Part shown: positions 1-64,000 of the stretch, in pieces
Position numbering within the stretch: position 1 is the first letter of the stretch
Layout: each line of letters begins with the position of its first letter
Source: Candidatus Bathyarchaeia archaeon
GTDB lineage: Archaea > Thermoproteota > Bathyarchaeia > Bathyarchaeales > Bathycorpusculaceae
Length of the DNA stretch: 64,000 bases
Assembly: GCA_038873195.1 (NCBI GenBank)
Contig: JAVZEV010000001.1
Location: forward strand, 62,001 to 126,000
Direction of reading: 5' to 3'
Notes under the pieces: generated by a model
What the model was told of the DNA's origin: nothing
The model's input: only the letters and a program-made list of their open reading frames with translations
Databases searched by the model: none
Translations under genes and position numbers: made by a program

Positions 1-2
1 TC

Positions 3-3000
3 GATGGCGCATCAGTTGACTCCATAACCATACCCGAATTACCTGTTGGCTCTTCCTACACTCTAAGCTATCTATGGACTCCAACCACACAAGGCATGTA
101 CAACATCACAGCCTACGCGCCACCCGTGCTTGGAGAAGAGCTTACAACAAACAACTTAGCCAAAAGATCAGTAATAGTATTATCCATTGCTGTGAAAAAC
201 GTTCTTGTCTACACAGACGACTATTACTTTACACCTTCTTTGCGATACGCGATTGTTGCTCTCGACAACCTGGGAATCAATTATACTCACTACGCTGATG
301 ATCCTTGGGGATTTGGCGTTGCATTAACGAGCCAACCTTGGGATCTCGTTATCGTTGACCACTGCAACTACTACGCATTAGGCTCTTATTGGACAGAAAT
401 TGAAGAATATGTACGCAATGGTGGGCTCTTAGTCTTAAGCACTTTCGACATCGACGGATCCAACTCTGAGCCAACGACTTTGTGGAATACCCTTGGGGTT
501 CAATGGGTTTCAGACATGTGGTCACCAGAATCTGTATATCGGTGGGATCCTTCGCATTCAATTTTTACTTTTCCAAACACTGTAGGCGACCTCACCTCTT
601 ACATTGAAGGATATGCGGACGATGGAGATCACGTAATAGCGACCACGGGCACATCAATTGCTGGCTTCACAATGTCGCCTATAGGAAGTTATGCAGCTAT
701 TGTCGTAGGGAACACTTACCCAACAGTGCTTTTCACTTATATACTGGACGAGTTTCGTTACGACCAGGATGGTGACGGAAAACTTGACGCTATCGAATTG
801 TGGGAAAACGCTATCGTTTACTTAGCAAAAGGCTACGAGCATGACCTCGCTGTATCCTTAGATGTTCCAAAGGTTCTTGAACTTGGCGACTCAACTCTGC
901 TGAACGCAACTGTCCAAAATCGTGGCGCTAACAACGAAATCAATGTGGAATTGCAACTATTCGTAAACGGCACGCTTGTCGACTTTGTTTTGATTCCTGA
1001 GCTTGCGACTGGCACATCTTTTACGTTTAGTTATTCATGGATTCCAACAGCTGAAGGTGGGTACAACATCACCGTATATGCGCGTCCAGTGCCTGGCGAA
1101 GAATTCACAAAAAACAATGTAATAAGCAGAATTGTTGAGGTAAAGATTCTACCTGACATTCTAATCGTTGCTGATGATGACGCATCATACAAGATACGAG
1201 GTACAAGTCTGCCGGAATTTGAATACGCATTAACGATCAACGGCTACGAGTATTTCGTATGGCAAGAATCCAGCATGGGACGTCCACCACTGGAATTTTT
1301 GCTGAAGTTCAAACTTGTAATATGGACTTGTGGCGACTACTGGGGTTGGGCGGTTGACTCAGTGGATGCTGAAACGCTAGAGGCTTATCTTGCAATGGGT
1401 GGAAACATTTTGTTGGAGGGTGAAGACATAGGTTATGACCATTACATGGATAGGTTCATGGTTAATGTTGCTCATGCGATCTATCAAGTCGATAACACCG
1501 GAGCGTACGGATTAACTGTCACAGACCCGACTCATCCAGTTACACAAGGATTGCCAACGACCTTCACATGGCTTCAAGACCCTCCATACGATGATGGCGT
1601 ATTCCCGACAAACGGGGGATTTGAAGTCATCAGATACGCAGATACTTTATGGACAGCTGTCACAGTATTCGATGGAACAGAAACAGGTTATGGCTCGGTT
1701 GTTTACTACGCTTTTCCAATTTATTGCCTTTGGCAGTCAGAAAGAGACATGTTGATAATTAACTCTGTAGGTTGGTTAACGCCTTCAGAACACGACTTAA
1801 AAGTTTCCTTAACAGCCCCCACATTTCTTGAACTTGGTAATTCAACACTACTTAATGCGACCGTTCAAAACAGAGGTCTAAACAACGAAATTAACATAGA
1901 ATTCTCCATGCTAATCAATGGCACAGTAGTATACACTACCCTAATTGAGGAGTTGCCTGTAGGTAATTCTTATTCCATTAATTATCTGTGGGCTCCTTCA
2001 GAAACTGGAAATCATAACGTGACAGTTTATGCGTCACCTATACCAGGAGAAACGAATATAGCAAACAATGTTGTAACTCGATGGACTCATGTATTCTTCT
2101 ATAGACGCTCTTATATTTCACATCAGTGGGTTGGCGGCGGCAGTTCTATGGGATGGCACGGAGACGATATGAGCTGGCAGTATACTTTACCTTTTAACTT
2201 TCCATACTACGAAATGAACTATAAAACAATCTATATTTCGAGCAACGGGCTGATAACATTCACTAGTCCTGATGCTAGTCCTAGTAACAGTGTAACTGAT
2301 CTGAGCCGCAAATTGGCAATAGCAGTTGCATGGGACGACTGGATAACGAATGATCCTTATGACATTTGTGTATGGAAAAATTCCACGCATGTGGGTATCC
2401 GCTGGTTTGTGCGCGCCTATGGCTCAACCACAACTGCTAATTTTGAGGCAATACTGAGCAGAGAAGGCATAATACAGTGTAACTACGCATCATGCGATGG
2501 ACTTGTCACGGCCACGATAGGCATTTCAAATGGTGCAGGCCACATAATTGCAGAAGACGTAACAGATCTTGATTTTATACACACAATAATTTTCTTGCCT
2601 TATCCAAGCAGACACGATGTGGCTGTTGTAGATGTTGTGCCATTCGCTAATGAAGTAAGGGCTGGTGAGAGCGTTAACATTGACGTTGTTGTTGAAAATC
2701 AAGGGAACTTCACCGAAGATTTCACAGTAACTCTATACGCACTTGAACAATTACTTTCAACATCAACTACTCACACAACTCTTTCTGGCTATCCAACGAT
2801 TTCAGTAATTAATCCGGGCCCTGATGGCTATCCGAGTGAATGGACTGCTGGACCACCTAGATATCTTGGCACTTCTGATTTCATATTTTACTCAAATGAA
2901 ACTTCTGTAGACGCTATGTTCTTTATCAACGTGACTGTTTACGATGTTGAACGTATAAAAGCCTGGCAGATAGGAATAATTTATGATAGTAGTATACTCG

Positions 3001-4061
3001 AATACGTTTCTGCTTGGCGTCCTTCTGACCATGTTTTTAAGCCTGTAGAGGAGATGGGCTGGCCTTTAATCGCTCCACCACCTGCAGACGACTATTTCAA
3101 TGCAACTCACAAAATTCTAAAATGGGGTTGTACTTATCTCATGCCTGAAGGGGAAGAATGGAGTTTCAACGGAACAGGTCAGCTAAGCCAAATTCAATTC
3201 AAAATAATCAAAGAAGTAAACGAAACCTATCCAATAGCAAATGCATGGCTCTCCTTTGACCCTGAATGGACATCTCTATACCAACATCCATTAGGAGTAA
3301 TAACACCGCAGATGAAATCTGGATACTTTGAATATTCATTGCCTACCGCTCCGCCACCACCAAAATACGTGATAGGAATCGTTACTATGTATGGCTTAGA
3401 GCCAGGAGAAAGGATAATTCTTTCTTTCCTATGGAACACTTCAGATATTATGCCTAGAAACTATATGTTGCTAGCAGAGGCAACAGGTGTTGTGTACGAT
3501 GAAGATCCAGAAGACAATGTCTATTATGACGGAATAATTGTTGTTGTGCCAGGTGTAATTCGCGATATAGCAATAATTGACATAGTAGTTCCATCAAACA
3601 AAGTGTATCAGGGATGGGTTGTTAACATAACTGTGACTGTTGCGAATTTAGGAAACGCAACTGAAAACTTCACAGTCACATTATACTATGATAGCGTAAG
3701 CATATCAACTGAAACAGTATATAACTTGGAGCCTAACGCGTCCACTCAGCTTATTTTCAGCTGGAATACTACACATGTGCCATACTGTCACAACTACACC
3801 ATAAAAGCTGTTGCCAGTGCACTTTCTGGAGAAATCGATGTAGACAATAACACTCTTGTTTATGGCTCAGTAAAGGTTAAAATGATGGGCGATGTTAACG
3901 GCGACGAAAAAGTTTCTATGGAAGACATAATGCTTATCGTAGATTCTTTCGGTTCTTATCCTGCACATCTAAGATGGCTTTTCGACGCAGACCTTGACCA
4001 AGACGGAAGAATCACTATGGGTGACATAGTTCTGGTCCTTTTGAACTTTGGAAGCTGTTAA
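3..4061 (+). CDS. Multidomain secreted surface protein with cohesin-like module and C-terminal dockerin (5' end outside window)
   Basis: The reading frame is already open at base 3 with no stop, so the gene begins before the window; 1352 residues are visible. In order by bases: the tail of a CARDB-like domain (3-190), a glutamine-amidotransferase/DUF4350-like Rossmann domain (190-830), CARDB (840-1140), a second such Rossmann domain (1155-1780), CARDB (1795-2095), a beta-sandwich region with 'SSNGLITF' (2100-2600), a CARDB interrupted by a cohesin-like module (2614-3555, module about 2797-3345), another CARDB (3565-3880), and a dockerin (3885-4055) with 'GDVNGDEKVSMED' and 'DLDQDGRITMGD'. Many N-x-T/S sequons fit an extracellular glycoprotein. 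The Rossmann domains probably serve binding or structure, since no catalytic triad is evident. Cohesin plus dockerin in one chain suggests a scaffold or linker subunit. Domain names are by eye. Confidence 0.85.
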   Translation, partial: DGASVDSITIPELPVGSSYTLSYLWTPTTQGMYNITAYAPPVLGEELTTNNLAKRSVIVLSIAVKNVLVYTDDYYFTPSLRYAIVALDNLGINYTHYADDPWGFGVALTSQPWDLVIVDHCNYYALGSYWTEIEEYVRNGGLLVLSTFDIDGSNSEPTTLWNTLGVQWVSDMWSPESVYRWDPSHSIFTFPNTVGDLTSYIEGYADDGDHVIATTGTSIAGFTMSPIGSYAAIVVGNTYPTVLFTYILDEFRYDQDGDGKLDAIELWENAIVYLAKGYEHDLAVSLDVPKVLELGDSTLLNATVQNRGANNEINVELQLFVNGTLVDFVLIPELATGTSFTFSYSWIPTAEGGYNITVYARPVPGEEFTKNNVISRIVEVKILPDILIVADDDASYKIRGTSLPEFEYALTINGYEYFVWQESSMGRPPLEFLLKFKLVIWTCGDYWGWAVDSVDAETLEAYLAMGGNILLEGEDIGYDHYMDRFMVNVAHAIYQVDNTGAYGLTVTDPTHPVTQGLPTTFTWLQDPPYDDGVFPTNGGFEVIRYADTLWTAVTVFDGTETGYGSVVYYAFPIYCLWQSERDMLIINSVGWLTPSEHDLKVSLTAPTFLELGNSTLLNATVQNRGLNNEINIEFSMLINGTVVYTTLIEELPVGNSYSINYLWAPSETGNHNVTVYASPIPGETNIANNVVTRWTHVFFYRRSYISHQWVGGGSSMGWHGDDMSWQYTLPFNFPYYEMNYKTIYISSNGLITFTSPDASPSNSVTDLSRKLAIAVAWDDWITNDPYDICVWKNSTHVGIRWFVRAYGSTTTANFEAILSREGIIQCNYASCDGLVTATIGISNGAGHIIAEDVTDLDFIHTIIFLPYPSRHDVAVVDVVPFANEVRAGESVNIDVVVENQGNFTEDFTVTLYALEQLLSTSTTHTTLSGYPTISVINPGPDGYPSEWTAGPPRYLGTSDFIFYSNETSVDAMFFINVTVYDVERIKAWQIGIIYDSSILEYVSAWRPSDHVFKPVEEMGWPLIAPPPADDYFNATHKILKWGCTYLMPEGEEWSFNGTGQLSQIQFKIIKEVNETYPIANAWLSFDPEWTSLYQHPLGVITPQMKSGYFEYSLPTAPPPPKYVIGIVTMYGLEPGERIILSFLWNTSDIMPRNYMLLAEATGVVYDEDPEDNVYYDGIIVVVPGVIRDIAIIDIVVPSNKVYQGWVVNITVTVANLGNATENFTVTLYYDSVSISTETVYNLEPNASTQLIFSWNTTHVPYCHNYTIKAVASALSGEIDVDNNTLVYGSVKVKMMGDVNGDEKVSMEDIMLIVDSFGSYPAHLRWLFDADLDQDGRITMGDIVLVLLNFGSC

Positions 4062-4062
4062 T

Positions 4063-4077
4063 TTCCCTTTTTTCTTT
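4063..4077 (+). terminator. Oligo-T transcription terminator
   Basis: A pyrimidine tract, CCC followed by T6 then CTTT, lies directly after the TAA of the dockerin protein. The same C-rich then T-rich arrangement follows most large surface genes here. Archaeal RNA polymerase terminates at such T-tracts without a hairpin. Confidence 0.6.
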
Positions 4078-4365
4078 AAAATTATTGGGTGCTCAAAATA
4101 TTGACTAATGAGCCCTTATTGAGTTTTTAGGCGTATAAAGATTGTTGAGAAGTTAGGAATGCTGATGATTTATAGACTTTGGAATGTTGTATTTTGCTTA
4201 TTTTGCTCATGTATGTGTATCATCTAAAATACAAAAATCCATTAGATGAAGGAAATATGGAAAAAAGTTTCACAAATCTTATAAACTTCTGAGAGTTTTA
4301 AAAATATTTTGCGTAAACGCTATGTTACACTTGCGTTTATGCTAAAAAGGATAGGAGAAAGGAAA
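4078..4365. other. Intergenic region with promoter of the beta-helix gene
   Basis: No credible ORF is seen. An archaeal TATA-like box, CTTATAAAC, lies near 4277-4285, and a strong ribosome binding site GGAGAAAGG lies at about 4354-4362, just before the ATG at 4366. The AT-rich remainder shows no repeat or RNA that I can support. Confidence 0.5.
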
Positions 4366-7300
4366 ATGAAAAACCAAATAGCAGTAGTAGCGTTGCTTCT
4401 GATACTCCTTTTAAGCGCTATACCGATTATGCTAACGACAAAATCTGCTGAAGCAACCCCTAGTGGACCAAGTCTGATGGTAGATGACACACAAAACAAA
4501 ATCAACGCTATGATCGGTGCCAAAAGTGGGTCAAATTTTACAGATAAAGCCACAGCAACCAATGTTGGTAGCGAAGAGCTAAATGGACTGCTTCTAGGCG
4601 TCTTCGCTAAAGAGATAGGCGGGACACTTACTCCAGGAGATGGCACTGGCTGGTGGTCTCTTGATGGTGTGATATGGTATCTTGCTCCGCCACTTGAAGT
4701 TTCTTCATACTTGGACTATCAAGTGGAAGTTATCACTGGTCCTGTTGGAGGAGTCACTTTACCTGTCGGGGCTTTTATGACACAGTATGGAAAAGTTCGG
4801 TTCAATAGAGACGTAAGCAATCAGGTTGAGTTTTTGGTGGTGATATTTAAAGACGTTAATGGTGACCGTAAGCTATCTGATGTAGACATTGTTGTCTCTA
4901 GTGGAGATTTTCCAGTGAAGCTTGACATCTGGATTTGGTGGACGACTGAAATTGAAGATCAAGGACTGTTTTACGACACAATTAAAGCAGCAATAGACGC
5001 TGCAAGCACGGGGCAGACAATTTTTGTCTATGATGGAACATACAATGAAGCCTTGTACATTAACAAAAGCCTCACTTTGAAAGCCGCAAGCAATCCAGTC
5101 ATCACTGGCGCGCAAATGCGTGCTACTAATTATGGAAACAGACAAGCTACAATATTTGTTGAGAACGCCTTAAATGTTGTTTTGGAAGGCTTAGATATAG
5201 AGGGTCAAGGATTAGGCATACCTTCTGGTACTAAAAGCTATGCAATATTATATGAAAATTCCAGTGGATCGATCAGAAACTGCATAGCGTCTCCAAACAC
5301 AATAGGCGATATGTATTCAGCAGCGGTGGCTTTCTGGGATAATTCTGTTGTAACAATTGAGAAGTGCTTAATCAGAAATTTTGGAAGAATTGGCATATAC
5401 TCAAACAATGCTACTTCTATAATACAAGATAACGAAATAATTGGACAGGTCTACAGTCTAGACAATCAAGTTAACTATGGAATTGAGATCGAAGACTACA
5501 CCGGCCCCTCTGTAGCTGAGATAGTCAGAAATAAAATATACGATTGTAACAACACTCATCCAAGTCCGCTTTGGTCATCCGCAGCAATAATTGTTGATAT
5601 TTGGATGTATTACAATCAAGGCAGCATGATGCCCTCCACAGTTACCATAGAAAACAACGAAATTTACAACAACTACGAAGCAATTGAAATAACAAAAGGC
5701 ATGTTATCTCATGCCCATTATAACAATATTTACAACAACCCATATGGCATCTTCAACTGGGGCGCCAATTACAATGCAGACAATGCAACATTTGATGCGC
5801 GTTTCAACTGGTGGGGCGACACAAGCGGACCTTACCATTCCACAACAAACCCGTCTGGACTTGGAGGCGAAATTGGTGATAATGTTAAATATAGTCCATG
5901 GCTTGGAGCATCGTTTGCAACTACTCCAAGAACTTATCATGTAAACCCAACGGGTACTATTCAAGAGGCTGTCAGTGAAGCAAGTTCAGGAGACACCGTG
6001 ATAGTCCACTCTGGAACATACGATGAACAAGTAGTAATTGCTAAGAGTTTGACTCTTCAAGGCATGGGCGACAGTACGATTGTAAAGCCTTCTTCCGCAG
6101 GGAAGCTTGCCACAGTGCTTGATGGGCATTGGTGGGGCACATCTAAACAAGTAGCCGGCATTATTGTTGCAAACGTTGCCACAGGAAGCGGTGTCATCGT
6201 GAAAAAACTGAAAATAGACGGGGAAAGCGTGACTACTCGACCAACAGGCGCAGATTTCGTCGCTGGAATCTTTTATCGCGAAACTGGCGGTTTGATCGAC
6301 TCAGTCAATATTACAGGGATAACCGTTACCGATGCGGGTACTGCAGTAAGAGGTTACGGCATCTATCTTTCTGCGGTAGCTAATACCGTCGCTGTTGAAA
6401 TAAAAGGCTCCACGCTAACAAACTACGACAAAAACGGCATCGATGTCCACGGTAGCAAACTCACAATTAACATTCATGACAACAACTTTACCGGTCGAGG
6501 ACCTTTGCCTTCCGGAGACGAAGTCCAAAATGGCATTGTTGTTATGGACGGTGCGAAAGGAACTATAAACCGTAATAGGATAAGTGACCACATTTACACT
6601 CCCGAAACTTGGTGGGGTGCTGGAATCCTGTTTATGGATAGCAGTGGTTCAGCCACTAAAAACATCATAACTAACTGCCAAATTGGAATTATCTATCAAG
6701 ACAGTAGCGGTTCAGCAGACGGAAACATCGTGAACGGTGGAAGCGTCGGGCTATTAGGCATATGGGCACAGTACACTAAAGCAGGAACTTGGCTGGTGAC
6801 TTTTACAAGCAATACTATAAACGGAGTTCATGATACGTCAGGATATGAAAACGCAGCAACAGGTGTTCAAAGCTGGGCTGAAAATGCGTTTATCACTGTA
6901 AAAATAGAAAATAACCAGCTTTCAGGCGACAGACTAACATCTGCTGACGGCATTTTTATCGGGGACTTTCCAGAATACGAGCCTGCTGGTGAAATAACCG
7001 CCACAATAACGAACAATATCGTTTCTGGATGGCAGCACGGCATCCGTTTGGTAAGCTCGATAACTGCTGCAATTATTAAGGGCAATACTATTTTCAATAA
7101 TCTCGGACACGGCATCTACGTCGAATCAGCTGTAGATGTTGCTGGCGTCTACGTTAACCTCAATAACATACAAAGCAATGATGAATACGGCATTTTGAAC
7201 GGCGGAACAGGCGTTCTTGACGCACGCTTCAACTGGTGGGGCGACTCCACAGGTCCTTATCATGAAACAAGCTGGGAGTACATGGGTGAGCCTTATGGTC

Positions 7301-8037
7301 CACATTTCGGTTTGGGAGACAACGTAAGCGACTACGTCCTGTACGACCCATGGCTTGAGTATTACGTGCCGCTTCCACAACCCACAATGCGAGTGGAACC
7401 AAGCAGCTATCAAGCTCTTAGGTTGAACGAAACTTTCAATATTAATGTAACCTTAAGCAACCTAAGTGTAGGTTGGAGAACGGCGGGTGTTCAGTTTAGG
7501 CTACAGTTCAATAGCACATTACTAGAAGTCGTAAGCGTAATCGAAGGACCTTTCATGAAACAACATGGTGAAACACTATTCTTTTACTACGTTGAATATG
7601 GAGATCCTTTCTATGGAGACAATATAATTGTAGGTGTCGTTCTACTACCTCAAGAAGAAGGTGAATGGACGGAGTGGCCTAGCGGTACAGGAACAATAGC
7701 TACTATAACATTTCGAGCGAAGTATCAGCCTAGAGGGCTAGACAAGCCAAAGTCCACTTGCGATTTGAAACTTGATGACACTTTAATAATGAGTAGTGAA
7801 GGAGAACGAATTACTCACAGCGTTCAACATGGATACTACGAAATTCTGCCAGTTCACATTGCAGATGTAAACTTTGACCGAAGAATCAACATGGATGATC
7901 TGATGATAATTGTAAACGCTTTTGGCGCTTATCCTGGGCATCCAAGATGGAATCCAATCGCAGATATAACTTTAGATGGAAGAGTTTCAATGGGCGACAT
8001 AATTGAAGTTGTGACAAACTTTGGGAAAGTCTACTAA
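4366..8037 (+). CDS. Secreted parallel beta-helix protein with cohesin-like domain and C-terminal dockerin
   Basis: The start is ATG 4366, which follows GGAGAAAGG and begins an uninterrupted signal peptide (MKNQIAVVALLLILLLS); an upstream in-frame start would bury it. The product is 1223 residues. After an N-terminal domain come two right-handed beta-helix (PbH1/NosD-like) blocks at about bases 4960-5900 and 5940-7350. Each closes with the same motif, 'FNWWGDxxGPYH'. A cohesin-like beta-sandwich follows (about 7380-7850) and then a dockerin (7857-8034; 'DVNFDRRINMDD', 'DITLDGRVSMGD'). Beta-helix domains of this kind commonly bind or cleave polysaccharides, but no catalytic residues can be assigned, so enzyme activity is unproven. 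The dockerin suggests recruitment to a surface complex. Confidence 0.88.
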   Translation: MKNQIAVVALLLILLLSAIPIMLTTKSAEATPSGPSLMVDDTQNKINAMIGAKSGSNFTDKATATNVGSEELNGLLLGVFAKEIGGTLTPGDGTGWWSLDGVIWYLAPPLEVSSYLDYQVEVITGPVGGVTLPVGAFMTQYGKVRFNRDVSNQVEFLVVIFKDVNGDRKLSDVDIVVSSGDFPVKLDIWIWWTTEIEDQGLFYDTIKAAIDAASTGQTIFVYDGTYNEALYINKSLTLKAASNPVITGAQMRATNYGNRQATIFVENALNVVLEGLDIEGQGLGIPSGTKSYAILYENSSGSIRNCIASPNTIGDMYSAAVAFWDNSVVTIEKCLIRNFGRIGIYSNNATSIIQDNEIIGQVYSLDNQVNYGIEIEDYTGPSVAEIVRNKIYDCNNTHPSPLWSSAAIIVDIWMYYNQGSMMPSTVTIENNEIYNNYEAIEITKGMLSHAHYNNIYNNPYGIFNWGANYNADNATFDARFNWWGDTSGPYHSTTNPSGLGGEIGDNVKYSPWLGASFATTPRTYHVNPTGTIQEAVSEASSGDTVIVHSGTYDEQVVIAKSLTLQGMGDSTIVKPSSAGKLATVLDGHWWGTSKQVAGIIVANVATGSGVIVKKLKIDGESVTTRPTGADFVAGIFYRETGGLIDSVNITGITVTDAGTAVRGYGIYLSAVANTVAVEIKGSTLTNYDKNGIDVHGSKLTINIHDNNFTGRGPLPSGDEVQNGIVVMDGAKGTINRNRISDHIYTPETWWGAGILFMDSSGSATKNIITNCQIGIIYQDSSGSADGNIVNGGSVGLLGIWAQYTKAGTWLVTFTSNTINGVHDTSGYENAATGVQSWAENAFITVKIENNQLSGDRLTSADGIFIGDFPEYEPAGEITATITNNIVSGWQHGIRLVSSITAAIIKGNTIFNNLGHGIYVESAVDVAGVYVNLNNIQSNDEYGILNGGTGVLDARFNWWGDSTGPYHETSWEYMGEPYGPHFGLGDNVSDYVLYDPWLEYYVPLPQPTMRVEPSSYQALRLNETFNINVTLSNLSVGWRTAGVQFRLQFNSTLLEVVSVIEGPFMKQHGETLFFYYVEYGDPFYGDNIIVGVVLLPQEEGEWTEWPSGTGTIATITFRAKYQPRGLDKPKSTCDLKLDDTLIMSSEGERITHSVQHGYYEILPVHIADVNFDRRINMDDLMIIVNAFGAYPGHPRWNPIADITLDGRVSMGDIIEVVTNFGKVY

Positions 8038-8053
8038 ATACAGAAAGCGCAAC

Positions 8054-8072
8054 TCCCCTTTTTTCTTTTTTT
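8054..8072 (+). terminator. Oligo-T terminator
   Basis: A CCCC run followed by T6-C-T7 lies about 15 bases after the stop of the beta-helix dockerin gene. Confidence 0.6.
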
Positions 8073-8225
8073 AATACACAATGAAAATTAAATATGAAAA
8101 GTAGACATTTGAGTTATAATTGCAAAAGAATGGCGCATTAAGGTTGCTTAAATCGGCGAATGTTTTCTTTGTCTTGAGTGTTTCTCAGAAGGGTTATCGT
8201 TGCTATTGTAATGTTGGTCTATTTT

Positions 8226-8624
8226 TTACCTGTCTTGCATAGTGTTAGTTAAGTTTGAAACTGTTTTGTCAACGTAAATCCAGAAATCGCGTTTAAGTTT
8301 AAGCCATTCTTCGTCAGATTTTAATTGTTTTCTAAGAAAATATCCGCCGCCAAACATTGTGACTAGCATAATTGATGCAGGCAGTTTTCTCTTATGTTCT
8401 TCTTTGCATAATTCGAATGTTATAGAGAATTTTTCTGGTTTTCCTTCTATGCTTACGGAAACGTATCCGTCTATTTTATAGTACTTTGAGTCATCTGCAA
8501 ATATTTGATAGCCTTTATCTGTTGTGCCTTTTACTGCGTTAAAGTCTTTTTCTTTAAAGAATTCGCCTATTTGGTCAACGAGTAATTCTAAGTTTACGTT
8601 TCTATCCGTCCAGCTTTTTTGCAT
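8226..8624 (-). CDS. Conserved hypothetical protein, 132 residues
   Basis: This is a soluble protein with no signal peptide or membrane segment. It starts at ATG 8624 and is rich in charged residues, with alternating beta and alpha character (for example 'YYKIDGYVSVSIEGKPEKFSI'-like strands followed by Lys-rich helices). Its composition and codon use look like a genuine intracellular protein, and it is the only minus-strand gene in the surface-protein island. I do not recognise the family and propose no function. It is divergent from the beta-helix gene at 8738, with about 110 bases between the two starts. Confidence 0.7.
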   Translation of the reverse strand: MQKSWTDRNVNLELLVDQIGEFFKEKDFNAVKGTTDKGYQIFADDSKYYKIDGYVSVSIEGKPEKFSITFELCKEEHKRKLPASIMLVTMFGGGYFLRKQLKSDEEWLKLKRDFWIYVDKTVSNLTNTMQDR

Positions 8625-8737
8625 TACGATAACCTGTGTTTTAAATGTTTCAGTATTTTTAATAGAGTCGTGTTCAACTTTATATATTTGATGTATACCT
8701 TAAAAGATGCAAAATAATGTTGGTGAGGTTTCAAGAT

Positions 8738-9988
8738 ATGATTAATTGGAAAATTCTTCCGTTGGTCGTCTTTTTTTTGGGTATGTTCTATTTTGGGTCG
8801 TTGCGTATTGGGAATTTGCATATGAATGTGCTTTCTCTCGCAAGCGGTGTAGTTATACGTGTTCCAAGTGACTACTCGAGTATAACTGAGGCTTTGGCTC
8901 ATGCCTTGGATGGTGATACAATTATTGTTGAGCCCGGTACATATAATGAATATCGTATGGAGGTGAATAGAACAGTAAAGATAATTGGGATGGACCGTGA
9001 GGGAGTTATAGTTAATGGTGGTGGAACAAGCGATTTTATATTTAAGATCAATGCTCATAATGCTGTGATAGAGAATTTGACATTACAAAACACGATTCTG
9101 ACTGGGGAGGTTGCTTCTGCTGTTTATCTGTACAATGTTATGAACGTGACGGTAGATAATTTGATAGTCAAGAATGTTTTGCATGGGCTTCAGCTTGTAA
9201 GATCGAATTTTTCTCAGATTTTAAATAATCATTTTATGGAATGTAATCGTGGCGTTTTTATTCGAGATTCAAGTTGTAACAGCACTATTGTTGGTAATAC
9301 CTTTGAAAATGTCTCTATGGTTATTTACATTGCCGATTCTAATTCTCAGTATACTAAAGTATTTCATAATAATTTTGTGAGCACGAATCTAACAGTCTTT
9401 GCTGCGACGAGCTTCTTTGATGGTGGATATCCGTTAGGTGGTAATTATTGGAGCAATCACTTTGCTGTGGATTTTAATCATGGGGTCGAGCAGAATTTGA
9501 TTGGAAGTGATGGCATTTTTGATGAGGCATATCCATCATTTGATGACCCGTTGGATAGATATCCATTGGCACATCCTTTCTTGATGTTTGATGTGGATGT
9601 TGAGGATAAGAGTTTTGAAGTGTATATTTCTTCGAATGCAACTTTAAATTCCTACAATCTCAATGTCTCTGAAAAATCGTTAGTTTTGATTCTAAATGGC
9701 GTTGCAGGAAGTAGTGGTTCTTGTAGAGTGGTAATTCCCAAAGAATTGCTGTCTTCTGGTTCTCTGGGTGACTGGAGTGTTTTGTGCGATGGGGAAAACG
9801 TGCCCTATTTGTATCCGTATGAAGACGAATATTTTACATATTTGTATTATAGTTATGTGCAATCTACGTCTAGCAAAATTCAGATAAATGGAACATGGGT
9901 TGTTACTGAGTTTTCTGTTTTGACGGTTTTGTTTATGTTTTGCATTTTGCTTATCATGGGAATAAAGATTAAGTGTTTGAATGTGTAG
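8738..9988 (+). CDS. Membrane-anchored parallel beta-helix (NosD-like) surface protein
   Basis: ATG 8738 is chosen because GGTGAGG lies 9 bases upstream and the signal peptide then starts directly (MINWKILPLVVFFLGMF). The product is 416 residues. The N-terminal half, beginning 'VPSDYSSITEALAHA', is a right-handed beta-helix with PbH1-type repeats such as 'NNHFMECNRGVFIRDSS', ending in the 'GGNYWSNH' motif typical of NosD/periplasmic copper-binding repeats. The C-terminal part is a beta domain, followed by a single hydrophobic helix (residues about 388-410) and a short basic tail, so it is anchored in the membrane facing outwards. It lacks dockerin and cohesin. Ligand unknown. Confidence 0.82.
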   Translation: MINWKILPLVVFFLGMFYFGSLRIGNLHMNVLSLASGVVIRVPSDYSSITEALAHALDGDTIIVEPGTYNEYRMEVNRTVKIIGMDREGVIVNGGGTSDFIFKINAHNAVIENLTLQNTILTGEVASAVYLYNVMNVTVDNLIVKNVLHGLQLVRSNFSQILNNHFMECNRGVFIRDSSCNSTIVGNTFENVSMVIYIADSNSQYTKVFHNNFVSTNLTVFAATSFFDGGYPLGGNYWSNHFAVDFNHGVEQNLIGSDGIFDEAYPSFDDPLDRYPLAHPFLMFDVDVEDKSFEVYISSNATLNSYNLNVSEKSLVLILNGVAGSSGSCRVVIPKELLSSGSLGDWSVLCDGENVPYLYPYEDEYFTYLYYSYVQSTSSKIQINGTWVVTEFSVLTVLFMFCILLIMGIKIKCLNV

Positions 9989-10005
9989 GTTTACTATAGT
10001 GTTGG

Positions 10006-10722
10006 GTGTTTGGTTTGAAAAAGACTGAAACGCTGGCTGTGACTCTTTTGCTTCTTCTTCTTGGTTTGTCTTCGATTGTTATTGCTTTTCAAACAGTTAC
10101 AAAATTTAATCTCGTCAAGAGTTTTGACCGAGCTGGCACATGGAGTGTTTCCGGTACTTTGGATGTGGGAGAGTCATTGGCTTTCATGATTTTTCCTGAT
10201 TCTCAATGGAGTTTTCTTGTTCCGTCGGAGGAAGAGTATCCAGTTGTTATTAACATGAGTGTTTTAACTCCTGATTATGGAATGGCAAATCTTTCCTCCA
10301 TTTATACTGTTACTTATGTTCAATCAGGTCTTCTTCCTTCGATTATTCTGTCTCCGGTCAACTTTAGCATTGTCGAAGTGAACACGACGTGTTTGGAGTT
10401 TAGTTCTTTTTATACTACTGATGAGGTTGCTGGTGTTTTGTTTATTGGAGACGTGAAGGTGAGTGGTAATTTTACGGTTGTTGTTGATGAAGCGTCCATT
10501 AAAGAGAATTTCTATCCTAGTGAGCGTCCGCCTCGTAAGTTAACTCTTCGGGGGTATATTCGCGGTGTTGAATATCCTGGTATTCTGTTTTTGCCTGTGG
10601 GATGTGTTTTTGTTTCTTTAAGTATGGTTGTTTTATGGTATGGGTTTAGACATAAGAAAGTTGAAAAGCGTGGGAAGATTAAAAGCGCAAGCGTCACGCG
10701 GATTTTCTGCGTTTTGAAATAG
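10006..10722 (+). CDS. Predicted two-pass membrane protein, 238 residues
   Basis: An N-terminal hydrophobic segment (residues about 11-30) and a C-terminal one (about 193-215) flank an extracellular beta-rich region with several N-x-S/T sequons; a basic cytosolic tail follows. It begins 17 bases after the beta-helix anchor gene and is probably co-transcribed. The start may be GTG 10006 or TTG 10015; neither has a strong ribosome binding site. No family is recognised. It could be an accessory of the preceding surface protein (inference from spacing only). Confidence 0.65.
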   Translation: MFGLKKTETLAVTLLLLLLGLSSIVIAFQTVTKFNLVKSFDRAGTWSVSGTLDVGESLAFMIFPDSQWSFLVPSEEEYPVVINMSVLTPDYGMANLSSIYTVTYVQSGLLPSIILSPVNFSIVEVNTTCLEFSSFYTTDEVAGVLFIGDVKVSGNFTVVVDEASIKENFYPSERPPRKLTLRGYIRGVEYPGILFLPVGCVFVSLSMVVLWYGFRHKKVEKRGKIKSASVTRIFCVLK

Positions 10723-10811
10723 AAAAAAGAACTGAAACAATCTTCCGTAAAAATTAAATAGTCCAGAGAGTAAGTATTTCGTGCAGAAAAAATGAGAAGG
10801 GAGAGAGGAAA

Positions 10812-13208
10812 ATGTACAAAAAACTTTTGATAGTTAGTTTGGCATTATTTGCTTTGATGCCTCTTGTGATTTCGCCGAAAATAGCATTTGCTGCCATAAC
10901 AAACCCCATGGAGATTGTCGCGGACACGATTCCTGGCGGTGGCTATTACACAATGGATCCTGCAAACTGTTATGATACGGCAAGCGCTGAACTGCTCTTC
11001 AACGTTTACGAAACTTTGATTTTCTTCGACGGCGAAAGATACGACTACTTCATACCACAGTTAGCAACGCAAGTGGTGGTTGGTCCTCCAGCTGTTGGTG
11101 CACCAGCGTACACGAACTATACGCTTTACTTTGAGATTCGTGTTGGTGTGCCATTCCACACATGGAGCAGATCAGACCTTGGCGACTACCATTGGGATCA
11201 GTTTTACTTGACGACTGAGGATGTTGAGCACAGCCTTGAACGTTGGATGGTCAACGATTACATTGGTGGACCACAATGGATGATCTATGAGGCTTTGCTA
11301 AGCTGCATGGGTGGAGAGCCAACAGCAGAGTTTGGAACTATGATTGATCAAGCTGTCGAAAGTAACTCAACTCATGTATGGCTAAACGTTGCTAACAGTG
11401 GTCGTGCCACTGGCACTCCTACATCATTCACGCCAGTTCCATTGTTTGAGACTAATCCAGCGAGTCCATGGTATAATCGTCAACGCCCAGCATTCTGGAC
11501 TGAAGCTGCTGCTTTGCCTATAGGCTATCCGTTGAGAGTGCTCTTCCAGGTTCTGTCTCAGTCATGGGCTTCAGTTATGAGTAAGCGTTGGTTGCTTGAG
11601 GTTGTTGACCCGATGGCTGAGGCTGCAGGTCACCCAGTTGGAGAATGGCCTGGAACATGGGACAACTGGACACTCTACCACTGGCCAACCAGTCCACTCA
11701 TCGACCCCTACAACGACTTGCCAACAATCGACTCCATTCCAGGCACTGCAGCTAACCCAGGACTGACATGCGGAACAGGGCCATTCATCCTACAGAGAGC
11801 TGACCCAGGAACCGAATGGTCAGCCGTCAGATACGCTGATTACTGGCGAGGCTGGCCGCTTGATTGGCCAAATCCACCATATCCAGATAGCACATTGCCA
11901 CCTTCCGGTATAAAGCCGAAAGGCTATGTTGACAGATACACTGTTAGACAAGCAGCAACAGCGACCAGAATCGCTGAACTGCAATCTGGCGCATGTGACT
12001 TCTCGGCAATTCCACGTGCACGTGCTGGCGAATTGCACGTAGGTGGCGATAGGAACGGTCCAACACTGTCTGGTATTAGATTAAACTATCCAGTGTTCGG
12101 CTTGGCTGTGGACAGCTTCCACATGACCGTTGACCTTGTACCCACAGACGATAACCGCTACGGAAAAATCTATCCGGCAGACGAGCTTCATGAAGATGGT
12201 ATCCCAAAGAACTTCTTCAGCAACATAAACGTCCGAAAAGCCCTTGCACATCTGATAAACTTCACAATGATAGTCAATAACATCTACTTGACTGAAGGCT
12301 ATCAACCGTATACTGTGGCGCCAACAGGCTTGCCATACGTATACACTGACATTCCACAATACTATTACAGCGAAGAAAAAGCCGCACAATACTTAGATGC
12401 AGCATACTTTGGCGCAACTAAACTTACCAGTGTTGGATTCACATTAACTATTCTCTACAACTCTGGAAACACCAACAGGCAAGCTATCGCCGAACAAGTA
12501 GCTGCCTCATTAAACAAAGTGGCAGGCGACCATGGCTGGCCGTTCCATGGAACAACTGCAGCACCAGCATGGGGTGAATATCTCTCTGCAATGGACGCCC
12601 ACAAACTTCCAGTCTTCCTAATCGGTTGGCTGGCAGACTACGGCGATGTCCACAACTTCCTAACCCCATATGCTCACGGTACAGGCGGAACATTCGCCTT
12701 AGCGCAGAACTACAATAACGCCACAATAACCGCTAAACTGAACGAAGCAATCTATACTCCTGACGGTCCTGCTAGGGGCGCACTCTATCACGATGCAGAA
12801 ATAATGTTCGCGCAAGACGTTCCAACAGTGCCGCTGTCAGTAGCATGGGGAAGAGGCTACATGAGAGACTGGATACAAGGAATGTACTACAACCCGATAT
12901 ATCCAGGCTTATATGCAGCAAACAAGTGGAAGTGGGAAATGACAACAACGCCGGGCGCTGAAGGCTACTTTGTAGGTGACGTAGACTTTGATGGCAGAGT
13001 AAAGATGGATGATGCAATACATGCAGTGAACTCATTCGGTGCATATGCAGGCAAGAGCGGAATGCCAACCTTCCACATAAGATGGAACTTCCGCGCAGAT
13101 GTAGATGACCAACCAAGATACAGATGGCGCGACAGAAAAATCGACATGGGTGACATTGTAGGAATCCTCGCCAACTTCGGCAAAACAAGCGTTCCATGGC
13201 ACACGTAA
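10812..13208 (+). CDS. Oligopeptide/dipeptide ABC transporter substrate-binding protein (SBP family 5) with C-terminal dockerin
   Basis: The 798-residue protein has a signal peptide (cleavage after about residue 27, 'IAFA'), then a family 5 solute-binding domain: 'MDPANCYDTASAELLFNVYETLIFFDG', a 'TTEDVEHSLERW' segment, 'GTGPFILQRADPGTEW' and 'NVRKALAHLINFTMIV'. It ends, instead of stopping after the family's usual C-terminal lobe, in a dockerin (about bases 12963-13180) with 'GDVDFDGRVKMDD' and a second, insertion-bearing repeat 'DRKIDMGDIVGILANFG'. There is no transmembrane anchor or lipobox, unlike many archaeal binding proteins. Downstream lie the two permeases and two ATPases. I infer it delivers peptides or oligosaccharides to this importer while held at the surface by a cohesin partner. 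Confidence 0.93.
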   Translation: MYKKLLIVSLALFALMPLVISPKIAFAAITNPMEIVADTIPGGGYYTMDPANCYDTASAELLFNVYETLIFFDGERYDYFIPQLATQVVVGPPAVGAPAYTNYTLYFEIRVGVPFHTWSRSDLGDYHWDQFYLTTEDVEHSLERWMVNDYIGGPQWMIYEALLSCMGGEPTAEFGTMIDQAVESNSTHVWLNVANSGRATGTPTSFTPVPLFETNPASPWYNRQRPAFWTEAAALPIGYPLRVLFQVLSQSWASVMSKRWLLEVVDPMAEAAGHPVGEWPGTWDNWTLYHWPTSPLIDPYNDLPTIDSIPGTAANPGLTCGTGPFILQRADPGTEWSAVRYADYWRGWPLDWPNPPYPDSTLPPSGIKPKGYVDRYTVRQAATATRIAELQSGACDFSAIPRARAGELHVGGDRNGPTLSGIRLNYPVFGLAVDSFHMTVDLVPTDDNRYGKIYPADELHEDGIPKNFFSNINVRKALAHLINFTMIVNNIYLTEGYQPYTVAPTGLPYVYTDIPQYYYSEEKAAQYLDAAYFGATKLTSVGFTLTILYNSGNTNRQAIAEQVAASLNKVAGDHGWPFHGTTAAPAWGEYLSAMDAHKLPVFLIGWLADYGDVHNFLTPYAHGTGGTFALAQNYNNATITAKLNEAIYTPDGPARGALYHDAEIMFAQDVPTVPLSVAWGRGYMRDWIQGMYYNPIYPGLYAANKWKWEMTTTPGAEGYFVGDVDFDGRVKMDDAIHAVNSFGAYAGKSGMPTFHIRWNFRADVDDQPRYRWRDRKIDMGDIVGILANFGKTSVPWHT

Positions 13209-13229
13209 ATTAGTAATCAGCACCTTTCA

Positions 13230-13250
13230 TTCCCCCCTTTTTCTTGGTTT
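13230..13250 (+). terminator. Oligo-T terminator after the binding-protein gene
   Basis: C6 followed by T-rich sequence about 20 bases after the stop. It separates the highly expressed type of binding-protein gene from the permease genes 250 bases downstream, which have their own GGAGAAAGGG ribosome binding site. Confidence 0.5.
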
Positions 13251-13455
13251 TGAACAAATTCTGGGCATCTGTAATGCACTTTGCATTTTCAGCAAATCTT
13301 TAATTGTTATCATGCAGAATGCTCGGAGAGTTGAAAATATTCCTGTTTGAAGATTATGCTGGTATCCACAGAATTTTTTACAAAAATTTTGGAAATATAT
13401 TTCGACAAAGTTATAAGTTGAAGTTTCTAAGTCATCATAGGAGAAAGGGTCAAGC

Positions 13456-14529
13456 ATGGGATTAAAAGAATATGTGATAAGGCGACTAATCCTAGTATTT
13501 CCCATAGTTTTAGGCGCAATACTGCTCGTTTTTGCAATTACACAAATGTTCCCAGCTGGTCAAAGAGCCGCATTATACGTAAGAAGCGAAAGAGACATTG
13601 GAAGACTTGACGAGTTCGTTGCTAAGTACCATCTAAATGCCTCAGCCCTCGACCAGTTCGCTAACTGGTTCTCGGAAGTTCTTCAGGGAAATTTTGGGTA
13701 TTCACGAAACCCATATGGAAGAGGACCTGTTCTCCAAGTAATGTTGCAGAAATGGCCTGCCACAATCGAATTAGCGATCTGTATTGCACCTATAACTATA
13801 CTATTAGGAGTTTTTTTGGGAGTAAAATCCGCCGTATACAGAGATAAACCGTTCGACCACGCAACCCGCCTGTTATCCATAAGCGGTTACTCTGTGCCAT
13901 CATTTTGGCTTGGCATGATCCTTATCGCTATAACAGTCGCATTAACTGGTTGGATGCCAATACATCGCGTTTCAACAGAATATAAAAACATAGTTTCTGA
14001 CTCCTCCAAGTTTACAATTTATACCGGATTCTATACAGTTGACGGAATATTGAATGGGCTAGTTAATGGAAGACCATATGGTTACGAGGTAACATTAGAC
14101 GCAATAAAACACATGATTCTTCCAGTGATTGTAGTAACCACAATTAATGTTGCCGGTTTAATTCGACTAATGCGTTCAAGTATGCTTGAAGCCCTTACTA
14201 AGGGCTATATAATTACTGCCAGAGCAAAAGGCCTGAAAAGAAGTGAAGTAATCAATAGACACGCGCGAAGAAATGCTCTAATCCCTGTGGTAACAGTTTC
14301 TGGTATGATGGTCGCAGGATTAATGAGCGGCCTTGTAATCACAGAAACTGTCTTCAATTTTAGTGGTATAGGCCAATGGGCAGCGGCGGCAGCAACAGGA
14401 GTCGGCGGAGCACCTGATGTACCCTCAATTGTGGGATTCACCTTTTTCACCGCGTTCCTCTTTATCTTCTCAAACCTTATAGTAGATGTTTTATATGCTT
14501 ATATAGATCCAAGAATCAGGCTGGGATAA
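13456..14529 (+). CDS. dppB: Dipeptide/oligopeptide ABC transporter permease (DppB/OppB family)
   Basis: The 357-residue protein starts at ATG 13456 after GGAGAAAGGG. It has the DppB N-terminus ('YVIRRLILVFPIVLGAIL'), about six transmembrane helices, and an EAA loop contacting the ATPases ('ITARAKGLKRSEVINRHAR'). Its ending, 'DVLYAYIDPRIRLG', is characteristic of the family. An extra loop between helices around residues 170-215 is slightly longer than in bacterial DppB. It is followed after 3 bases by the partner permease. Specificity cannot be read from the sequence; the symbol is by family. Confidence 0.92.
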   Translation: MGLKEYVIRRLILVFPIVLGAILLVFAITQMFPAGQRAALYVRSERDIGRLDEFVAKYHLNASALDQFANWFSEVLQGNFGYSRNPYGRGPVLQVMLQKWPATIELAICIAPITILLGVFLGVKSAVYRDKPFDHATRLLSISGYSVPSFWLGMILIAITVALTGWMPIHRVSTEYKNIVSDSSKFTIYTGFYTVDGILNGLVNGRPYGYEVTLDAIKHMILPVIVVTTINVAGLIRLMRSSMLEALTKGYIITARAKGLKRSEVINRHARRNALIPVVTVSGMMVAGLMSGLVITETVFNFSGIGQWAAAAATGVGGAPDVPSIVGFTFFTAFLFIFSNLIVDVLYAYIDPRIRLG

Positions 14530-14532
14530 GCT

Positions 14533-15690
14533 ATGGTCTTTAAGAGATCAAAGAAAGATGCAGTTAAGACGCCTTCACCAAGAATTAAAGAATTGAAGTT
14601 CATGTTAAGTCGTGTGGTTAAGAGCCCCTTATCTCTTCTAGGCAGCGCAATAATAATATTCTATGGGGTTATGGCGCTTATGGCTCCGGTGCTTGCACCT
14701 CCTAACCCATCTTGGGATATACAAGGCTATCCGGGAAAGAGTCCTTTTATTATTCCACGTGTTACCTATACGATGCAACCTCAACCTCCAACACCACAAA
14801 ACCCGTTTGGGCTAACTCCTGAGGGCTATGACATTTACTACGGCTGCGTATGGGGATCAATTACTGCGTTCCGTGTGGGCGTATATGTTGTAGCTTTATC
14901 TCTTATAGCTGGTTTATCAATAGGTCTAGTTGCAGGATATTACGGTGGGATAATAGACGAAATTCTGATGCGGTTCACAGATATTATTATCGTATTTCCA
15001 GGGCTCATATTGGCAATGGCTTTTGCAATAGCTCTACCTCCATCACTTGCAATTACACTTAGAGAAGTATTACCAATCGCTTCTATCATACTCCTTCTTT
15101 TAACTATTACACCACTCCTATCACGCAAGGGAATACGCTGGACATGGATAATATTACAAGATGCAACAATCCTAACTCTTGCTATTTCAATATTGCTTTT
15201 TACCAACAACTTGCCAAACATTACACTGTTATCTTTTGAACTTACAAAACTTGATAAAACCTTGATAGCACTAGTTCTCGTCGGCTGGCCAGGCTACACA
15301 AGAGTGATACGCGGTGAAGTTTTAAGAGTACGAACAGAAGACTACATAGAAGCCGCAAAAGCTGCAGGATGTTCAGACTTTAGAATAATAATGAGGCACA
15401 TTTTACCAAACGCGGTTTATCCGGTCTTGATTTTGGCATCACTTGACATTGGCTCCATCGTGTTAACAGCAGCGGCCTTAAGCTTTTTAGGCATTGGTTC
15501 TGATCCAAACTTTGCTGATTGGGGGCAGCTTGTACAAAAATCTCAAGATTGGATTAGTTCAGGAAACCTGCTTCCCATATGGTATATCTGGGTAATACCA
15601 GGCGCTTTCATATTCGGGTTTTCTCTAGGATGGAATCTACTTGGAGACGCGATAAGAGACATACTAGACCCAACCTTGAGGAGAAGATAA
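14533..15690 (+). CDS. dppC: Dipeptide/oligopeptide ABC transporter permease (DppC/OppC family)
   Basis: This second permease has 385 residues. The N-terminal segment and first helix ('SPLSLLGSAIIIFYGVMAL') match DppC, and the EAA motif is 'EAAKAAGCSDFRIIMRHILPN'-like, followed by 'SFLGIGSDPNFADWGQLV', a DppC hallmark. It is longer than the usual 280-300 residues because of an extra hydrophobic and loop region (about residues 175-235) inside the core between the conserved helices. It forms the heterodimeric channel with the preceding permease. The gene ends 2 bases before the ATG of the ATPase. Confidence 0.9.
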   Translation: MVFKRSKKDAVKTPSPRIKELKFMLSRVVKSPLSLLGSAIIIFYGVMALMAPVLAPPNPSWDIQGYPGKSPFIIPRVTYTMQPQPPTPQNPFGLTPEGYDIYYGCVWGSITAFRVGVYVVALSLIAGLSIGLVAGYYGGIIDEILMRFTDIIIVFPGLILAMAFAIALPPSLAITLREVLPIASIILLLLTITPLLSRKGIRWTWIILQDATILTLAISILLFTNNLPNITLLSFELTKLDKTLIALVLVGWPGYTRVIRGEVLRVRTEDYIEAAKAAGCSDFRIIMRHILPNAVYPVLILASLDIGSIVLTAAALSFLGIGSDPNFADWGQLVQKSQDWISSGNLLPIWYIWVIPGAFIFGFSLGWNLLGDAIRDILDPTLRRR

Positions 15691-15692
15691 AA

Positions 15693-16964
15693 ATGGCGGG
15701 AAAAGCAGAAACTACTCTGAAAATTGAGAATCTGTTGTTAAGATTCTACACCTATGAAGGTGTAGTTGAAGCATTAGACGGCGTAAACTTGGAGATCAAA
15801 CCAGGAGAAATATTAGGACTTGTAGGGGAAACTGGATGCGGAAAGAGTGTAACAAGTCTCTCTGTAATGCAACTTGTTCCAAACCCAGGCGTAATTGAAG
15901 GAGGAAAAATACTATATAACTTGAATGGGCAAATAGTTGACCTAGCAAAACAAAAGGATGACTTTCTAAGACGCATACGTGGTGATGAAATTTCCATGGT
16001 TTTCCAGGAACCGCGAGCATACCTAAACCCAGTATATTCAGTAGAATATCAAATAGGCGAGGTTCTGCTGCAGCACCGAAAGAACGAACTTATAAAAAGT
16101 GCGTTGGAAGAAATAAAAGCTAACCATGCTAAAAAATTGGAAATAAAAATAAAGAAAATTGAAGAAAACATTGAGAGTTTGAAGATGAAAGGAGAAAAAG
16201 AAAACAAGGCAAAGATTGAAGAATTAACAAGAAAAATTGAGAAACTGAAGAAAGAACATCCTCGAAGTTTCACAGTAAGGATTTATGAAAAAATGCTGCG
16301 CAATCCAAACGCTTGGTCCATTAGAATTTTGTTCAGAATACCAATAGTCAATAGATTTAAAAAATGGCTAAAGTTTGCAGTCAGAAAAGAAGTTATCAAT
16401 ATATTACGGGGAATGCAAATAGCTGATCCAGAAAGAGTTGTAGACATGTACCCTCATGAACTTAGTGGCGGAATGGCTCAACGTGTTATGATCGCTATGG
16501 CTCTCGTATGCAATCCGACACTTCTAATTTGCGACGAGCCAACAACAAACCTTGATGTTACTGTCCAAGCACAGATTCTCGAACTGATTCGAGCATTAAG
16601 AGAACAATTCAAGTCGTCCATACTCTACATAACCCACGATTTAGGAGTAGTCGCTCAACTTTGTGAACGTGTAGCAGTCATGTACGCTGGTAACGTTGTG
16701 GAATTGGCAGATGTTAATTCGCTTTTCAGAGAACCGCTTCACCCATATGCTAAGGCCTTGCTTGAATCCATTCCACGACCGGGACAAGAACTCAGATCCA
16801 TTCCCGGAACTGTGCCAAGCTTGATTAGCCCGCCAAGAGGTTGCCGTTTCCATACACGATGCCAATATGCGATGCCAATATGTGAAAATAAGAAGCCATT
16901 GTTCATTGAAGTTAAGAAAGATCATTATGTTGCATGTCATCTTTATGGAGGGTATGACAAGTGA
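15693..16964 (+). CDS. dppD: Dipeptide/oligopeptide ABC transporter ATPase (DppD/OppD family) with coiled-coil insertion
   Basis: The start is ATG 15693, 2 bases after the permease stop; 423 residues. Walker A is 'GETGCGKS', the Q-loop 'MVFQEP', the signature 'LSGGMAQRV', Walker B '[12 protein letters not shown]', and the switch His lies in 'YITHDLG'. The C-terminal family domain has the Cys cluster '[14 protein letters not shown]'. Between Q-loop and signature is an extra, highly charged helical stretch (residues about 130-225, Lys/Glu-rich heptads) absent from typical OppD (about 330 residues). All catalytic motifs are intact, so the insertion is probably an added protruding element of the helical subdomain rather than damage. 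Confidence 0.92.
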
Positions 16965-18052
16965 GCACGTTTATTCATGTAGAAAGACTTAAAAAATATT
17001 ATCCTGTTTTGGGCGGTGTATTTAAGAGAAAAGTTGCTGAGGTTAAAGCTGTAGATAATGTCACACTAAGTATACACAAAGGTGAATGCTTCGGATTAGT
17101 AGGCGAATCTGGTTGTGGAAAGACAACACTTGGAAAAACAATATTGCGGCTGCTTGAGGCTAACGCTGGACACATATACTTAAACGCGCCAGAAAGCGTA
17201 ATTAAAGAAATAAATGCTTTGGAAATGCAACTGAACGAGGCAAAAAAGAAGAAGGCGCCACGAAAAGAGCTATCGTTGCTCAAGAGAAAGTTGAAAAACC
17301 TTTGTGGAGAGTATGATTTAGTAACTTTTAAAGGTAATAAACTTAAAAATCTGCGTCGGCGAATGCAAATTGTCTATCAAGATCCTACCACATCGCTTGA
17401 CCCTAGAATGCTCGTGAAAGATATAGTTGCTGAACCTTTGATAGTACAAGGTATAGCAAAAGGTGCTGAAGCACGCGAACGGGTAATTAAAACCTTGGAA
17501 AGTGTAGGGCTAAGTGCAAACCAGTTATTTAGATACCCGCACGAGTTTAGTGGTGGTCAGAGACAGCGTATAGCCGTTGCAAGGGCAATTGTTACGCATC
17601 CAGAATTTGTTATTTTGGATGAGCCTACATCTGCGGTTGACGTGTCTGTTAGGGCTCAACTTCTCAATCTTTTTAAAGAGTTGCAGAAGGATCTGGACTT
17701 GACATATCTTTTCGTGAGTCATGACCTCAGTATTGTTGAAGTGATTAGCAATAGAGTAGCAGTTATGTATCTGGGCAAGATTGTGGAATATGCTCCAACC
17801 GAAGAAGTTTTTAAGAACGCACTACATCCCTACTCCCAAGCTTTAATAGGATCCGTACCTATTCCAGACCCCTCAAGGCGTAAAGAAAGAGCACCTTTAA
17901 AGGGAGAAGTTCCTAGTCCAATAAATCCGCCTTCTGGTTGTAGATTCCACCCACGTTGTCCATTAGCTATGGATGTTTGTCGAAGGGAGGAACCAACGCT
18001 AGTGGATGTTGGGCGCTCTCATTACGTGGCTTGCTATGCTGTGACCGGCTGA
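16961..18052 (+). CDS. dppF: Dipeptide/oligopeptide ABC transporter ATPase (DppF/OppF family) with insertion
   Basis: GTG start 16961 overlaps the preceding TGA by 4 bases (GTGA), implying translational coupling. The 363-residue protein has Walker A 'GESGCGKTT', Q-loop 'IVYQDP', signature 'FSGGQRQRI', Walker B 'FVILDEPTSAVD', the switch His in 'FVSHDLS', and C-terminal 'CRFHPRCPLAMDVC'. An extra basic coiled-coil segment of about 50 residues (about 75-125) sits between Walker A and the Q-loop. It pairs with the DppD-type subunit to energise the importer. Confidence 0.92.
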   Translation: MSTFIHVERLKKYYPVLGGVFKRKVAEVKAVDNVTLSIHKGECFGLVGESGCGKTTLGKTILRLLEANAGHIYLNAPESVIKEINALEMQLNEAKKKKAPRKELSLLKRKLKNLCGEYDLVTFKGNKLKNLRRRMQIVYQDPTTSLDPRMLVKDIVAEPLIVQGIAKGAEARERVIKTLESVGLSANQLFRYPHEFSGGQRQRIAVARAIVTHPEFVILDEPTSAVDVSVRAQLLNLFKELQKDLDLTYLFVSHDLSIVEVISNRVAVMYLGKIVEYAPTEEVFKNALHPYSQALIGSVPIPDPSRRKERAPLKGEVPSPINPPSGCRFHPRCPLAMDVCRREEPTLVDVGRSHYVACYAVTG

Positions 18053-18075
18053 TTTTTCATCTTTTTCTTTTTTAG
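18053..18075 (+). terminator. Oligo-T terminator of the ABC transporter operon
   Basis: T5-CATC-T5-C-T6 follows the stop of the last ATPase gene directly, ending the permease-ATPase operon. Confidence 0.55.
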
Positions 18076-18092
18076 TTATATTTTATTAATGA

Positions 18093-18122
18093 ATAGAAGA
18101 TAATTCCGGAATGCTTAAATTC
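18093..18122 (+). promoter_or_regulatory. Promoter element shared with the 30908 surface gene
   Basis: The 16-base string ATAGAAGATAATTCCG followed by a TTAAAT box occurs here and again at 30838-30867, each upstream of a large secreted-protein gene (55-80 bases before its start codon). The TTAAAT part fits an archaeal TATA box; the upstream part may be a regulator site or an extended BRE. Confidence 0.45.
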
Positions 18123-18170
18123 TCAAGTAGTCTTAGTAATCTTGCTGAAAAAGAAAGGAGAAAGGGGAGT

Positions 18171-20075
18171 ATGAGAAAAGACATTCTTAAAGCAATATCG
18201 ACTACGATTGTTGCTCTACTAGTAGCATCGATGCTCTTAGGACTTCGAATTCTTCCAGCACAAGCAAGTCCCGTAGAATTCAAAATAATTAATCCAGGTC
18301 CAGATGGCTATCCAGCAAAATGGACTGCAACGAATGTTGATCCTGCGTCCATTGGAACAGAGCACTTTAACTTTACTGGAGACCAATTGGGCAAGACCTT
18401 CTTTATTAATGTGACAGTTCAAGATGTCGCAAATATGAAGGGCTGGGCTATTGGCATAATCTACGATAATACTACTTTGAAGTATAAATCAGCGTGGCTA
18501 CCAACAGATCATGTTTTCAAACCAGCTGCAGACGCGGGCTGGACGTTAGTTCAGCCAGCCGTGGTGATTGCGGATGTCGACGCTACCCACAAGGAAATTC
18601 AGTGGGGTTGCACCTACATTATGGGTGAACCCGAATGGAGTTTCTCAGGTTCTGGCGTCCTCTGCCAAATTCAATTTGAAGTATTGAAACAAGTGAACAG
18701 GTTGAGTCCATTGCTAACAACCTCCTTCGGCTGGGATCCAGATTGGACAAGCGTCTATTATCATCCATCTGGAACAGAGGTGCCTACATGCAGACCAGGT
18801 TACGTAAAAATCGAATGGGTTCCGCCAACAGAAAAACCAACCTTCTACTTGAAACCTGCAACGTACAAGGCAAACGCAATAGATGAAGATGTAGCCATTG
18901 AAGTCTGGGTTAGAAGCGTAAGTGCAGACTGGAACATCATAGCCTTCCAACTTGCAGTGTGGTTCAACACAACATTCCTGGAGCCCACCACCTACGAAAC
19001 TGGAACATGGCTTAATGGCTTCGTAAACGGCAACGAAGGCATATTGTATGTAGCTCAAAATGACTTCCACGGTGACCCTGCACTTCCTTACTGCTATAAT
19101 AAGTGGTTCTTAGGTGCAGTCATAATACCTGACCCAGATACCGGGCAATATGTCCCACCCTTCCCAAGCGGCGAAGGAATGCTCTTCCGAATACACTTCA
19201 AAGCCATCTACCAAACAACCTTCCCCGTGGAAGACTGGACAACCCTCCAAGTGAAAGAAGAAGAAGTTTGGGACATGTTCGGATTACACGTTCCAATAGG
19301 TATATCCGAATACTGCCAATACAGAGCCCCCGTTAGGACGCTAGGATTAGACATAGACCTCTATACACAGTACACCTTCCCATACGGCGGACAAGGAAAA
19401 GGCAACCCAAGCGACATGTTCGGACCACAAGCCGAAGTGATTCTCTTTGCAAGAGTTGTCTACAACGAATGGCCAGTGCAAATGAAGCTTGTTGCCTTTG
19501 AAATTCGCCACGGCGAATTCTACATCTACAGAGAAGCCTACACCAACGAAGATGGCATAGCCATGGTTAAAGTCAGAATACCTTGGCCGTGTGTTGATCC
19601 GGTTGGACGAGTCTTCGGTGTTTGGGACGTCATAGCAACCGTTGAAGTCGCAGAGCAAAAAGTGAATGACACACTAAGCTTCAAAGTCTGGTGGTTGGCA
19701 GAAATAACAAGCGTCAAATCTACAGAAGATTTCTACATCCAGAGTAAACAAGGCTTTGATGCGACCTTCGTGATTGAATATAGAACATACAGAATGCAAA
19801 CCATACCAGTAGTACTGACAGTGACAGTTTACGACGAATTAGGATTCTTTGTGGGATACGCTACATTCACAACAACAGTAGGATGGGGCGAATACCACTG
19901 GTGCGAATTCAAGAACTACACAAAGACATTTGAAATACACATTCCGTCTAACGCTGTGGTTGGAGTAGCAACAGTCTACGGAAACGCCTACGACGATCTA
20001 CCCTGGAATGGTGGAGTTCCATACTGTCCAGAGGCCTCCAGTACCTTCTTAATCAAGAAGCCTGGCGGTCCATAA
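18171..20075 (+). CDS. Secreted protein with two cohesin-like modules and macroglobulin-like domains
   Basis: ATG 18171 follows GGAGAAAGGGG and begins the signal peptide MRKDILKAISTTIVALLV; 634 residues. Module 1 (bases about 18280-18815) opens with 'INPGPDGYPAKW' and contains 'KGWAIGIIYDNTTLKY' and 'WGCTYIMGEPEWSF'. Module 2 (about 18830-19330) is a second cohesin-like beta-sandwich ('FQLAVWFNTTFLEP', 'NDFHGDPALPYC'). The C-terminal third holds Ig/macroglobulin-like domains, and its end resembles a segment of the next protein ('GVPYCPEASSTFLI' against 'DGYPYCLEKNATFII'). There is no membrane anchor, dockerin or sorting-like tail, so attachment must come from another protein or another interaction. 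It lies directly after the ABC importer operon. Confidence 0.85.
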   Translation: MRKDILKAISTTIVALLVASMLLGLRILPAQASPVEFKIINPGPDGYPAKWTATNVDPASIGTEHFNFTGDQLGKTFFINVTVQDVANMKGWAIGIIYDNTTLKYKSAWLPTDHVFKPAADAGWTLVQPAVVIADVDATHKEIQWGCTYIMGEPEWSFSGSGVLCQIQFEVLKQVNRLSPLLTTSFGWDPDWTSVYYHPSGTEVPTCRPGYVKIEWVPPTEKPTFYLKPATYKANAIDEDVAIEVWVRSVSADWNIIAFQLAVWFNTTFLEPTTYETGTWLNGFVNGNEGILYVAQNDFHGDPALPYCYNKWFLGAVIIPDPDTGQYVPPFPSGEGMLFRIHFKAIYQTTFPVEDWTTLQVKEEEVWDMFGLHVPIGISEYCQYRAPVRTLGLDIDLYTQYTFPYGGQGKGNPSDMFGPQAEVILFARVVYNEWPVQMKLVAFEIRHGEFYIYREAYTNEDGIAMVKVRIPWPCVDPVGRVFGVWDVIATVEVAEQKVNDTLSFKVWWLAEITSVKSTEDFYIQSKQGFDATFVIEYRTYRMQTIPVVLTVTVYDELGFFVGYATFTTTVGWGEYHWCEFKNYTKTFEIHIPSNAVVGVATVYGNAYDDLPWNGGVPYCPEASSTFLIKKPGGP

Positions 20076-20095
20076 AATAAGGCACTTTCCACCCA

Positions 20096-20115
20096 ATTTC
20101 CCCCTTTTATTTTTT
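20096..20115 (+). terminator. Oligo-T terminator
   Basis: C5-T4-AT-T5 follows the cohesin-like gene by about 25 bases. Confidence 0.55.
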
Positions 20116-20191
20116 AAATGCGCAAGAATTAAATTCCACAATGTTTATCAATCATTCCAACTATAACTATAAACAAGGAGAGGGGGCATCT

Positions 20192-21790
20192 ATGAATTCG
20201 GCCAAAAAATTAAGAAGATCCTTTGCATATTTGGCTACGCTTATTGCGACTATACTATTAGTAAATAGCTTTGTAACAACAGTCTTTGCTCCTACCCTAC
20301 GATTAAACCTATACACAAATAAACAAGTCTACAAGGTGGGAGATACCATAGTAATAACCGGTAATGTTACACTCGACGATTCTCCAATAACAGATGCTAT
20401 GGTCGCAATACAAGTTGATTCTCCAGAAAACAAGCCATACGTTGTGAGAACAACTCAAACAGGTGCAATATCAATCACTAATTGGGAAGTAAACATAACA
20501 GAGCTCTACGCATGCGATTCGCAAGGAAATCCCAAAAGTACGTTCACCCTCGACTCTCTAGCTTATTACAAAATAAAATGGAAAAATTACAGCAACAACC
20601 CAAAATCTATCGTAATTGCCATCTACATAGAATATTCCAATAGAGCCCCATACAAAGCGTACTTCCCAGTTAACGAAACAATCGAGGCAGGTCTGGAAGA
20701 AAGTGTAATCACTTCCTTCCAGATTCCAGCAAACGCGCCTCTTGGAACGACCACGATTTACGCAAATATTTTCACGCGAGAACCTAAGGAAGATGGATAT
20801 CCCTACTGCTTGGAAAAGAATGCGACATTCATAATAACAAGTAGTGGAGGAGGCTCAGGAACATCTAACCCTCCAACAATTTTTAACTCACCAAACTTTG
20901 GCATAGAATTTTCTGGAGTTTTTGCTCAGCCTGGAACTTATTATGTTTATGCGACAACGAAATACCAAGGAGACCAAGTTTCAAATTCAATGACATTTGG
21001 TGTTGTGCCACAAGCATTGCCTCCTGTGGCCTACTTTACTTATTATCCATCGCCTGCTGGGGTTAACATGACATTAACATTTGATGCGTCAGGTTCACTT
21101 GCTCTCGGTTACAACGATACAATAATCAGATATGAATGGCGCTTTGGCGATGGGACTCCACCAGTAATCGTTAATGGGTCTTATGCAAACCCGCCAAATC
21201 CAAAGGTGATTCATGTTTTCACGAACGTTGGAACATATATAGTGACTTTAAACGTAACGGATAATGAAGGTTTATGGAACACTACCTCCAAACAAGTTGA
21301 AGTTTTTCAAATCATCCCTCCAACAGCTAACTTCGCGTGGAGTCCTCAACTACCATGGGCTGGTCTAGCCATAACTTTTGATGGCGGCATTTCAACACTA
21401 GGCTGGAATGGCACGGGTCGTCCTCCAATAGTTAGCTATTATTGGAATTTCGGCGACACAATCACTCAAAATGTTACTTCCACAACAGTTCATCATACTT
21501 ACGCAACAGCAGGCAACTACACCGTCACTCTGATCGTAACTGATGCAGGAGGACAGCAAGACACTGAAATTAAGACGGTCACGGTTTATCCTCCGCCACC
21601 ACAAGCCAACGGCGACGTAGATGGCGATGGAAAAGTAAGTATGAGCGACGTTGTAATTGTCGTGTCAGCATTCGGCTCAACTCCTAGCAAACCAAACTGG
21701 GACCCTCGTGCAGACATAGACCAGAACGGTCGCGTAGACATGACAGATGTTATGATAGTAGTCAGCAATTTCGGAAAAGTATTGAGTTAA
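20192..21790 (+). CDS. Secreted protein with macroglobulin-like domain, two PKD domains and C-terminal dockerin
   Basis: The start is ATG 20192 after GGAGAGGGGG; 532 residues with an N-terminal signal peptide (to about residue 30, 'TTVFA'). The first domain ('YTNKQVYKVGDTIVITGNV') is MG2/alpha-2-macroglobulin-like. Two PKD domains follow (about bases 21010-21310 and 21320-21590) with the typical 'WRFGDG' or 'YWNFGD' and 'YTVTLIVTD' motifs. The end is a textbook type I dockerin: 'GDVDGDGKVSMSD', linker 'FGSTPSKPNW', 'DIDQNGRVDMTD', final 'NFGKVLS'. Six acidic or Asn ligand positions fit two calcium loops. It is likely a non-catalytic, dockable surface component. Confidence 0.88.
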   Translation: MNSAKKLRRSFAYLATLIATILLVNSFVTTVFAPTLRLNLYTNKQVYKVGDTIVITGNVTLDDSPITDAMVAIQVDSPENKPYVVRTTQTGAISITNWEVNITELYACDSQGNPKSTFTLDSLAYYKIKWKNYSNNPKSIVIAIYIEYSNRAPYKAYFPVNETIEAGLEESVITSFQIPANAPLGTTTIYANIFTREPKEDGYPYCLEKNATFIITSSGGGSGTSNPPTIFNSPNFGIEFSGVFAQPGTYYVYATTKYQGDQVSNSMTFGVVPQALPPVAYFTYYPSPAGVNMTLTFDASGSLALGYNDTIIRYEWRFGDGTPPVIVNGSYANPPNPKVIHVFTNVGTYIVTLNVTDNEGLWNTTSKQVEVFQIIPPTANFAWSPQLPWAGLAITFDGGISTLGWNGTGRPPIVSYYWNFGDTITQNVTSTTVHHTYATAGNYTVTLIVTDAGGQQDTEIKTVTVYPPPPQANGDVDGDGKVSMSDVVIVVSAFGSTPSKPNWDPRADIDQNGRVDMTDVMIVVSNFGKVLS

Positions 21791-21861
21791 TCTACTATAG
21801 AAGATTTAACCATAACCCTTTTAAATTTGAAGACTAAATAAAGCAATAGGAGAAAGGGGAA

Positions 21862-23871
21862 ATGTTATCAAAGATGAAACTATTTTGTATAGCCTTTACG
21901 ATGTTCTCTATCATATCAGCGATGTTTGGAGCAATTCCATTTTCAACAAAAGCGTCATCTACCCCTGAAGTTTCTATAATTAATCCAGGTCCAGATGGCT
22001 CACCCTCTAAATGGACTGCAGGGCCCCCAAGATACTTAGGAACTTCTGACTTCATATTCTACTCAAACGAAACTGCTGTGAACTCCACGTTCTTCATTAA
22101 CATAACCATAAACAATGCAGAAGCCGTCAAAGGCTGGGCTGTTGGATTAATCTTTGACAAGCTTAAGCTCTCTTATGTTTCTGCTTGGCGTCCTTCTGAC
22201 CATGTTTTTAAGCCTGTAGAGGAGATGGGTTGGACAATCGTTGCTCCTTCAGTGACTTTTGAGGATCTCAACGAAACTCATAAGCGTCTAATGTGGGGTT
22301 GCACCTACATTATGGGCGAACCAGAATGGACCTTTAACGGCTCAGGCACACTCTGCCAAATCCAATTCAAAATAATCAAAGAAGTAAACGAAACTTATCC
22401 AAAAGCCATTGCATGGTTTGCATTTGACCCTGACTGGACTTCTGTGTATCTACATCCTGCTGGCACGGTAACTCCCATTCTTGGCGTTGCTCAATATAAA
22501 TATCTCTATCCAATTGTTCCAAAAGTTGCTCATCTAACTTTTGAGCCTAAAAGAGTTGTCGACGTATCTCTTGTTCCTACAACTAACTTCAATATGAGCC
22601 TCAAAGTCTTAAACGCTACAGACTTGTATCATTGGCAAACGAAAATCTACTATAAGAATCAAATTTTGAACGTAACACAAGTCACTGAAGGGAATTTCTT
22701 GAAATCTGTGGGAACAACCGTTTTCGAAGTAGCTATTCAAAGAGACTATAATTCTACTCATGGTCAAATATCAATGAACTGTCATCTTGAAGGCGCAGAG
22801 TTCGGCGTCTTCGGCGATGGTGAACTCGCAAAAATAACCTTCGAAGTACTTGATCTCGGCGATTCTCCCATAGTGTTGCTTGACGATGTTCTTTTTGATT
22901 CTGCTAGTGCGCCAATAACACATACTAAAAGTAGCGGCTATTTCAGCAACATATTAGTTGCAAAGGTAAGTATAGATCCGCCGGAGATCAGAGATCCATC
23001 ACTTGTTCCGTGCACAAACTTCACAGTGAACGTTACGTTAGATGATGTCGAAAATATGAAGGTACTTACCTTAAACTTGACATACGATCGCGAAATTCTG
23101 CTGGAATTACAAATCAATTTTCCGGCAGTTTTAGGCCAAATTCCTTCAAAGAAGTTACTTGTAGACGATGAGAATGGCTACATATGGGTAAACCTTACCT
23201 ATCCTAATGCGATCACTACATATGAGAATGTGACGGTTGCGACGATAATTTTCCATGTAGAAGGCATGGGCGTCAGTCCAATTGATCTTAAAGATACAGA
23301 ACTTAAAGATCCTCAAGGAAGATTGATTGCTCACGAAGTTTACGATGGAATATTCATTGGACTCATACGTGACGTAGCTGTTCTTAGAATAGATGTTTCT
23401 TCAACATCCGCTTACACTGGATGGTTGGTGTACGTAAATGTGACTGTCAGAAACAATGGTAACTTAACTGAGACCTTTGATGTTAAGGGTAAATATGATG
23501 GAACCTTGTTTGGGCAGACAACAGTTGTTGATTTGCCTCCTGATACCGAAATAACCGTAATATTTGTCTGGAATACCACAGGAGTTACTCCTTGTCACGA
23601 TTACACTATTTCAGCAGAAGCTGGACCAGTGCCATATGAAATGAACTTGGCAGACAATAACCTATTGAATGGAACAGTGAAGATAAAGCAAATGGGCGAT
23701 ATCACTGGGGATGGGCGGGTAAATATGGATGACGTAAACATTGTTGTGTCCGCCTTCGGTTCCTTCCCTGGTCATCCACGATGGAACTCAGATGCTGACT
23801 TGGATCAGAATGGAAGAATCACAATGTCTGACATAATCTTTGTCGTAATGAACTTTGGTAAAATTTGTTAA
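21862..23871 (+). CDS. Secreted protein with three cohesin-like modules, CARDB and C-terminal dockerin
   Basis: ATG 21862 follows GGAGAAAGGGG; 669 residues with a signal peptide. Cohesin-like module 1 (21970-22500) has the full 'INPGPDG', 'GTSDFIFYSNET' and 'WGCTYIMGEPEWTF' set. Two more divergent modules lie at about 22520-22950 and 22960-23350, then a CARDB (23360-23690) and a dockerin (23695-23865; 'GDITGDGRVNMDD', 'DLDQNGRITMSD'). Several cohesin-like modules plus one dockerin is the layout of an adaptor scaffoldin in bacterial cellulosomes; whether these modules bind dockerins is untested. Bases 22090-22389 are almost identical to 27497-27796. Confidence 0.88.
   Translation: MLSKMKLFCIAFTMFSIISAMFGAIPFSTKASSTPEVSIINPGPDGSPSKWTAGPPRYLGTSDFIFYSNETAVNSTFFINITINNAEAVKGWAVGLIFDKLKLSYVSAWRPSDHVFKPVEEMGWTIVAPSVTFEDLNETHKRLMWGCTYIMGEPEWTFNGSGTLCQIQFKIIKEVNETYPKAIAWFAFDPDWTSVYLHPAGTVTPILGVAQYKYLYPIVPKVAHLTFEPKRVVDVSLVPTTNFNMSLKVLNATDLYHWQTKIYYKNQILNVTQVTEGNFLKSVGTTVFEVAIQRDYNSTHGQISMNCHLEGAEFGVFGDGELAKITFEVLDLGDSPIVLLDDVLFDSASAPITHTKSSGYFSNILVAKVSIDPPEIRDPSLVPCTNFTVNVTLDDVENMKVLTLNLTYDREILLELQINFPAVLGQIPSKKLLVDDENGYIWVNLTYPNAITTYENVTVATIIFHVEGMGVSPIDLKDTELKDPQGRLIAHEVYDGIFIGLIRDVAVLRIDVSSTSAYTGWLVYVNVTVRNNGNLTETFDVKGKYDGTLFGQTTVVDLPPDTEITVIFVWNTTGVTPCHDYTISAEAGPVPYEMNLADNNLLNGTVKIKQMGDITGDGRVNMDDVNIVVSAFGSFPGHPRWNSDADLDQNGRITMSDIIFVVMNFGKIC
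22090..22389 (+). repeat. 300-bp near-identical tract, copy 1 (copy 2 at 27497-27796)
   Basis: Direct comparison with 27497-27796 gives 299 of 300 bases identical; the single difference is an A/C change near the 3' end. The tract covers most of a cohesin-like module in both genes, while flanking sequence of the same module drops to ordinary paralogue similarity. This indicates recent gene conversion or segmental exchange. Confidence 0.95.
22180..22233 (+). repeat. 54-bp tract shared by four cohesin-like modules
   Basis: The bases encoding 'SAWRPSDHVFKPVEEMGW' are the same here as at 26306-26359 and 27587-27640; at 3009-3062 they differ by one base (C for T). Silent positions are conserved too, which protein selection alone would not explain. 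Confidence 0.9.
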
Positions 23872-23873
23872 AT

Positions 23874-23889
23874 TCTCCTTTTCTTTTTC
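23874..23889 (+). terminator. Oligo-T terminator
   Basis: A CTCC-T4-C-T5 tract lies directly after the stop of the triple cohesin-like gene. Confidence 0.5.
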
Positions 23890-23896
23890 AACAAGC

Positions 23897-23905
23897 TTAT
23901 AAATT
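23897..23905 (+). promoter_or_regulatory. TATA box for a probably leaderless transcript
   Basis: CTTATAAAT lies about 25-33 bases before ATG 23930. There is no ribosome binding site between, so transcription probably begins at or next to the start codon. Confidence 0.45.
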
Positions 23906-23929
23906 GGGCTAAAAATATATTTGTTTGTG

Positions 23930-25063
23930 ATGAAATTGCACAGTGCCAAGTCTTACCACAGAATTTCTGTTTCATTAATATTTCTCATTCCCTTACTGTT
24001 CCTAATAACTATGTATCCTGTTGCTTCTCAGGAAACTAAATATGCCACGGTGAGGATTGTAAACCCTCTCACTGGCAGTAGCAAATTTATTTTGCATGCG
24101 ACTGAATATCCAATAAATAGCACTATTACCGTGGATTTCTATATTACTGAGGCTATTAATACATACGGTTGGCAGTTCTATATAAAATGGAACAACAGTG
24201 TTATAAACTATCAGAAGGCATGGATTCCCGATGATAACATGCTTAAGGAAGCTGTTGATAGTGGTGCCGAACTCATTAAAGTGCCCCCTGCTGTAGAGAT
24301 TGAGGGTGACACTGGTTACCTAAAATATGGTGCTACTGCTCTTTATACGGGAAACGATCCACCCTTCTATCCTATTAACATTACTGAACCAAAATTATTG
24401 TGTAAAGTGAATTTCACAGTTGCTGTAAGCCCTGGCGAAGGAGAATACTATACTACTAACATTTTTATTATAAAGATGATATCTGGTTCCGGTGAGTCTC
24501 TGGACTCCTTTGTTTTTGTTTATCCCTCAACAGAAAAGAAAGAAATTAAAGCTGAACCTGCTGTTGTTTGGATATTGGGCCTTAACGCGGTACCCCCGAT
24601 AACGCAAGATATAGCAGCTACGAATGTAGTTTTATCCACTTCAAAGATTTATGTTGGTGAATACTTGAACATGACAGCTTACTTCAAAAACTATGGAAAT
24701 GACCTTGAATCCTTCAATTTTACTATATCAGTAGGTGACATGCAGCTTGTCAGGAGTTATATGACTTTGCCTCCAGGCGAGGAAGACCATTTTATTTATA
24801 ACTGGCCAGTGCCCGAAAATATGCATACTGGGAAATACAACTTAACAGTTTATGTGGAACCGTTAGAGTTTGAAACTGAGACAGCGAACAATCTCTACAT
24901 TTTAACCATAAACATAGAAAAGAACCTTGTTGGTTTTGAATACGCAATGTGGCTTTTCTCGGTTTGGTTTTCGACGCCTCTTGGCATGTTCTTTATAATT
25001 TATTTAGTTCTAGCTGTTGGACTTTTTTCGACGCTTGCTATTATGCGGAGAATAAGGCGATAA
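23930..25063 (+). CDS. Membrane-anchored protein with cohesin-like and CARDB domains
   Basis: The 377-residue protein (ATG 23930; TTG 23921 is possible) has a signal peptide ending near 'PVASQE'. A divergent cohesin-like domain follows (residues about 30-200; 'INTYGWQFYIKWNNSVINYQKAW', 'YLKYGATALYTGNDPPF'), then a CARDB domain (about 215-330; 'VYVGEYLNMTAYFKNYGNDLESF'-like). A C-terminal hydrophobic helix (about 340-368) and basic tail 'RRIRR' anchor it. It lacks a dockerin, so it could be a cell-bound anchoring subunit for dockerin proteins encoded alongside (inference). Confidence 0.8.
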   Translation: MKLHSAKSYHRISVSLIFLIPLLFLITMYPVASQETKYATVRIVNPLTGSSKFILHATEYPINSTITVDFYITEAINTYGWQFYIKWNNSVINYQKAWIPDDNMLKEAVDSGAELIKVPPAVEIEGDTGYLKYGATALYTGNDPPFYPINITEPKLLCKVNFTVAVSPGEGEYYTTNIFIIKMISGSGESLDSFVFVYPSTEKKEIKAEPAVVWILGLNAVPPITQDIAATNVVLSTSKIYVGEYLNMTAYFKNYGNDLESFNFTISVGDMQLVRSYMTLPPGEEDHFIYNWPVPENMHTGKYNLTVYVEPLEFETETANNLYILTINIEKNLVGFEYAMWLFSVWFSTPLGMFFIIYLVLAVGLFSTLAIMRRIRR

Positions 25064-25072
25064 TTTTTTTCT

Positions 25073-25870
25073 TTGGGCAAACATGGATTCTTTCAAAAAA
25101 TGCCTTTATTAGTGGGATGTGATGTGCAGAGTAAAGAAATACTTTTGCTCAGAATATGTTCACTTGTTTTATTATTTTTGGTGTGCTCTATCGAACCGGC
25201 GAGAGGCGTGTACCAAAAACCCTCCTTTTCATTTGTTAATCCAGGTTTAGATGGTTATCCTCAAAAATGGACGGCTTCAAATGTTATACGATATTTGGGA
25301 ACTTCTGACTTCATATTTTATTCCAATGAGACTTCTGTCGACTCCACATTTTTTGTGAATGTGACTGTCCGAAATGTGGCAGCTATGAGAGGGTGGGGTG
25401 TCGGCATCATTTATGATGCAAGCTCCCTTGCAAATGGTTCTGTCTGGCTTCCTTCTGATCATGTGTTTAGGGGCGCTGAAGAGGTAGGCAATGGTCTTCT
25501 AATCGTCGGCCCAACAATTGGCAACTTTAATGCAACCCATAATATTCTAAAGTATGGTGTTACTTATTTTATGAACTCTACAGAATGGACATTTAATGGT
25601 TCTGGGACTCTTTGTCAACTTCAGTTTAAAATAATAACTCCCTATTCAGTTGAATGTTATTTGAGTTGGGATCTTGAATGGACAGATGTCTATTATTGGC
25701 CTTCTGGTCAAGAAAAACCACTTGTAGAGACTGCGCGCTTCAAATATTTTGGTGAAACTAAGATGGAGGGTTCACTTTTTATGTGGGTTTTGATCACGTC
25801 TGTTGCGGTGATTGTTGTGTTTGTATGTTTCATCTATTTCTTCAGTTTGAAAAAAAAGCGGAAGAAATAG
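25073..25870 (+). CDS. Membrane-anchored single cohesin-like module protein
   Basis: Up to 265 residues. The start is uncertain: TTG 25073, ATG 25100 or GTG 25124; the last gives the most normal signal peptide. It is almost entirely one cohesin-like module ('VNPGLDGYPQKW', 'GTSDFIFYSNETSVDSTFF', 'WGVGIIYDASSL', 'EWTFNGSGTLCQLQFKI') followed by a transmembrane helix (about residues 232-256) and a basic tail 'KKKRKK'. It is the simplest cell-bound cohesin-like protein in the window and the obvious candidate docking receptor. Only 9 bases separate it from the previous anchored gene, suggesting co-transcription. Confidence 0.82.
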   Translation: MGKHGFFQKMPLLVGCDVQSKEILLLRICSLVLLFLVCSIEPARGVYQKPSFSFVNPGLDGYPQKWTASNVIRYLGTSDFIFYSNETSVDSTFFVNVTVRNVAAMRGWGVGIIYDASSLANGSVWLPSDHVFRGAEEVGNGLLIVGPTIGNFNATHNILKYGVTYFMNSTEWTFNGSGTLCQLQFKIITPYSVECYLSWDLEWTDVYYWPSGQEKPLVETARFKYFGETKMEGSLFMWVLITSVAVIVVFVCFIYFFSLKKKRKK

Positions 25871-25942
25871 TTTAACACCTTATCCAATTTTTAAATCCGA
25901 GCTTGTTGGGGTTTGCAAACATGGTTTTTGTCCATTTTTAGA

Positions 25943-25965
25943 ATAGAAAGTTTCAAATATTGGTT
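25943..25965 (+). promoter_or_regulatory. Upstream element duplicated before two cohesin-like genes (copy 1)
   Basis: A 23-base identical string beginning ATAGAAAGTTTCAAATA occurs here and at 27222-27244, about 30-50 bases upstream of the start codons at 25997 and 27272. Similarity continues weakly through the ribosome binding site (GGTG) and first codons. It suggests the regulatory region was duplicated with the gene. Confidence 0.6.
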
Positions 25966-25996
25966 TATGGAAACCTTAATGCCAAGGTGATAATAA

Positions 25997-27058
25997 ATGA
26001 AAAAGACTATGTATATTTTGGCTTTCGCAATGTTTGCTTTGAGCTCTTTAGCATTGATTCCAACGAAAGTGGCACGTGCACAAACACCGTCAATCGAAAT
26101 TGTTAATCCTGGTCCTGACGGATACCCTTTGAAATGGAACGCGTCCACAGTCGATAGAGGCTTCGGGTCATCAGACTTTTTGTTCTATTCTAATGAAACT
26201 GCAATAGGATCGACCTTCTTCATGAACATAACCATCCATGATGTACAGAACTGCAGGGGTTGGGGTACTGGCATCGTTTATGATAATACTACTCTAAAAT
26301 TTGTCTCTGCTTGGCGTCCTTCTGACCATGTTTTTAAGCCTGTAGAGGAGATGGGTTGGACAATCGTTGCTCCAGCGCCAACCGTGGATGCAGTAAATGA
26401 AACGCATGGAATAATCAAGTGGGGTCTTACATACATAATACCCGAAGGAGAAACCCCGTGGACTTTTAACGGCTCAGGTGTCCTTGGACAGATTCAGTTC
26501 AAAATAATTAATTGTGCGGCTGAAGTGACAACTGCTGAGTTCGTTTTTGACCCTGACTGGACAGATGTATACTATTATCCTGCTGGCTCAGAAAAACCAA
26601 TAATGGGCGTAGGGCATTTTGAGTACACAGACAATGATCTCCCAGTTATCGATACACCTATACAGAATCCGCTTGCGAACAATGTTCAAGCAGATCAATC
26701 AGTGAGTGTTTTTGTCAACGTGACTGACCAAGGCAGTGGAGTGAAGAACGTTACCCTTTACTATAGAAATGATACCACAGTGTGGTATAGTGTTCCAATG
26801 GCTTTAAATGCTACCAGCGGTTCTTGGGAAGCCACTATTCCTGGACATGCGCTCGGCACGAATATAGCCTACTATATTGAAGCTTATGACAATGTTGAGA
26901 ATTATGCCAAAAGGGACAATGCTGGCAGCTACTACACGTACACTGTTATCCCAGAGTTTTCATCGTATGCAATGATGCTTATACTTGTTCTGGCCACTGT
27001 TTCGATGATGCTGGTAATGCTGTCTAAGCGGTGGAAAAGATTTTACTCTAGGCTTTAA
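25997..27058 (+). CDS. Cohesin-like module protein with Ig-like domain and PEF-type C-terminal anchor
   Basis: The start is ATG 25997 after GGTGAT; 353 residues. The signal peptide ends near 'VARAQ'. A full cohesin-like module (residues about 32-215) contains the shared 'SAWRPSDHVFKPVEEMGW'. An Ig-like domain ('DQGSGVKNVTLYYRND', 'WEATIPGHALGTNIAYYIEAYDN') occupies about 220-318. The tail 'YTVIPEFSSYAMMLILVLA' followed by basic residues resembles PEF-CTERM type archaeal sorting signals, which archaeosortases process in other archaea; it could equally be a plain transmembrane anchor. No archaeosortase gene lies in the window. Confidence 0.85.
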   Translation: MKKTMYILAFAMFALSSLALIPTKVARAQTPSIEIVNPGPDGYPLKWNASTVDRGFGSSDFLFYSNETAIGSTFFMNITIHDVQNCRGWGTGIVYDNTTLKFVSAWRPSDHVFKPVEEMGWTIVAPAPTVDAVNETHGIIKWGLTYIIPEGETPWTFNGSGVLGQIQFKIINCAAEVTTAEFVFDPDWTDVYYYPAGSEKPIMGVGHFEYTDNDLPVIDTPIQNPLANNVQADQSVSVFVNVTDQGSGVKNVTLYYRNDTTVWYSVPMALNATSGSWEATIPGHALGTNIAYYIEAYDNVENYAKRDNAGSYYTYTVIPEFSSYAMMLILVLATVSMMLVMLSKRWKRFYSRL

Positions 27059-27221
27059 CGTAGACTCTAGCGGGAACTCGTCTTAAACTTCATTTTTTCT
27101 TTTTGCAATTATTTATAGAGTAACTTTTTTTACCACTTTGAAGAAAAAGGATGGCTATTGCAATTAGAACTTATTAAGTTTTCAGAAAACATCTAAAAGG
27201 TTTTCTTAGCGTTAATTTTGG

Positions 27222-27244
27222 ATAGAAAGTTTCAAATATTGGTT
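27222..27244 (+). promoter_or_regulatory. Upstream element duplicated before two cohesin-like genes (copy 2)
   Basis: Identical over 23 bases to 25943-25965 and at the same approximate distance from the start codon. Confidence 0.6.
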
Positions 27245-27271
27245 CATTTAAAACCATACGCCATGGTGGTA

Positions 27272-29545
27272 ATGTTGAAAAAGACATTATGCAGTATCGC
27301 TATTGTAATACTTACGCTAAGCCTCTTTCCGTTAATTCGACTGAGCACAGTAAATGCACAATGGGCAACGACTTTTTCTATAGTTAATCCTGGACCGGAT
27401 GGTTATCCTGCCAAATGGAATGCGTCGACCACTGACCGTGGCTTTGGAACTTCCGACTTTATATTCTATTCTAACGAGACTGCTGTGAACTCTAGATTCT
27501 TCATTAACATAACCATAAACAATGCAGAAGCCGTCAAAGGCTGGGCTGTTGGATTAATCTTTGACAAGCTTAAGCTCTCTTATGTTTCTGCTTGGCGTCC
27601 TTCTGACCATGTTTTTAAGCCTGTAGAGGAGATGGGTTGGACAATCGTTGCTCCTTCAGTGACTTTTGAGGATCTCAACGAAACTCATAAGCGTCTAATG
27701 TGGGGTTGCACCTACATTATGGGCGAACCAGAATGGACCTTTAACGGCTCAGGCACACTCTGCCAAATCCAATTCCAAATAATCAAAGAAGTAAACTTAT
27801 CAACGCCTCAAGCAGTAGCATGGTTCACATTTGATCCAGACTGGACTGCAGTATATCATCATCCCGCTGGAACAGAAATTCCCACATTGGGCACAGGATA
27901 CTTTGAATATAATTATGTTCCATACATTTATACCTTAACAATCACTACAACGACCGGTGGAACAACAACACCGCCACCTGGAACCTACACTTACACTGAA
28001 GGCACAGTCGTCCCGGTTACTGCTATTGCTGATTCTGGTTCTACGTTTGATCATTGGGAGCTTGATGGTTCAGACGCCGGCTCTGACAACCCCATAAACG
28101 TAACCATGGATAACAATCACACGCTCCATGCGATTTTCCGGGCACCACCAGTTCTTAAAATAGAACCTCCAACCTACACTGCCCTGCGAGTCGGAGAAAT
28201 TGTCAAAATAAACATAACAATAAACAACCTAGACGAAGAATGGCACTTGATAGCTGTGCAGTTCGCAGTAGTTTATGACACAGCAATCTTTGATTTTGTC
28301 CAGTGGCAAAGCGGAACCTACCTAGATACATTTTTAAATAATGAAGAGACTATACAATACTTCTCCCAACACGACTTCCACGGCGAACCAGGTCTCCCAT
28401 ACTGCCATAACAAGGTCCTTGTGGGAGCAATAATCTTCCCAGGAACAGATAACAAATATTACGAACCATTCCCAAGCGGGAACGGAGTAATAGGCACAAT
28501 AAGTTTTAGAGTTAAGGCAGAGGCTCCAGTCTCTACACTTTTAACATTAAACGAAACTGAATTATGGTCCGACTCTTTTACACAGATACCCCATAGTGCA
28601 GAACATGCATCATTCAACTTTCCATTTGAGACTCGCAACTTAACCATAACAACAACAACAGGCGGAACGACGGATCCTGAACCAGGCACGCATATATACG
28701 AAATCAACACAGACGTACTAGTTACTGCTATTGCTGATTCTGGCTTCACGTTTGATCATTGGGAGCTTGATGGTTCAGACGCCGGCTCTGACAACCCCAT
28801 AAGCGTAACCATGGATGATGATCATATCCTCCATGCAATATTCATTGACAATACAGCTCCTGTTGTTGAGATAACTTACCCGACCGAAGGAGCGTACATT
28901 TCTGGAGCAACCATATGGATAAATGGCACCATAACCGAGGAAAACAAAGGAACTCTTGAACCGTCAATCAATGACACTCGTTTCAGTTTAACATATTGGG
29001 ACTCGGTGAGTGGCGCCTTTGCATTTAGCAATGACACTGCTATCGGCGACGGTCTAGTTGCAGTAACTGTGAGTTTCATGGACTTGGCTGAAAACACTGG
29101 CTCAGATACCGTATCATTCATTATAGACAATACGCCTCCCGTTATAAACGCTCCCGCACAAAATCCAACGGAAAACAATGTTCAACCAAACCAGCAAGTA
29201 AAAATCACAGTGAACGTAACAGATTTGACTAGCGGAGTTAAAAATGTTACACTATTCTACACAAACGACACTTCATGGTATAGTGTTGAAATGGTCTACA
29301 ACTCCACAAGTGGTCTATGGGAAGCCACTATTCCAGGACATGCTCAAGGCATACAAGTAAAATATACAATAAAAGCCTATGACAACGCAGAGAACTACGC
29401 TGTAAACGATAATGCCGGCGATTACTTCACTTATACCGTAATTCCAGAATATTCATCGATCATACTAATCCTCCTCTTTATGATCATGACAACAACGATC
29501 ATGATGGTCTCAACAAGGCGAAAATTCCGCAAGAAGCTAAATTAA
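27272..29545 (+). CDS. Surface protein with two cohesin-like modules, two InlB-type repeats, Ig-like domains and PEF-type anchor
   Basis: The start is ATG 27272 or the adjacent TTG 27275, which aligns with the ATG of the 25997 gene; 757 residues. Module order: signal peptide; cohesin-like 1 (bases about 27380-27910); InlB/Flg_new repeat ('TITTTTGGTTTPPPGTYTY', 27935-28145); cohesin-like 2 (about 28150-28620), related to module 2 of the 18171 protein ('DFHGEPGLPYCHNK'); second InlB repeat (28640-28850); Ig-like domain; an Ig-like domain shared with the 25997 protein ('GLWEATIPGHAQGIQVKY'); and a tail 'YTVIPEYSSIILILLFMIM' plus a basic end. It is likely a cell-bound, multivalent scaffold. Bases 27497-27796 are a recent copy of 22090-22389. 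Confidence 0.87.
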   Translation: MLKKTLCSIAIVILTLSLFPLIRLSTVNAQWATTFSIVNPGPDGYPAKWNASTTDRGFGTSDFIFYSNETAVNSRFFINITINNAEAVKGWAVGLIFDKLKLSYVSAWRPSDHVFKPVEEMGWTIVAPSVTFEDLNETHKRLMWGCTYIMGEPEWTFNGSGTLCQIQFQIIKEVNLSTPQAVAWFTFDPDWTAVYHHPAGTEIPTLGTGYFEYNYVPYIYTLTITTTTGGTTTPPPGTYTYTEGTVVPVTAIADSGSTFDHWELDGSDAGSDNPINVTMDNNHTLHAIFRAPPVLKIEPPTYTALRVGEIVKINITINNLDEEWHLIAVQFAVVYDTAIFDFVQWQSGTYLDTFLNNEETIQYFSQHDFHGEPGLPYCHNKVLVGAIIFPGTDNKYYEPFPSGNGVIGTISFRVKAEAPVSTLLTLNETELWSDSFTQIPHSAEHASFNFPFETRNLTITTTTGGTTDPEPGTHIYEINTDVLVTAIADSGFTFDHWELDGSDAGSDNPISVTMDDDHILHAIFIDNTAPVVEITYPTEGAYISGATIWINGTITEENKGTLEPSINDTRFSLTYWDSVSGAFAFSNDTAIGDGLVAVTVSFMDLAENTGSDTVSFIIDNTPPVINAPAQNPTENNVQPNQQVKITVNVTDLTSGVKNVTLFYTNDTSWYSVEMVYNSTSGLWEATIPGHAQGIQVKYTIKAYDNAENYAVNDNAGDYFTYTVIPEYSSIILILLFMIMTTTIMMVSTRRKFRKKLN
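27497..27796 (+). repeat. 300-bp near-identical tract, copy 2
   Basis: Partner of 22090-22389 with one mismatch in 300 bases; see that entry. Confidence 0.95.
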
Positions 29546-29643
29546 CCCTATTTTTTTCTTTTATGTATCTTTCAAGACATGTATGCCCACAGAGTTAAGA
29601 ATATATCTTAGTTAAGATATGGAAAAAACTCTAGAGGATCGAA

Positions 29644-30084
29644 ATGAAACTCAGTATGGTGACTGCCGCATGTTTGGCACCTGCAATAATCTGCGAAATT
29701 TTAGGCTTTGCCTATATGCGACCATATAACTATATTTCTCTTGAATCAACAATATTCTTTTCTTTAGGAGGTTTTTTCTTCATAGCTGCTTTTTTAGCTC
29801 ATTCACAGGTTGGTAGAGACAGCGTGTTAATTGAGAAGGTCTACGTAATAAGCGTTTCACTTTCAATAATTCTACTAACAAGCGCCGTAGTCGTCTATAC
29901 AATAACTGATATTAAGATGGTTACCGAAGCAACTACCATACACATAAACCGTATGTACGCAATTCCAGGTTACAAGACAGAGGCCATAGCAACTCCAAGA
30001 TACGGTTCTGTAGCACTGGTGTTAGCAGCAATAGGCATAATATTTCTTGTCTATGCATTTTACTTAAAGATTAGATTACTCTAA
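29644..30084 (+). CDS. Predicted four-helix integral membrane protein, 146 residues
   Basis: ATG 29644 is preceded by GAGGATC. Hydrophobic segments lie at about residues 5-24, 32-53, 67-88 and 122-143, with a short polar loop between helices 3 and 4 that includes 'IHINRMYAIPGYKTE'. No family is recognised. It lies between the surface-protein island and a second small membrane gene 62 bases downstream; the two may function together (inference). Confidence 0.65.
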   Translation: MKLSMVTAACLAPAIICEILGFAYMRPYNYISLESTIFFSLGGFFFIAAFLAHSQVGRDSVLIEKVYVISVSLSIILLTSAVVVYTITDIKMVTEATTIHINRMYAIPGYKTEAIATPRYGSVALVLAAIGIIFLVYAFYLKIRLL

Positions 30085-30146
30085 GGAATCGTTGTTGAAA
30101 TGACTAAATGGGTAAACACATATGTATGTAAAACATTAGACTTACC

Positions 30147-30347
30147 TTGGTGAACACTTTGCATCCACTGCTTCAACTTATGGGAATGGCTATGGTGATG
30201 TGTGGTCTTATAGTACTACAAGTTTATGCAATCTTGTTTATACTCGTAAAGAAGACGGGAGGTTCTGTCAAACCAGAGGCTATTTACGTTGTAATTGGTG
30301 TTATAATTCTCCTATTTGCTTTAGGGGTGTCTCTAATTTATCTTTAA
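30147..30347 (+). CDS. Small two-helix membrane protein, 66 residues
   Basis: The start is TTG 30147 or GTG 30150. The protein is two hydrophobic helices (about residues 8-34 and 45-65) joined by a basic loop 'KKTGGSVKPE'. No family is recognised. Its position after the four-helix protein suggests a small transcription unit. Confidence 0.5.
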   Translation: MVNTLHPLLQLMGMAMVMCGLIVLQVYAILFILVKKTGGSVKPEAIYVVIGVIILLFALGVSLIYL

Positions 30348-30431
30348 CCTTCTAGAACATTCTTCCGCAACATTTTAAAACAACAACAATTTATATTTCT
30401 TGTTCAATAATAATAATAAGGGGCATGATGC

Positions 30432-30683
30432 TTGACCAGCATACAGATTGAAATGCATTGCCCTCAGCATGGACTTGAACGATTTGAAATTAAAATAATA
30501 AAGAAATACAATGTAAGCCCAAACTTGATAAAGCCAAAATTTCGTTCAAGACCCAAGCCTGATTTGAGCTGCATAGTTGTAGGTAGAAATGTTGAGTATA
30601 CCGAAATAAAAGATTACCTAGTACGCTATTTCAATGAAGCAGGATTGATTAACAATATAATAAGCATGAGATTCCGTGTTTAG
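30432..30683 (+). CDS. Small conserved-looking soluble protein, 83 residues
   Basis: TTG start 30432 with an AAGGGG site about 8 bases before it, and a TATA-like TTTATAT near 30390. It begins 'MTSIQIEMHCPQHGLERFEI', with Cys/His in a short 'CPQHG' motif, and is predicted mixed alpha/beta and basic. The strong site and promoter support a real gene. Function unknown. Confidence 0.5.
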   Translation: MTSIQIEMHCPQHGLERFEIKIIKKYNVSPNLIKPKFRSRPKPDLSCIVVGRNVEYTEIKDYLVRYFNEAGLINNIISMRFRV

Positions 30684-30837
30684 ATTTGTAATATGCCATT
30701 TGTAATCGAAGTGTTATCTCCGGGTCTTGTATTCTATTAACTGTTATCTATTTTTATATCTTGTATATTTTCAAAGTTTGAAATTTTTACTACTGCATTT
30801 TTCGTATGATGCAAGCAAGAGAGTATAATAATTTATT

Positions 30838-30867
30838 ATAGAAGATAATTCCGTAAGTTTTAAATGC
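30838..30867 (+). promoter_or_regulatory. Promoter element shared with the 18171 surface gene
   Basis: Contains the same ATAGAAGATAATTCCG string as 18093-18122 followed by a TTTTAAAT box. It lies about 40-70 bases before GTG 30908. Confidence 0.45.
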
Positions 30868-30907
30868 GTTGTGGTAATATTTTATTTTGCTGAGGGGAGA
30901 AGGCAGC

Positions 30908-33900
30908 GTGAAGTTTAACGCTAATTCAGTAGTAGCTGTGCTTTTAATTATAATCCTATTATGTTCTCCTTTGCTTGTGTTTCAAGCTGAATCTTCTTAT
31001 ACGTCAAAGCTTTATCCAACGCATGATTCTTGGGTTGAAGCTGAATTTCCAAACGATAATCATGGCTCAGAAACGAGCTTACGTGTTAGGTCTGATTCTA
31101 GGACTAGACGAAGTTATCTAAAATTTGACTTAAATTCTGTTCCTGCCGGTAAGACAATAACCTCTGTTAAGCTTTACTTGTACTGCACCTATATGGATGC
31201 TAATCCAAGCGTTGAGATTTACGTGCATGAGACCGGTGACAACTGGAATGAGGCAAGTATAACTTGGAATAATGCGCCAGCCGTAGGCGCGTTTATCACG
31301 AGCATTTCTGTTGGTGGAACTGGACAGTATTATTGTTGGGACATTACACCTTACGGAGAAGCTCAGTATTCAGGAGACAAAATATTAAGCGTAGTTGTGA
31401 AGCTTCTTCTGGACAATCCGGCCCAAGATAACCCAAACTTGGCAAGGTATTTCGCCAGCAAAGAATCTGTAGGCACGGCTCAAGACCCATATTTAGAGGT
31501 GACTTATGAGAACACGCCGCCAACAGCATCATTCACCTATTCACCTACTTATCCCGTCGCGAATGATTCGGTGATTTTTAATGCTTCTCTAAGCTTCGAT
31601 CTTGACGGGTCAATTTTAACGTATTCTTGGGATTTCGGCGATGGAAATGTAACAACCGTTACAACACCTACGATTGAACATACATATTTAATGTATGACA
31701 ATTACACAGTAACCCTAACAGTTACAGACAATGACGGATTAACTGATACTGAGACGCAAATTATAGAAGTGGTAGACCCTGCGATTCTGCGGGTTTCTTT
31801 GCCTGAAGGAGTATGGGTAAAACAGTATACTGGCGACCCGTGGATAGATGAAGGATGGCTTTTGAATAGAACTGGAAACTCTTGGAGTTTTATAGTTAAA
31901 ATCTACGACACTAGCAAATGCCTAAAATCTGATGACACCCATTTGATTGTAGCTTTGAATGACGCCGCTTACAATAATCTCTTAAGCTTAACAATAAATG
32001 GCACATCAATACCAAAGACGGCATTTCAATATGGCAAACCTAAACCTTACGGCACAAAATATTGGCCCAACGGCTGCGTTTATCCAACATGGTTTAACGA
32101 TACCTACATTAATGTTGGAACAATCTTGCCTAAAAGCTACAAAACTTTGGAAGTTACCGTTACATTTTCTAGCGCGATAGACGCGAGAATACATTTTGAT
32201 GCTTATGGTCACATTTGTGAACCAATTTCTTGGTCTCAGGTGACTTGGTCTCCACATTCGGAAGATTCGACGGTTTTATACCAAGCGGGACCATTACCGC
32301 TGTCTGTTTCTATAAGCCCTGTTTCTGCGGTTATTGATTTAGGTCAACAAGTTATTTTTACTTCTTCTGTTTCTGGCGGCACTCCACCTTATACGTATCA
32401 ATGGTATCTTGATGGAACGCCGGTTGGAACAAATTCTAACACTTGGACTTTTACGCCGACATCAACGGGCACTTATCAAGTATACCTTAACGTCACTGAT
32501 AATGTTGGCGAGAGAGCGAAATCAAACATTGCCCAAGTCACCGTTAATCCCGCTCTTTCTGTTTCTATCCAGCCTACATCTAGTGTCATTATAATAGGGG
32601 GTTCTGTGCACTTTACTTCAACAATCTCCGGGGGCACTCCTCCTTATACGTATCAATGGTATGTCAACGACACTGAAGTCGAGGGAGCGAATTCTTCAAC
32701 TTGGACTTTTACGCCTTCTTCTGTTGGCTATTATCTAGTATCTTTGAAAGTGACTGACGCTGCATCTGCAACCCAGCTTTCAAACGAAGCTGAAGTTACA
32801 GTTAACCCAAGAACATACAAGCTTACAATAACAGCAACAAGTGGTGGAACAACAACACCAGCTCCTGGAACGTACACTTACAATGAAGGAACAGACGTTC
32901 AAGTTACAGCAGTTCCAGATGTAAACTATAAACTTGCATATTGGGAACTTAACGGCTCAAACATTGGTTCAAACAATCCAATCACCATTACAATGAACAA
33001 TAATTACGAGTTGAAAGCATATTTTGCATTGATAACATACACGTTAACCGTAACCTCAACGGCAGGCGGAACAACTAACCCAGCGCCAGGAACCTACACG
33101 TACCCCTCTGGTTCATACGCGGAAGTTACTGCTGTCCCCTCAGCAAACTACTTCTTCGACCATTGGGTTCTGGACGGTTCCAACGCTGGCTCGGCTAATC
33201 CCATCAGCGTTTACATGAACACCAACCATAATCTGCAAGCGGTTTTCTCTTTAATCAATTGGACGCTTACGATAACAGCTTCAACAGGCGGCACTACAAG
33301 CCCAGCGCCCGGAACATACGTCTATGCCAACGGTTCCTCAATGGTTGTTACTGCAATTCCAAATGCTAACTACAAGTTTGTTAAGTGGCAGCTTAACGGC
33401 AGCGACGCAGGCTCAGCGAATCCAATTACCTTAACAATAGATGCCAACTACATTTTGCATGCTGTTTTTCAGCAACTAACTTACAGGTTAACCATTTTAA
33501 GCTCAACAGGCGGCAGTACAAATCCGGGACCTGGAACGCACGTGTATGTTAATGGGACAAATGTTTTCGTGGACGCCATCCCAGACGCTTATTACATGCT
33601 TGATTACTGGTTGTTAGACGGCATCAACGTCGGCTCAGCCAACCCAATTTCTGTGTTAATGACAGACGACCACACTTTACAACCGATTTTCGCGCGCATC
33701 AATTATACTCTGACAATTTCTACAACGGTAGGCGGCACAACGGTTCCTGCTCCTGGCATATATGTATACAATGGTGGAACAACTGTCGACGTGACTGCTA
33801 TTCCTAATGCTGGCTACAGATTTGACCATTGGGTTTTAGACGGCTCTAATGCGGGTTCAGATTTAACAATCCACGTGTTTATGGGCGCCAACCACGATTT

Positions 33901-34759
33901 GCAGGCAGTGTTTGCTGAGACGCACACGCTTGTAATTAGCGTATCGCAGGGCGGCACAACCAATCCCGCTCCAGGAACCTACGTGTATGATTATCCAACA
34001 GACGTTACTGTAACGGCTATTCCAAACGCGAACTATCGTTTTGACCACTGGGAATTTGACGGTAACAATATAGGCTCGGCAAATCCAATTATTGTTCACG
34101 TTGGCAGCAGCCACACTCTCCGCGCAGTTTTCATACTGGTAACTTACACGTTAACAATACAAACGACTGCTGGCGGTACTACGAATCCTGCGCCAGGCAC
34201 GTATACTTATGATGCGGGCTCTATGGTTCTAGTAACTGCTTCGCCAAGCACTGGTTATGTGTTTGATGTTTGGCAGTTAGACGGCGTAAACGTTAGCTCA
34301 GCCACATCATACACTGTCACTATGAACAGTGACCATACCTTAAAGGCAGTGTTTAAGTCAGCGCCGACTCCGCCCTCAATCTCAGTCTCAATAATCCCCG
34401 TTTCCACATCTATTCCTATAGGTGGGTCTGTAACCTTCTCTTCTACAGTCAGCGGTGGGACTTCGCCATATAGCTATCAATGGTATCTTAATGGTGTTCC
34501 TGTTTCCGGTGCAACTTCTTCGACGTGGACGTTCACTCCCTCAGCTACTGGCACTTATAGCGTGTATGTAAACGTGACAGATTCTGGTGGAATGAGTGCA
34601 AAATCTAATGTAGCTACTGTGTCTGTTACAAAGCCTGGTGTCGGAGGTTACTCGTTATTGCTTGGCAAACAGGCTCCAGCATCTTACTTCGTGGCATATA
34701 CTGGTCTTCTGGTTGCGTTTGCCGCGGCACTGATAATTGTAAAGCGCAAAAGAAAATAG
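30908..34759 (+). CDS. Giant surface protein: DNRLRE domain, PKD/Ig-like domains, seven InlB-type repeats, C-terminal anchor
   Basis: GTG 30908 follows GAGGGGAG and begins a signal peptide (MKFNANSVVAVLLIIILLC); 1283 residues. A DNRLRE-type domain (bases about 30990-31510; 'YLKFDLNSVPAGKTITSVKL', 'WNEASITWNNAP') is followed by PKD (31520-31780), a beta domain (31785-32290) and two Ig/PKD-like domains with 'GGTPPYTYQWY' (32300-32810). Seven tandem repeats of about 73 residues follow (32815-34365), each starting near 'TLTI...GGTTNPAPGTY' and containing 'FDHWxLDG'. A third 'GGTSPYSYQWY' domain (34375-34635) and a transmembrane helix with tail 'KRKRK' close it. It is probably a long stalk-like adhesin or sheath component. 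It has no dockerin or cohesin-like module. Confidence 0.88.
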   Translation: MKFNANSVVAVLLIIILLCSPLLVFQAESSYTSKLYPTHDSWVEAEFPNDNHGSETSLRVRSDSRTRRSYLKFDLNSVPAGKTITSVKLYLYCTYMDANPSVEIYVHETGDNWNEASITWNNAPAVGAFITSISVGGTGQYYCWDITPYGEAQYSGDKILSVVVKLLLDNPAQDNPNLARYFASKESVGTAQDPYLEVTYENTPPTASFTYSPTYPVANDSVIFNASLSFDLDGSILTYSWDFGDGNVTTVTTPTIEHTYLMYDNYTVTLTVTDNDGLTDTETQIIEVVDPAILRVSLPEGVWVKQYTGDPWIDEGWLLNRTGNSWSFIVKIYDTSKCLKSDDTHLIVALNDAAYNNLLSLTINGTSIPKTAFQYGKPKPYGTKYWPNGCVYPTWFNDTYINVGTILPKSYKTLEVTVTFSSAIDARIHFDAYGHICEPISWSQVTWSPHSEDSTVLYQAGPLPLSVSISPVSAVIDLGQQVIFTSSVSGGTPPYTYQWYLDGTPVGTNSNTWTFTPTSTGTYQVYLNVTDNVGERAKSNIAQVTVNPALSVSIQPTSSVIIIGGSVHFTSTISGGTPPYTYQWYVNDTEVEGANSSTWTFTPSSVGYYLVSLKVTDAASATQLSNEAEVTVNPRTYKLTITATSGGTTTPAPGTYTYNEGTDVQVTAVPDVNYKLAYWELNGSNIGSNNPITITMNNNYELKAYFALITYTLTVTSTAGGTTNPAPGTYTYPSGSYAEVTAVPSANYFFDHWVLDGSNAGSANPISVYMNTNHNLQAVFSLINWTLTITASTGGTTSPAPGTYVYANGSSMVVTAIPNANYKFVKWQLNGSDAGSANPITLTIDANYILHAVFQQLTYRLTILSSTGGSTNPGPGTHVYVNGTNVFVDAIPDAYYMLDYWLLDGINVGSANPISVLMTDDHTLQPIFARINYTLTISTTVGGTTVPAPGIYVYNGGTTVDVTAIPNAGYRFDHWVLDGSNAGSDLTIHVFMGANHDLQAVFAETHTLVISVSQGGTTNPAPGTYVYDYPTDVTVTAIPNANYRFDHWEFDGNNIGSANPIIVHVGSSHTLRAVFILVTYTLTIQTTAGGTTNPAPGTYTYDAGSMVLVTASPSTGYVFDVWQLDGVNVSSATSYTVTMNSDHTLKAVFKSAPTPPSISVSIIPVSTSIPIGGSVTFSSTVSGGTSPYSYQWYLNGVPVSGATSSTWTFTPSATGTYSVYVNVTDSGGMSAKSNVATVSVTKPGVGGYSLLLGKQAPASYFVAYTGLLVAFAAALIIVKRKRK

Positions 34760-34805
34760 CTTTTTCTTATATCTTTCTTTTATTGCGAATTGGAGACGCT
34801 GTTTA

Positions 34806-35738
34806 ATGAGTAAAATCAAGGCTGCTGTTTCGAAGGGAAAGCAGCGGTTCTCAAACAAACAGCTTATGCTGATTTCAACAGTTCTTACTTCCATAATAAT
34901 TTTGGGCTTAGTGCTATCTTTTATTCTTCTTCAAAAACCAAACAAATTCTCTCTAAACGCGGCGGTTATAGACCAAATAGGTGAAAACTTCCCTTCGAAT
35001 TCTACGATGGCTCAAGAATTCAATGAAACTTCAACGAGCATTTTAGAACAAGCTGGGTTCAACGTGACCTATCATAGACATGAAACCGTGACAGTGAGCT
35101 TTTTTAAGGAGCTTGCCAAGCGCGATTATGGAATAATAATTTTACGTGCACATTATGCGAAGAGAAGTTCTGAAAGCGAAGTGGACATTTTTACTTCTGA
35201 AGAATATCGAGACGGCGTCTACGACTATGTTTCTAGAGGCAATTATACATGGGAACCAGGTAAATTCTATTTTGCCATAACTCCTGACTTCATAAAGCAT
35301 CTGGACGGCTCTTTCCCCAAAAGCATAATTATTGCGATGGGTTGCTGGAGTTTGAAGCCAGAATATGAAGGAATGGCGAATGCTTTCATTCAAAAAGGTG
35401 CGACCGCATATATTGGTTGGACAGAAGAGGTGGACATAGGGCACTCGGATAAAGAGACTGTAAGATTACTTAGAATGTTATTGGAAGAAAAAAAGTCAAT
35501 TGCAGATGCCGTTGGCGGTGTCGCTCCAGATTGGACATTTCCTCCAGGAAGTCACATGACCTTTTATCCACATACAGATGTAATCGGCAATTTGAAAATA
35601 TCCGACCTAATCGAGGAAGCAAAAGCCTCCTCGAATCTTCAAGGGGCGATTTCGTCTTTTAAGTTGGCGCCTGTCCTTTGCATGACCTTTACGTGTTTAA
35701 AACGAAAAATTTTAGATTTGGCTTGTCAACCACTTTAA
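34806..35738 (+). CDS. Membrane-tethered putative caspase-fold (C25/CHAT-like) protein
   Basis: The 310-residue protein has one N-terminal membrane helix (about residues 21-43) and an outward-facing domain. That domain contains a beta-strand plus His motif 'IIILRAHYA' and later a strand plus Cys motif 'IIIAMGCWSL', followed by 'AFIQKGATAYIGWTE'. This His...Cys arrangement at strand ends with the 'GA..YIGW' segment is what caspase-fold peptidases such as gingipain/C25 or CHAT families show. I therefore infer a cysteine peptidase or a related non-catalytic domain; fold prediction would be needed. Its 3' end overlaps the convergent DUF5752 gene by 27 bases. Confidence 0.7.
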   Translation: MSKIKAAVSKGKQRFSNKQLMLISTVLTSIIILGLVLSFILLQKPNKFSLNAAVIDQIGENFPSNSTMAQEFNETSTSILEQAGFNVTYHRHETVTVSFFKELAKRDYGIIILRAHYAKRSSESEVDIFTSEEYRDGVYDYVSRGNYTWEPGKFYFAITPDFIKHLDGSFPKSIIIAMGCWSLKPEYEGMANAFIQKGATAYIGWTEEVDIGHSDKETVRLLRMLLEEKKSIADAVGGVAPDWTFPPGSHMTFYPHTDVIGNLKISDLIEEAKASSNLQGAISSFKLAPVLCMTFTCLKRKILDLACQPL

Positions 35739-36038
35739 GTGTCTAGAAACTGTTGCATGTAATTGGTTGCGGAGAACTTCGCCTGCCAAATTAACTTTTT
35801 GGAGTCTTCTGATTCCCTCAGCAAGCTCTTTGTCTTGCAAAACTTCATCTATCCATTTTTCGAAGTCTCCACGATAAAGGTGAAACTCTAAGGATTTCAC
35901 GTTTACCTCGTTTATTTTCTCTACAAACTCTTTCAAGGAAGAAGCGCTTACGCCCGTATAATTTCCTATCGATGTGAAAAAGTAGAATGCTTTTTCCCGC
36001 GGGACGGTTCTCAAAATTTTCGAAACATCCACACTCAT
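35712..36038 (-). CDS. DUF5752 family protein
   Basis: The 108-residue soluble protein contains 'REKAFYFFTSIGNYTGVSASSLKEF' and 'SLEFHLYRGDFEKWI', matching my memory of the archaeal DUF5752 family, whose role is unknown. It starts 4 bases inside the end of the upstream Lrp-type regulator gene (overlap 36035-36038), so it is translationally coupled and probably in the same regulatory unit. Confidence 0.75.
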   Translation of the reverse strand: MSVDVSKILRTVPREKAFYFFTSIGNYTGVSASSLKEFVEKINEVNVKSLEFHLYRGDFEKWIDEVLQDKELAEGIRRLQKVNLAGEVLRNQLHATVSRHLKWLTSQI

Positions 36039-36571
36039 TTAGATTCTTCCTTTATATTATATGTTCCCTTTATAAATGTTAACTTTTTCGGATTATTAAT
36101 TATTGAAAATTGGGTTTCCTTAAATTTCTTCGTCACTATTGACGTGCGAATTCTCAAAACACCAGACAAGGGCGCCACTCTGTTGGCGATAAATGCATGC
36201 AAATCTTCTTGGTTTTCAGCAATGACTTTTGCTATTATTTGGAGTTCTTCAGAAAGGGACGTGTAGACTTCAATGACTTGTGGTGCTTGGCAAAGTTTTT
36301 CTGCCACTTTTTCGCTTTCTTTTGGGTCTGTGTAGACGGTCATTATTGCTGTTATGCCTTTTGTTCCAGCTTTTTCTGCGTCGATAACCGCCGTGTATTT
36401 CGTGATTATTCCGTATTTTTCCATTCTTTTTATTCTGTCGTAAACTGTTGAATGGGCTATTCCTAAGTGTTTGCCTATATCCGTGTAAGTTTGCCTCGCG
36501 TCTTCTTGTAGGGCTTCCAGAATTTTCAAGTCTGTAGTGTCTAAGGTTAAAGTGTTGTTTTTTAACTTCAA
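36035..36571 (-). CDS. Lrp/AsnC family transcriptional regulator
   Basis: The 178-residue protein has an N-terminal winged helix-turn-helix ('LDTTDLKILEALQEDARQTYTDIGKHLGIAHSTVYDRIKRME' region, residues about 9-55) and a C-terminal RAM/Lrp ligand-binding domain (about 68-145). Length and layout fit one-domain-plus-RAM Lrp proteins, with an extended C-terminus of about 25 residues. The ligand cannot be read from sequence. It is divergent from the 36842 gene across 270 bases and coupled to DUF5752. Confidence 0.88.
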   Translation of the reverse strand: MKLKNNTLTLDTTDLKILEALQEDARQTYTDIGKHLGIAHSTVYDRIKRMEKYGIITKYTAVIDAEKAGTKGITAIMTVYTDPKESEKVAEKLCQAPQVIEVYTSLSEELQIIAKVIAENQEDLHAFIANRVAPLSGVLRIRTSIVTKKFKETQFSIINNPKKLTFIKGTYNIKEESK

Positions 36572-36841
36572 CCTCTTTCCTCTTTGTTATTATTTTCTAT
36601 TTGAGTGGATTTATTGTTTGCTATCGGAAAAATGTAGAAAATCTGGGATTTTTTCTTTAAATCTTTCGGTCCGTATTCTCCGTAAATTTGTCGGCAAAAC
36701 ATAATTTTACCTACAATTTTTCATTTTTAACGCCCAACTGCCTACACTTTTGCGAGTAAAATGACAAATAAGTTTAAATTTATGTTCGCGTAATAGAATA
36801 TTGTTCTAGAAGATTCTCTCAGTAGGAGTTGCTTTGAAAAG

Positions 36842-37330
36842 ATGAAAATGTCTAGAGTTTGGGAAATTCTGAAGAAATTTAAGGATTGTTGCAGATTTCG
36901 CGGTTGGAAAACTTCTGAAAACGAAGATTGGGTCGAAATTGACGATAAATATCACAATTTTCTATGGGCTAGAGAAATTCACCCTTCATCCTTTAAGAAA
37001 ATAGCTTCAAATAGAAAATGTGTTGTTCGCGAAGGCTTATCCTACCGTGTTGTTGAAGCATCCTATACTGCATGTCTTCTAATGGAAACACCTTCTGAAG
37101 ACTTAGTTCACTCAGTTTTCGAAAACCCTGACTTTTCTAAAAGGATAGCACTCTACGATTTGAGTCCCTTACTAGAAGGAAAAAACCTGTGTGTTAAAGT
37201 AAACTATACAGACAGTCCTGTTTTTCAAGAGTTCGAAAGTTTTCTGAAGAAAGAGTTGAAGGTTAAATTCAAACCAATTTCGCTCTCTAAGACAAGCACA
37301 GAAGACTATACTATTGCAGAACTCGCATGA
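36842..37330 (+). CDS. Conserved hypothetical protein, 162 residues
   Basis: ATG 36842 is preceded by AGGAG and, further up, a TTTAAATTTATG TATA-like region near 36775. It is a soluble, mixed alpha/beta, basic protein with no signal or membrane segment; motifs include 'LLMETPSEDLVHSVFENPDFSKR'-like helices. I do not recognise the family. Its divergent arrangement with the Lrp regulator might mean regulation by it (inference). Confidence 0.65.
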   Translation: MKMSRVWEILKKFKDCCRFRGWKTSENEDWVEIDDKYHNFLWAREIHPSSFKKIASNRKCVVREGLSYRVVEASYTACLLMETPSEDLVHSVFENPDFSKRIALYDLSPLLEGKNLCVKVNYTDSPVFQEFESFLKKELKVKFKPISLSKTSTEDYTIAELA

Positions 37331-37399
37331 TTCGCACTGCTGAACATTTCAAAGATTTGATAAAGGGAAGCTTTCTAAATATCTCTTTGTGAAAGAGCA

Positions 37400-38002
37400 A
37401 TGTCTCAAGACTCTGAAAAAATAAAAAGGCTTGTAGCGTTTAAGAAAAAACTTGAAAAAAGAGTTGAAGAACTGGATTCTGAACTTAAAGAACTGCAAGC
37501 AATGCTTGAGGCAGTAAACTCGGTTTTGCTAGAGAAAGGATTTAAACGGGCTGAAATTGTCAAGCCACCTGCGGAAGCGGAGGTTTCTCCACCTAAAGAA
37601 GAGGCAATAGCGGAACCTTCTACTCCACAATTTTTGACTGAATATGAAAATGTCACACCACTCAAGACTGTTACAGGTGAACTTCTAGCAAATCTTTACG
37701 TGAGTGAAGATTCTTTGCGAGTAGTGCCAGCGGAAGGCAAAAATTTTAATGTTAACACGCCGCCTTTTACTCATTTTCTGGTGGACAAGGTTCTTGCAAG
37801 AATGCAAGAAAAAGACAACGAACTGGTTAGAACTGGACAATTAACTGCCGAAAAACTGTTTTCATATAATATTGTTAGAGAAGGCGACATAATCCGTGAA
37901 ATAAACGTTAAGAATGTTGATCAAGAACGCATAAGAGAACTCAAATCAAGCATCCGCTGGACGCTAGAGAAAATGTATGAAAAAATGAAAGGCCAGACTT
38001 AG
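37400..38002 (+). CDS. Coiled-coil protein of unknown function, 200 residues
   Basis: Residues about 5-45 form a heptad coiled coil ('KKLEKRVEELDSELKELQAMLEAV'), followed by a Pro/Glu-rich linker (about 55-75) and a globular domain (about 80-200; 'TPPFTHFLVDKVLARMQEKD', 'GDIIREINVKNVDQERIRELKSSIRWTLEKMYEKM'). I know of similar archaeal hypothetical proteins but no function. It ends 4 bases before the convergent DUF2148 gene. Confidence 0.7.
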   Translation: MSQDSEKIKRLVAFKKKLEKRVEELDSELKELQAMLEAVNSVLLEKGFKRAEIVKPPAEAEVSPPKEEAIAEPSTPQFLTEYENVTPLKTVTGELLANLYVSEDSLRVVPAEGKNFNVNTPPFTHFLVDKVLARMQEKDNELVRTGQLTAEKLFSYNIVREGDIIREINVKNVDQERIRELKSSIRWTLEKMYEKMKGQT

Positions 38003-38006
38003 GAAG

Positions 38007-38573
38007 TTATCTGGCTCTGTCAAAGTAGATGCTTTTGCCTTTAGCTGAAATTGGGATTCCCATAATAACCGAAGCTTCTGGTAACATTTTTAGTTTGAAT
38101 GCTGCCACGCCAATGCGGTACATTATGCGGTTGTCCACGTTTAGTATGCTGGCTGTTTTTGCGGCTGAGCCTAACGCTATGCCCAAGTCTAAAGTTTTGA
38201 AGAGGCATGTTGGACCAGTAAAATCTTGCCCAAGCTTTTTAGTTGCATTTTCAAATTCTTTGCAGTTTGCGTAGCCGCAGGCTCCACAGTTTATTCCAAC
38301 GCTCTTGTTTCCTCTAACACCAATTAGTATTGTAGCTTCTGAGTCTCTGACGTTTTTTGCGTCTCGTCGAAAGCCTTCGATTTTTCGTTCTTCCGCTATT
38401 TCTTCCATTTTTTGGGCTATTGCGTCTTTTTCTTTGCCGTAGACAATCAAGGTTAAGGTGTCGTCTATGCCGGCTGTTTTTGGCGCGGTTCTTGAGGATA
38501 TGAGCATAAGTTTGGCTGCTTCTAGTAATGCTTCTTTTTCTGCTTTTTGGCTTTCAATTATTGGCGGGTTCAT
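38007..38573 (-). CDS. DUF2148 ferredoxin-like Fe-S domain protein
   Basis: ATG 38573 is chosen because an AGGTAG site lies just upstream; GTG 38582 is the alternative. The 188-residue protein contains the 4Fe-4S type motif 'CGACGYANCKEF' and a fourth Cys in 'GPTCLFKTLDLGIALGSA', with the conserved ending 'MGIPISAKGKSIYFDR' of DUF2148. It is cytosolic and probably a redox or electron-transfer protein, reaction unknown. The 'DxxIAQKMEEIAEERKIEGFRRDAKNVRDSE' region carries the family's N-terminal domain. Confidence 0.85.
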   Translation of the reverse strand: MNPPIIESQKAEKEALLEAAKLMLISSRTAPKTAGIDDTLTLIVYGKEKDAIAQKMEEIAEERKIEGFRRDAKNVRDSEATILIGVRGNKSVGINCGACGYANCKEFENATKKLGQDFTGPTCLFKTLDLGIALGSAAKTASILNVDNRIMYRIGVAAFKLKMLPEASVIMGIPISAKGKSIYFDRAR

Positions 38574-38641
38574 TTTCTTCACTACCTTTTAGGTGAGGAG
38601 TTATTCAGAAAGAGTCTATTAGGCGTTAGCTTTTAAGGGTT

Positions 38642-38782
38642 TTAGATGATGACTGTTTTAAAGGCGGTTTTTAACATTTCTACTATTATGTTTAACTGGT
38701 TTGTGTGGATGGCTACGGCTAAGGAAGATATTCCTAAAAGAAGTAGTAGCGCGCCTATTACTCTACGTTCTGAAATGTCCAT
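38642..38782 (-). CDS. Small single-helix membrane protein, 46 residues
   Basis: An ORF too short for routine calling: it starts at ATG 38782, 7 bases after the thioredoxin stop, with GGATAGGATA just before it. It encodes MDISERRVIGALLLLLGI then a hydrophobic stretch and an amphipathic tail ending 'FKTVII'. One transmembrane helix is predicted. Tight spacing suggests co-expression with thioredoxin. Confidence 0.5.
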   Translation of the reverse strand: MDISERRVIGALLLLLGISSLAVAIHTNQLNIIVEMLKTAFKTVII

Positions 38783-38789
38783 GAGTATC

Positions 38790-39224
38790 CTATCCTAAAT
38801 GCTTTTTTAATGCGGCTTCGATGTGTTTCTTTGGAACCAGTCCCACGATTCTGTCAACTTCTTTTCCGTTCTTCATTATCAACATTGTTGGGATGCTGAA
38901 AATTTGGAAGCATTCTGCGGTTCTCGGGTTTTCGTCGACGTCAAGTTTTCCAATTAGCACTTTTCCAGCGTACTCTCTGGCTAATTCTTCAATTGTAGGC
39001 GCTAAAGCTAAACATGGACCGCACCATGGCGCCCAGCAGTCAATTAAAGCCAACTGGTTTTTGCTTACTATTTCGTTGAAGTTTGAATCTGTCACGTGAA
39101 CAGGTTCTGTTTTCATTTCTTGTTTTTTCTCCTTCTTTTCTGCGAGTTCTCTTAGTTTCTTCTTTCTGATACGTTCCAATTCTTCGTTTTCCTTTGATAT
39201 AAAGTGTTCGTGTTCACTATTCAT
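38790..39224 (-). CDS. trxA: Thioredoxin
   Basis: The 144-residue protein has a charged N-terminal extension of about 38 residues ('RKKKLRELAEKKEKKQEMK') ahead of a standard thioredoxin fold. The active site is 'CWAPWCGPCLAL', with the cis-Pro motif 'FSIPTMLI' and conserved 'KLDVDENP'. It reduces protein disulfides in the cytosol. The start overlaps the upstream DUF1893 gene by 8 bases. No thioredoxin reductase is adjacent. Confidence 0.93.
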   Translation of the reverse strand: MNSEHEHFISKENEELERIRKKKLRELAEKKEKKQEMKTEPVHVTDSNFNEIVSKNQLALIDCWAPWCGPCLALAPTIEELAREYAGKVLIGKLDVDENPRTAECFQIFSIPTMLIMKNGKEVDRIVGLVPKKHIEAALKKHLG

Positions 39225-39663
39225 GTGAGTTTCTTCCGGCTGTTTTTAGGGAGTTTTGTAAAGTCTTAAGTTTTATGTATGCGTCTTTTGGATTTGAAAT
39301 TTCCTTTGCTAGGCTTTCAAATGGGCATGCTTTTGCCTTGTTGACGTCTAGTATGTTTTCAACCAAGTTTGTCCATTCGTGAAAAATTGAATGCTGTTCA
39401 AACACGTTTTTGGCTTCTTTGCTCATAGTCACTGCATAGACTGCTTTGGCTCTTGCATATACACACAGCAAAGCAATTGCTTTTCCAACAATTCTGTCTG
39501 CAACAGAAGCTCCGTCAAGCTTGTTTCCAAGTGTTTCAATGGCTGCTAAAAAGCCGGAAATTCCATGCGATTTTGTCTCAAGAAGTGTTTCTTTATTTTT
39601 GACTATGGAGAGTGTCAGATTTTTTTCTTTCAGATGTTTTTTGGCTATTTCTAAATCTTGCAT
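39217..39663 (-). CDS. DUF1893 domain protein
   Basis: The 148-residue protein contains 'DLEIAKKHLKEKNLTLSIVKNKETLLETKSHGISGFLAAIE' region features and 'DRIVGKAIALLCVYARAKAVYA', which I recognise as DUF1893, a cytidine-deaminase-like fold family of unknown function. It overlaps the thioredoxin gene by 8 bases, so the two are translationally coupled. Confidence 0.78.
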   Translation of the reverse strand: MQDLEIAKKHLKEKNLTLSIVKNKETLLETKSHGISGFLAAIETLGNKLDGASVADRIVGKAIALLCVYARAKAVYAVTMSKEAKNVFEQHSIFHEWTNLVENILDVNKAKACPFESLAKEISNPKDAYIKLKTLQNSLKTAGRNSHE

Positions 39664-39704
39664 ACCGCTTCAGTTTCTCAATGTAGTATTTTAAAAATAA
39701 ATTC

Positions 39705-40148
39705 CTATTGCCTTTCTATTATGAATAGTTGATTTTCGGGTGCGTGAGCCGTTTCCCATGCTAGTTCTTCGTTGGAGAAGCCTTCTGAAATCTTGTTAGT
39801 TAGTTCCTCTATTATTTTTTGGTTAACAGTTACTTTCAGCGACTTGTTCGGTCTTTGCAGTATAAAATGTGCGGTTATTTCTTTTTGTGAGTTTTCTATC
39901 TTGAGCTTCTGGTTTCCAATCGTGCATTTTGTTGTGGTTTGGATTCCGTCAAGAACGCATGAGAACGGCGCTAATAGCGGGAGCTTTACGTGCACTTGCA
40001 ACTTGGCGTTTTTGTTTCTTTCTATCTTTAGAATTTTTTCAGCCAACCTTCCCATTTTAACTCCTATGACTAGCAAGGGTCCTAAGTGTCCATGAAATTT
40101 CTCTGCGTCTCTTATCAGCAACCTAAGTTTCTCTTCTTCACTACACAT
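39705..40148 (-). CDS. FmdE-like domain protein
   Basis: The 147-residue protein has the FmdE signature 'FHGHLGPLLVIGVKMGRLA' near its N-terminus (residues about 18-37). It lacks the C-terminal zinc ribbon found in longer FmdE proteins. FmdE-like proteins occur with molybdenum/tungsten and nickel metabolism genes, and a metal-binding or chaperone role is usually inferred. It is the last gene of the cbiM operon, overlapping the S-component gene by 8 bases. Confidence 0.75.
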   Translation of the reverse strand: MCSEEEKLRLLIRDAEKFHGHLGPLLVIGVKMGRLAEKILKIERNKNAKLQVHVKLPLLAPFSCVLDGIQTTTKCTIGNQKLKIENSQKEITAHFILQRPNKSLKVTVNQKIIEELTNKISEGFSNEELAWETAHAPENQLFIIERQ

Positions 40149-40695
40149 CTTTAATTCTCCTTACATGCGCTTTTTCCAGAATAGCTATGATTGGCAATGC
40201 TGTCACTATGCCTATTACGCCGCCTACTAAATGCCACGCACCCCAAACGGTTAACGCCCATTGCAGCGTTGCTCCGTCAAGCGGTTTTCCCATGAAAAAG
40301 ATGCCTATAACCAAACCAGCAAAATAAGCAGATATTGCAGTCACCAAAGCAGCGATGGTCATACTACGTATTTTCACATTTATTTTGTGACGGCTCATAA
40401 GCATTAAAACATCAAAAAGCACTGCTGAAGCTGCAAAACCGATTATGTGTGGAGAAGGATTGAATAATAAAACTATCAACGAGCCTAGAATACCAATGAG
40501 AGAGGCTATTCCGAACTTGCCAGTTGCCCACGTGACAAGCAAAAGTGTTAAGAATGCTGAAAAATCGCAGAGTATCGGAAGTTGAAACCAAACAAAGCTC
40601 AACCTTCCCAATGTCAAGCTAAGAGTTGCCCACAAAGCACTGAAAACGCCAGCTAACGCAATATCTACTGTGGTAAAATGTTTTGCTTTATTCAT
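40141..40695 (-). CDS. ECF transporter S component-like membrane protein
   Basis: ATG 40695, with GTGAAAGG just before it, is preferred over an upstream GTG/TTG that would overlap the previous gene; 184 residues. It opens 'FTTVDIALAGVFSALWATLSLTLG', the usual start of ECF S components, and has five or six transmembrane helices ending in a basic tail. S components bind substrate and sit with an energising ATPase module (absent here). Its place after cbiM and PDGLE suggests it belongs to the nickel/cobalt system, though S components for vitamins look alike. Confidence 0.75.
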   Translation of the reverse strand: MNKAKHFTTVDIALAGVFSALWATLSLTLGRLSFVWFQLPILCDFSAFLTLLLVTWATGKFGIASLIGILGSLIVLLFNPSPHIIGFAASAVLFDVLMLMSRHKINVKIRSMTIAALVTAISAYFAGLVIGIFFMGKPLDGATLQWALTVWGAWHLVGGVIGIVTALPIIAILEKAHVRRIKDV

Positions 40696-40702
40696 TTTCC
40701 TT

Positions 40703-40972
40703 TCACTTTTTAGTGATTGTTTTGCCAAGCAAAAAAGTGACACCTAAAACTAGAAAGACTCCAGCTATGCCGGCTAGAAGCGTTGATAAATATGGATTGT
40801 CGATTGCTGGTATGCTGTAATCCGGCATTAGTCCGCTCCAGATTGGCTCATGTTTTTCTATTCCAAGAGTTTCAGCCACGCTTTCCAGTCCGTCTGGAGC
40901 GTTTGAAGCAAATGGTATTAGGATTGCAAGACAGACCAAAGTGAGAATTAACGCTTTAAGGTATCCTTTCAT
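40703..40972 (-). CDS. PDGLE domain membrane protein (CbiN/NikN-like accessory)
   Basis: The 89-residue protein has two transmembrane helices flanking the diagnostic 'PDGLE' motif (residues 26-30) and a 'MPDYSIP' loop. PDGLE proteins replace CbiN as small partners of CbiM in nickel/cobalt ECF importers. Its start lies 17 bases inside the 3' end of cbiM. Confidence 0.88.
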   Translation of the reverse strand: MKGYLKALILTLVCLAILIPFASNAPDGLESVAETLGIEKHEPIWSGLMPDYSIPAIDNPYLSTLLAGIAGVFLVLGVTFLLGKTITKK

Positions 40973-41633
40973 TTTGTTTGCTTCCTCTAAGAAATGTTAA
41001 ACCAGTGAGAAGGGGAGTTTGCAGCCTATGCAACTGCGAAATGAGAGTTGTTGTTATCGCTGCCTCTCCTAATCCTATTAGAACATGCCAAAAAAGCATG
41101 GCTGGAACCGTAACTGCTATGCCGCCTGCATCATAAAAGACCGGAGAGAAACCTATCTCTAATCCACACGCTAATGCTCCCAAAACCACGGAAAGCCATG
41201 ATGCAACGAAAACACTCGAGAAAAACCAGCTTTTCCTTTTCGAATTTTTTATAAGCAGTTGTATTAGGAAAAAGCCTAACACGCCTATAATCGCCATGTT
41301 GAGCACATTTGCTCCGAAGGTGAATATGCCGCCGTCCGCAAAAAATACTGCTTGCATCATCAAGACAATTGTCATGCTTAAAATCGCCGCGTAAGGTCCA
41401 AGAAGCATCGAGAGGAAAATTCCTCCCACCAAATGCCCGCTTGTTCCATAAGTTATTGGAAAGTTTATCATTTGCGCTGCAAAGACAAACGCGCTTGAAA
41501 TTGCCAATAAAGGCGCAATCGACTGTGAATATGTAGCTTTTGCTTTCTTCCATGACCAAACTAAGAATACTATGGCTATTGCATAGGTTAAAGCGCAGAT
41601 TTCCATGCTTAAATATCCGTCTGGAATGTGCAT
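40956..41633 (-). CDS. cbiM: Nickel/cobalt ECF transporter substrate-specific protein CbiM
   Basis: The 225-residue protein starts 'MHIPDGYLS', the extracytoplasmic metal-binding N-terminus of CbiM/NikM (His2 ligand). Seven hydrophobic segments and the 'QMINFPITYGTSGHLVGG' motif (metal-binding His) follow. NikR regulation next door points to nickel rather than cobalt. Genes for the transmembrane T subunit (CbiQ) and the ATPase (CbiO) are not in this window, so they must be elsewhere or shared. Confidence 0.92.
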   Translation of the reverse strand: MHIPDGYLSMEICALTYAIAIVFLVWSWKKAKATYSQSIAPLLAISSAFVFAAQMINFPITYGTSGHLVGGIFLSMLLGPYAAILSMTIVLMMQAVFFADGGIFTFGANVLNMAIIGVLGFFLIQLLIKNSKRKSWFFSSVFVASWLSVVLGALACGLEIGFSPVFYDAGGIAVTVPAMLFWHVLIGLGEAAITTTLISQLHRLQTPLLTGLTFLRGSKQNERIP

Positions 41634-41645
41634 GATGCCGCCTTC

Positions 41646-41673
41646 GTAACACTTTTGTGAAATTTAGTGTTAC
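41646..41673. promoter_or_regulatory. Palindromic NikR operator between cbiM and nikR
   Basis: GTAACACT (41646-41653) and its exact reverse complement AGTGTTAC (41666-41673) are separated by 12 bases. The 28-bp span and half-site spacing match the geometry of the E. coli NikR operator (GTATGA-N16-TCATAC). It lies 12 bases upstream of the cbiM ATG and about 50 upstream of the nikR ATG, so nickel-bound NikR here would repress cbiM and perhaps itself. Confidence 0.75.
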
Positions 41674-41726
41674 CGCCACACATAAAAGCTTTATGGCTAT
41701 TCCTTAATCTTAAAGATGGGAACTGT

Positions 41727-42134
41727 ATGACAAAAATAGTACGTGTAGGAGTAACGTTTCCTCCAGACTTGCTCAAAGATTTTGATGAAATCATACGCAA
41801 AATGGGTTATGAAAACCGTTCCAAGGCAGTTCAGGATGCGGTGAGAATGTTTGTTTCCGAGAAGAAGTGGCTTATGAGAGAAAGAGGAAACCAAGCTGGC
41901 GTTTTAATGTTACTTTATGACCATGACGCTAGAGGACTTGAAGATGCATTAACAAACATTCAACACCGTCACGCCCACATAATTTGTTCGACAATGCACA
42001 CTCACCTCAGCGAACACGACTGCCTAGAAGCAATAGCTGTAAAAGGTAACGCAGCCGAAATTCGAAAATTAAGCGATGAATTAGCTGCTAGGAGAGGAGT
42101 AAAAATACTTAAAACAATGATTGTTCCTGTTTAA
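41727..42134 (+). CDS. nikR: Nickel-responsive transcriptional regulator NikR
   Basis: ATG 41727 gives the normal N-terminus 'MTKIVRVGVTFPPDLLKDFD' and 135 residues, a standard length. It has a ribbon-helix-helix DNA-binding domain (1-45; 'NRSKAVQDAVRMFV') and an ACT-like nickel-binding domain (55-135) with the ligands in 'HRHAHIICSTMHTHLSEHDCLEAIAVKG' region (His, His, Cys). It is a tetrameric repressor of nickel uptake genes, here divergent from cbiM over a palindromic site. Confidence 0.95.
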   Translation: MTKIVRVGVTFPPDLLKDFDEIIRKMGYENRSKAVQDAVRMFVSEKKWLMRERGNQAGVLMLLYDHDARGLEDALTNIQHRHAHIICSTMHTHLSEHDCLEAIAVKGNAAEIRKLSDELAARRGVKILKTMIVPV

Positions 42135-42139
42135 ACCAT

Positions 42140-43078
42140 TCATTTTGTTATTTCAAACATTTTTTCTAGAGCTTTTCGAGCGTTTTTCGCTATAGTTTCA
42201 GGAACTGTAACCCTATATTTTTCTTCTTTCAAAGCCATGTAAAGCCTATCCAGTGTATTCAACTTCATGTTTGGACAAACGGCTTCCTCGTACGCTAAAA
42301 TGAATTGTTTTTCTGGGTTGTCTTTTCTTAGGCGGTGCAAAAGTCCCTCTTCAGTAGCCACGATGAAAGTTTTGGCGTTGCTCTCCTTTGCGTAACGGCA
42401 CATTTGCGATGTGCTTCCAACGAAATCAGCTGTCTCTTGCATCTCGAGAGTGCATTCTGGATGAACCATGACAACCGCATCTGGATGCTTCATTTTAAGA
42501 ACTTGCACATCTTCAGACTGGAAAAGCAAATGAGTTGGACAGAAACCCCATTCTGGAATCGGAATGATGGTCTTCCCTGTCTTTCTTTGCACATATTCCG
42601 CTAAATTACGGTCAGGTCCAAAAAGAACGGTTTCAGCGTTCAAAGATTCTATAACTTCTAAGGCGTTTGCAGATGTGCAGCATACGTCAGCATAAGCTTT
42701 AGCCGAAGCTAAGGTGTTAACATACAGAACTACTGGCACGAGCGGGTAAACTGCTTTCCATTTTTTAATCTCATCTACTGTAAGCATCTGCGCCATGGGA
42801 CAACGTGCACCAGGAGTTGGCAACAACACTTTCTTTTCTGGATTCAAAATTGCCGCTGATTCCGCCATAAAATCCACTGCTGAAAAAACTATTATTTCAG
42901 CGTCTTTTTCGTTCATGGCTTTTCGGCTTAGTTCTATGCTGTCGCCGACGTAATCTGCTATGTCTTGTATTTCTGGTCTCTGATAATTATGGGCTAAAAT
43001 TACAGCTTTCTTCTCTTTCTTCAGCTTGAGTATTTTGTCGATCAATGTTGCTGAATTTTGTCTTTGCACTGTTATCAT
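42140..43078 (-). CDS. nadA: Quinolinate synthase
   Basis: The 312-residue protein matches archaeal NadA length. 'KKAVILAHNYQRPEIQDIADYVGDS' region motifs and three conserved Cys ligands of the 4Fe-4S cluster are visible: 'DVCCTSANA', 'VHPECTLEM' and 'EEAVCPNMK'. It condenses iminoaspartate with dihydroxyacetone phosphate to quinolinate in de novo NAD synthesis. NadB (or aspartate dehydrogenase) and NadC are not adjacent. Its 3' end lies 5 bases from the convergent nikR end. Confidence 0.95.
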   Translation of the reverse strand: MITVQRQNSATLIDKILKLKKEKKAVILAHNYQRPEIQDIADYVGDSIELSRKAMNEKDAEIIVFSAVDFMAESAAILNPEKKVLLPTPGARCPMAQMLTVDEIKKWKAVYPLVPVVLYVNTLASAKAYADVCCTSANALEVIESLNAETVLFGPDRNLAEYVQRKTGKTIIPIPEWGFCPTHLLFQSEDVQVLKMKHPDAVVMVHPECTLEMQETADFVGSTSQMCRYAKESNAKTFIVATEEGLLHRLRKDNPEKQFILAYEEAVCPNMKLNTLDRLYMALKEEKYRVTVPETIAKNARKALEKMFEITK

Positions 43079-43154
43079 CTGAACGTTGTAGAGTTTTCTA
43101 ACTAAACGGGAGAATATATTCTTTGCTTAGTGGCACGTTTCAATCATGCTTTTC

Positions 43155-43625
43155 TTAAATGAACTGCTCTGGAATGTCTTTTCTGCAGTGGTAACATTTT
43201 CCTTCTGTTCCATACACAGGTAATGGCTTTCCACACGAACGGCATTTGTATTTTTTCTCGCTTTCCCTTAACCATTCATTTGTTTCGCCTTTCCTTATTC
43301 TCTCAAGATTTGCTCTTACATCTACACCAATTTTCGCGTAACGTTGAGCCAATTTTCCAAATTTCTCACAAGAGCCCTTCTCATACTCACTACATTGATA
43401 GCAAAATTCCAAACCTTTACTTTGGAGACATTGCACAATTTTGCAGCCATTTCCCCAACATTCCGGCGTTAAAGCCATACATCCTTCACATCTTACTTTT
43501 TCTGGAGGACATTTGAATCCTTCGGCAAGTTTCTTTAAAAATTCACCATTGTCCTTGTAAGCTCTGTAAATTCCGCAAGCTCCGCAATATAAACCGCATC
43601 TGCCTACAAGATTCTTGTTGATCAT
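43155..43625 (-). CDS. DUF3795 domain cysteine-rich protein
   Basis: ATG 43625, preceded by AAGGAAAA, gives 156 residues starting 'MINKNLVGRCGLYCGACGIYRAY', the DUF3795 signature. Further Cys pairs are 'RCEGCMAL', 'CKIVQC' and 'CYQC', and a C-terminal zinc ribbon is 'CRSCGKPLPV' with 'KCYHCRKD'. It is cytosolic and probably zinc- or Fe-S-binding. The family's function is unknown. Confidence 0.82.
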   Translation of the reverse strand: MINKNLVGRCGLYCGACGIYRAYKDNGEFLKKLAEGFKCPPEKVRCEGCMALTPECWGNGCKIVQCLQSKGLEFCYQCSEYEKGSCEKFGKLAQRYAKIGVDVRANLERIRKGETNEWLRESEKKYKCRSCGKPLPVYGTEGKCYHCRKDIPEQFI

Positions 43626-43708
43626 TCTACATTTTCCTTCGTTTTTGTTTCCGAATAAATAAGAATGCAACTTAAAAAATTAGAGGCGTCTTGTGCCCTA
43701 TTCTTCCT

Positions 43709-43822
43709 TTAAACTGTCTTTTTTCTGATTAGGGCTTCATATGCTAATAATTCGTCTATTAATACTTCGAATTTTAGGTCGTCTTTTCTTTCGGTTTGAT
43801 GTGTGTCTGGTCTTTTTTTCAT
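43709..43822 (-). CDS. Small charged protein, 37 residues
   Basis: A short ORF on the minus strand with a good GGTGGAT site about 8 bases before ATG 43822. It encodes 'MKKRPDTHQTERKDDLKF' followed by a leucine-rich helix ('EVLIDELLAYEAL') and a basic end. A TATA-like ATTTAATA lies upstream near 43850. No family is recognised; I rate it as a probable small gene. Confidence 0.45.
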   Translation of the reverse strand: MKKRPDTHQTERKDDLKFEVLIDELLAYEALIRKKTV

Positions 43823-44290
43823 TCTTTCATCCACCTTAAAGTTTCACCCTATTAAATCGCAAGTCTTAATAAACATTGTGGTAGAAACGTCCAACAAAAC
43901 AACAACACAAACCCAAACACAATTCACCAAAAAATTCAACCTATAAATAAGGGGGGCTATAGCTTTCCACGCACAACAAATAAACCATAACTACTTTACG
44001 CATCTATCTTCTTTCCACGGATCAGCCGTATTATTATAACTCCGCTTTTCCCAATAACCAAACTCTAACTTCGAAGGAAATTCCACTCTTCAACACAATG
44101 AAAATCAGAAACGCAGACAACACTCGGCAACGCCTTCACATTCTCAAAACTCAGAACAACACCAAAATGACGCAACAGAACCTTCCTAACTTCCCTCTGC
44201 CCAGGAAGCAACCTCACCTTTACCACACCCACGCCATTCCTCCACTGACCATGAAACTTGGCGCATATCCCACTACTCATGCAACAAAAA
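43823..44290. other. Intergenic region between the 37-residue gene and tRNA-Leu
   Basis: A TATA-like CCTATAAATAAG lies at 43937-43950 and reads plausibly on either strand. The half next to the tRNA contains a 71-codon minus-strand frame starting at ATG 44278, but it has no ribosome binding site and no recognisable motif; it may be read-through or a non-coding sequence. No CRISPR or structured RNA is evident. Confidence 0.4.
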
Positions 44291-44414
44291 TGGTGCAGCG
44301 GGCCGGATTTGAACCGGCGAACCCCTACGGGAGAGGATGGCTCATAGGGGATTGCTATTGCCAGCAGCTCCGATCTTGAGTCCTCCGCGTTAGACCTGGC
44401 TTCGCTACCGCTGC
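44291..44414 (-). tRNA. tRNA-Leu (anticodon CAA) with intron and encoded CCA
   Basis: The acceptor stem pairs GCAGCGG (44408-44414) with CCGCTGC, followed by the discriminator A and genomically encoded CCA (44291-44293). The anticodon stem pairs GAGGA with TCCTC; the loop reads CTCAAG before the intron, giving anticodon CAA. A long variable arm typical of class II tRNA and a T arm GCCGG-TTCAAAT-CCGGC are present. The mature length without CCA would be 85 nt. A TATA-like AATTAATAAG sits about 30 bases upstream (near 44446). Confidence 0.92.
44339..44374 (-). other. tRNA-Leu intron (36 nt)
   Basis: The 36 bases interrupt the anticodon loop between positions 37 and 38, the canonical archaeal site, and must be removed to form the TCCTC side of the anticodon stem. 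Such introns are cut at a bulge-helix-bulge by the splicing endonuclease. The exact ends could shift by one base. Confidence 0.8.
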
Positions 44415-44714
44415 ACACACAAATACAAGCCATGGGTCTTTCTTATTAATTATTTCCCGAAACTGTGGCTGTCTAGTTGCCGTAGTAAGTTCGGAAGCTA
44501 AATGAAAAATGATTGGATGTGCGGAAACGTGTAATATTACATGAAAAAGTTTATTAGAGAGCTGTGTGGTTTACGTTTCTAGCTCTTCAAGATTGGAGAC
44601 CATTTTTCGGTTGGATGACCCGACAATTGGAGGAAATTGAAAGTTTGAAAAAACCCGCATCACACAAGTTCATTAACGTATGTTTAAATTTAAAATTGCG
44701 GGGGTTAGCTGAAA
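44415..44714. other. Promoter region between tRNA-Leu and rpoB
   Basis: It contains the tRNA promoter on the minus strand and, for rpoB, a TATA-like TTTAAATTTAAAA at 44682-44694. A GGGGG site lies at about 44700-44704, before the TTG start at 44715. No room or frame exists here for rpoH, which precedes rpoB in many archaea. Confidence 0.55.
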
Positions 44715-47700
44715 TTGACTGAATTCTCAAAAGAAGACACAAATCTACTATTAAAAGCCTTCTTTAAAGAAAAAGGCCTAGTTCGCCAGCACTTAGATTC
44801 TTACAACGAGTTTATAGACCACGGCTTGCAGGAAGTAATAGATGAAGTTGGCGAAATTCCAATAGAAGTTCCTGAAAGCCCCTATAAAGTGAAACTTGGT
44901 CAAGTCTGGATAATTGACCCACAGACAAGAATCACTGGTCCCTACACTACAGAAGTTGATGGCACAAAACACGAAATTTATCCTATGGAAGCTAGACTAA
45001 GAAACCTGACTTACGCTGCGCCAATAGCCCTAGAAATGACGCCTGTGATAGATGGGAGAGAGCAAGACACAGAACTCGTCTACATTGGAAATATTCCAGT
45101 GATGCTGAAATCAAAACTGTGCTTTTTATCACAGCTTTCCCGCGAAGAGCTTATAGCTTGTGGAGAAGACCCAGACGACCCTGGTGGATATTTTGTTGTC
45201 AACGGTTCAGAACGTGTAATAGTAGCGATGGAAGACTTAGCGCCTAACCGCATAATAGTTGACATAGACGAGAAGGGAGCAGCACCTGTACACCAAGCAA
45301 AAATATTCTCGACAACCGTTGGCTTTAGGGCTAGAACAGAATTAAAGATGAAGTCGGATGAAGCCATTTATGTTACGATGCCAGGTGTGCCCACAGAAAT
45401 TCCGTTTGTTGTGATAATGCGTGCTTTGGGCTTGGAATCAGATAAAGAAATTGCTGAAGCAGTTTCTCTAGAGAAGGAAATCCAAAGTGAACTGGAACCT
45501 TCATTTGAAAAAGCAATAGGCGTTGACACCGCAAAGGACGCAATCATCTTTATTGGCAACCGTGTGGCTCACGGACAAGTTGAAGAATATCGAATACAGA
45601 AGGCTGAAACTGCATTAGACAAGAACTTCTTGCCTCACATCGGCAGGACAAGCCAAAGCAGAAGAGATAAGGCTCTATTCTTAGGCGAGATGGTGTGCAG
45701 AGTTATCGAACTGAAGCTGGGGAGAAGACAAACTGACGACAAAGACCACTTCAAAAACAAAAGGCTTAGGCTTGCTGGTCCATTACTTGCTGATTTATTC
45801 CGTGTAGCCTTTAGAAACCTATGCAGAGACATAAAATATCAACTTGAACGAATAGGTGTAAAAGGCCCAATAATAACCGTCTCAGCAGCAGTCCGCCCTG
45901 GAATAATAACAGAAAGATTCCAACATGCACTTGCCACAGGAAATTGGGGAAGAGGAAGAGTTGGCATAACTCAACTTCTGGACCGAACTAACCACATCTC
46001 CACCTTGAGTCACCTACGCAGATTACAATCGCCCTTAAGCAGAAGCCAACCCAACTTCGAAGCAAGAGACTTACATCCGACTCATTGGGGACGCTTGTGT
46101 CCAAATGAAACTCCTGAAGGCTCAAACTGTGGATTGGTCAAAAACTTAGCGTTATCTGCATGCATCTCCGTTGGCGTTAACGCAGAAAAAGTAAAGCAAG
46201 TACTTTACGGCATGGGCGTTGTGTCCGTATACGAAGCAAGCGAAGCACTGAAGATTTCTGGAGCAAAAGTCTTTGTTGACGGCAACATTATTGGATACTG
46301 CAACAACCCAGAAGAGTTAACACGAGAATTCAGGGAAAGACGCAGAAGAGGAGAAATCTCAACAGAAGTAAATATAGTTCACTTCTCAAAAATCCACGGC
46401 GAAAGAGAAGAAATATACGTTAACTGCGACGAAGGAAGAGTAAGAAGACCCCTCATAATCGTTGAAAAAGGTTCTCCCAAGCTTCAACCTGAACACATTG
46501 ACAAAATAGCTTCTGGAGAATGGTCATGGGAAGATCTGGTCAAAAACGGGATAATTGAATATTTAGACGCTGAAGAAGAAGAAAATGCTTACGTTGCAAT
46601 AAGCCCTGCAGAAGTAACCCCAGAACACACACACTTAGAAATTGCCACCTACACAATCCTTGGAATTTGCGCATCAACAATACCATACGCAGAACACAAC
46701 CAGTCACCGCGCAATTCTTATCAAGCAGCAATGGCAAAACAAGCCTTAGGATTTTATGCAACAAACTTTAACCAACGTGTAGACTCACGGTCACATATTC
46801 TACACTATCCACAAGTCCCACTCTTGGAAACGGCATTAATGGAAACAATGGGCTATAAACTGCGTCCATCAGGACAAAACTGCATTGTAGCTGTGCTTTC
46901 CTTTGAAGGCTATAACATGGAAGACGCCTTAATCTTCAATAAAGCGTCAATAGAAAGAGGCTTAGGACGTTCAACATTTTACAGAATCTACGAAGCTGAA
47001 TGTCGCCAATACTTAGGCGGATTAAAAGACAAGTTTACCTTACCTGAGCCTGGAACACGTGGATTCAGAGGAGAACAATATTATCGACTGTTAGAACCTG
47101 ACGGAATAATAAGCCTCGAAGCAAACGTTGCAGGCGGAGACGTTCTCATCGGCAGGATAAGTCCGCCAAGATTTCTTGAGGAATACAAAGAATTTGAAGT
47201 AAAAGGACCATCAATGCGAGACACATCTGTGGACATGCGCCCTTCAGAAACTGGAATTGTAGATGCGATTTTCATAACGGAGTCGGGAGAAGGAAGTAAA
47301 CTTGTGAAAGTTAGAGTTCGCGACCAGCGCATTCCAGAATTAGGCGACAAGTTTGCTTCTCGTCATGGACAAAAGGGCGTCATAGGATTAATCGTTCCAC
47401 AGGAAGATATGCCCTTCACCGAAGATGGCATAGTCCCCGATATAATAATCAACCCGCATGCTATTCCATCAAGAATGACTATTGGACAATTTATAGAATC
47501 GATGGCTGGAAAAGTTGCAGCTATGAGAGGAAAACCAGTTGATGGAACGCCTTTCATCAGCGAAAAACCAGACGAAATTAGAAAAGCGTTAATTAAGTTG
47601 GGGTTCAGCCACACTGGCAGTGAAGTCTTTTATAATGGTGCGACCGGCGAAAAGTTTGTTGCCGACATATTTGTTGGTATCGTGTATTATCAAAAATTGC

Positions 47701-48080
47701 ATCATATGGTTGCTGACAAAATACATGCTAGAGCTAGAGGACAAGTGCAGATGCTTACAAGACAGCCAACTGAGGGAAGAGCAAGAGGTGGAGGTTTAAG
47801 ATTCGGCGAGATGGAGCGTGACTGCTTAATAGGACATGGCGCTGCCATGCTCCTTCAAGACAGATTATTAGAAGAGTCAGACAAATACACGCTTTACATT
47901 TGCGAAAACTGCGGTCACATAGCCTATTATGATATGAAACAGAGAAAATATCTTTGCAGACTTTGCGAAGACAAAGCTAAGATCTCTCCAGTAATAGTTT
48001 CTTACGCGTTCAAACTTCTCTTACAAGAATTAATGAGCCTTTGTATAACGCCCAAATTAAAACTTAAGGAGAAAGCGTAA
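44715..48080 (+). CDS. rpoB: DNA-directed RNA polymerase subunit B (undivided)
   Basis: The 1121-residue protein starts at TTG 44715 with a GGGGG site. It is a full-length B subunit, not split into B' and B'' as in many Euryarchaeota. Visible landmarks: 'GGYFVVNGSERVIV' (lobe), 'RWGRLCPNETPEGSNCGLVKNLAL'-type fork region, 'SFEGYNMEDALI', 'DKFASRHGQKG' (nucleotide-binding Lys), 'GRARGGGLRFGEMERDCLI' and a C-terminal zinc ribbon 'CENCGHIAYYD...CRLC'. It forms the catalytic cleft with subunit A, whose gene starts 1 base after the stop. Confidence 0.97.
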   Translation: MTEFSKEDTNLLLKAFFKEKGLVRQHLDSYNEFIDHGLQEVIDEVGEIPIEVPESPYKVKLGQVWIIDPQTRITGPYTTEVDGTKHEIYPMEARLRNLTYAAPIALEMTPVIDGREQDTELVYIGNIPVMLKSKLCFLSQLSREELIACGEDPDDPGGYFVVNGSERVIVAMEDLAPNRIIVDIDEKGAAPVHQAKIFSTTVGFRARTELKMKSDEAIYVTMPGVPTEIPFVVIMRALGLESDKEIAEAVSLEKEIQSELEPSFEKAIGVDTAKDAIIFIGNRVAHGQVEEYRIQKAETALDKNFLPHIGRTSQSRRDKALFLGEMVCRVIELKLGRRQTDDKDHFKNKRLRLAGPLLADLFRVAFRNLCRDIKYQLERIGVKGPIITVSAAVRPGIITERFQHALATGNWGRGRVGITQLLDRTNHISTLSHLRRLQSPLSRSQPNFEARDLHPTHWGRLCPNETPEGSNCGLVKNLALSACISVGVNAEKVKQVLYGMGVVSVYEASEALKISGAKVFVDGNIIGYCNNPEELTREFRERRRRGEISTEVNIVHFSKIHGEREEIYVNCDEGRVRRPLIIVEKGSPKLQPEHIDKIASGEWSWEDLVKNGIIEYLDAEEEENAYVAISPAEVTPEHTHLEIATYTILGICASTIPYAEHNQSPRNSYQAAMAKQALGFYATNFNQRVDSRSHILHYPQVPLLETALMETMGYKLRPSGQNCIVAVLSFEGYNMEDALIFNKASIERGLGRSTFYRIYEAECRQYLGGLKDKFTLPEPGTRGFRGEQYYRLLEPDGIISLEANVAGGDVLIGRISPPRFLEEYKEFEVKGPSMRDTSVDMRPSETGIVDAIFITESGEGSKLVKVRVRDQRIPELGDKFASRHGQKGVIGLIVPQEDMPFTEDGIVPDIIINPHAIPSRMTIGQFIESMAGKVAAMRGKPVDGTPFISEKPDEIRKALIKLGFSHTGSEVFYNGATGEKFVADIFVGIVYYQKLHHMVADKIHARARGQVQMLTRQPTEGRARGGGLRFGEMERDCLIGHGAAMLLQDRLLEESDKYTLYICENCGHIAYYDMKQRKYLCRLCEDKAKISPVIVSYAFKLLLQELMSLCITPKLKLKEKA

Positions 48081-48081
48081 C

Positions 48082-51000
48082 ATGGCAACAGAAGAAGTAA
48101 TCCATAAAGTTGTTGACGAAATCTATTTTGGTTTACTTTCTCCACAAGACATGCGCAAACTCTCAGTTGTCGAGATTCAAACGCCAGACACGTACGACGA
48201 AGACGGTGCTCCCATCACTGCTGGACTAATGGATGGCAGACTCGGTACACTTGAACCTAGACAAAGATGTAAAACATGCGGTAACACTGCAGTTCGCTGT
48301 CCTGGACATTTCGGGCATATCGAACTTGCAGTTCCAATAATACACATTGAATTTACGAAAATAATACATGATCTTTTGAGGGCAACTTGCAGAAACTGTG
48401 GACGCATACTATTACCTGATGAGACCATTAAGAGAGTTCACGCAAGAGTTGATAGAACTCGCCAACTTCTCGGCGTTGTTCCAGACGAAGTTTACAAAGT
48501 CATCATTCAAGAAACAAAGAATAAACAATGCCCTCATTGTGGTGCCATCCAGTATAAAATAGTCTTTGAAAAACCCACAAAGTTTAGTGAACAAATCCCA
48601 GAAAGCGGTTCTGAACCTTTAACACCAAGCATGGTTCGCGAAAGACTAGAACGCATACCCGACGAAGACCTTGAACTTTTGGGTTTCAATCCCAAAGCCG
48701 CGCGTCCAGCTTGGATGGTTTTACAAGTCTTGCCGGTTCCTCCCGTCTACGTTCGCCCTTCAATAACTTTGGAATCGGGCATTCGCTCAGAAGACGACCT
48801 CACTCACAAGCTTGTGGATATAATTCGCATAAACCAACGGTTGAAAGAGAACATGGAAGCTGGGGCTCCTACGCTTATAATTCAAGACTTGTCTGAACTT
48901 CTCCAATACCATGTTACAACCTATTTTAACAATGAGGCTTCTGGTATACCGCCAGCGCGACATCGTTCTGGAAGAGCATTAAAGACGCTTTCTCAGAGGC
49001 TTAAGGGCAAGGAGGGAAGATTCCGAAGCAATCTTTCTGGAAAAAGAGTTGACTTTTCAGCGCGCACAGTTATTTCTCCAGATCCAAACCTTGACATAAA
49101 TGAGGTTGGGGTTCCACTTGAAGTTGCCATGCGCTTGTCTGTGCCTGAAAAAGTGACTGAATGGAACATTGAGGAAATGCGCCAGCTTATCATAAATGGA
49201 CCTGAAAAATACCCTGGCGCCCTTTACATCATTAGACATGACGGCAAACGCATAAGACTTGAATTTGTAATTGATAGGACAAAGATTGCTGAAGCTGTAG
49301 AGCCTGGCTTTATTGTTGAGAGGCATCTGAAAAACGGTGATATTGCCATCTTTAACCGTCAACCTTCACTTCACCGCATGTCGATAATGGCTCATTACGT
49401 GCGCGTTTTGCCCTACAAAACATTCCGCTTGCACCTGTGCGTGTGTCCGCCTTACAACGCGGACTTTGACGGAGACGAGATGAACTTACACATACCACAA
49501 AGTGAAGAAGCACGGACAGAAGCACTTCTGCTAATGCAAGTCCAAGACCAAATACTCTCTCCAAGATTTGGAGGTCCGATAATCGGAGCCATTCGAGACT
49601 TTATAACCGGCGCATATTTGTTTACAAGAAAATCAAACTATTTAACAAAACAAGAAGTCAACAGGTTGCTGCTTGCAGCAGGTTACGATGGACCTTTACC
49701 AGAGCCAAAAATCAAAGAACCACAACCTCTCTGGACGGGCAAACAAATTTTCAGTCTGTTCCTACCAAAAGACATGAACTATGTTTTAAAGGCAAACATT
49801 TGTCAAGGGTGTTCCAAGTGCGAAGAGGAAGATTGCAAATATGATGCTTATGTGGTCGTCAGAAATGGTGAACTTGTGAGCGGTGTCATAGATAGACGTT
49901 CGATAGGTGCTGAACAATCCGAAAGTCTTCTTCACAGAATAATAAAGGATTATGGAACAAAAGCAGGACGCGAATTTCTGAACAAGATAACTCGATTGTT
50001 GAAACTTTTTATATCAATGCGTGGCTTCACATATTCATACGAACAACTCGTTTTATCTCCAACCGCGGAGAACAAAATAAACAAAACAATGGAAAGGGTT
50101 CAGAAGAAAGTTGAGGAGTTAATAGAAGGCTACCGCAAGGGCACTCTGCCCAGACTTCCGGGGCAGACACTCGAGGAATCTTTCGAAATTTATGTAATGA
50201 ATGAATTAGCCAAAGCCAGAGACGACGCTGGAAAAATCGCTGACGAAGATTTTACTATCGAAAATGCTGGCATAGTTATGACTCGAACTGGCGCGAGAGG
50301 TTCAAGCCTAAACATTGGACAGATGAGCGCATGTGTAGGGCAACAATCAGTACGTGGCAAAAGAATACTGCGTGGGTATCTAGGTCGCGCTCTGCCCCAC
50401 TTCAAATCTGGCGACCCGACACCAAGAGCGAGAGGGTTCGTGTATTCATCTTATCAAAGCGGGCTTGACGCGGTTGAATTTTTCTTCCATGCTATGGGTG
50501 GTCGTGAAGGACTTGTGGACACAGCCGTTAGAACACAGCAAAGCGGATACATGCAAAGACGACTGATTAACGCACTTGAACATATACGGTTGGAGTATGA
50601 CGGAACAGTAAGAAACTCTGCAGGCGATATAATTCAGTTCAGGTACGGCGAGGATGGAGTTGACCCTGCAAAAAGCGACCATGGAAAGGCTGTGAACGTG
50701 AGCCGACTAGTTGAGCAACTTAGGATAGCTGAAGAAAAAGGTAAGCCAGCGCCGGAAGATTACATTAAGAAGCAACTAGAGGAAGTTGAGAATGAACTTA
50801 CTCCTATACTTGTTGATGAGCTTAAACAAAGTTTAACTAAAGCGAAACTTAGCAAGGCGTGCGTGGATAAAGCGATTAAGTTAACTGTTGAAAACTATAA
50901 ACGAGCCTTAATGGAGCCCGGCGAAGCCGTAGGAATAGTTGCAGCGCAGTCAATAGGCGAACCAGGCACGCAGATGACTCTTAGAACATTCCACTACGCT

Positions 51001-51906
51001 GGAGTTAGAGAGCAAAACGTGACTTTAGGCCTGCCAAGGCTTATAGAGATTGTAGATGCTAGGAGAATTCCATCCACACCCATAATGACGATATATTTAG
51101 ACGAAGTGCACAGAAAAAGCAAGGAATCCGCCGTAAAAATTGCACGCAGTATCATTTACACTACATTAGAGGATTTAGCCCAAGCAATTTATGAAGATCC
51201 GGTGAATGAGGAAATAGTTGTTGAGCTTAATAAAACAATGATGGAAGATCGTGGAGTGACTTTACAGGAACTGAAGGAAAAACTGCAGATTCAGAATTCC
51301 ACTGTGAAGATGAAGGGAAATCACATACATATAAAGCCCAAGAAAGCTGAAGCCCTAAAGAGGCTGCTTGGTAAAGTTTCTGCTTTTCACATTAAAGGAG
51401 TATCCGGTATAAAGCGTGTCCTTGTTACGGAAGAGCGTGGAGAATGGGTCATAAGAACTGACGGTTCAAACCTTCCGAAGGTTTTGGAAGTTTATGGCGT
51501 GGATACTTCGAGGACAACGACAAATAACGTTCACGAAATAGCTAAGACTCTTGGAATTGAAGCGGCTAGAAACGCGTTGATGAATGAGTCTAAGGGTGTT
51601 CTCGAAGAGCAAGGCTTGGACGTTGATATACGTCATGTTATGCTTGTCGCAGATATGATGACGTCAACTGGCGAAGTGCAACAAATCGGTAGGCACGGCA
51701 TAAGCGGCAAGAAATCAAGCGTCTTGGCAAGAGCAGCATTCGAAATAACTGTTCCAAACATTGTTGAAGCAGCCATAAAAGGCGAAAGCGACCCATTAGA
51801 AGGTGTAACCGAAAACGTAATAGTGGGGCAGTCAATACCCATTGGTACTGGACTTGTAGAGTTATACATGTCAACATCCGAATCTAAGGGAGAGAAAGAG
51901 GAATGA
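48082..51906 (+). CDS. rpoA: DNA-directed RNA polymerase subunit A (A' and A'' fused)
   Basis: The 1274-residue protein contains, in one chain, everything usually divided between A' and A''. N-terminal zinc-binding 'CKTCGNTAVRCPGHFGHIEL', the catalytic 'YNADFDGDEMNLH', and the bridge and trigger regions are followed without a stop by 'EPGEAVGIVAAQSIGEPGTQMTLRTFHYAG', normally near the N-terminus of A''. The junction falls at about residues 870-900. No intein or linker is seen. An undivided A is known from Thaumarchaeota and a few other TACK lineages and is a helpful lineage marker. Confidence 0.97.
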   Translation: MATEEVIHKVVDEIYFGLLSPQDMRKLSVVEIQTPDTYDEDGAPITAGLMDGRLGTLEPRQRCKTCGNTAVRCPGHFGHIELAVPIIHIEFTKIIHDLLRATCRNCGRILLPDETIKRVHARVDRTRQLLGVVPDEVYKVIIQETKNKQCPHCGAIQYKIVFEKPTKFSEQIPESGSEPLTPSMVRERLERIPDEDLELLGFNPKAARPAWMVLQVLPVPPVYVRPSITLESGIRSEDDLTHKLVDIIRINQRLKENMEAGAPTLIIQDLSELLQYHVTTYFNNEASGIPPARHRSGRALKTLSQRLKGKEGRFRSNLSGKRVDFSARTVISPDPNLDINEVGVPLEVAMRLSVPEKVTEWNIEEMRQLIINGPEKYPGALYIIRHDGKRIRLEFVIDRTKIAEAVEPGFIVERHLKNGDIAIFNRQPSLHRMSIMAHYVRVLPYKTFRLHLCVCPPYNADFDGDEMNLHIPQSEEARTEALLLMQVQDQILSPRFGGPIIGAIRDFITGAYLFTRKSNYLTKQEVNRLLLAAGYDGPLPEPKIKEPQPLWTGKQIFSLFLPKDMNYVLKANICQGCSKCEEEDCKYDAYVVVRNGELVSGVIDRRSIGAEQSESLLHRIIKDYGTKAGREFLNKITRLLKLFISMRGFTYSYEQLVLSPTAENKINKTMERVQKKVEELIEGYRKGTLPRLPGQTLEESFEIYVMNELAKARDDAGKIADEDFTIENAGIVMTRTGARGSSLNIGQMSACVGQQSVRGKRILRGYLGRALPHFKSGDPTPRARGFVYSSYQSGLDAVEFFFHAMGGREGLVDTAVRTQQSGYMQRRLINALEHIRLEYDGTVRNSAGDIIQFRYGEDGVDPAKSDHGKAVNVSRLVEQLRIAEEKGKPAPEDYIKKQLEEVENELTPILVDELKQSLTKAKLSKACVDKAIKLTVENYKRALMEPGEAVGIVAAQSIGEPGTQMTLRTFHYAGVREQNVTLGLPRLIEIVDARRIPSTPIMTIYLDEVHRKSKESAVKIARSIIYTTLEDLAQAIYEDPVNEEIVVELNKTMMEDRGVTLQELKEKLQIQNSTVKMKGNHIHIKPKKAEALKRLLGKVSAFHIKGVSGIKRVLVTEERGEWVIRTDGSNLPKVLEVYGVDTSRTTTNNVHEIAKTLGIEAARNALMNESKGVLEEQGLDVDIRHVMLVADMMTSTGEVQQIGRHGISGKKSSVLARAAFEITVPNIVEAAIKGESDPLEGVTENVIVGQSIPIGTGLVELYMSTSESKGEKEE

Positions 51907-52238
51907 TAGACATAGACAAGGCAATTGCAGCGGCTGTCAAGACTGGCAAAGTAGCTTTCGGGACAAACTCTGCCATACAAAACGCGAAAACTGGCAAGGT
52001 TAAAATGATAATTTTGGCTTCAAACTGTCCCCCTATCACACGTGAAGATATAGCATACTACTGTAAACTTTCAAATATCCCATTAATAACCTACAAAGGC
52101 TCATCATTTGATTTAGCTGCTGTCTGCGGCAAACCCTTTGCTGTTTCAGCGTTAAGTATAAGAGAGCCGGGTGAGTCAGAAATTCTCAAACTAGTAGAGG
52201 GCACTGAGCCAGAGGAGCCTCGCGGAGGAAGCGAATGA
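51903..52238 (+). CDS. rpl30e: Ribosomal protein L30e family protein
   Basis: The 111-residue protein starts within the last four bases of rpoA (ATGA overlap). It has the L30e/L7Ae fold signature: 'AVKTGKVAFGTNSAIQNAKTGKVKMIILASNC' region and 'IPLITYKGSSFDLAAVCGKPF'. It binds RNA kink-turns in the large ribosomal subunit. Its place between rpoA and nusA is the conserved archaeal order. Confidence 0.93.
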   Translation: MIDIDKAIAAAVKTGKVAFGTNSAIQNAKTGKVKMIILASNCPPITREDIAYYCKLSNIPLITYKGSSFDLAAVCGKPFAVSALSIREPGESEILKLVEGTEPEEPRGGSE

Positions 52239-52672
52239 CAAGCGGAATAAAATTTACAAGCACAGAAATGCGCTATATCGCTTTGTTTGAAAGCATAACA
52301 GGCGCAAGCGTCAAAGACTGCATTATAGACGAAGAGCAAGGACGTGTGATTTTTGTTGTCAACGAAGGACAAGTAGGCGTAGCTATCGGAAGAGGCGGAA
52401 GAAACATTCGCACTTTGGAAAGAATGACTGGGAAAAAACACGAAATAATTGAGTATTCTGAAGATCCTGCGCAGTTCATAAAGAATGCACTTAAGCCTGC
52501 TCTTGTTAAGGAAGTTCGTTTAACTGAAAGGTCGGATGGAAAGAAAATAGCAGTTGTCGCCGTTAACCCAAGAGACAAGGGCGTGGCAATAGGTAAAAAT
52601 GGTAAAAACGCCGAGCGTTTGCGTTTTCTCGCCAAGAGATACTTCCAAATACAAAATGTCAGCATTACCTGA
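52235..52672 (+). CDS. nusA: NusA-like transcription termination/antitermination factor
   Basis: The 145-residue protein overlaps rpl30e by 4 bases. It consists of two KH domains with GxxG loops 'IGRGGRN' (about residues 51-57) and 'IGKNGKN' (about 117-123), the short archaeal NusA form without the bacterial N-terminal domain. It binds RNA and is thought to act in elongation or ribosome biogenesis. In many archaea rps12 and rps7 follow; here the operon ends. Confidence 0.93.
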   Translation: MTSGIKFTSTEMRYIALFESITGASVKDCIIDEEQGRVIFVVNEGQVGVAIGRGGRNIRTLERMTGKKHEIIEYSEDPAQFIKNALKPALVKEVRLTERSDGKKIAVVAVNPRDKGVAIGKNGKNAERLRFLAKRYFQIQNVSIT

Positions 52673-52687
52673 TTTGGTGTTTCATAA

Positions 52688-52792
52688 ATGAATGACTTTG
52701 TAAATCAGTTTCTTGGTAATCCGTTACTGATTCTAACAATCATATTGATTATTGACGCTATCGCCTTCATTTACCACAAGATACGAAAATAG
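52688..52792 (+). CDS. Small single-helix membrane protein, 34 residues
   Basis: ATG 52688 to TAG 52792, 15 bases after nusA. It encodes a short polar start 'MNDFVNQFLGNPL', a hydrophobic helix rich in Ile/Leu, and a basic end 'HKIRK'. No strong ribosome binding site is seen, but read-through from the rpo operon is likely and the composition is that of a genuine micro-membrane protein. Confidence 0.45.
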   Translation: MNDFVNQFLGNPLLILTIILIIDAIAFIYHKIRK

Positions 52793-52801
52793 CGACTGTA
52801 T

Positions 52802-53389
52802 CTACGCTTTCGTTTCTGTTCCCAAAAGTAAATCTATTAGTGCTTTCTGGTCTATTTCGGCGCGTGTTCTCCAGTCCAAATATAATTGTTCATTCTCGTC
52901 TTGCGTTAAGTATCCGTAACGAATGTAACGGTCAATGTTAATGTCCACTTTCCACCCAGGAAGTTTATCGCGTAAAAGTTCCTCTACCTCTTTTCGTGGA
53001 GCTTTTCCCTTCTTAGAAATTATGTAAGCTATCGCTATTGCCAGTCCAGCCAAGTCGTCTATTCGCCACCCTATCATCTTAGCTTCTTTTGGCGTTAATT
53101 CGCCTCGTAGTGTTATGTAAAATCTAGCTTTGTCCAGCAGCTCCAGCGTTGGCTTCTCAACAGTTTTCTCTTCTTCAAAAACCGTTTTGACTTGCAAATC
53201 AAGCGCTTTCAAATAGTTATCTAGAATGTTCAAAACTTTTGGGTAATCTGCACCTAAGGCTTTTCGAAGTTCCCAACCTTTCACTCCCGGTTTGGCATGT
53301 CTGCGGTAGAAAAGCATGTGTGTTGCACGTTTGAGTTTGCTTGCATAGTAGCCTTTTCGTTTGCTCACTTTAGCTCTCCTCGTTTCCAT
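52802..53389 (-). CDS. Tandem winged-helix protein, putative KITE subunit of SMC5/6-like complex
   Basis: ATG 53389 (TTG 53398 possible) overlaps the kleisin-like gene by 25 bases; about 195 residues. A basic N-terminus precedes a first winged helix (about 35-75; 'GWELRKALGADYPKVLNILDNYLKAL'), a linker, and a second one (about 120-180; 'RKEVEELLRDKLPGWKVDINIDRYIRYGYL'), ending 'LDWRTRAEIDQKALIDLLLG'. Size and tandem winged helices match KITE proteins (ScpB, Nse1, Nse3), which bind kleisins in SMC complexes. Gene order SMC, kleisin, KITE supports this; remote homology is inferred, not demonstrated. Confidence 0.7.
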   Translation of the reverse strand: METRRAKVSKRKGYYASKLKRATHMLFYRRHAKPGVKGWELRKALGADYPKVLNILDNYLKALDLQVKTVFEEEKTVEKPTLELLDKARFYITLRGELTPKEAKMIGWRIDDLAGLAIAIAYIISKKGKAPRKEVEELLRDKLPGWKVDINIDRYIRYGYLTQDENEQLYLDWRTRAEIDQKALIDLLLGTETKA

Positions 53390-54192
53390 TTCATCCAATT
53401 GTCAGTTGTGACGGCTATTGGTATGGAAACCAACTGTTTCTTGCCGATTTTTGTTACTGGTTTATCGTATGGCTTGATTAAGATTTCTTCTTCTAACGGA
53501 TAAACCTCTAACGTTGCATAACCATAGGTTATTAGAAAACTCGTCATGAACGCCCTATGCACTGTTTCCTCGTAGGTTTCTGCGCCAACAAAATCCCAGT
53601 AACGAATTCTTCCATCGTCGCCTTTCTCCTTAACTTTACTTTTCATTTCCTGCCAGAAATTCTCTAATTCTTCAGAGAAGGCTTTATCACGTAGAATTCT
53701 TTGTTTAACAAGCTCATCTCTTGTCGTGGTGCCCGCTTCAAACTCTGCTGTTGGAAATTCTTTCCATCTTTCCTTGAGTGGCAAAAGGTTCTCCCAGTAT
53801 TTCATAGCTTCTGCAATGCTATGAAGCGAAATTTGTTCTAATTCGACAATAGGATGCCAAGCCTTGAAGAAGACTTCAACCATATCTTCTTTATCTATTC
53901 GGGTGAGTTTTTCCTCTAATAGGAACGGGTCCGTGTAAAGCGAAGTTGAGCGATGTTTCACCCATTCGCTTTGAAGTTTTATAACCGAGGCTAAACGATG
54001 AACAGTTTCAGCGTCTAAGCAAAGGTCTTCTGGAACTTCCCATTCTGGAAAATACTCTTTAATTACGCTTATAACTTCATTGACATCTATTAAAAATGGG
54101 TCTAGCGAGCGTTCCTCGACAGACTTACACATTTCGATTATGCGTTGAAGCTTTTCTTTACCGATGCGAATTCGCTCTCTTTTCGGCTGCAT
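53365..54192 (-). CDS. Putative kleisin subunit of SMC5/6-like complex
   Basis: The 275-residue protein starts on the last base of the SMC-like stop (TAATG), so translation is coupled. Its N-terminal region ('IDVNEVISVIKEYFPEW', 'LDAETVHRLASVIKLQSEWVKHR') resembles the ScpA/kleisin helical segment, where an acidic-hydrophobic block is followed by 'LA..I.LQ'. A helical middle and a beta-rich C-terminal part ('ATLEVYPLEEEILIKPYD') follow. Kleisins bridge the two SMC heads. Family assignment rests on context plus this weak pattern; a fold search is the proper test. Confidence 0.6.
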   Translation of the reverse strand: MQPKRERIRIGKEKLQRIIEMCKSVEERSLDPFLIDVNEVISVIKEYFPEWEVPEDLCLDAETVHRLASVIKLQSEWVKHRSTSLYTDPFLLEEKLTRIDKEDMVEVFFKAWHPIVELEQISLHSIAEAMKYWENLLPLKERWKEFPTAEFEAGTTTRDELVKQRILRDKAFSEELENFWQEMKSKVKEKGDDGRIRYWDFVGAETYEETVHRAFMTSFLITYGYATLEVYPLEEEILIKPYDKPVTKIGKKQLVSIPIAVTTDNWMKWKRGELK

Positions 54193-56132
54193 TAGGCAAC
54201 CTCTCTGATTATCGATTTGCCTTCGATGTTCTGGACAGTGATTATGTTTGCTTCTTCCTCTGCGAACGTTATCTGGCTTGGCGTAATCACAATATATTGG
54301 GCATCAGCATCCTTGACTGTTGAAATGAGCATTTTCGCGATTAACTCGCGGTTTTTAGGATCCATGTGAATATCATATTCGTCAACAGCGCGGAATGGCG
54401 AGCGAACGTGCTGTTGCAAGGCTAATAGGAAACTCATTGTTGCAGTGGTTCTTTCTCCTCCGCTTTGCGTGTAAGCATCCAACGGAACAGGTTTTCCGCC
54501 TTTAAAGCCCACTAAAATTTCTAATCCAGCAACTTCCATGTCATGTCCATTAGCGAGTCTAACTTCACCAACAGCTTGAGCTTGGGCAAGAATTTTTTGG
54601 TACTCGAGATTCACGCGGTCTAGAAGGTTTTGGATGACTGTTCGCCAAGCTTGCATTCGTGTTTTAACTTCTTCTAACGCCTTTTCTCGGTTTTCGGCAA
54701 CTAACTGCGCCTTTTCTTTCAGTTCTAAGTAAAGTTTTGAGTAGGATTCGTACATGCGTTCTATGTCTTCTGAAACATCCGCTAGAGCGGCCAAATGTCC
54801 GTCTGTGATGCGGATTTCATCTAAGATTTCGCTGATGCCTTTTATCACTGCAATTCTGGAACCGGTCTGCTCTGCTTTCGCTATTGCATCGTTTAAGTGA
54901 ATTCGTGCAGTTTTCAACTCGCTTTCGATTTGCTTCAAGTTATTGATTGCGTTTTCTCTTCGATATTGAAGCAGTGCCAATTTAATGCGACTATCCAAAA
55001 TCTGATTGCTGACTTTTTCAGTCTCTTCTTCTAAGCTTTTTGTTTTTAACTGAATTTCTTTTATTTCTGTGTTTAACTTTGACAGTTGGCTTGTGGAGTT
55101 TTGCATGAGCTCCTTTAAATTTTCACTTTTCAGAAGTTTAGGTTGCATGGGCAAAGGTTCTTTCATTATCGCTTGGAGATGCGGATTCTCAAGCATAGTT
55201 ATTTCTTTTAATAGCTGTTCGCACAACGTGATTGTCGATTCGTTTCGAGCCTTTTCGCATTCAAGATTCAAGCGCTTATCAAAAAGTGTTTTCCATTCTT
55301 TTTTAAGTTCTTCAAATGTGTTCCGCTGAACTTGTAATTCTTCTTCTACTTTTCGTGTTTCTTCTTCAATCTGGTTAACAACATCCTTTTCTCTTTTCAT
55401 TCCTTCCTCTAAATTTTTGACTGCTTCCTCTTTTCTGGCAACTTCTGCCCATGCAAGCTCTCTTTCCAAAAATCTTCTTTTCGTTTGCAACTGTTTTTTC
55501 TCTTGGAATCTGTCGTATTGCTCCCGCCAATAGTTAAGCGTCTGCTCTGCTGATTCCAAGAGCTTACTTACTGATTCTTCTTGGCTTAGTATGCGTGTGA
55601 GCTTTTTCTGAGCTTGCAAAACATTTTCGCGGTAAGGCTCCAATCCAACAGCTGCTTCCATCATGCGAAGTTTTTCTTGCGTGGAAAGTATAGTGAATTG
55701 TTCAACCATGTTCTGATGCATGATGATGAGCATATTGTCTGGGTCTACGCCCAACTTGTCCAAGAGTCTTTCAACATCCTGCTTTGTAACCGCTCTATTT
55801 TCAAGTTCAAACCAGTACTGTCCATCTCTACGAAGAACACGTGTGAGAAAAATTTGGTCTTTGTTAAATTTCTGAACTGGGCGGTTCTTTCCCCTTCGAG
55901 TGTTATCTAGAATAAGTGTCACGCGAGCTTGGTCTTTTCCCCATCGGATTAGGTTGCTCAGTTTTTTGGACCGTTCCGTATAAGATTGTCCCAATGCCAC
56001 GGAGATAGCCAACAACAGAGAGGACTTTCCAGAACCGTTTGGTCCGCAAATGACGTTTACTCCATGTTTAAACGGTACCCTAGCATATTCGTAGCTCATG
56101 AAGTTTTCTAGGATGACCTCCTGAATCAGCAT
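54192..56132 (-). CDS. SMC5/6-like chromosome-associated ATPase with short coiled-coil arms
   Basis: ATG 56132, with GAGG just upstream, gives 646 residues. The N-terminus 'MLIQEVILENFMSYEYARV' and Walker A 'GPNGSGKSS' (30-38) are followed by 'LLDKLGVDPDNMLIIMHQNMVEQF', a pattern I know from Smc6/Smc5. At the C-terminus, 'TQSGGERTTATMSFLLALQ' is the signature and 'SPFRAVDEYDIHMDP' the Walker B, both closer to Smc5/Smc6 than to SMC1-4, Rad50 or bacterial SMC. Coiled coils occupy about 190-520. The protein is about half a normal SMC length, and no clear hinge domain is seen. Role: probably DNA tethering or repair with the two downstream partners. Confidence 0.85.
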   Translation of the reverse strand: MLIQEVILENFMSYEYARVPFKHGVNVICGPNGSGKSSLLLAISVALGQSYTERSKKLSNLIRWGKDQARVTLILDNTRRGKNRPVQKFNKDQIFLTRVLRRDGQYWFELENRAVTKQDVERLLDKLGVDPDNMLIIMHQNMVEQFTILSTQEKLRMMEAAVGLEPYRENVLQAQKKLTRILSQEESVSKLLESAEQTLNYWREQYDRFQEKKQLQTKRRFLERELAWAEVARKEEAVKNLEEGMKREKDVVNQIEEETRKVEEELQVQRNTFEELKKEWKTLFDKRLNLECEKARNESTITLCEQLLKEITMLENPHLQAIMKEPLPMQPKLLKSENLKELMQNSTSQLSKLNTEIKEIQLKTKSLEEETEKVSNQILDSRIKLALLQYRRENAINNLKQIESELKTARIHLNDAIAKAEQTGSRIAVIKGISEILDEIRITDGHLAALADVSEDIERMYESYSKLYLELKEKAQLVAENREKALEEVKTRMQAWRTVIQNLLDRVNLEYQKILAQAQAVGEVRLANGHDMEVAGLEILVGFKGGKPVPLDAYTQSGGERTTATMSFLLALQQHVRSPFRAVDEYDIHMDPKNRELIAKMLISTVKDADAQYIVITPSQITFAEEEANIITVQNIEGKSIIREVA

Positions 56133-56237
56133 TAGGAAAGTTGCCTCTCTAGCAGTAGTAATAGAGGTAAAAAGTCTCTTATTAAAGCAATTAGGCAAAC
56201 TTTAACTCAAAGCAAATCGGCAAAACACAAAAGTTTT

Positions 56238-56249
56238 ACATATAAATTT
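56238..56249 (+). promoter_or_regulatory. TATA-like box of the 56287 gene
   Basis: CATATAAATTTA lies about 40 bases before ATG 56287 in the 154-base divergent region shared with the SMC-like gene. Confidence 0.4.
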
Positions 56250-56286
56250 ACAGACTAACTAGCGAGTTTAAAGGTTGGATTAGACA

Positions 56287-56973
56287 ATGGTTGTTGCAGG
56301 CAAAGTCTTCAGACTTTCTGAACCACTTTCTACTACTGAAATCGCATCGCGCCTCGAAGGCTACCACACAGAAGAGCCCTATGAGGAAGGCGACTACAAG
56401 TTTACACTCGTAACCGAAGTTGTTGGGCTTCTGCCAAAGGAAGGCATGCTTAAAGGTATTTATTCACACGATTATGTTCTCCACATTTTTCACAGAGGCA
56501 AAGTAGCACCTTTGCCGCGTACTGTCGAAGCTCTCTTCAGCTTCTCACAACATGAAGACAATACTTTCTTGACTGTTGTTGAAAAGAAACGCATAGCAAA
56601 CTTCATCGCAAATAAGCTGAGCGAAATACTCTTCGAAAAAATAGGCAATGTATTAGAAGCCAGAATTCCCCCAGAAACCCTCAAGGATTTCCACTTGAAA
56701 AACCCAGAAGACACAAAAATCACCTTCTTTGACAATGTTGACATTCCAAACGTGAATAAACTCTCGCTTTATGGTCCAGATTTGATTAATACTTCGCTTT
56801 TTGAAGATTACTGCAAACATGGTGATTTATGGTATGTTGTTGCAAGAGCAAGAGAATACGGCTACGTTGTAGGCGTAACCAGAGACGCCTCAGTAACAAT
56901 CTTCAATTTAACAGATAAAGAAAAGTACTTGGAGTATGTCGCTAAAGAAATTTATCAGCTGATAACAACATAG
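56287..56973 (+). CDS. Conserved hypothetical protein divergent from the SMC-like operon, 228 residues
   Basis: A soluble alpha/beta protein with no signal or membrane segment. It includes 'FTLVTEVVGLLPKEGMLKGIYSHD', 'LPRTVEALFSFSQHEDNTFLTVVEKK' and a C-terminal 'AREYGYVVGVTRDASVTIFNL'. I do not recognise it. Because it shares a promoter region with the SMC5/6-like cluster, a functional link is possible but unproven. Confidence 0.7.
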   Translation: MVVAGKVFRLSEPLSTTEIASRLEGYHTEEPYEEGDYKFTLVTEVVGLLPKEGMLKGIYSHDYVLHIFHRGKVAPLPRTVEALFSFSQHEDNTFLTVVEKKRIANFIANKLSEILFEKIGNVLEARIPPETLKDFHLKNPEDTKITFFDNVDIPNVNKLSLYGPDLINTSLFEDYCKHGDLWYVVARAREYGYVVGVTRDASVTIFNLTDKEKYLEYVAKEIYQLITT

Positions 56974-57187
56974 ATGTTGCAGCTTAAGACTAACAAATCA
57001 TTAATTCATAAGTTTTAAAGCTCCGAAAAAACAATTAATAAATGGTTTAATGGAAGCGAAATAATGAGCATATCTGAAAAATTTTCTTCCTCAAAAGCTG
57101 AGATGCAACTAAAATTCAACAGATTAACATGCCGTGTTAATAAACTACAAAAGAACCATGAAAATTCTGGGGGAGGATGAACAGTTT

Positions 57188-58429
57188 ATGGCGCGCTATC
57201 AAGGATTGGGCGTAGACATTAAAGCTCTGTTAGAAAAACTGAAGTTTTCTATGGAAAAACAAGGCTACAAAATAGAACGTGTGCTAACCGGCGAGACCAG
57301 TTTTCTAATCGAGTATAAAAAGGGAGGCATGCTTGCAGCAAAAGAAACCTTAAGCGTGAAAGGCGTTCCGGACGATTTTGTTGTTTCAGGAATTAGGGAG
57401 GATAACCAAGAATTATGGTTCATAGTTGAAGACGTTATCTTGGCTTCTGCACGGAATCCTCAAGCCTTCAAAAGCCACACAGAACAACTCGCGCCACCTG
57501 CACCTCCACAACCAACAGCACCTGCAATGCCGCCTCAAGCTGTTCCACCGCCTCCAGCTCCAAAACCGGCACAACCGCTCCCTACAAACTGCAGCCGATG
57601 CGGCGCTCCAATTACTGTGACGCAGGAAGATTTGATATTTACGTGTAGATATTGTGGTTTCACGATGACTGTGGCTTCAAGAGAAGAACTAAAAGCTCAC
57701 AGTATGTTAGAAAACCGTCTTCTTTCTCAGCAAGCAGTTGATGCCGCACGGAAATACATGGACAAGGGCATTTTCAGAGTTGGTGTTTCAAAAGACGCCC
57801 AAATCACCAGCGTGAAACTGCGTTATGTTCCTTTCTGGGTTTGCCAAGCTACCACAAACACGTTTTTGAAAGGTGTTACTGGCACGGGAGTCATGGGGGA
57901 AATCCATCAAGCACAAGAAGCTGTGTCTGATAAACGCTCAAGCGGGCTGGCAAAGTTTGGAAAACTCATTCTCGCCGGAGCCAAAGCTTATGCTGAGACG
58001 CAGCAAAAGGACAAATCGCCAAGGCATGTCTCTTACTCATTCTCAAACACTTACATTTGGCCAACATTAGCTAGGCGAACAATGATAAGCGAGATTAACT
58101 ATTATGATGTGCCAGCAGCCAGAAAAATTCCGTTTGATGTAGGCAAAGTGCCGCAGGACGCTGAATTTCTCAACATAGAATTAAACGAGGAAGAAGCCAA
58201 AGCCAAAATTCGAGCGGAAATAGAAGCCAAAGAAAGGTTGATTGCAAGTGGCAAAGTTGATACTCTTGAAACTTGCAGTGTAAACGTGACTCTTGGAGAA
58301 GCTGAACTGGTGCACGCACCCGTCTGGTTTGTCCATTATACTTTAAAAGGAGAAAACTACGTTATTGCAATAGACGGTTGTGAAGGAAAAGTTTTAGGTG
58401 GAGGAAGACCTTTATTTAGCATCGGTTAG
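57188..58429 (+). CDS. Zinc-ribbon protein, first gene of an SPFH operon
   Basis: ATG 57188 is preferred because GGGGGAGG lies 11 bases upstream (GTG 57134 and ATG 57158 are alternatives); 413 residues. An N-terminal alpha/beta domain is followed by a Pro/Ala-rich linker (about 110-138), a zinc ribbon 'CSRCGAPITV...CRYCGF' (about 140-165), and a long C-terminal domain ('YVPFWVCQATTNTFLKGVTG', 'VHAPVWFVHYTLKGENYVI'). The repeated 'PFWVC...' and 'PVWFVHY' segments resemble proteins encoded next to SPFH genes. Function unknown. Confidence 0.75.
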   Translation: MARYQGLGVDIKALLEKLKFSMEKQGYKIERVLTGETSFLIEYKKGGMLAAKETLSVKGVPDDFVVSGIREDNQELWFIVEDVILASARNPQAFKSHTEQLAPPAPPQPTAPAMPPQAVPPPPAPKPAQPLPTNCSRCGAPITVTQEDLIFTCRYCGFTMTVASREELKAHSMLENRLLSQQAVDAARKYMDKGIFRVGVSKDAQITSVKLRYVPFWVCQATTNTFLKGVTGTGVMGEIHQAQEAVSDKRSSGLAKFGKLILAGAKAYAETQQKDKSPRHVSYSFSNTYIWPTLARRTMISEINYYDVPAARKIPFDVGKVPQDAEFLNIELNEEEAKAKIRAEIEAKERLIASGKVDTLETCSVNVTLGEAELVHAPVWFVHYTLKGENYVIAIDGCEGKVLGGGRPLFSIG

Positions 58430-58442
58430 AAGGTTGAAAAAA

Positions 58443-58970
58443 ATGGCAGAAAGAGAAACAATAGAAAAAGTGAAAGACAAGCAGGGAATACTTGCCAAAA
58501 TCCAAAACGTATTCGGCTTAGGATACGCAACAAAAGAAGACCTACGCGAGTTAGACAAGAAACTTCGAGACCTATATCACTCTGACTTCAAAACGTTGCG
58601 CCACAGATGGGAAGAACTTTACTTGGCAGCGTTAAACGCTGGAAAAGCCACAGACGACTTCAAAAAGGTCATACAAATCATGGATAGGATTGCTGAAAAA
58701 GTTCACCATGCTGATTATGGATATGCTGGTTTGATGGACCGCAAGGGACACATAAGAGAAACTGAGTTAGCGCGGGTTTTCAATTATGACAAGGCATTAA
58801 GCGCTGATGTTGAGGCAATAGTGAACGCTGTGAACGAACTCCACAAAGACAGCGAAGCTGAAAATTGGACGGAAGCGGCAGCCAAAGCTAAGAACATTAA
58901 ATCCTTAATACTGGCGTTTGAATCTAAATGGGATGAAAGAGAAAAACAGTTCAGACCGTTGGAGGTGTAA
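58443..58970 (+). CDS. Helical coiled-coil protein of the SPFH operon, 175 residues
   Basis: The start is ATG 58443, 13 bases after the previous stop, with AGAAGGTTG before it. The protein is nearly all helical and highly charged ('YATKEDLRELDKKLRDLYHSDFKTLRHRWEELYLAAL' region), without signal or membrane segment. It ends 5 bases before the SPFH gene. No family is recognised; it probably binds the SPFH protein or its membrane patch (inference). Confidence 0.7.
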   Translation: MAERETIEKVKDKQGILAKIQNVFGLGYATKEDLRELDKKLRDLYHSDFKTLRHRWEELYLAALNAGKATDDFKKVIQIMDRIAEKVHHADYGYAGLMDRKGHIRETELARVFNYDKALSADVEAIVNAVNELHKDSEAENWTEAAAKAKNIKSLILAFESKWDEREKQFRPLEV

Positions 58971-58975
58971 GTTAA

Positions 58976-60058
58976 ATGCCAGTTATTGAAAAAGTATCAT
59001 GGGACTATGCAGGAGCAGAAGACATAGCCTACAGATTCCCAAATCTTTCACTCAAGTATGGAAGTCAAGTCATAGTTAAAGAAAATCAGTGGGCTGTCTT
59101 CTTTCGAGACGGCAAAGCCTATGATGTTTTTGGACCTGGAAGACACACGATTACAAGCAATAATATTCCACTTTTAACTGCTGCTTTGAGGGCATTACGT
59201 ATAATAGGCGACATTTTCGACTGCGAAGTTGTTTTTGTAAGCAACAGCCAGTTTAGAGCAAACTTTGGTGGCACAGCCTACTCGGCGCCAAGCGGCGACA
59301 TAAAGTATCAAGCTGAACTGGGATTTTTTGGCTACATGCTTTACAAAGTTGAAGACCCTAAACTTTTTGTTGTTGAGTTCTTCGGCAACCGTGGTGCCAG
59401 TTCATCCAGAGATGTTGAAAATTACATTCGTGGTTTCATAAACGAGCGCATAATAAATGAGTTTGGCAACCATGATATATTCACTGTTGTGAAAAATGTT
59501 GATGCTACTACTGATAAGGTTACATTGAAAATAAGCGATGAAGCGGCAAGAGTCGGCTTAAAAGTCATAGACTGCGTCTTCGAAGGTGTCAAAATCCCAG
59601 AAGAAGCAAGAAGGTTTGCGTCTGGAATGGGCGCTCAAGCTATGATGATGCAGTACATGAAAGAAACGGCAACAGAACTTAAAGGAAGCGAAGGTGGAGG
59701 CGCAGCGGCTGCTGGTTTAGGCGCTGGAATGGGCTTAACGATGCCTTACATGATGGCTCAGCAGATGCAGCAAGCACAAGCCGGTCAACCTCAGCAATTA
59801 ATAATTTGCCAAAGCTGCGGTGCCAAAAATCCTGTGGGCACAAAATTCTGTGGTAATTGTGGTGCAAGTTTAGCTCCGCAGGCAAAAGTTGTTTGTCCCA
59901 AATGTAAGGCTGAAAATCCTGCTGGGACGAAATTCTGCGGAAACTGTGGCACTCCCCTTACTCAACCAGCTGCCAGTGAAATAACTTGTCCAAAATGTAA
60001 CGCGAAGAATCCAGTGGGAACAAAATTCTGCGGTAATTGCGGAGAAAAATTAGGCTAA
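58976..60058 (+). CDS. SPFH (band 7) domain protein with three C-terminal zinc ribbons
   Basis: The 360-residue protein has an N-terminal SPFH domain (residues about 20-225; 'SQVIVKENQWAVFFRDGKAYDVFGPGRHTI', 'YMLYKVEDPKLFVVEFF') of the YdjI/virion-core-like type. A Gly/Ala/Met-rich linker (235-270) follows, then three zinc ribbons with repeated 'NPVGTKFCGNCG' and 'CPKC' (about 275-358). SPFH proteins form oligomeric rings on membranes; this type lacks a transmembrane segment. The three zinc ribbons are near copies of one another. Confidence 0.9.
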   Translation: MPVIEKVSWDYAGAEDIAYRFPNLSLKYGSQVIVKENQWAVFFRDGKAYDVFGPGRHTITSNNIPLLTAALRALRIIGDIFDCEVVFVSNSQFRANFGGTAYSAPSGDIKYQAELGFFGYMLYKVEDPKLFVVEFFGNRGASSSRDVENYIRGFINERIINEFGNHDIFTVVKNVDATTDKVTLKISDEAARVGLKVIDCVFEGVKIPEEARRFASGMGAQAMMMQYMKETATELKGSEGGGAAAAGLGAGMGLTMPYMMAQQMQQAQAGQPQQLIICQSCGAKNPVGTKFCGNCGASLAPQAKVVCPKCKAENPAGTKFCGNCGTPLTQPAASEITCPKCNAKNPVGTKFCGNCGEKLG

Positions 60059-60084
60059 AGAGCTTTACTTTCTCTTTTTTCTAG
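60059..60084. terminator. T/A-rich region between convergent SPFH and zinc-ribbon genes
   Basis: TTTACTTTCTCTTTTTT starts 6 bases after the SPFH stop and overlaps the 3' end of the convergent gene, giving an oligo-T terminator for the plus strand. Confidence 0.4.
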
Positions 60085-60379
60085 TTTTCTTTGTTTCTTT
60101 TAGCGGAGAGCCACATTTTACACAGAATTTCATGTTTGAAGGCACAGTTGCTCCACATTTTACGCATTGAGTAGATGATGGTGGGTATAGGGATTGGCCG
60201 CATTGTCCGCAGAACTTGTTTTCAACGGGGTTCTTGTTGCCACACCGTAGGCAGATAATAACTTGTTTAATGATTCTTTCTGGTGGTTTCATGGTTTGAG
60301 AAATATACTGCGCCATAGTTAATCCTAAAGCTAAGCCGATTCCAGCGGAGAAAGCTTCGCCGACGGTGTATTTAGTCAT
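60065..60379 (-). CDS. Double zinc-ribbon protein with hydrophobic N-terminus
   Basis: The 104-residue protein has an N-terminal Gly/Ala-rich, weakly hydrophobic segment ('AFSAGIGLALGLTMAQYI'), then two zinc ribbons ('CLRCGNKNPVENKFCGQCG' and 'CVKCGATVPSNMKFCVKCG'), and a basic tail 'KTRKKRK'. The first part mirrors the linker plus ribbon of the convergent SPFH protein ('GLGAGMGLTMPYMMAQ'), suggesting derivation from it by partial duplication and inversion. Confidence 0.8.
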   Translation of the reverse strand: MTKYTVGEAFSAGIGLALGLTMAQYISQTMKPPERIIKQVIICLRCGNKNPVENKFCGQCGQSLYPPSSTQCVKCGATVPSNMKFCVKCGSPLKETKKTRKKRK

Positions 60380-60462
60380 GATTTTATCAAGTAAATAAGG
60401 AATTTGGCATAAGAAAAACTTTACTCAGATTTCTCTATACATTTTCAAAGATTTCTTTTAAT

Positions 60463-61914
60463 CTATTTAGTTGACAACTGGTAATGTTCTTCTATAATAT
60501 GATGGTACATGTCCGGGTTCATGAGTGAACCAAGCGCCTTTTGCACAACTTCGCTTAAAGCAGGGTGAATGTGCATTGCAGTCATTATGGGCAGTGCGCT
60601 TTGTTCGTGAGTGTACATTACGTTTATTATCTCTTGTATGAGCACGGAAGCGTATGGTCCGATAATGTGGGCTCCCAATATTTTCATGTTTTCTTTATCC
60701 ACGATGATCTTGACAAAATAATCTTCTTTTATGTTCATGGCTTCTCCTTTGGCGGTATCTTGGAATCTGTGGAACCCTATTAACACTTTATCTTTGCCAT
60801 GTTTCTCTATTGCTTCTTTCTCTTTGAGACCTACGCTCGCGATTTCAGGATACGTAAAAACGGCGTGTGGCACAGCGTGATAGTCAACTTTCACCTTGTC
60901 TTTTAGTATGGCGTTGTAATATACTATGAGGGCTTCATAGTTTGCCGCGTGTTTGAATTGGTATTTGCCATTTGCGTCGCCTAACGCCCAGATGTTTAGC
61001 TGTGGAGTTTCCAGATACTCGTTGACTTGTATCCATCCTTCATCATCAACTTTTATTCCGCTTTTTTCTGGACGAAGTATATCGGTGTTTGGGCTTCTTC
61101 CAGTAGCAACCAGTATTTCTTCAGCCGTTATCTCAACTGTTCGTTTATTTTCTCTATCAAAGGCAATGAGTTTTTTCATGTTTGTCGATGTTTTTATTAC
61201 CTCATGCACTTCATGGTTAACAATTATTTGCATGTGTTTTCCTAACACTTTTTGGGCGACTGCTGAGATTTCCGGTTCTTCTTCTGGCAAAAATTGCGGA
61301 TTTCTACCGATAACTGTGACTTTTGCTCCCATTGCAGAAAAGAAGTGTCCATATTCCGCTGCTATGTAACCTCCTCCAATGATAGCTATGCTCTTAGGCA
61401 GTTTTTTCATTTTTAGAATCGTATCGCTGGTGTGGTAGCCAGTTTTTTCAAGTCCCTTTATTGGTGGAATAGACGGTTTGGAGCCAATGCAGAGAATAAT
61501 CGTTTTTGAGGATATTATATCGTCTTGAACTTTTAGCGTGTAGGGCGCTGTGAACTCGGCTTTGGCGTGGTAGTAATCCACGTTTTTAGAGCGAGAGAGA
61601 CTGTTTCGTATGGTTTCTATTTCAGCGTTTATGTGAGTCCTCATTCTTTCCATTATTTTTCCGAAATTTATTTCCTTAACTTCAATGGTTAGGCCAAGTT
61701 CTTCTGTGTTTTCTATTGCTCTAATCAGTTCGGCTGGATATAGCAGCATTTTAGATGGTATACAACCTCGTGTTAGACAAATTCCACCTGGTTCGTCTTT
61801 GTCTATGACTGCGACTTTTAGGTGAGGGTTTTTTTGGATTGCAACGTTTACGATTTCCATTGCTGAACCTGTGCCTATCACTATTAGGTCGTATTTTTTC
61901 ACACCAACCACCAT
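60463..61914 (-). CDS. FAD/NAD(P)-dependent disulfide oxidoreductase (dihydrolipoamide dehydrogenase-like)
   Basis: The 483-residue protein has the class I pyridine nucleotide-disulfide oxidoreductase layout: an FAD-binding start 'YDLIVIGTGSAMEIV', a redox-active pair 'GGICLTRGCIPSK' (CxxxxC), an NAD domain 'SIAIIGGGYIAAEYG', a second FAD motif 'IWALGDANGKYQFKH', and a C-terminal dimerisation domain with the catalytic His in 'HIHPALSEV'. The first Gly-rich loop, GTGSA, departs from the usual GxGxxG. No lipoate or 2-oxoacid dehydrogenase genes are adjacent, so a mycothione/mercuric-reductase-like or coenzyme disulfide role is possible. Confidence 0.88.
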   Translation of the reverse strand: MVVGVKKYDLIVIGTGSAMEIVNVAIQKNPHLKVAVIDKDEPGGICLTRGCIPSKMLLYPAELIRAIENTEELGLTIEVKEINFGKIMERMRTHINAEIETIRNSLSRSKNVDYYHAKAEFTAPYTLKVQDDIISSKTIILCIGSKPSIPPIKGLEKTGYHTSDTILKMKKLPKSIAIIGGGYIAAEYGHFFSAMGAKVTVIGRNPQFLPEEEPEISAVAQKVLGKHMQIIVNHEVHEVIKTSTNMKKLIAFDRENKRTVEITAEEILVATGRSPNTDILRPEKSGIKVDDEGWIQVNEYLETPQLNIWALGDANGKYQFKHAANYEALIVYYNAILKDKVKVDYHAVPHAVFTYPEIASVGLKEKEAIEKHGKDKVLIGFHRFQDTAKGEAMNIKEDYFVKIIVDKENMKILGAHIIGPYASVLIQEIINVMYTHEQSALPIMTAMHIHPALSEVVQKALGSLMNPDMYHHIIEEHYQLSTK

Positions 61915-62172
61915 TGGCTATTCACAATAAACATATATGTGCAAAACCATATAAAACATCCATGTTGTTTCAGAAAAAAGTAAACCGCATTAGACTGATC
62001 AAACTTAATAATATTCGCATTTACACTGAAAATGCTTGTAGCCTCTGTTTTTTATCTGGTTCGCTTCAATTCTTGTATGTGAGTTCTGATTCTCTGTCGT
62101 GCGCAAGGAATTATAGCTCCTTATTTAAAGCTGATATTCATAAGACGTCAAAAACCAAGGTTGATAATCAAT
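61915..62172. other. Intergenic region left of the putative integrated element
   Basis: AT-rich sequence with the promoter of the oxidoreductase on the minus strand (TATA-like near 61935) and no convincing ORF or repeat. It may contain the left boundary of the element that follows, but no attachment-site duplicate can be recognised within the window. Confidence 0.35.
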
Positions 62173-62242
62173 TATAACATTTTATAAGTTGCTAATAAGT
62201 GAGAATGTATAACATTTTATAAGTTGCTAATAAGTGAGAATG
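62173..62242 (+). repeat. Perfect 35-bp tandem repeat, two copies, with TATA-like box
   Basis: The unit beginning TATAACATTTTATAAG occurs at 62173-62207 and 62208-62242 without a mismatch. Each copy contains TTTATAAG, a good archaeal TATA box, so two equivalent promoters or regulator sites lie in tandem ahead of the small-RNA-like segment and integrase operon. Confidence 0.85.
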
Positions 62243-62244
62243 TT

Positions 62245-62379
62245 TGTCTTTTCTTCCGAAAGAGAAAATAAGCAAAATCGACATCAAAAAATAGGCAAGG
62301 CCTCCGAAATAGTGGCCGGGGTGAGGTAAGTCGGCCTAAAGTGGAGATTTCTCCATTAACCCGCACAACCCCTTTTTTT
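62245..62379 (+). ncRNA. Predicted structured RNA or leader ending in an oligo-T tract
   Basis: Downstream of the tandem TATA repeat lies a GC-rich island in AT-rich sequence. It contains GGCCG (62314-62318) pairing with CGGCC (62332-62336), and a hairpin with 6 bp TGGAGA-type pairing (62341-62356). An alternative outer stem is GGGGT (62318-62322) with ACCCC (62368-62372), followed at once by T7 (62373-62379). This looks like a short structured transcript or attenuator with terminator. Start at about 25 bases after the second TATA box is inferred. No known RNA family is recognised. Confidence 0.4.
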
Positions 62380-62397
62380 ATTGTGAGGTAAACGTTA

Positions 62398-62502
62398 ATG
62401 GATAATGGCGATTTTCTCTTTTTGATTTTTGCGTTGTTAGTGTTTATCGTTATGGTAGGTGGTTTTTGTGGAAAAAGCGAAGGAGAAAAGGAAAAAGCAT
62501 AA
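62398..62502 (+). CDS. Small single-helix membrane protein, 34 residues
   Basis: ATG 62398 follows GTGAGG by 9 bases. It encodes 'MDNGDFLFLIFALLVFIV' with one transmembrane helix and a charged Lys/Glu tail. Its last 35 bases overlap the next gene in another frame. Small membrane proteins like this are common in archaeal viruses and plasmids. Confidence 0.5.
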   Translation: MDNGDFLFLIFALLVFIVMVGGFCGKSEGEKEKA

Positions 62503-62647
62503 GCGTAAAACATTTGAAACGCGAATCTTAGAGAGGGAGCTGGAGTTAGATGAGCTTCAGCTTTTCAACGAAACTATACATTCACGTATGAATCAGGAGG
62601 CTTTCTTGTTGGAACGTAAAAGGAATTCGAGGGACTACATAACATGA
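62468..62647 (+). CDS. Small basic helical protein upstream of integrase, 59 residues
   Basis: GTG 62468 has GGTGG 5 bases upstream (GTG 62459 possible). The protein is strongly charged, with a Lys-rich start 'EKAKEKRKKHKRKTFETR' followed by an amphipathic helix 'ERELELDELQLFNETI'. It overlaps the integrase start by 4 bases (ATGA), so it is coupled to it; an accessory DNA-binding or excisionase-like role is possible but not shown. Confidence 0.55.
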   Translation: MEKAKEKRKKHKRKTFETRILERELELDELQLFNETIHSRMNQEAFLLERKRNSRDYIT

Positions 62648-63318
62648 CTACACGCAATTTTCCTAAGCACAGATACAAATTTGGAAAACAAAAGAGGGCT
62701 ATCACTATTCAAAACTTTAAGGAAATGCTTGATAGAGTGGACAGGATTGATTTAGGCAAATATGATACTTTAACAGTCAAATCGTTTTTGGCATTGCTCT
62801 ATTGGACGGGCCTAAGAAAAACTGAAGTGCATGGAGCTAAACCGCACAGGTATATTTTACCGTCATGCAAGAAACATAGCGAAACCATAATAAAAGAAAC
62901 TGAAGCTGTTCCAGGCATTTTGAAGGAAGACATTGAAGTTAAAGGTGACGTGCTTTATATTGAAGCGGTAGCTCGTAAACATGGAAAACGTGAAGCTCCA
63001 TTAGAATTGTGGATTAAGCTTCCATTCGTAGATTTAATAGTTGAGCAATGGAAACGGACAGAGCCTAAACAGAGAGTTTGGCCGTTAAGCGAATGGGATT
63101 CATGGCAAATAATGAAGCGCATAGATAAGAAAAAGTATCTTCACTATTTCCGTTTCAACCGCATAACCGAGTTGTGCAGTAATCCGAAATTAAGCGTGGC
63201 GGATATATGCAGTTGGACAGGCTTAACGCCTGCAACCGTTAATGAGTATATGGAGCGTAGCGGAAGGTTCATTAAAAGAACAATGGAAGCTATGAAAGAG
63301 CAATACGCAACCGCTTAA
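62644..63318 (+). CDS. Tyrosine recombinase/integrase, short form
   Basis: The 224-residue protein resembles a tyrosine recombinase catalytic domain with little N-terminal arm-binding region. Proposed active-site residues: Arg in 'YWTGLRKTEVHG' (residue about 58), Lys near 'EAVARKHGKRE', the H-x-x-R motif in 'YLHYFRFNRI' and the nucleophile Tyr in 'TPATVNEYMERSGRF'. 'SVADICSWTGLTPATV' corresponds to the helix before the Tyr. It likely integrates or excises the element at the right edge. No split or SSV-type attachment sequence within the gene is recognised. Confidence 0.82.
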   Translation: MTTRNFPKHRYKFGKQKRAITIQNFKEMLDRVDRIDLGKYDTLTVKSFLALLYWTGLRKTEVHGAKPHRYILPSCKKHSETIIKETEAVPGILKEDIEVKGDVLYIEAVARKHGKREAPLELWIKLPFVDLIVEQWKRTEPKQRVWPLSEWDSWQIMKRIDKKKYLHYFRFNRITELCSNPKLSVADICSWTGLTPATVNEYMERSGRFIKRTMEAMKEQYATA

Positions 63319-63509
63319 CATTATTTATTTACCACACAAGCCAACATCAATAACTTAATTTATATAGTAAAGCAGAAAAAAGCTCAAATTAAGCTTATTT
63401 CATGAAAAAGAACCGTTTACCAACTAAATTTGAATTTAATTGAAACGCGGAATGTTTATGGAAAAGAAAGGAAGGAATGTTAAGGTTTAAATTTGGAAAC
63501 GCCATCATT

Positions 63510-64000
63510 ATGGTAACGGGTAAAATGGGCTTATATGAACAGTTAAGCGAAAGCTTCCCTTTGGAAGACACGTTTTTCGGCTCGTGCCTTCTAATTCCAC
63601 ATGCACTTTTTAAGCCTGAATGGAATGAACAGTTAAGTAAGGAAGGCGTTAAGGTTTTTCAGCAAGCATATAATGGCAAACTATTCTTTTTCTTAAAGAA
63701 ATCCGACAGCAACAACGAGAATGTAGCGGCTAAGCCTTCCGAGTTGAAGCCTATCGTGTGGAACGAGGAAACTTACGCTTTCATAGAGAAACTGCAAAAA
63801 GAAGGGTTAAGCCTCCGCAAAATAGCCGCTAAAATGAGGGAAATCGGCTTTCAAGTGACTCACACGTCAATAGCTAAGAAAATGAAGCGGAGAATGGCGC
63901 ATTCGCAAAGTTTAAACGTTCAATGTGAAGGTGACGGTTTATTCCGAGAATTCCTGGAAGCTTCGGAAATGCTTTATCCAAAGTATCGCAAAGCCTGTGC
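63510..64000 (+). CDS. Helix-turn-helix protein of the integrated element (3' end outside window)
   Basis: An open frame from ATG 63510 (or ATG 63525) runs to the window end with no stop, 163 residues visible. A TATA-like TTTAAATTT lies about 20 bases before the start, suggesting a leaderless transcript. The N-terminal part includes 'MGLYEQLSESFPLEDTFFG'. Residues about 100-135 form a recombinase-type helix-turn-helix: 'LQKEGLSLRKIAAKMREIG' then 'THTSIAKKMKRR'. This pattern is seen in resolvase and phage-type DNA-binding proteins. Function is unknown without the remainder. Confidence 0.65.
   Translation, partial: MVTGKMGLYEQLSESFPLEDTFFGSCLLIPHALFKPEWNEQLSKEGVKVFQQAYNGKLFFFLKKSDSNNENVAAKPSELKPIVWNEETYAFIEKLQKEGLSLRKIAAKMREIGFQVTHTSIAKKMKRRMAHSQSLNVQCEGDGLFREFLEASEMLYPKYRKAC

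Follow-up and report, generated by a model that had tools for sequence, protein, structure and literature searches.

How is the substrate-binding protein (SBP) of an ABC importer kept at its permease when it has no membrane anchor of its own? The question is raised by a gene at positions 10812–13208 of the window, the 64,000-nucleotide stretch of a Candidatus Bathyarchaeia archaeon genome analysed here, that encodes a 798 amino acid SBP of family 5 with a C-terminal dockerin. An initial annotation of this DNA proposed that contact between this dockerin and the product of one of the cohesin-like genes nearby stands in for the missing tether. All of the features described below lie on the plus strand and, unless a contig or locus is named, their coordinates are positions in the window.

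The binding protein and its C-terminal repeats

The protein encoded by 10812–13208 matches the Pfam SBP_bac_5 model across residues 308–626 (E = 9e-38) and also resembles solved haem- and dipeptide-binding proteins, with a best PDB E-value of 3e-15. Its signal peptide (residues 1–27, positions 10812–10892) ends in an A-x-A cleavage site, AFA followed by A, and there is neither a lipobox cysteine nor a C-terminal transmembrane (TM) segment, signal peptides and TM segments having been assigned throughout from hydropathy and inspection only.

The dockerin repeats start around 10 residues beyond the end of the SBP core. The module as delimited by a local profile, an AF2 model, Foldseek and alignment (residues ~720–794, positions 12969–13193) comprises two repeats, GDVDFDGRVKMDD... 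and ADVDD-QPRYRWR-DRKIDMGDIVGILANFG, in the second of which alignment places a seven-residue insert, QPRYRWR, within the calcium-binding loop (13110–13130). The insert is common, with substitutions, to the SBPs encoded in the window, at C1:135k and in the sister species (G001). Both repeats have the form of an F-hand calcium loop followed by a helix, with aspartate at positions 1, 3, 5 and 12, and the aspartate ladder is complete when the module is aligned with 17 other dockerins from this and the sister genome.

The Pfam Dockerin_1 model finds no match in the SBP among hits listed down to E = 0.1, probably because of the insert in loop 2, whilst scoring above cut-off in neighbouring proteins such as those encoded by 96–4061 and 20141–21790. 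A match to this model reflects the sensitivity of the model, however, and is not a defining trait of the dockerin fold. A local profile of 18 dockerins, the SBP's own among them, matches the tail at 1e-25 in a scan of the genome and, when compared with the PDB, retrieves type II dockerins first (2y3n, E = 9e-16; 2b59, 2.5e-12). The AF2 model of the module (pLDDT 80) has two helices and its top 15 Foldseek matches are all dockerins, mostly from type II complexes, 2y3n_B among them (TMt 0.80, rmsd 1.8 Å). The module is also as constrained as the SBP core: comparison of the window gene with that of the sister species gives dN/dS values of about 0.20 for the dockerin and 0.17 for the core. A low-complexity, aspartate-rich artefact was considered and rejected, being contradicted by fold, profile and selection alike. 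The reading given in the initial annotation, of a signal peptide, a family 5 domain and a two-repeat dockerin on a protein with no lipid or TM tether, is thus upheld by inspection, Pfam, the local profile, AF2 and Foldseek, and the predicted fold runs counter to the objection anticipated there, that the repeats might not fold as a dockerin at all.

Might the repeats nevertheless be a calcium-stabilised tail, or an export or sorting tag, that binds no cohesin and lies close to cohesin genes by chance? The inserted loop and the Pfam miss could be taken in this way, as could the presence of similar repeats at the ends of many unrelated secreted proteins of the same genome. The match of the predicted fold to dockerins speaks against it, as does the distribution described below, in which cohesin genes accompany dockerin-bearing SBPs and are absent from loci encoding TM-anchored SBPs, and we judge it decidedly improbable.

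The importer and the cohesin genes

Directly downstream of the SBP gene are genes for the permeases OppB (13456–14529) and OppC (14533–15690) and the ATPases OppD (15687–16964; the listed ORF opens at 15579 but the start is probably near 15687) and OppF (16961–18052). All four were identified by Pfam and between them they encode two BPD_transp_1 domains and two ABC_tran plus oligo_HPY pairs, the domain set of an Opp-Dpp-Nik importer. The importer recognised in the initial annotation is therefore complete, spanning 13456–18052. Transporters of this type and their family 5 SBPs also carry nickel, haem and oligosaccharides, and archaeal members of the SBP family may transport oligosaccharides. 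Neither the SBP nor OppB–F reaches the NCBIfam equivalog cut-offs. RNA folding in the gap between the SBP gene and oppB is no stronger than in shuffled sequences (z = -0.65). The divergence of the SBP from characterised proteins, evident in the best PDB E-value above, would suit a surface receptor or scaffold component that has ceased to transport, but with OppBCDF conserved alongside in several genera and the core under purifying selection, there is very little likelihood of this.

Upstream of the SBP gene lie genes for a beta-helix/NosD protein with a cohesin and a C-terminal dockerin (4309–8037), a NosD/beta-helix protein with a C-terminal TM segment (8717–9988) and a small protein with TM segments at both termini (10006–10722). 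The last two are conserved in position, sitting between scaffold genes and the SBP gene in both the window species and its sister. Beyond oppF are found, in order, a secreted protein with two cohesins and no C-terminal TM segment (18111–20075), a protein with PKD repeats and a dockerin (20141–21790), an adaptor-scaffoldin-like protein with three cohesins, CARDB and a dockerin (21862–23871) and four cohesin proteins that end in a TM helix. Two of these four contain a cohesin (23921–25063 and 25073–25870), the third a cohesin and an Ig-like domain (25997–27058) and the fourth two cohesins, InlB-B repeats and an Ig-like domain (27218–29545). Further downstream, 30887–34759 encodes a surface protein with CBM96, PKD and InlB-B repeats and a C-terminal TM segment; large TM proteins are encoded at a similar site in G001, G117 and G120. 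Elsewhere in the window (48082–51906), RNA polymerase subunit A is unsplit, with Rpb1 domains 1–5 in a single 1274 amino acid ORF, as also occurs in some Thermoproteota lineages.

Three of the cohesin genes in the window pass Pfam and eight are recognised by local profiles, most of the cluster cohesins having a long N-terminal INPGPDGYP extension and being missed by Pfam. A profile of these INPGPDGYP-type cohesins matches type II cohesins in the PDB (3l8q, 5e-9; 2bm3, 3e-7), so that dockerin and cohesins are both, by sequence, nearest to type II. The AF2 model of the 25997–27058 cohesin (pLDDT 94) retrieves cohesins from rank 1 onwards, including Archaeoglobus fulgidus 2xdh, and is a predicted jelly-roll beta-sandwich homologous to solved cohesins. 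Profile and predicted fold thus agree with the description of these neighbours as cohesin-like and in part membrane-anchored.

Recurrence of the cluster and exchange of anchors

A full-length profile of the dockerin-bearing SBP was run against 256 genomes of the class and the loci were then retrieved, an approach that performed far better than a single-sequence scan of contigs with this SBP, which gave one distant relative. Sought in this way in related genomes, as the initial annotation had proposed, the fusion proved to be present in several genera. Dockerin-SBP, OppBCDF and cohesin genes occur together in the window genome (G000), G001, G123, G117, G015 and G190, the last of which belongs to another order of the class. 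These clusters span four genera of the family plus one that lies beyond the order, and two further genera have degenerate dockerin tails; in G120 and G054 such a tail has the same context as the dockerin-SBP clusters. In the sister species both gene order and domains are kept, and in G015 a protein of SBP-CARDB-dockerin type adjoins a 237 amino acid TM cohesin. Recurrence in other genera rules out a one-off fusion confined to the window genome and, together with the conservation seen in the sister species, a chance arrangement: the dockerin-SBP cluster is real and functional-looking.

Linkage to an importer is not obligatory, since dockerin-SBPs without Opp neighbours are found twice in the window genome and once in G105. 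A second dockerin-SBP of the window genome (L059:4853–7978, at C1:949.8k; 1041 amino acids) has the order SBP-dockerin-cohesin-dockerin, with a Cys-rich insert in the last dockerin, and adjoins glycolytic genes, with no permease gene alongside. Of the 162 genomes of the order, 80 contain matches to the local dockerin profile, numbering at least 30 in some of them, and small TM-anchored cohesin genes often adjoin dockerin genes.

Members of the SBP family that have no dockerin are anchored in the membrane instead. An N-terminal TM segment that looks uncleaved is found in G007, G186, G187, G277, G370, G424, G465, G474 and others, in proteins that stop where the dockerin would start, and also in the complete SBPs retrieved from beyond the class; a C-terminal TM segment is found in G133, G140 and a further SBP of the window genome (C2:162k). 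At these TM-anchored loci no cohesin or dockerin match was seen even at E < 1, whereas every dockerin-SBP cluster that the contig ends leave whole encodes a membrane-anchored cohesin. In a strict count, restricted to Opp loci with at least ~2.5 kb on both flanks and HMM-confirmed dockerins, and hence leaving out several TM-anchored loci that stop at contig ends, cohesins accompany six of six dockerin-SBPs (including G190, which is cut immediately after its first cohesin gene) and none of nine TM-anchored SBPs, one arrangement in 5005. A wider count gives 8/8 against 0/10 (Fisher p = 2.3e-5), although such values overstate the association because the loci are linked by descent. The most parsimonious reconstruction on the SBP phylogeny has three changes of dockerin state, at least two of them strongly supported, so the pattern is not the history of one clade alone, even if independent events are few.

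The SBP of the sister species is itself a mosaic. Its signal peptide (95% amino acid identity) and dockerin (65–76%) resemble those of the window gene, whilst its core, approximately residues 100–720, is nearer to the 949k paralogue of the window genome: in 40-residue blocks, nucleotide identity to the paralogue is 66–93%, mostly 79–93%, against 53–80% to the window gene. Receptor cores would thus seem to be exchanged, with the dockerin remaining a fixture of the cluster. The same pattern would result, however, from a recombination tract that ends at the point where similarity falls, and the swapped segment may reach no further than the dockerin for the simple reason that the dockerins of the paralogues are too divergent to recombine; the mosaic is thus supportive rather than decisive.

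Could the dockerin instead hold the SBP at a distance from the membrane, in an outer scaffold such as an S-layer, a shed complex or a zone where the cell touches particles or other cells, making it a capture reservoir or an adhesin and not a tethered partner of OppBCDF? The existence of cohesin-dockerin adaptors and of a secreted cohesin protein lacking a C-terminal TM segment (18111–20075) would fit, as would the orphan dockerin-SBPs far from any Opp genes and the many adhesin-like domains in the cluster (CARDB, PKD, InlB-B, CBM96). We think it unlikely all the same, given that each untruncated cluster encodes a membrane-anchored cohesin, that the SBP genes lie directly beside oppB and that membrane anchors are otherwise the rule in this SBP family.

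A proposed tether and its relation to known systems

The observed domains, predicted folds, conservation, anchor exchange and co-occurrence with membrane-anchored cohesins point to a tether beside OppBCDF. In the likely scheme, the SBP would be exported and its signal peptide removed, after which its calcium-binding dockerin would dock, presumably in a calcium-dependent manner, into the cohesin of a membrane-anchored protein encoded a few genes downstream, either directly or via the cohesin-dockerin adaptor (21862–23871). The SBP would thereby be kept at the cell surface close to OppBCDF, with the dockerin taking the place of a membrane anchor. The tether put forward in the initial annotation is strengthened by the interchange of dockerin and membrane anchors, by cohesin genes beside the dockerin form only and by an anchored cohesin in every uncut cluster; what does not stand is its novelty at the level of the fusion.

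The purpose suggested at that time, nutrient capture, can be kept but overlooked the gene at the head of the cluster. Positions 1–4061 encode the C-terminal part of a subtilase whose gene starts upstream at C1:59489, the window beginning at C1:62001. The full product (2190 amino acids) is secreted, with Peptidase_S8 (3e-55; catalytic motifs VDTGI, HGTH and GTSMA present), CARDB repeats, a single cohesin and a dockerin at its C-terminus, and no other S8 peptidase was found in the genome. A dockerin-subtilase heads the cluster in both the window species and the sister species, and in G105 one adjoins a dockerin-SBP. As the subtilase has a dockerin too, the scaffold probably puts a protease beside the putative peptide receptor, and the likely purpose becomes proteolysis as well as capture: the subtilase, docked into the layer that holds the SBP, would supply peptides to it. 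An M28 peptidase domain is found on another dockerin protein elsewhere in the genome. Two otherwise different proteins (L061:3265–6102 and L060:1105–2283), one of them an M28 peptidase, have near-identical Cys-rich C-terminal dockerins, HTPPCILCPHNPNYDVDGNSKVDMGDI, suggesting recent module duplication or conversion. More tentatively, the whole may be a protein-directed, cellulosome-like machine in which the dockerin-subtilase, perhaps with the dockerin-M28 peptidase, cuts, the dockerin-SBP catches, anchored cohesins hold both at OppBCDF and exchangeable dockerin-SBPs share one importer.

Like the clostridial cellulosome, the cluster has near-type II modules, surface-anchored cohesins and a multi-cohesin adaptor with a dockerin, the 21862–23871 product having the three cohesins and dockerin of a scaffoldin. 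It differs in its TM-helix rather than SLH anchors, in a cargo of importer subunit and proteases and in that no X-module was seen. None of the scanned dockerin proteins has a glycoside hydrolase domain, peptidases of types S8 and M28 being present instead, and a true cellulosome was rejected on this ground. TM-anchored archaeal Opp/Dpp SBPs share the SBP family and OppBCDF gene order but have a membrane anchor in place of the dockerin, and no cohesin genes. The cohesin fold is shared with the non-cellulosomal cohesin/dockerin system of A. fulgidus (2xdh), for which we know of no link to a transport operon. That system was described by Bayer 1999 (cited in PMC9012536). Dockerin-bearing peptidases (S8/C25) on a cohesin scaffold are also part of the cellulosome-like complex of the Cloacimonadota Ca. 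Stygibacter (PMC8542988), which is bacterial and for which no importer subunit is described.

The closest precedent comes from ANME archaea, probably a different archaeal lineage, in which dockerin-bearing NikA/OppA- and TroA-type SBPs are reported to be common (Chadwick et al. 2022, PMC9012536). These too are ABC-importer SBPs with dockerins in cohesin-rich archaea, and surface attachment has been suggested for the S-layer/dockerin proteins of ANME, so there is a precedent for the fusion as such, and the statement in the initial annotation that no described transport system so organised was known can hold at the level of the operon only. In the parts of PMC9012536 available to us the fusion is given as a trend only, and a conserved cluster of SBP-dockerin, OppBCDF and anchored cohesin, anchor exchange and protease linkage are not described; a literature search with most subscription journals outside its reach found no paper describing the operon-level arrangement.

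For the non-cellulosomal cohesin-dockerin pairs of archaea, to which no purpose had long been assigned, the proposed tether offers a concrete and testable role. Our analysis suggests that an ABC importer may use a detachable, non-covalent receptor anchor, which would allow one permease to be served by exchangeable receptors, held beside the enzyme that makes its substrate.

Follow-up and report, generated by a model that had tools for sequence, protein, structure and literature searches.

The Smc5/6 complex is generally viewed as the least understood of the eukaryotic SMC complexes, and its origin is debated. It contains Smc5, Smc6, the kleisin Nse4, and Nse1 and Nse3, plus Nse2 and Nse5/6. 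Archaeal 'SMC5/6-related' SMC proteins that group with SMC5/6 have been described (Yoshinaga & Inagaki 2021, cited in PMC9389158), and PMC9389158 mentions only an ATPase phylogeny for this group. The evolution of SMC proteins 'from archaeal ancestors' is the subject of van Hooff et al. 2025 (Cell Reports, doi 10.1016/j.celrep.2025.115855, cited in PMC13142630). The canonical archaeal Smc-ScpA complex is described as KITE-less (PMC7055376). The operon described here encodes an ATPase with heads closest to Smc5/Smc6, a kleisin closest to Nse4 and a KITE protein closest to Nse1/Nse3. Most likely it specifies a compact, Smc5/6-related archaeal complex of SMC, kleisin and KITE, whose dimerisation, DNA clamping and stoichiometry are inferred without any experiment.

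The operon lies in a 64,000-nucleotide stretch of a Bathyarchaeia genome (the window), whose assembly consists of two contigs, 1.63 Mb in total, and is 98% complete. The genes of the locus are as follows.

54192..56132, minus strand: Smc5/6-related ABC ATPase gene, 646 aa from ATG
53365..54192, minus strand: Nse4-like kleisin gene, second in the operon, 275 aa
52802..53398, minus strand: Nse1/Nse3-like KITE gene, third in the operon, tandem winged-helix, without RING
56287..56973, plus strand: conserved divergent neighbour gene, 228 aa

An alternative upstream TTG start would add 22 aa to the ATPase. The KITE protein has 198 aa if translation begins at the TTG and 195 aa if it begins at the ATG (53389). 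An earlier note, made from the sequence alone, had claimed a three-gene operon at 52802-56132 with translational coupling by a TAATG and then a 25-base overlap. Both claims held: the reading frames are found at these positions on the minus strand, the TAATG overlap at the ATPase/kleisin junction is confirmed in the sequence, and the overlap between the kleisin and KITE genes is 25 bases with the ATG start. The Smc5/Smc6 peptide patterns that the note had quoted from both ends of the ATPase are also present, and the likeness to Smc5/6 is supported by the results below. In roughly half of the loci the operon is flanked by the 228-aa divergent neighbour, for which no Pfam or PDB relative was found. 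It is possibly part of the system, although its membership is unproven.

The three genes travel together. Kleisin and KITE homologues accompany the ATPase in the same order in 79 of 80 Bathyarchaeia loci, where the operon is near-universal and vertically conserved, lying beside rpoA/L30e/nusA in several cases. Of 41 loci sampled from further families in the class and in the phylum (deeper Thermoproteota), 37 also have the three-gene set. In 144 of 146 complete loci the genes follow one another directly on the same strand, the median gaps being -1 and -28 nt; two genome collections were used for this count, so that some genomes are counted twice. A chance arrangement is excluded, because the same three genes recur in the same order across loci. 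In a phylum-wide sample counted by hand, the ATPase is present (E<1e-50) in about 158 of 398 genomes and about 38 of 65 families. The family is common among archaea that have received little study. The remaining genomes give weak matches or none, and the weak matches that were inspected proved to be either canonical SMC or ATPases of a shorter, Rad50-like size. In genomes with a split set, the kleisin and KITE genes lie elsewhere in the same genome, and in genomes without the ATPase, including two single-contig ones, the kleisin and KITE are also missing apart from marginal matches. This joint gain and loss is our strongest argument that the three genes form one machine. That their products work as one complex is an inference, with neither a modelled complex nor an experiment behind it. 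As for a viral or mobile origin, a scan of IMG/VR with a profile of diverse ATPases gave distant partial matches only, mostly to the head, and such an origin was rejected.

The ATPase has an N-terminal head at approximately residues 1-165 and a C-terminal head at approximately 500-646, joined by antiparallel coiled-coil arms at ~165-290 and ~360-500; the apex between the arms is variable. The arms are ~120-140 residues long, estimated at roughly 18-20 nm. The Walker A motif is GPNGSGKSS (30-38), the signature is SGGER (557-561), and E585 is the Walker B/catalytic glutamate. Since K36, E560 and E585 do not vary among the 51 members of a diverse set, the short-armed enzyme is presumed to be active, an inference that rests on the intact motifs. 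The sequence matches Pfam SMC_N at 3.3e-37, and the NCBIfam ASRP model weakly (64 bits against a cut-off of 300).

The earlier note had described the 646-residue ATPase as lacking a clear hinge, and this is upheld by Pfam, by the family alignment and by a canonical SMC used as control. A Pfam search of the window ATPase returned no hinge at E<=1, and for the 51 members SMC_hinge (116 model positions) does not appear in the 25 Pfam models matched most often. The canonical SMC of the same genome, as positive control, matches SMC_hinge at 8.7e-22. Members of the family are 572-691 aa long, with one contig-cut fragment set aside. Conservation is high in both heads and the adjoining arms and drops sharply at residues ~280-360 of the window ATPase; the apex segment measures 0-119 residues in the family (median 37) and carries no CxxC hook. 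The ATPase family thus has no hinge domain.

The closest structural relatives of the ATPase are Smc5 and Smc6. In a PDB search with the single sequence, the first four matches are Smc6, Smc5, Smc5 and Smc6, which we take to be the vertebrate Smc6, yeast Smc5, vertebrate Smc5 and yeast Smc6 chains, in that order. With the family profile, Smc6 (2.5e-54) and Smc5 (1.9e-46) are best, followed by canonical Smc (1.4e-35) and SMC2 (1e-23). The match to Smc5/6 extends beyond the Walker motifs and spans the C-terminal coiled coil adjoining the head. A head-domain tree was built from 42 sequences and 354 columns (22 archaeal Smc5/6-like, 4 eukaryotic Smc5/6, 10 canonical SMC and 6 Rad50), leaving out SMC1-4, RecN and MukB. 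SMC is split from Rad50 in this tree. By the AU test, the union of the ATPase with Smc5/6 is accepted, while its unions with canonical SMC (p=0.011) and with Rad50 (p=0.003) are rejected. The clade of the archaeal group with Smc5 and Smc6 is itself weakly supported in the unconstrained tree (UFBoot 47), which does not resolve the order in which the three branch from one another. It should be mentioned that long branches might attract one another in such a tree. Taken as a computational result, the ATPase heads belong with Smc5/Smc6, with weak support for the clade as such.

These results bear directly on a reading of the ATPase as a Rad50/RecN-like DNA-repair enzyme whose neighbours have winged helices only by coincidence. 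Its size and absent hinge recall RecN, and Rad50 profiles match the head at 1.9e-25. However, the union with Rad50 is rejected by the AU test (RecN being absent from the tree), there is no CxxC hook, the partners resolve to a kleisin and a KITE protein with strict co-occurrence, and the window genome encodes another protein that weakly matches the Rad50 zinc hook. This reading is all but excluded.

The kleisin gene provides the second line of evidence. The Pfam model Nse4_C matches 57 of 61 Bathyarchaeia homologues (best 1.8e-6) and 33 of 49 members of a diverse set (best 5.6e-9). The window kleisin alone matches it weakly, at 0.006 and 17.2 bits, under the curated cut-off of 26. When a profile of the diverse set was searched against the PDB, the top four matches were Nse4, Nse4, Nse4 and EID3 (9.3e-5 to 5.3e-4); a designed binder (0.049) came next, and ScpA C-domains after it. 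A six-frame Nse4_C search of 41 whole genomes hit the operon's kleisin gene in the genome of the window and in almost all carriers that gave a match, and 1 of 14 control genomes gave a match, under the cut-off. In the AF2 model (pLDDT 83), a helical bundle at the N-terminus (4-84) and a C-terminal, Nse4_C-like winged helix (169-241) are joined by an extended middle segment of low confidence. In a Foldseek search with this model, 7qcd_F (Nse4) ranks first at 1.6e-4, ranks 1-12 are exclusively kleisins, and ScpA C-domains are among the next matches after Nse4. The second gene is shown by computation to encode an Nse4-like (delta) kleisin.

The third gene is assigned mainly through its fold. AF2 models its product as a tandem winged helix (pLDDT 88.8), and in a Foldseek search of the whole PDB only four chains are matched at E<=0.001, 5hvq_C/D and 7dg2_A/C, all of which come from Nse1-MAGE-G1 or Nse1-Nse3-Nse4 structures. 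Beyond this threshold, MukE, ScpB and Smc5/6 chains are intermixed with cullins. When 49 diverse homologues were searched against 24,736 Pfam models, ranked by the number of members matched, MAGE was the most frequent (7 members, 0.0026) and SMC_Nse1 the third (3 members, 0.015). A Pfam search with the single sequence gave no match, nor did a Bathyarchaeia-only profile. The likeness to Nse1/Nse3 is visible only with the phylum-wide family and the AF2 model. A whole-genome MAGE search picked the operon KITE gene in five genomes and missed that of the window genome, so such a search alone is not diagnostic. The E-values of MAGE and SMC_Nse1 are weak on their own, and identity in the fold matches is 13-14%. 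The protein contains no cysteine and therefore has no RING. With the reservation that the sequence E-values are weak, the computation shows an Nse1/Nse3-like tandem winged-helix KITE protein.

The kleisin and tandem winged-helix KITE shapes claimed by the earlier note are thus borne out by AF2 models, Foldseek and sequence profiles. The note had named two outcomes that would refute it, and neither was observed. In the head-domain phylogeny the ATPase did not group with Rad50 or with canonical SMC, RecN not being covered, and the small proteins did not fold unlike kleisin and KITE, matching Nse4 and Nse1/Nse3 instead. Profile searches with the two candidates, which it had proposed, gave the Nse4_C, PDB Nse4, MAGE and SMC_Nse1 values listed above. 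Its suggestion of a minimal relative of the SMC5/6 complex holds as the best reading; strict identity with Smc5/6 does not, there being no heterodimer, hinge or RING and a single KITE gene.

The locus could also be viewed as a reduced canonical SMC-ScpA(B) condensin, in which an ordinary archaeal SMC has lost the hinge and is paired with proteins like ScpA and ScpB. The ATPase belongs to the same superfamily and matches TIGR02169 at 1.1e-51, and ScpA and ScpB do appear among the Foldseek matches of the partners. However, the union with canonical SMC is rejected by the AU test, Smc5/6 is placed above canonical SMC in every PDB search, Nse4 ranks above ScpA and Nse1/Nse3 above ScpB, and the window genome already has a full canonical SMC of 1183 aa with a hinge. 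We consider this explanation very unlikely.

The canonical SMC is the only other strong SMC-family gene in the window genome, where no second Smc5/6-like gene was found. We also checked 20 carriers from eight other families (>=90% complete) for canonical SMC. In 17 of them the best match of the canonical-SMC model is the operon ATPase and no SMC of ~1180 aa was found, so that no SMC-family protein other than this ATPase was detected; the other three have both. Incompleteness of the drafts is an unlikely cause of canonical SMC being missing from all eight genomes of one family (f19). It is possible that the operon encodes the sole SMC complex in the lineages of these 17 carriers.

A third alternative is an SMC-like anti-plasmid or anti-phage defence system resembling Wadjet or Lamassu. 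In its favour, PADLOC matches the ATPase head to mad3, LmuB, AriA and JetC; Wadjet likewise consists of SMC, kleisin and KITE, and restriction of viral DNA is an activity of the eukaryotic Smc5/6 complex (PMC10586767). On the other side, no nuclease or effector (JetD, LmuA) is found in the operon or conserved alongside, the kleisin and KITE have no PADLOC match, the IMG/VR matches are distant and partial, and the distribution in Bathyarchaeia, beside rpoA/L30e/nusA in several genomes, is not sporadic. Such a function is very improbable. From the housekeeping conservation and the absence of an effector, we infer that the complex acts in chromosome maintenance or repair rather than in defence.

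For the Smc5/6-related complex we propose the following mechanism, by inference from what is known of SMC-kleisin complexes. On ATP, two ATPase copies would engage head-to-head. The kleisin would bridge them, with its N-terminal helices on one neck and its C-terminal winged helix on the other cap, and a KITE dimer would sit on its middle segment. Heads, kleisin and KITE may together clamp DNA above the engaged heads, and hydrolysis would release it. Because the arms are short and the hinge is absent, the usual hinge-dependent SMC ring cannot close, and without a classical closed ring an ATP-gated DNA clamp or short-range translocator is likelier than a canonical long-reach loop extruder.

As a single ATPase gene stands in for Smc5 plus Smc6 and a single KITE gene for Nse1 plus Nse3, the complex may resemble a pre-duplication state. 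A bolder reading, against which we still lean slightly, is that it is a surviving pre-duplication Smc5/6, three-gene and hinge-free, and the sole SMC complex in several lineages without canonical SMC. If this were true, the hinge would be dispensable for an SMC-kleisin complex that maintains a chromosome, and eukaryotic Smc5/6 would descend from an archaeal complex inherited whole, with ATPase, kleisin and KITE. A complex in archaea that combines the three types of core subunit makes the origin of Smc5/6 directly testable and, canonical archaeal SMC complexes being described as having no KITE, supplies an archaeal source for KITEs of the Nse1/Nse3 type. A natural hinge-less SMC-kleisin complex, to all appearances the sole SMC protein of some lineages, would show which is essential, the head clamp or the hinge-closed ring, and its small size is attractive for structural work.

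We have compared the operon to the described systems. The ATPase is likely of the same family as the archaeal SMC5/6-related proteins of 2021, and so not new, although the sequences were not compared. In the open-access literature searched, nothing was found on the Nse4-like and Nse1/Nse3-like operon partners, the absent hinge or the occurrence as sole SMC; some of these points may already have been made by van Hooff et al. 2025. Subject to that paper and to Yoshinaga & Inagaki 2021, the partners, the missing hinge and the sole-SMC status are likely the new parts. Canonical Smc-ScpA is likewise an archaeal SMC-kleisin complex, with a hinge and reportedly without a KITE, whereas the operon has a KITE and no hinge. 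ASRP (coalescin/ClsN, Sph; PMC9389158) and Arcadin-4 are, like the operon ATPase, archaea-restricted ATPases of the SMC superfamily. No conserved neighbours are reported for ASRP, in contrast to the fixed kleisin and KITE partners here. Wadjet JetABCD and MukBEF share the SMC-kleisin-KITE composition, but the operon has a different head family, no JetD nuclease and a much smaller SMC subunit. Of the general features of SMC-kleisin-KITE complexes, it has the ABC motifs of the head, namely Walker A, the signature and a Walker B that includes the catalytic glutamate, and its kleisin has the N-terminal helical domain and the C-terminal winged helix. Compared to eukaryotic Smc5/6, it has one ATPase gene instead of an Smc5/Smc6 pair, one KITE gene, no hinge, no RING and much shorter arms, and no counterparts of Nse2 or Nse5/6 were seen within the operon. 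It lacks the heterodimer, hinge and RING that define Smc5/6, so the complex should not be called 'Smc5/6'; the accurate name is 'Smc5/6-related hinge-less SMC-kleisin-KITE complex'.

A gene of unknown family neighbours the SMC-kleisin-KITE operon in the window:

56287-56973, + strand: 228-aa protein, unknown family, neighbour of the operon

A homologue of this protein lies close to the operon in 30 of the 62 examined loci, of which 21 belong to other families, and the gene is divergent to the operon in nearly all cases. No relative of the protein was found in Pfam or PDB. It could possibly be a fourth component or a regulator of the operon system.

A large helicase (~940 aa) resembling aLhr lies downstream of the operon, convergent with it, in many families of Thermoproteota (18/62 loci); the aLhr-like helicase loci include L122, L130, L132-L136, L140, L142, L145, L149, L155 and L156.

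The operon arrangement has exceptions among the loci carrying an ATPase homologue. The kleisin/KITE genes are shifted by 2.5 kb in L078 (5001-10951), run in the opposite transcription direction in L148, and are non-adjacent, located elsewhere in the genome, in L137 and L147. In L055, they were not seen inside the stretch of DNA retrieved around the locus.

Elsewhere in the window, the RNA polymerase largest subunit (48082-51906) is seemingly a single fused 1274-aa gene, not split into A' and A''. At 57134-60379, an SPFH/Band 7 protein that carries double zinc ribbons is adjoined by other zinc-ribbon proteins whose function is unknown. A series of large secreted proteins spans 96-30000, adjoined by an apparent oligopeptide ABC transporter; the only two scanned carry CARDB, dockerin, cohesin and beta-helix domains.

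Full-length canonical SMC was not detectable in 17 of the 20 carrier genomes checked, each ≥90% complete (families f19, f23, f35, f37, f45, f55, f56 and f64 of the phylum-wide sample), in which the hinge-less ATPase is the sole SMC match, Rad50-sized proteins aside. Two single-contig genomes from the same order as the window, G073 and G271, have apparently lost all three operon genes while retaining canonical SMC, and the system therefore appears dispensable in some lineages.
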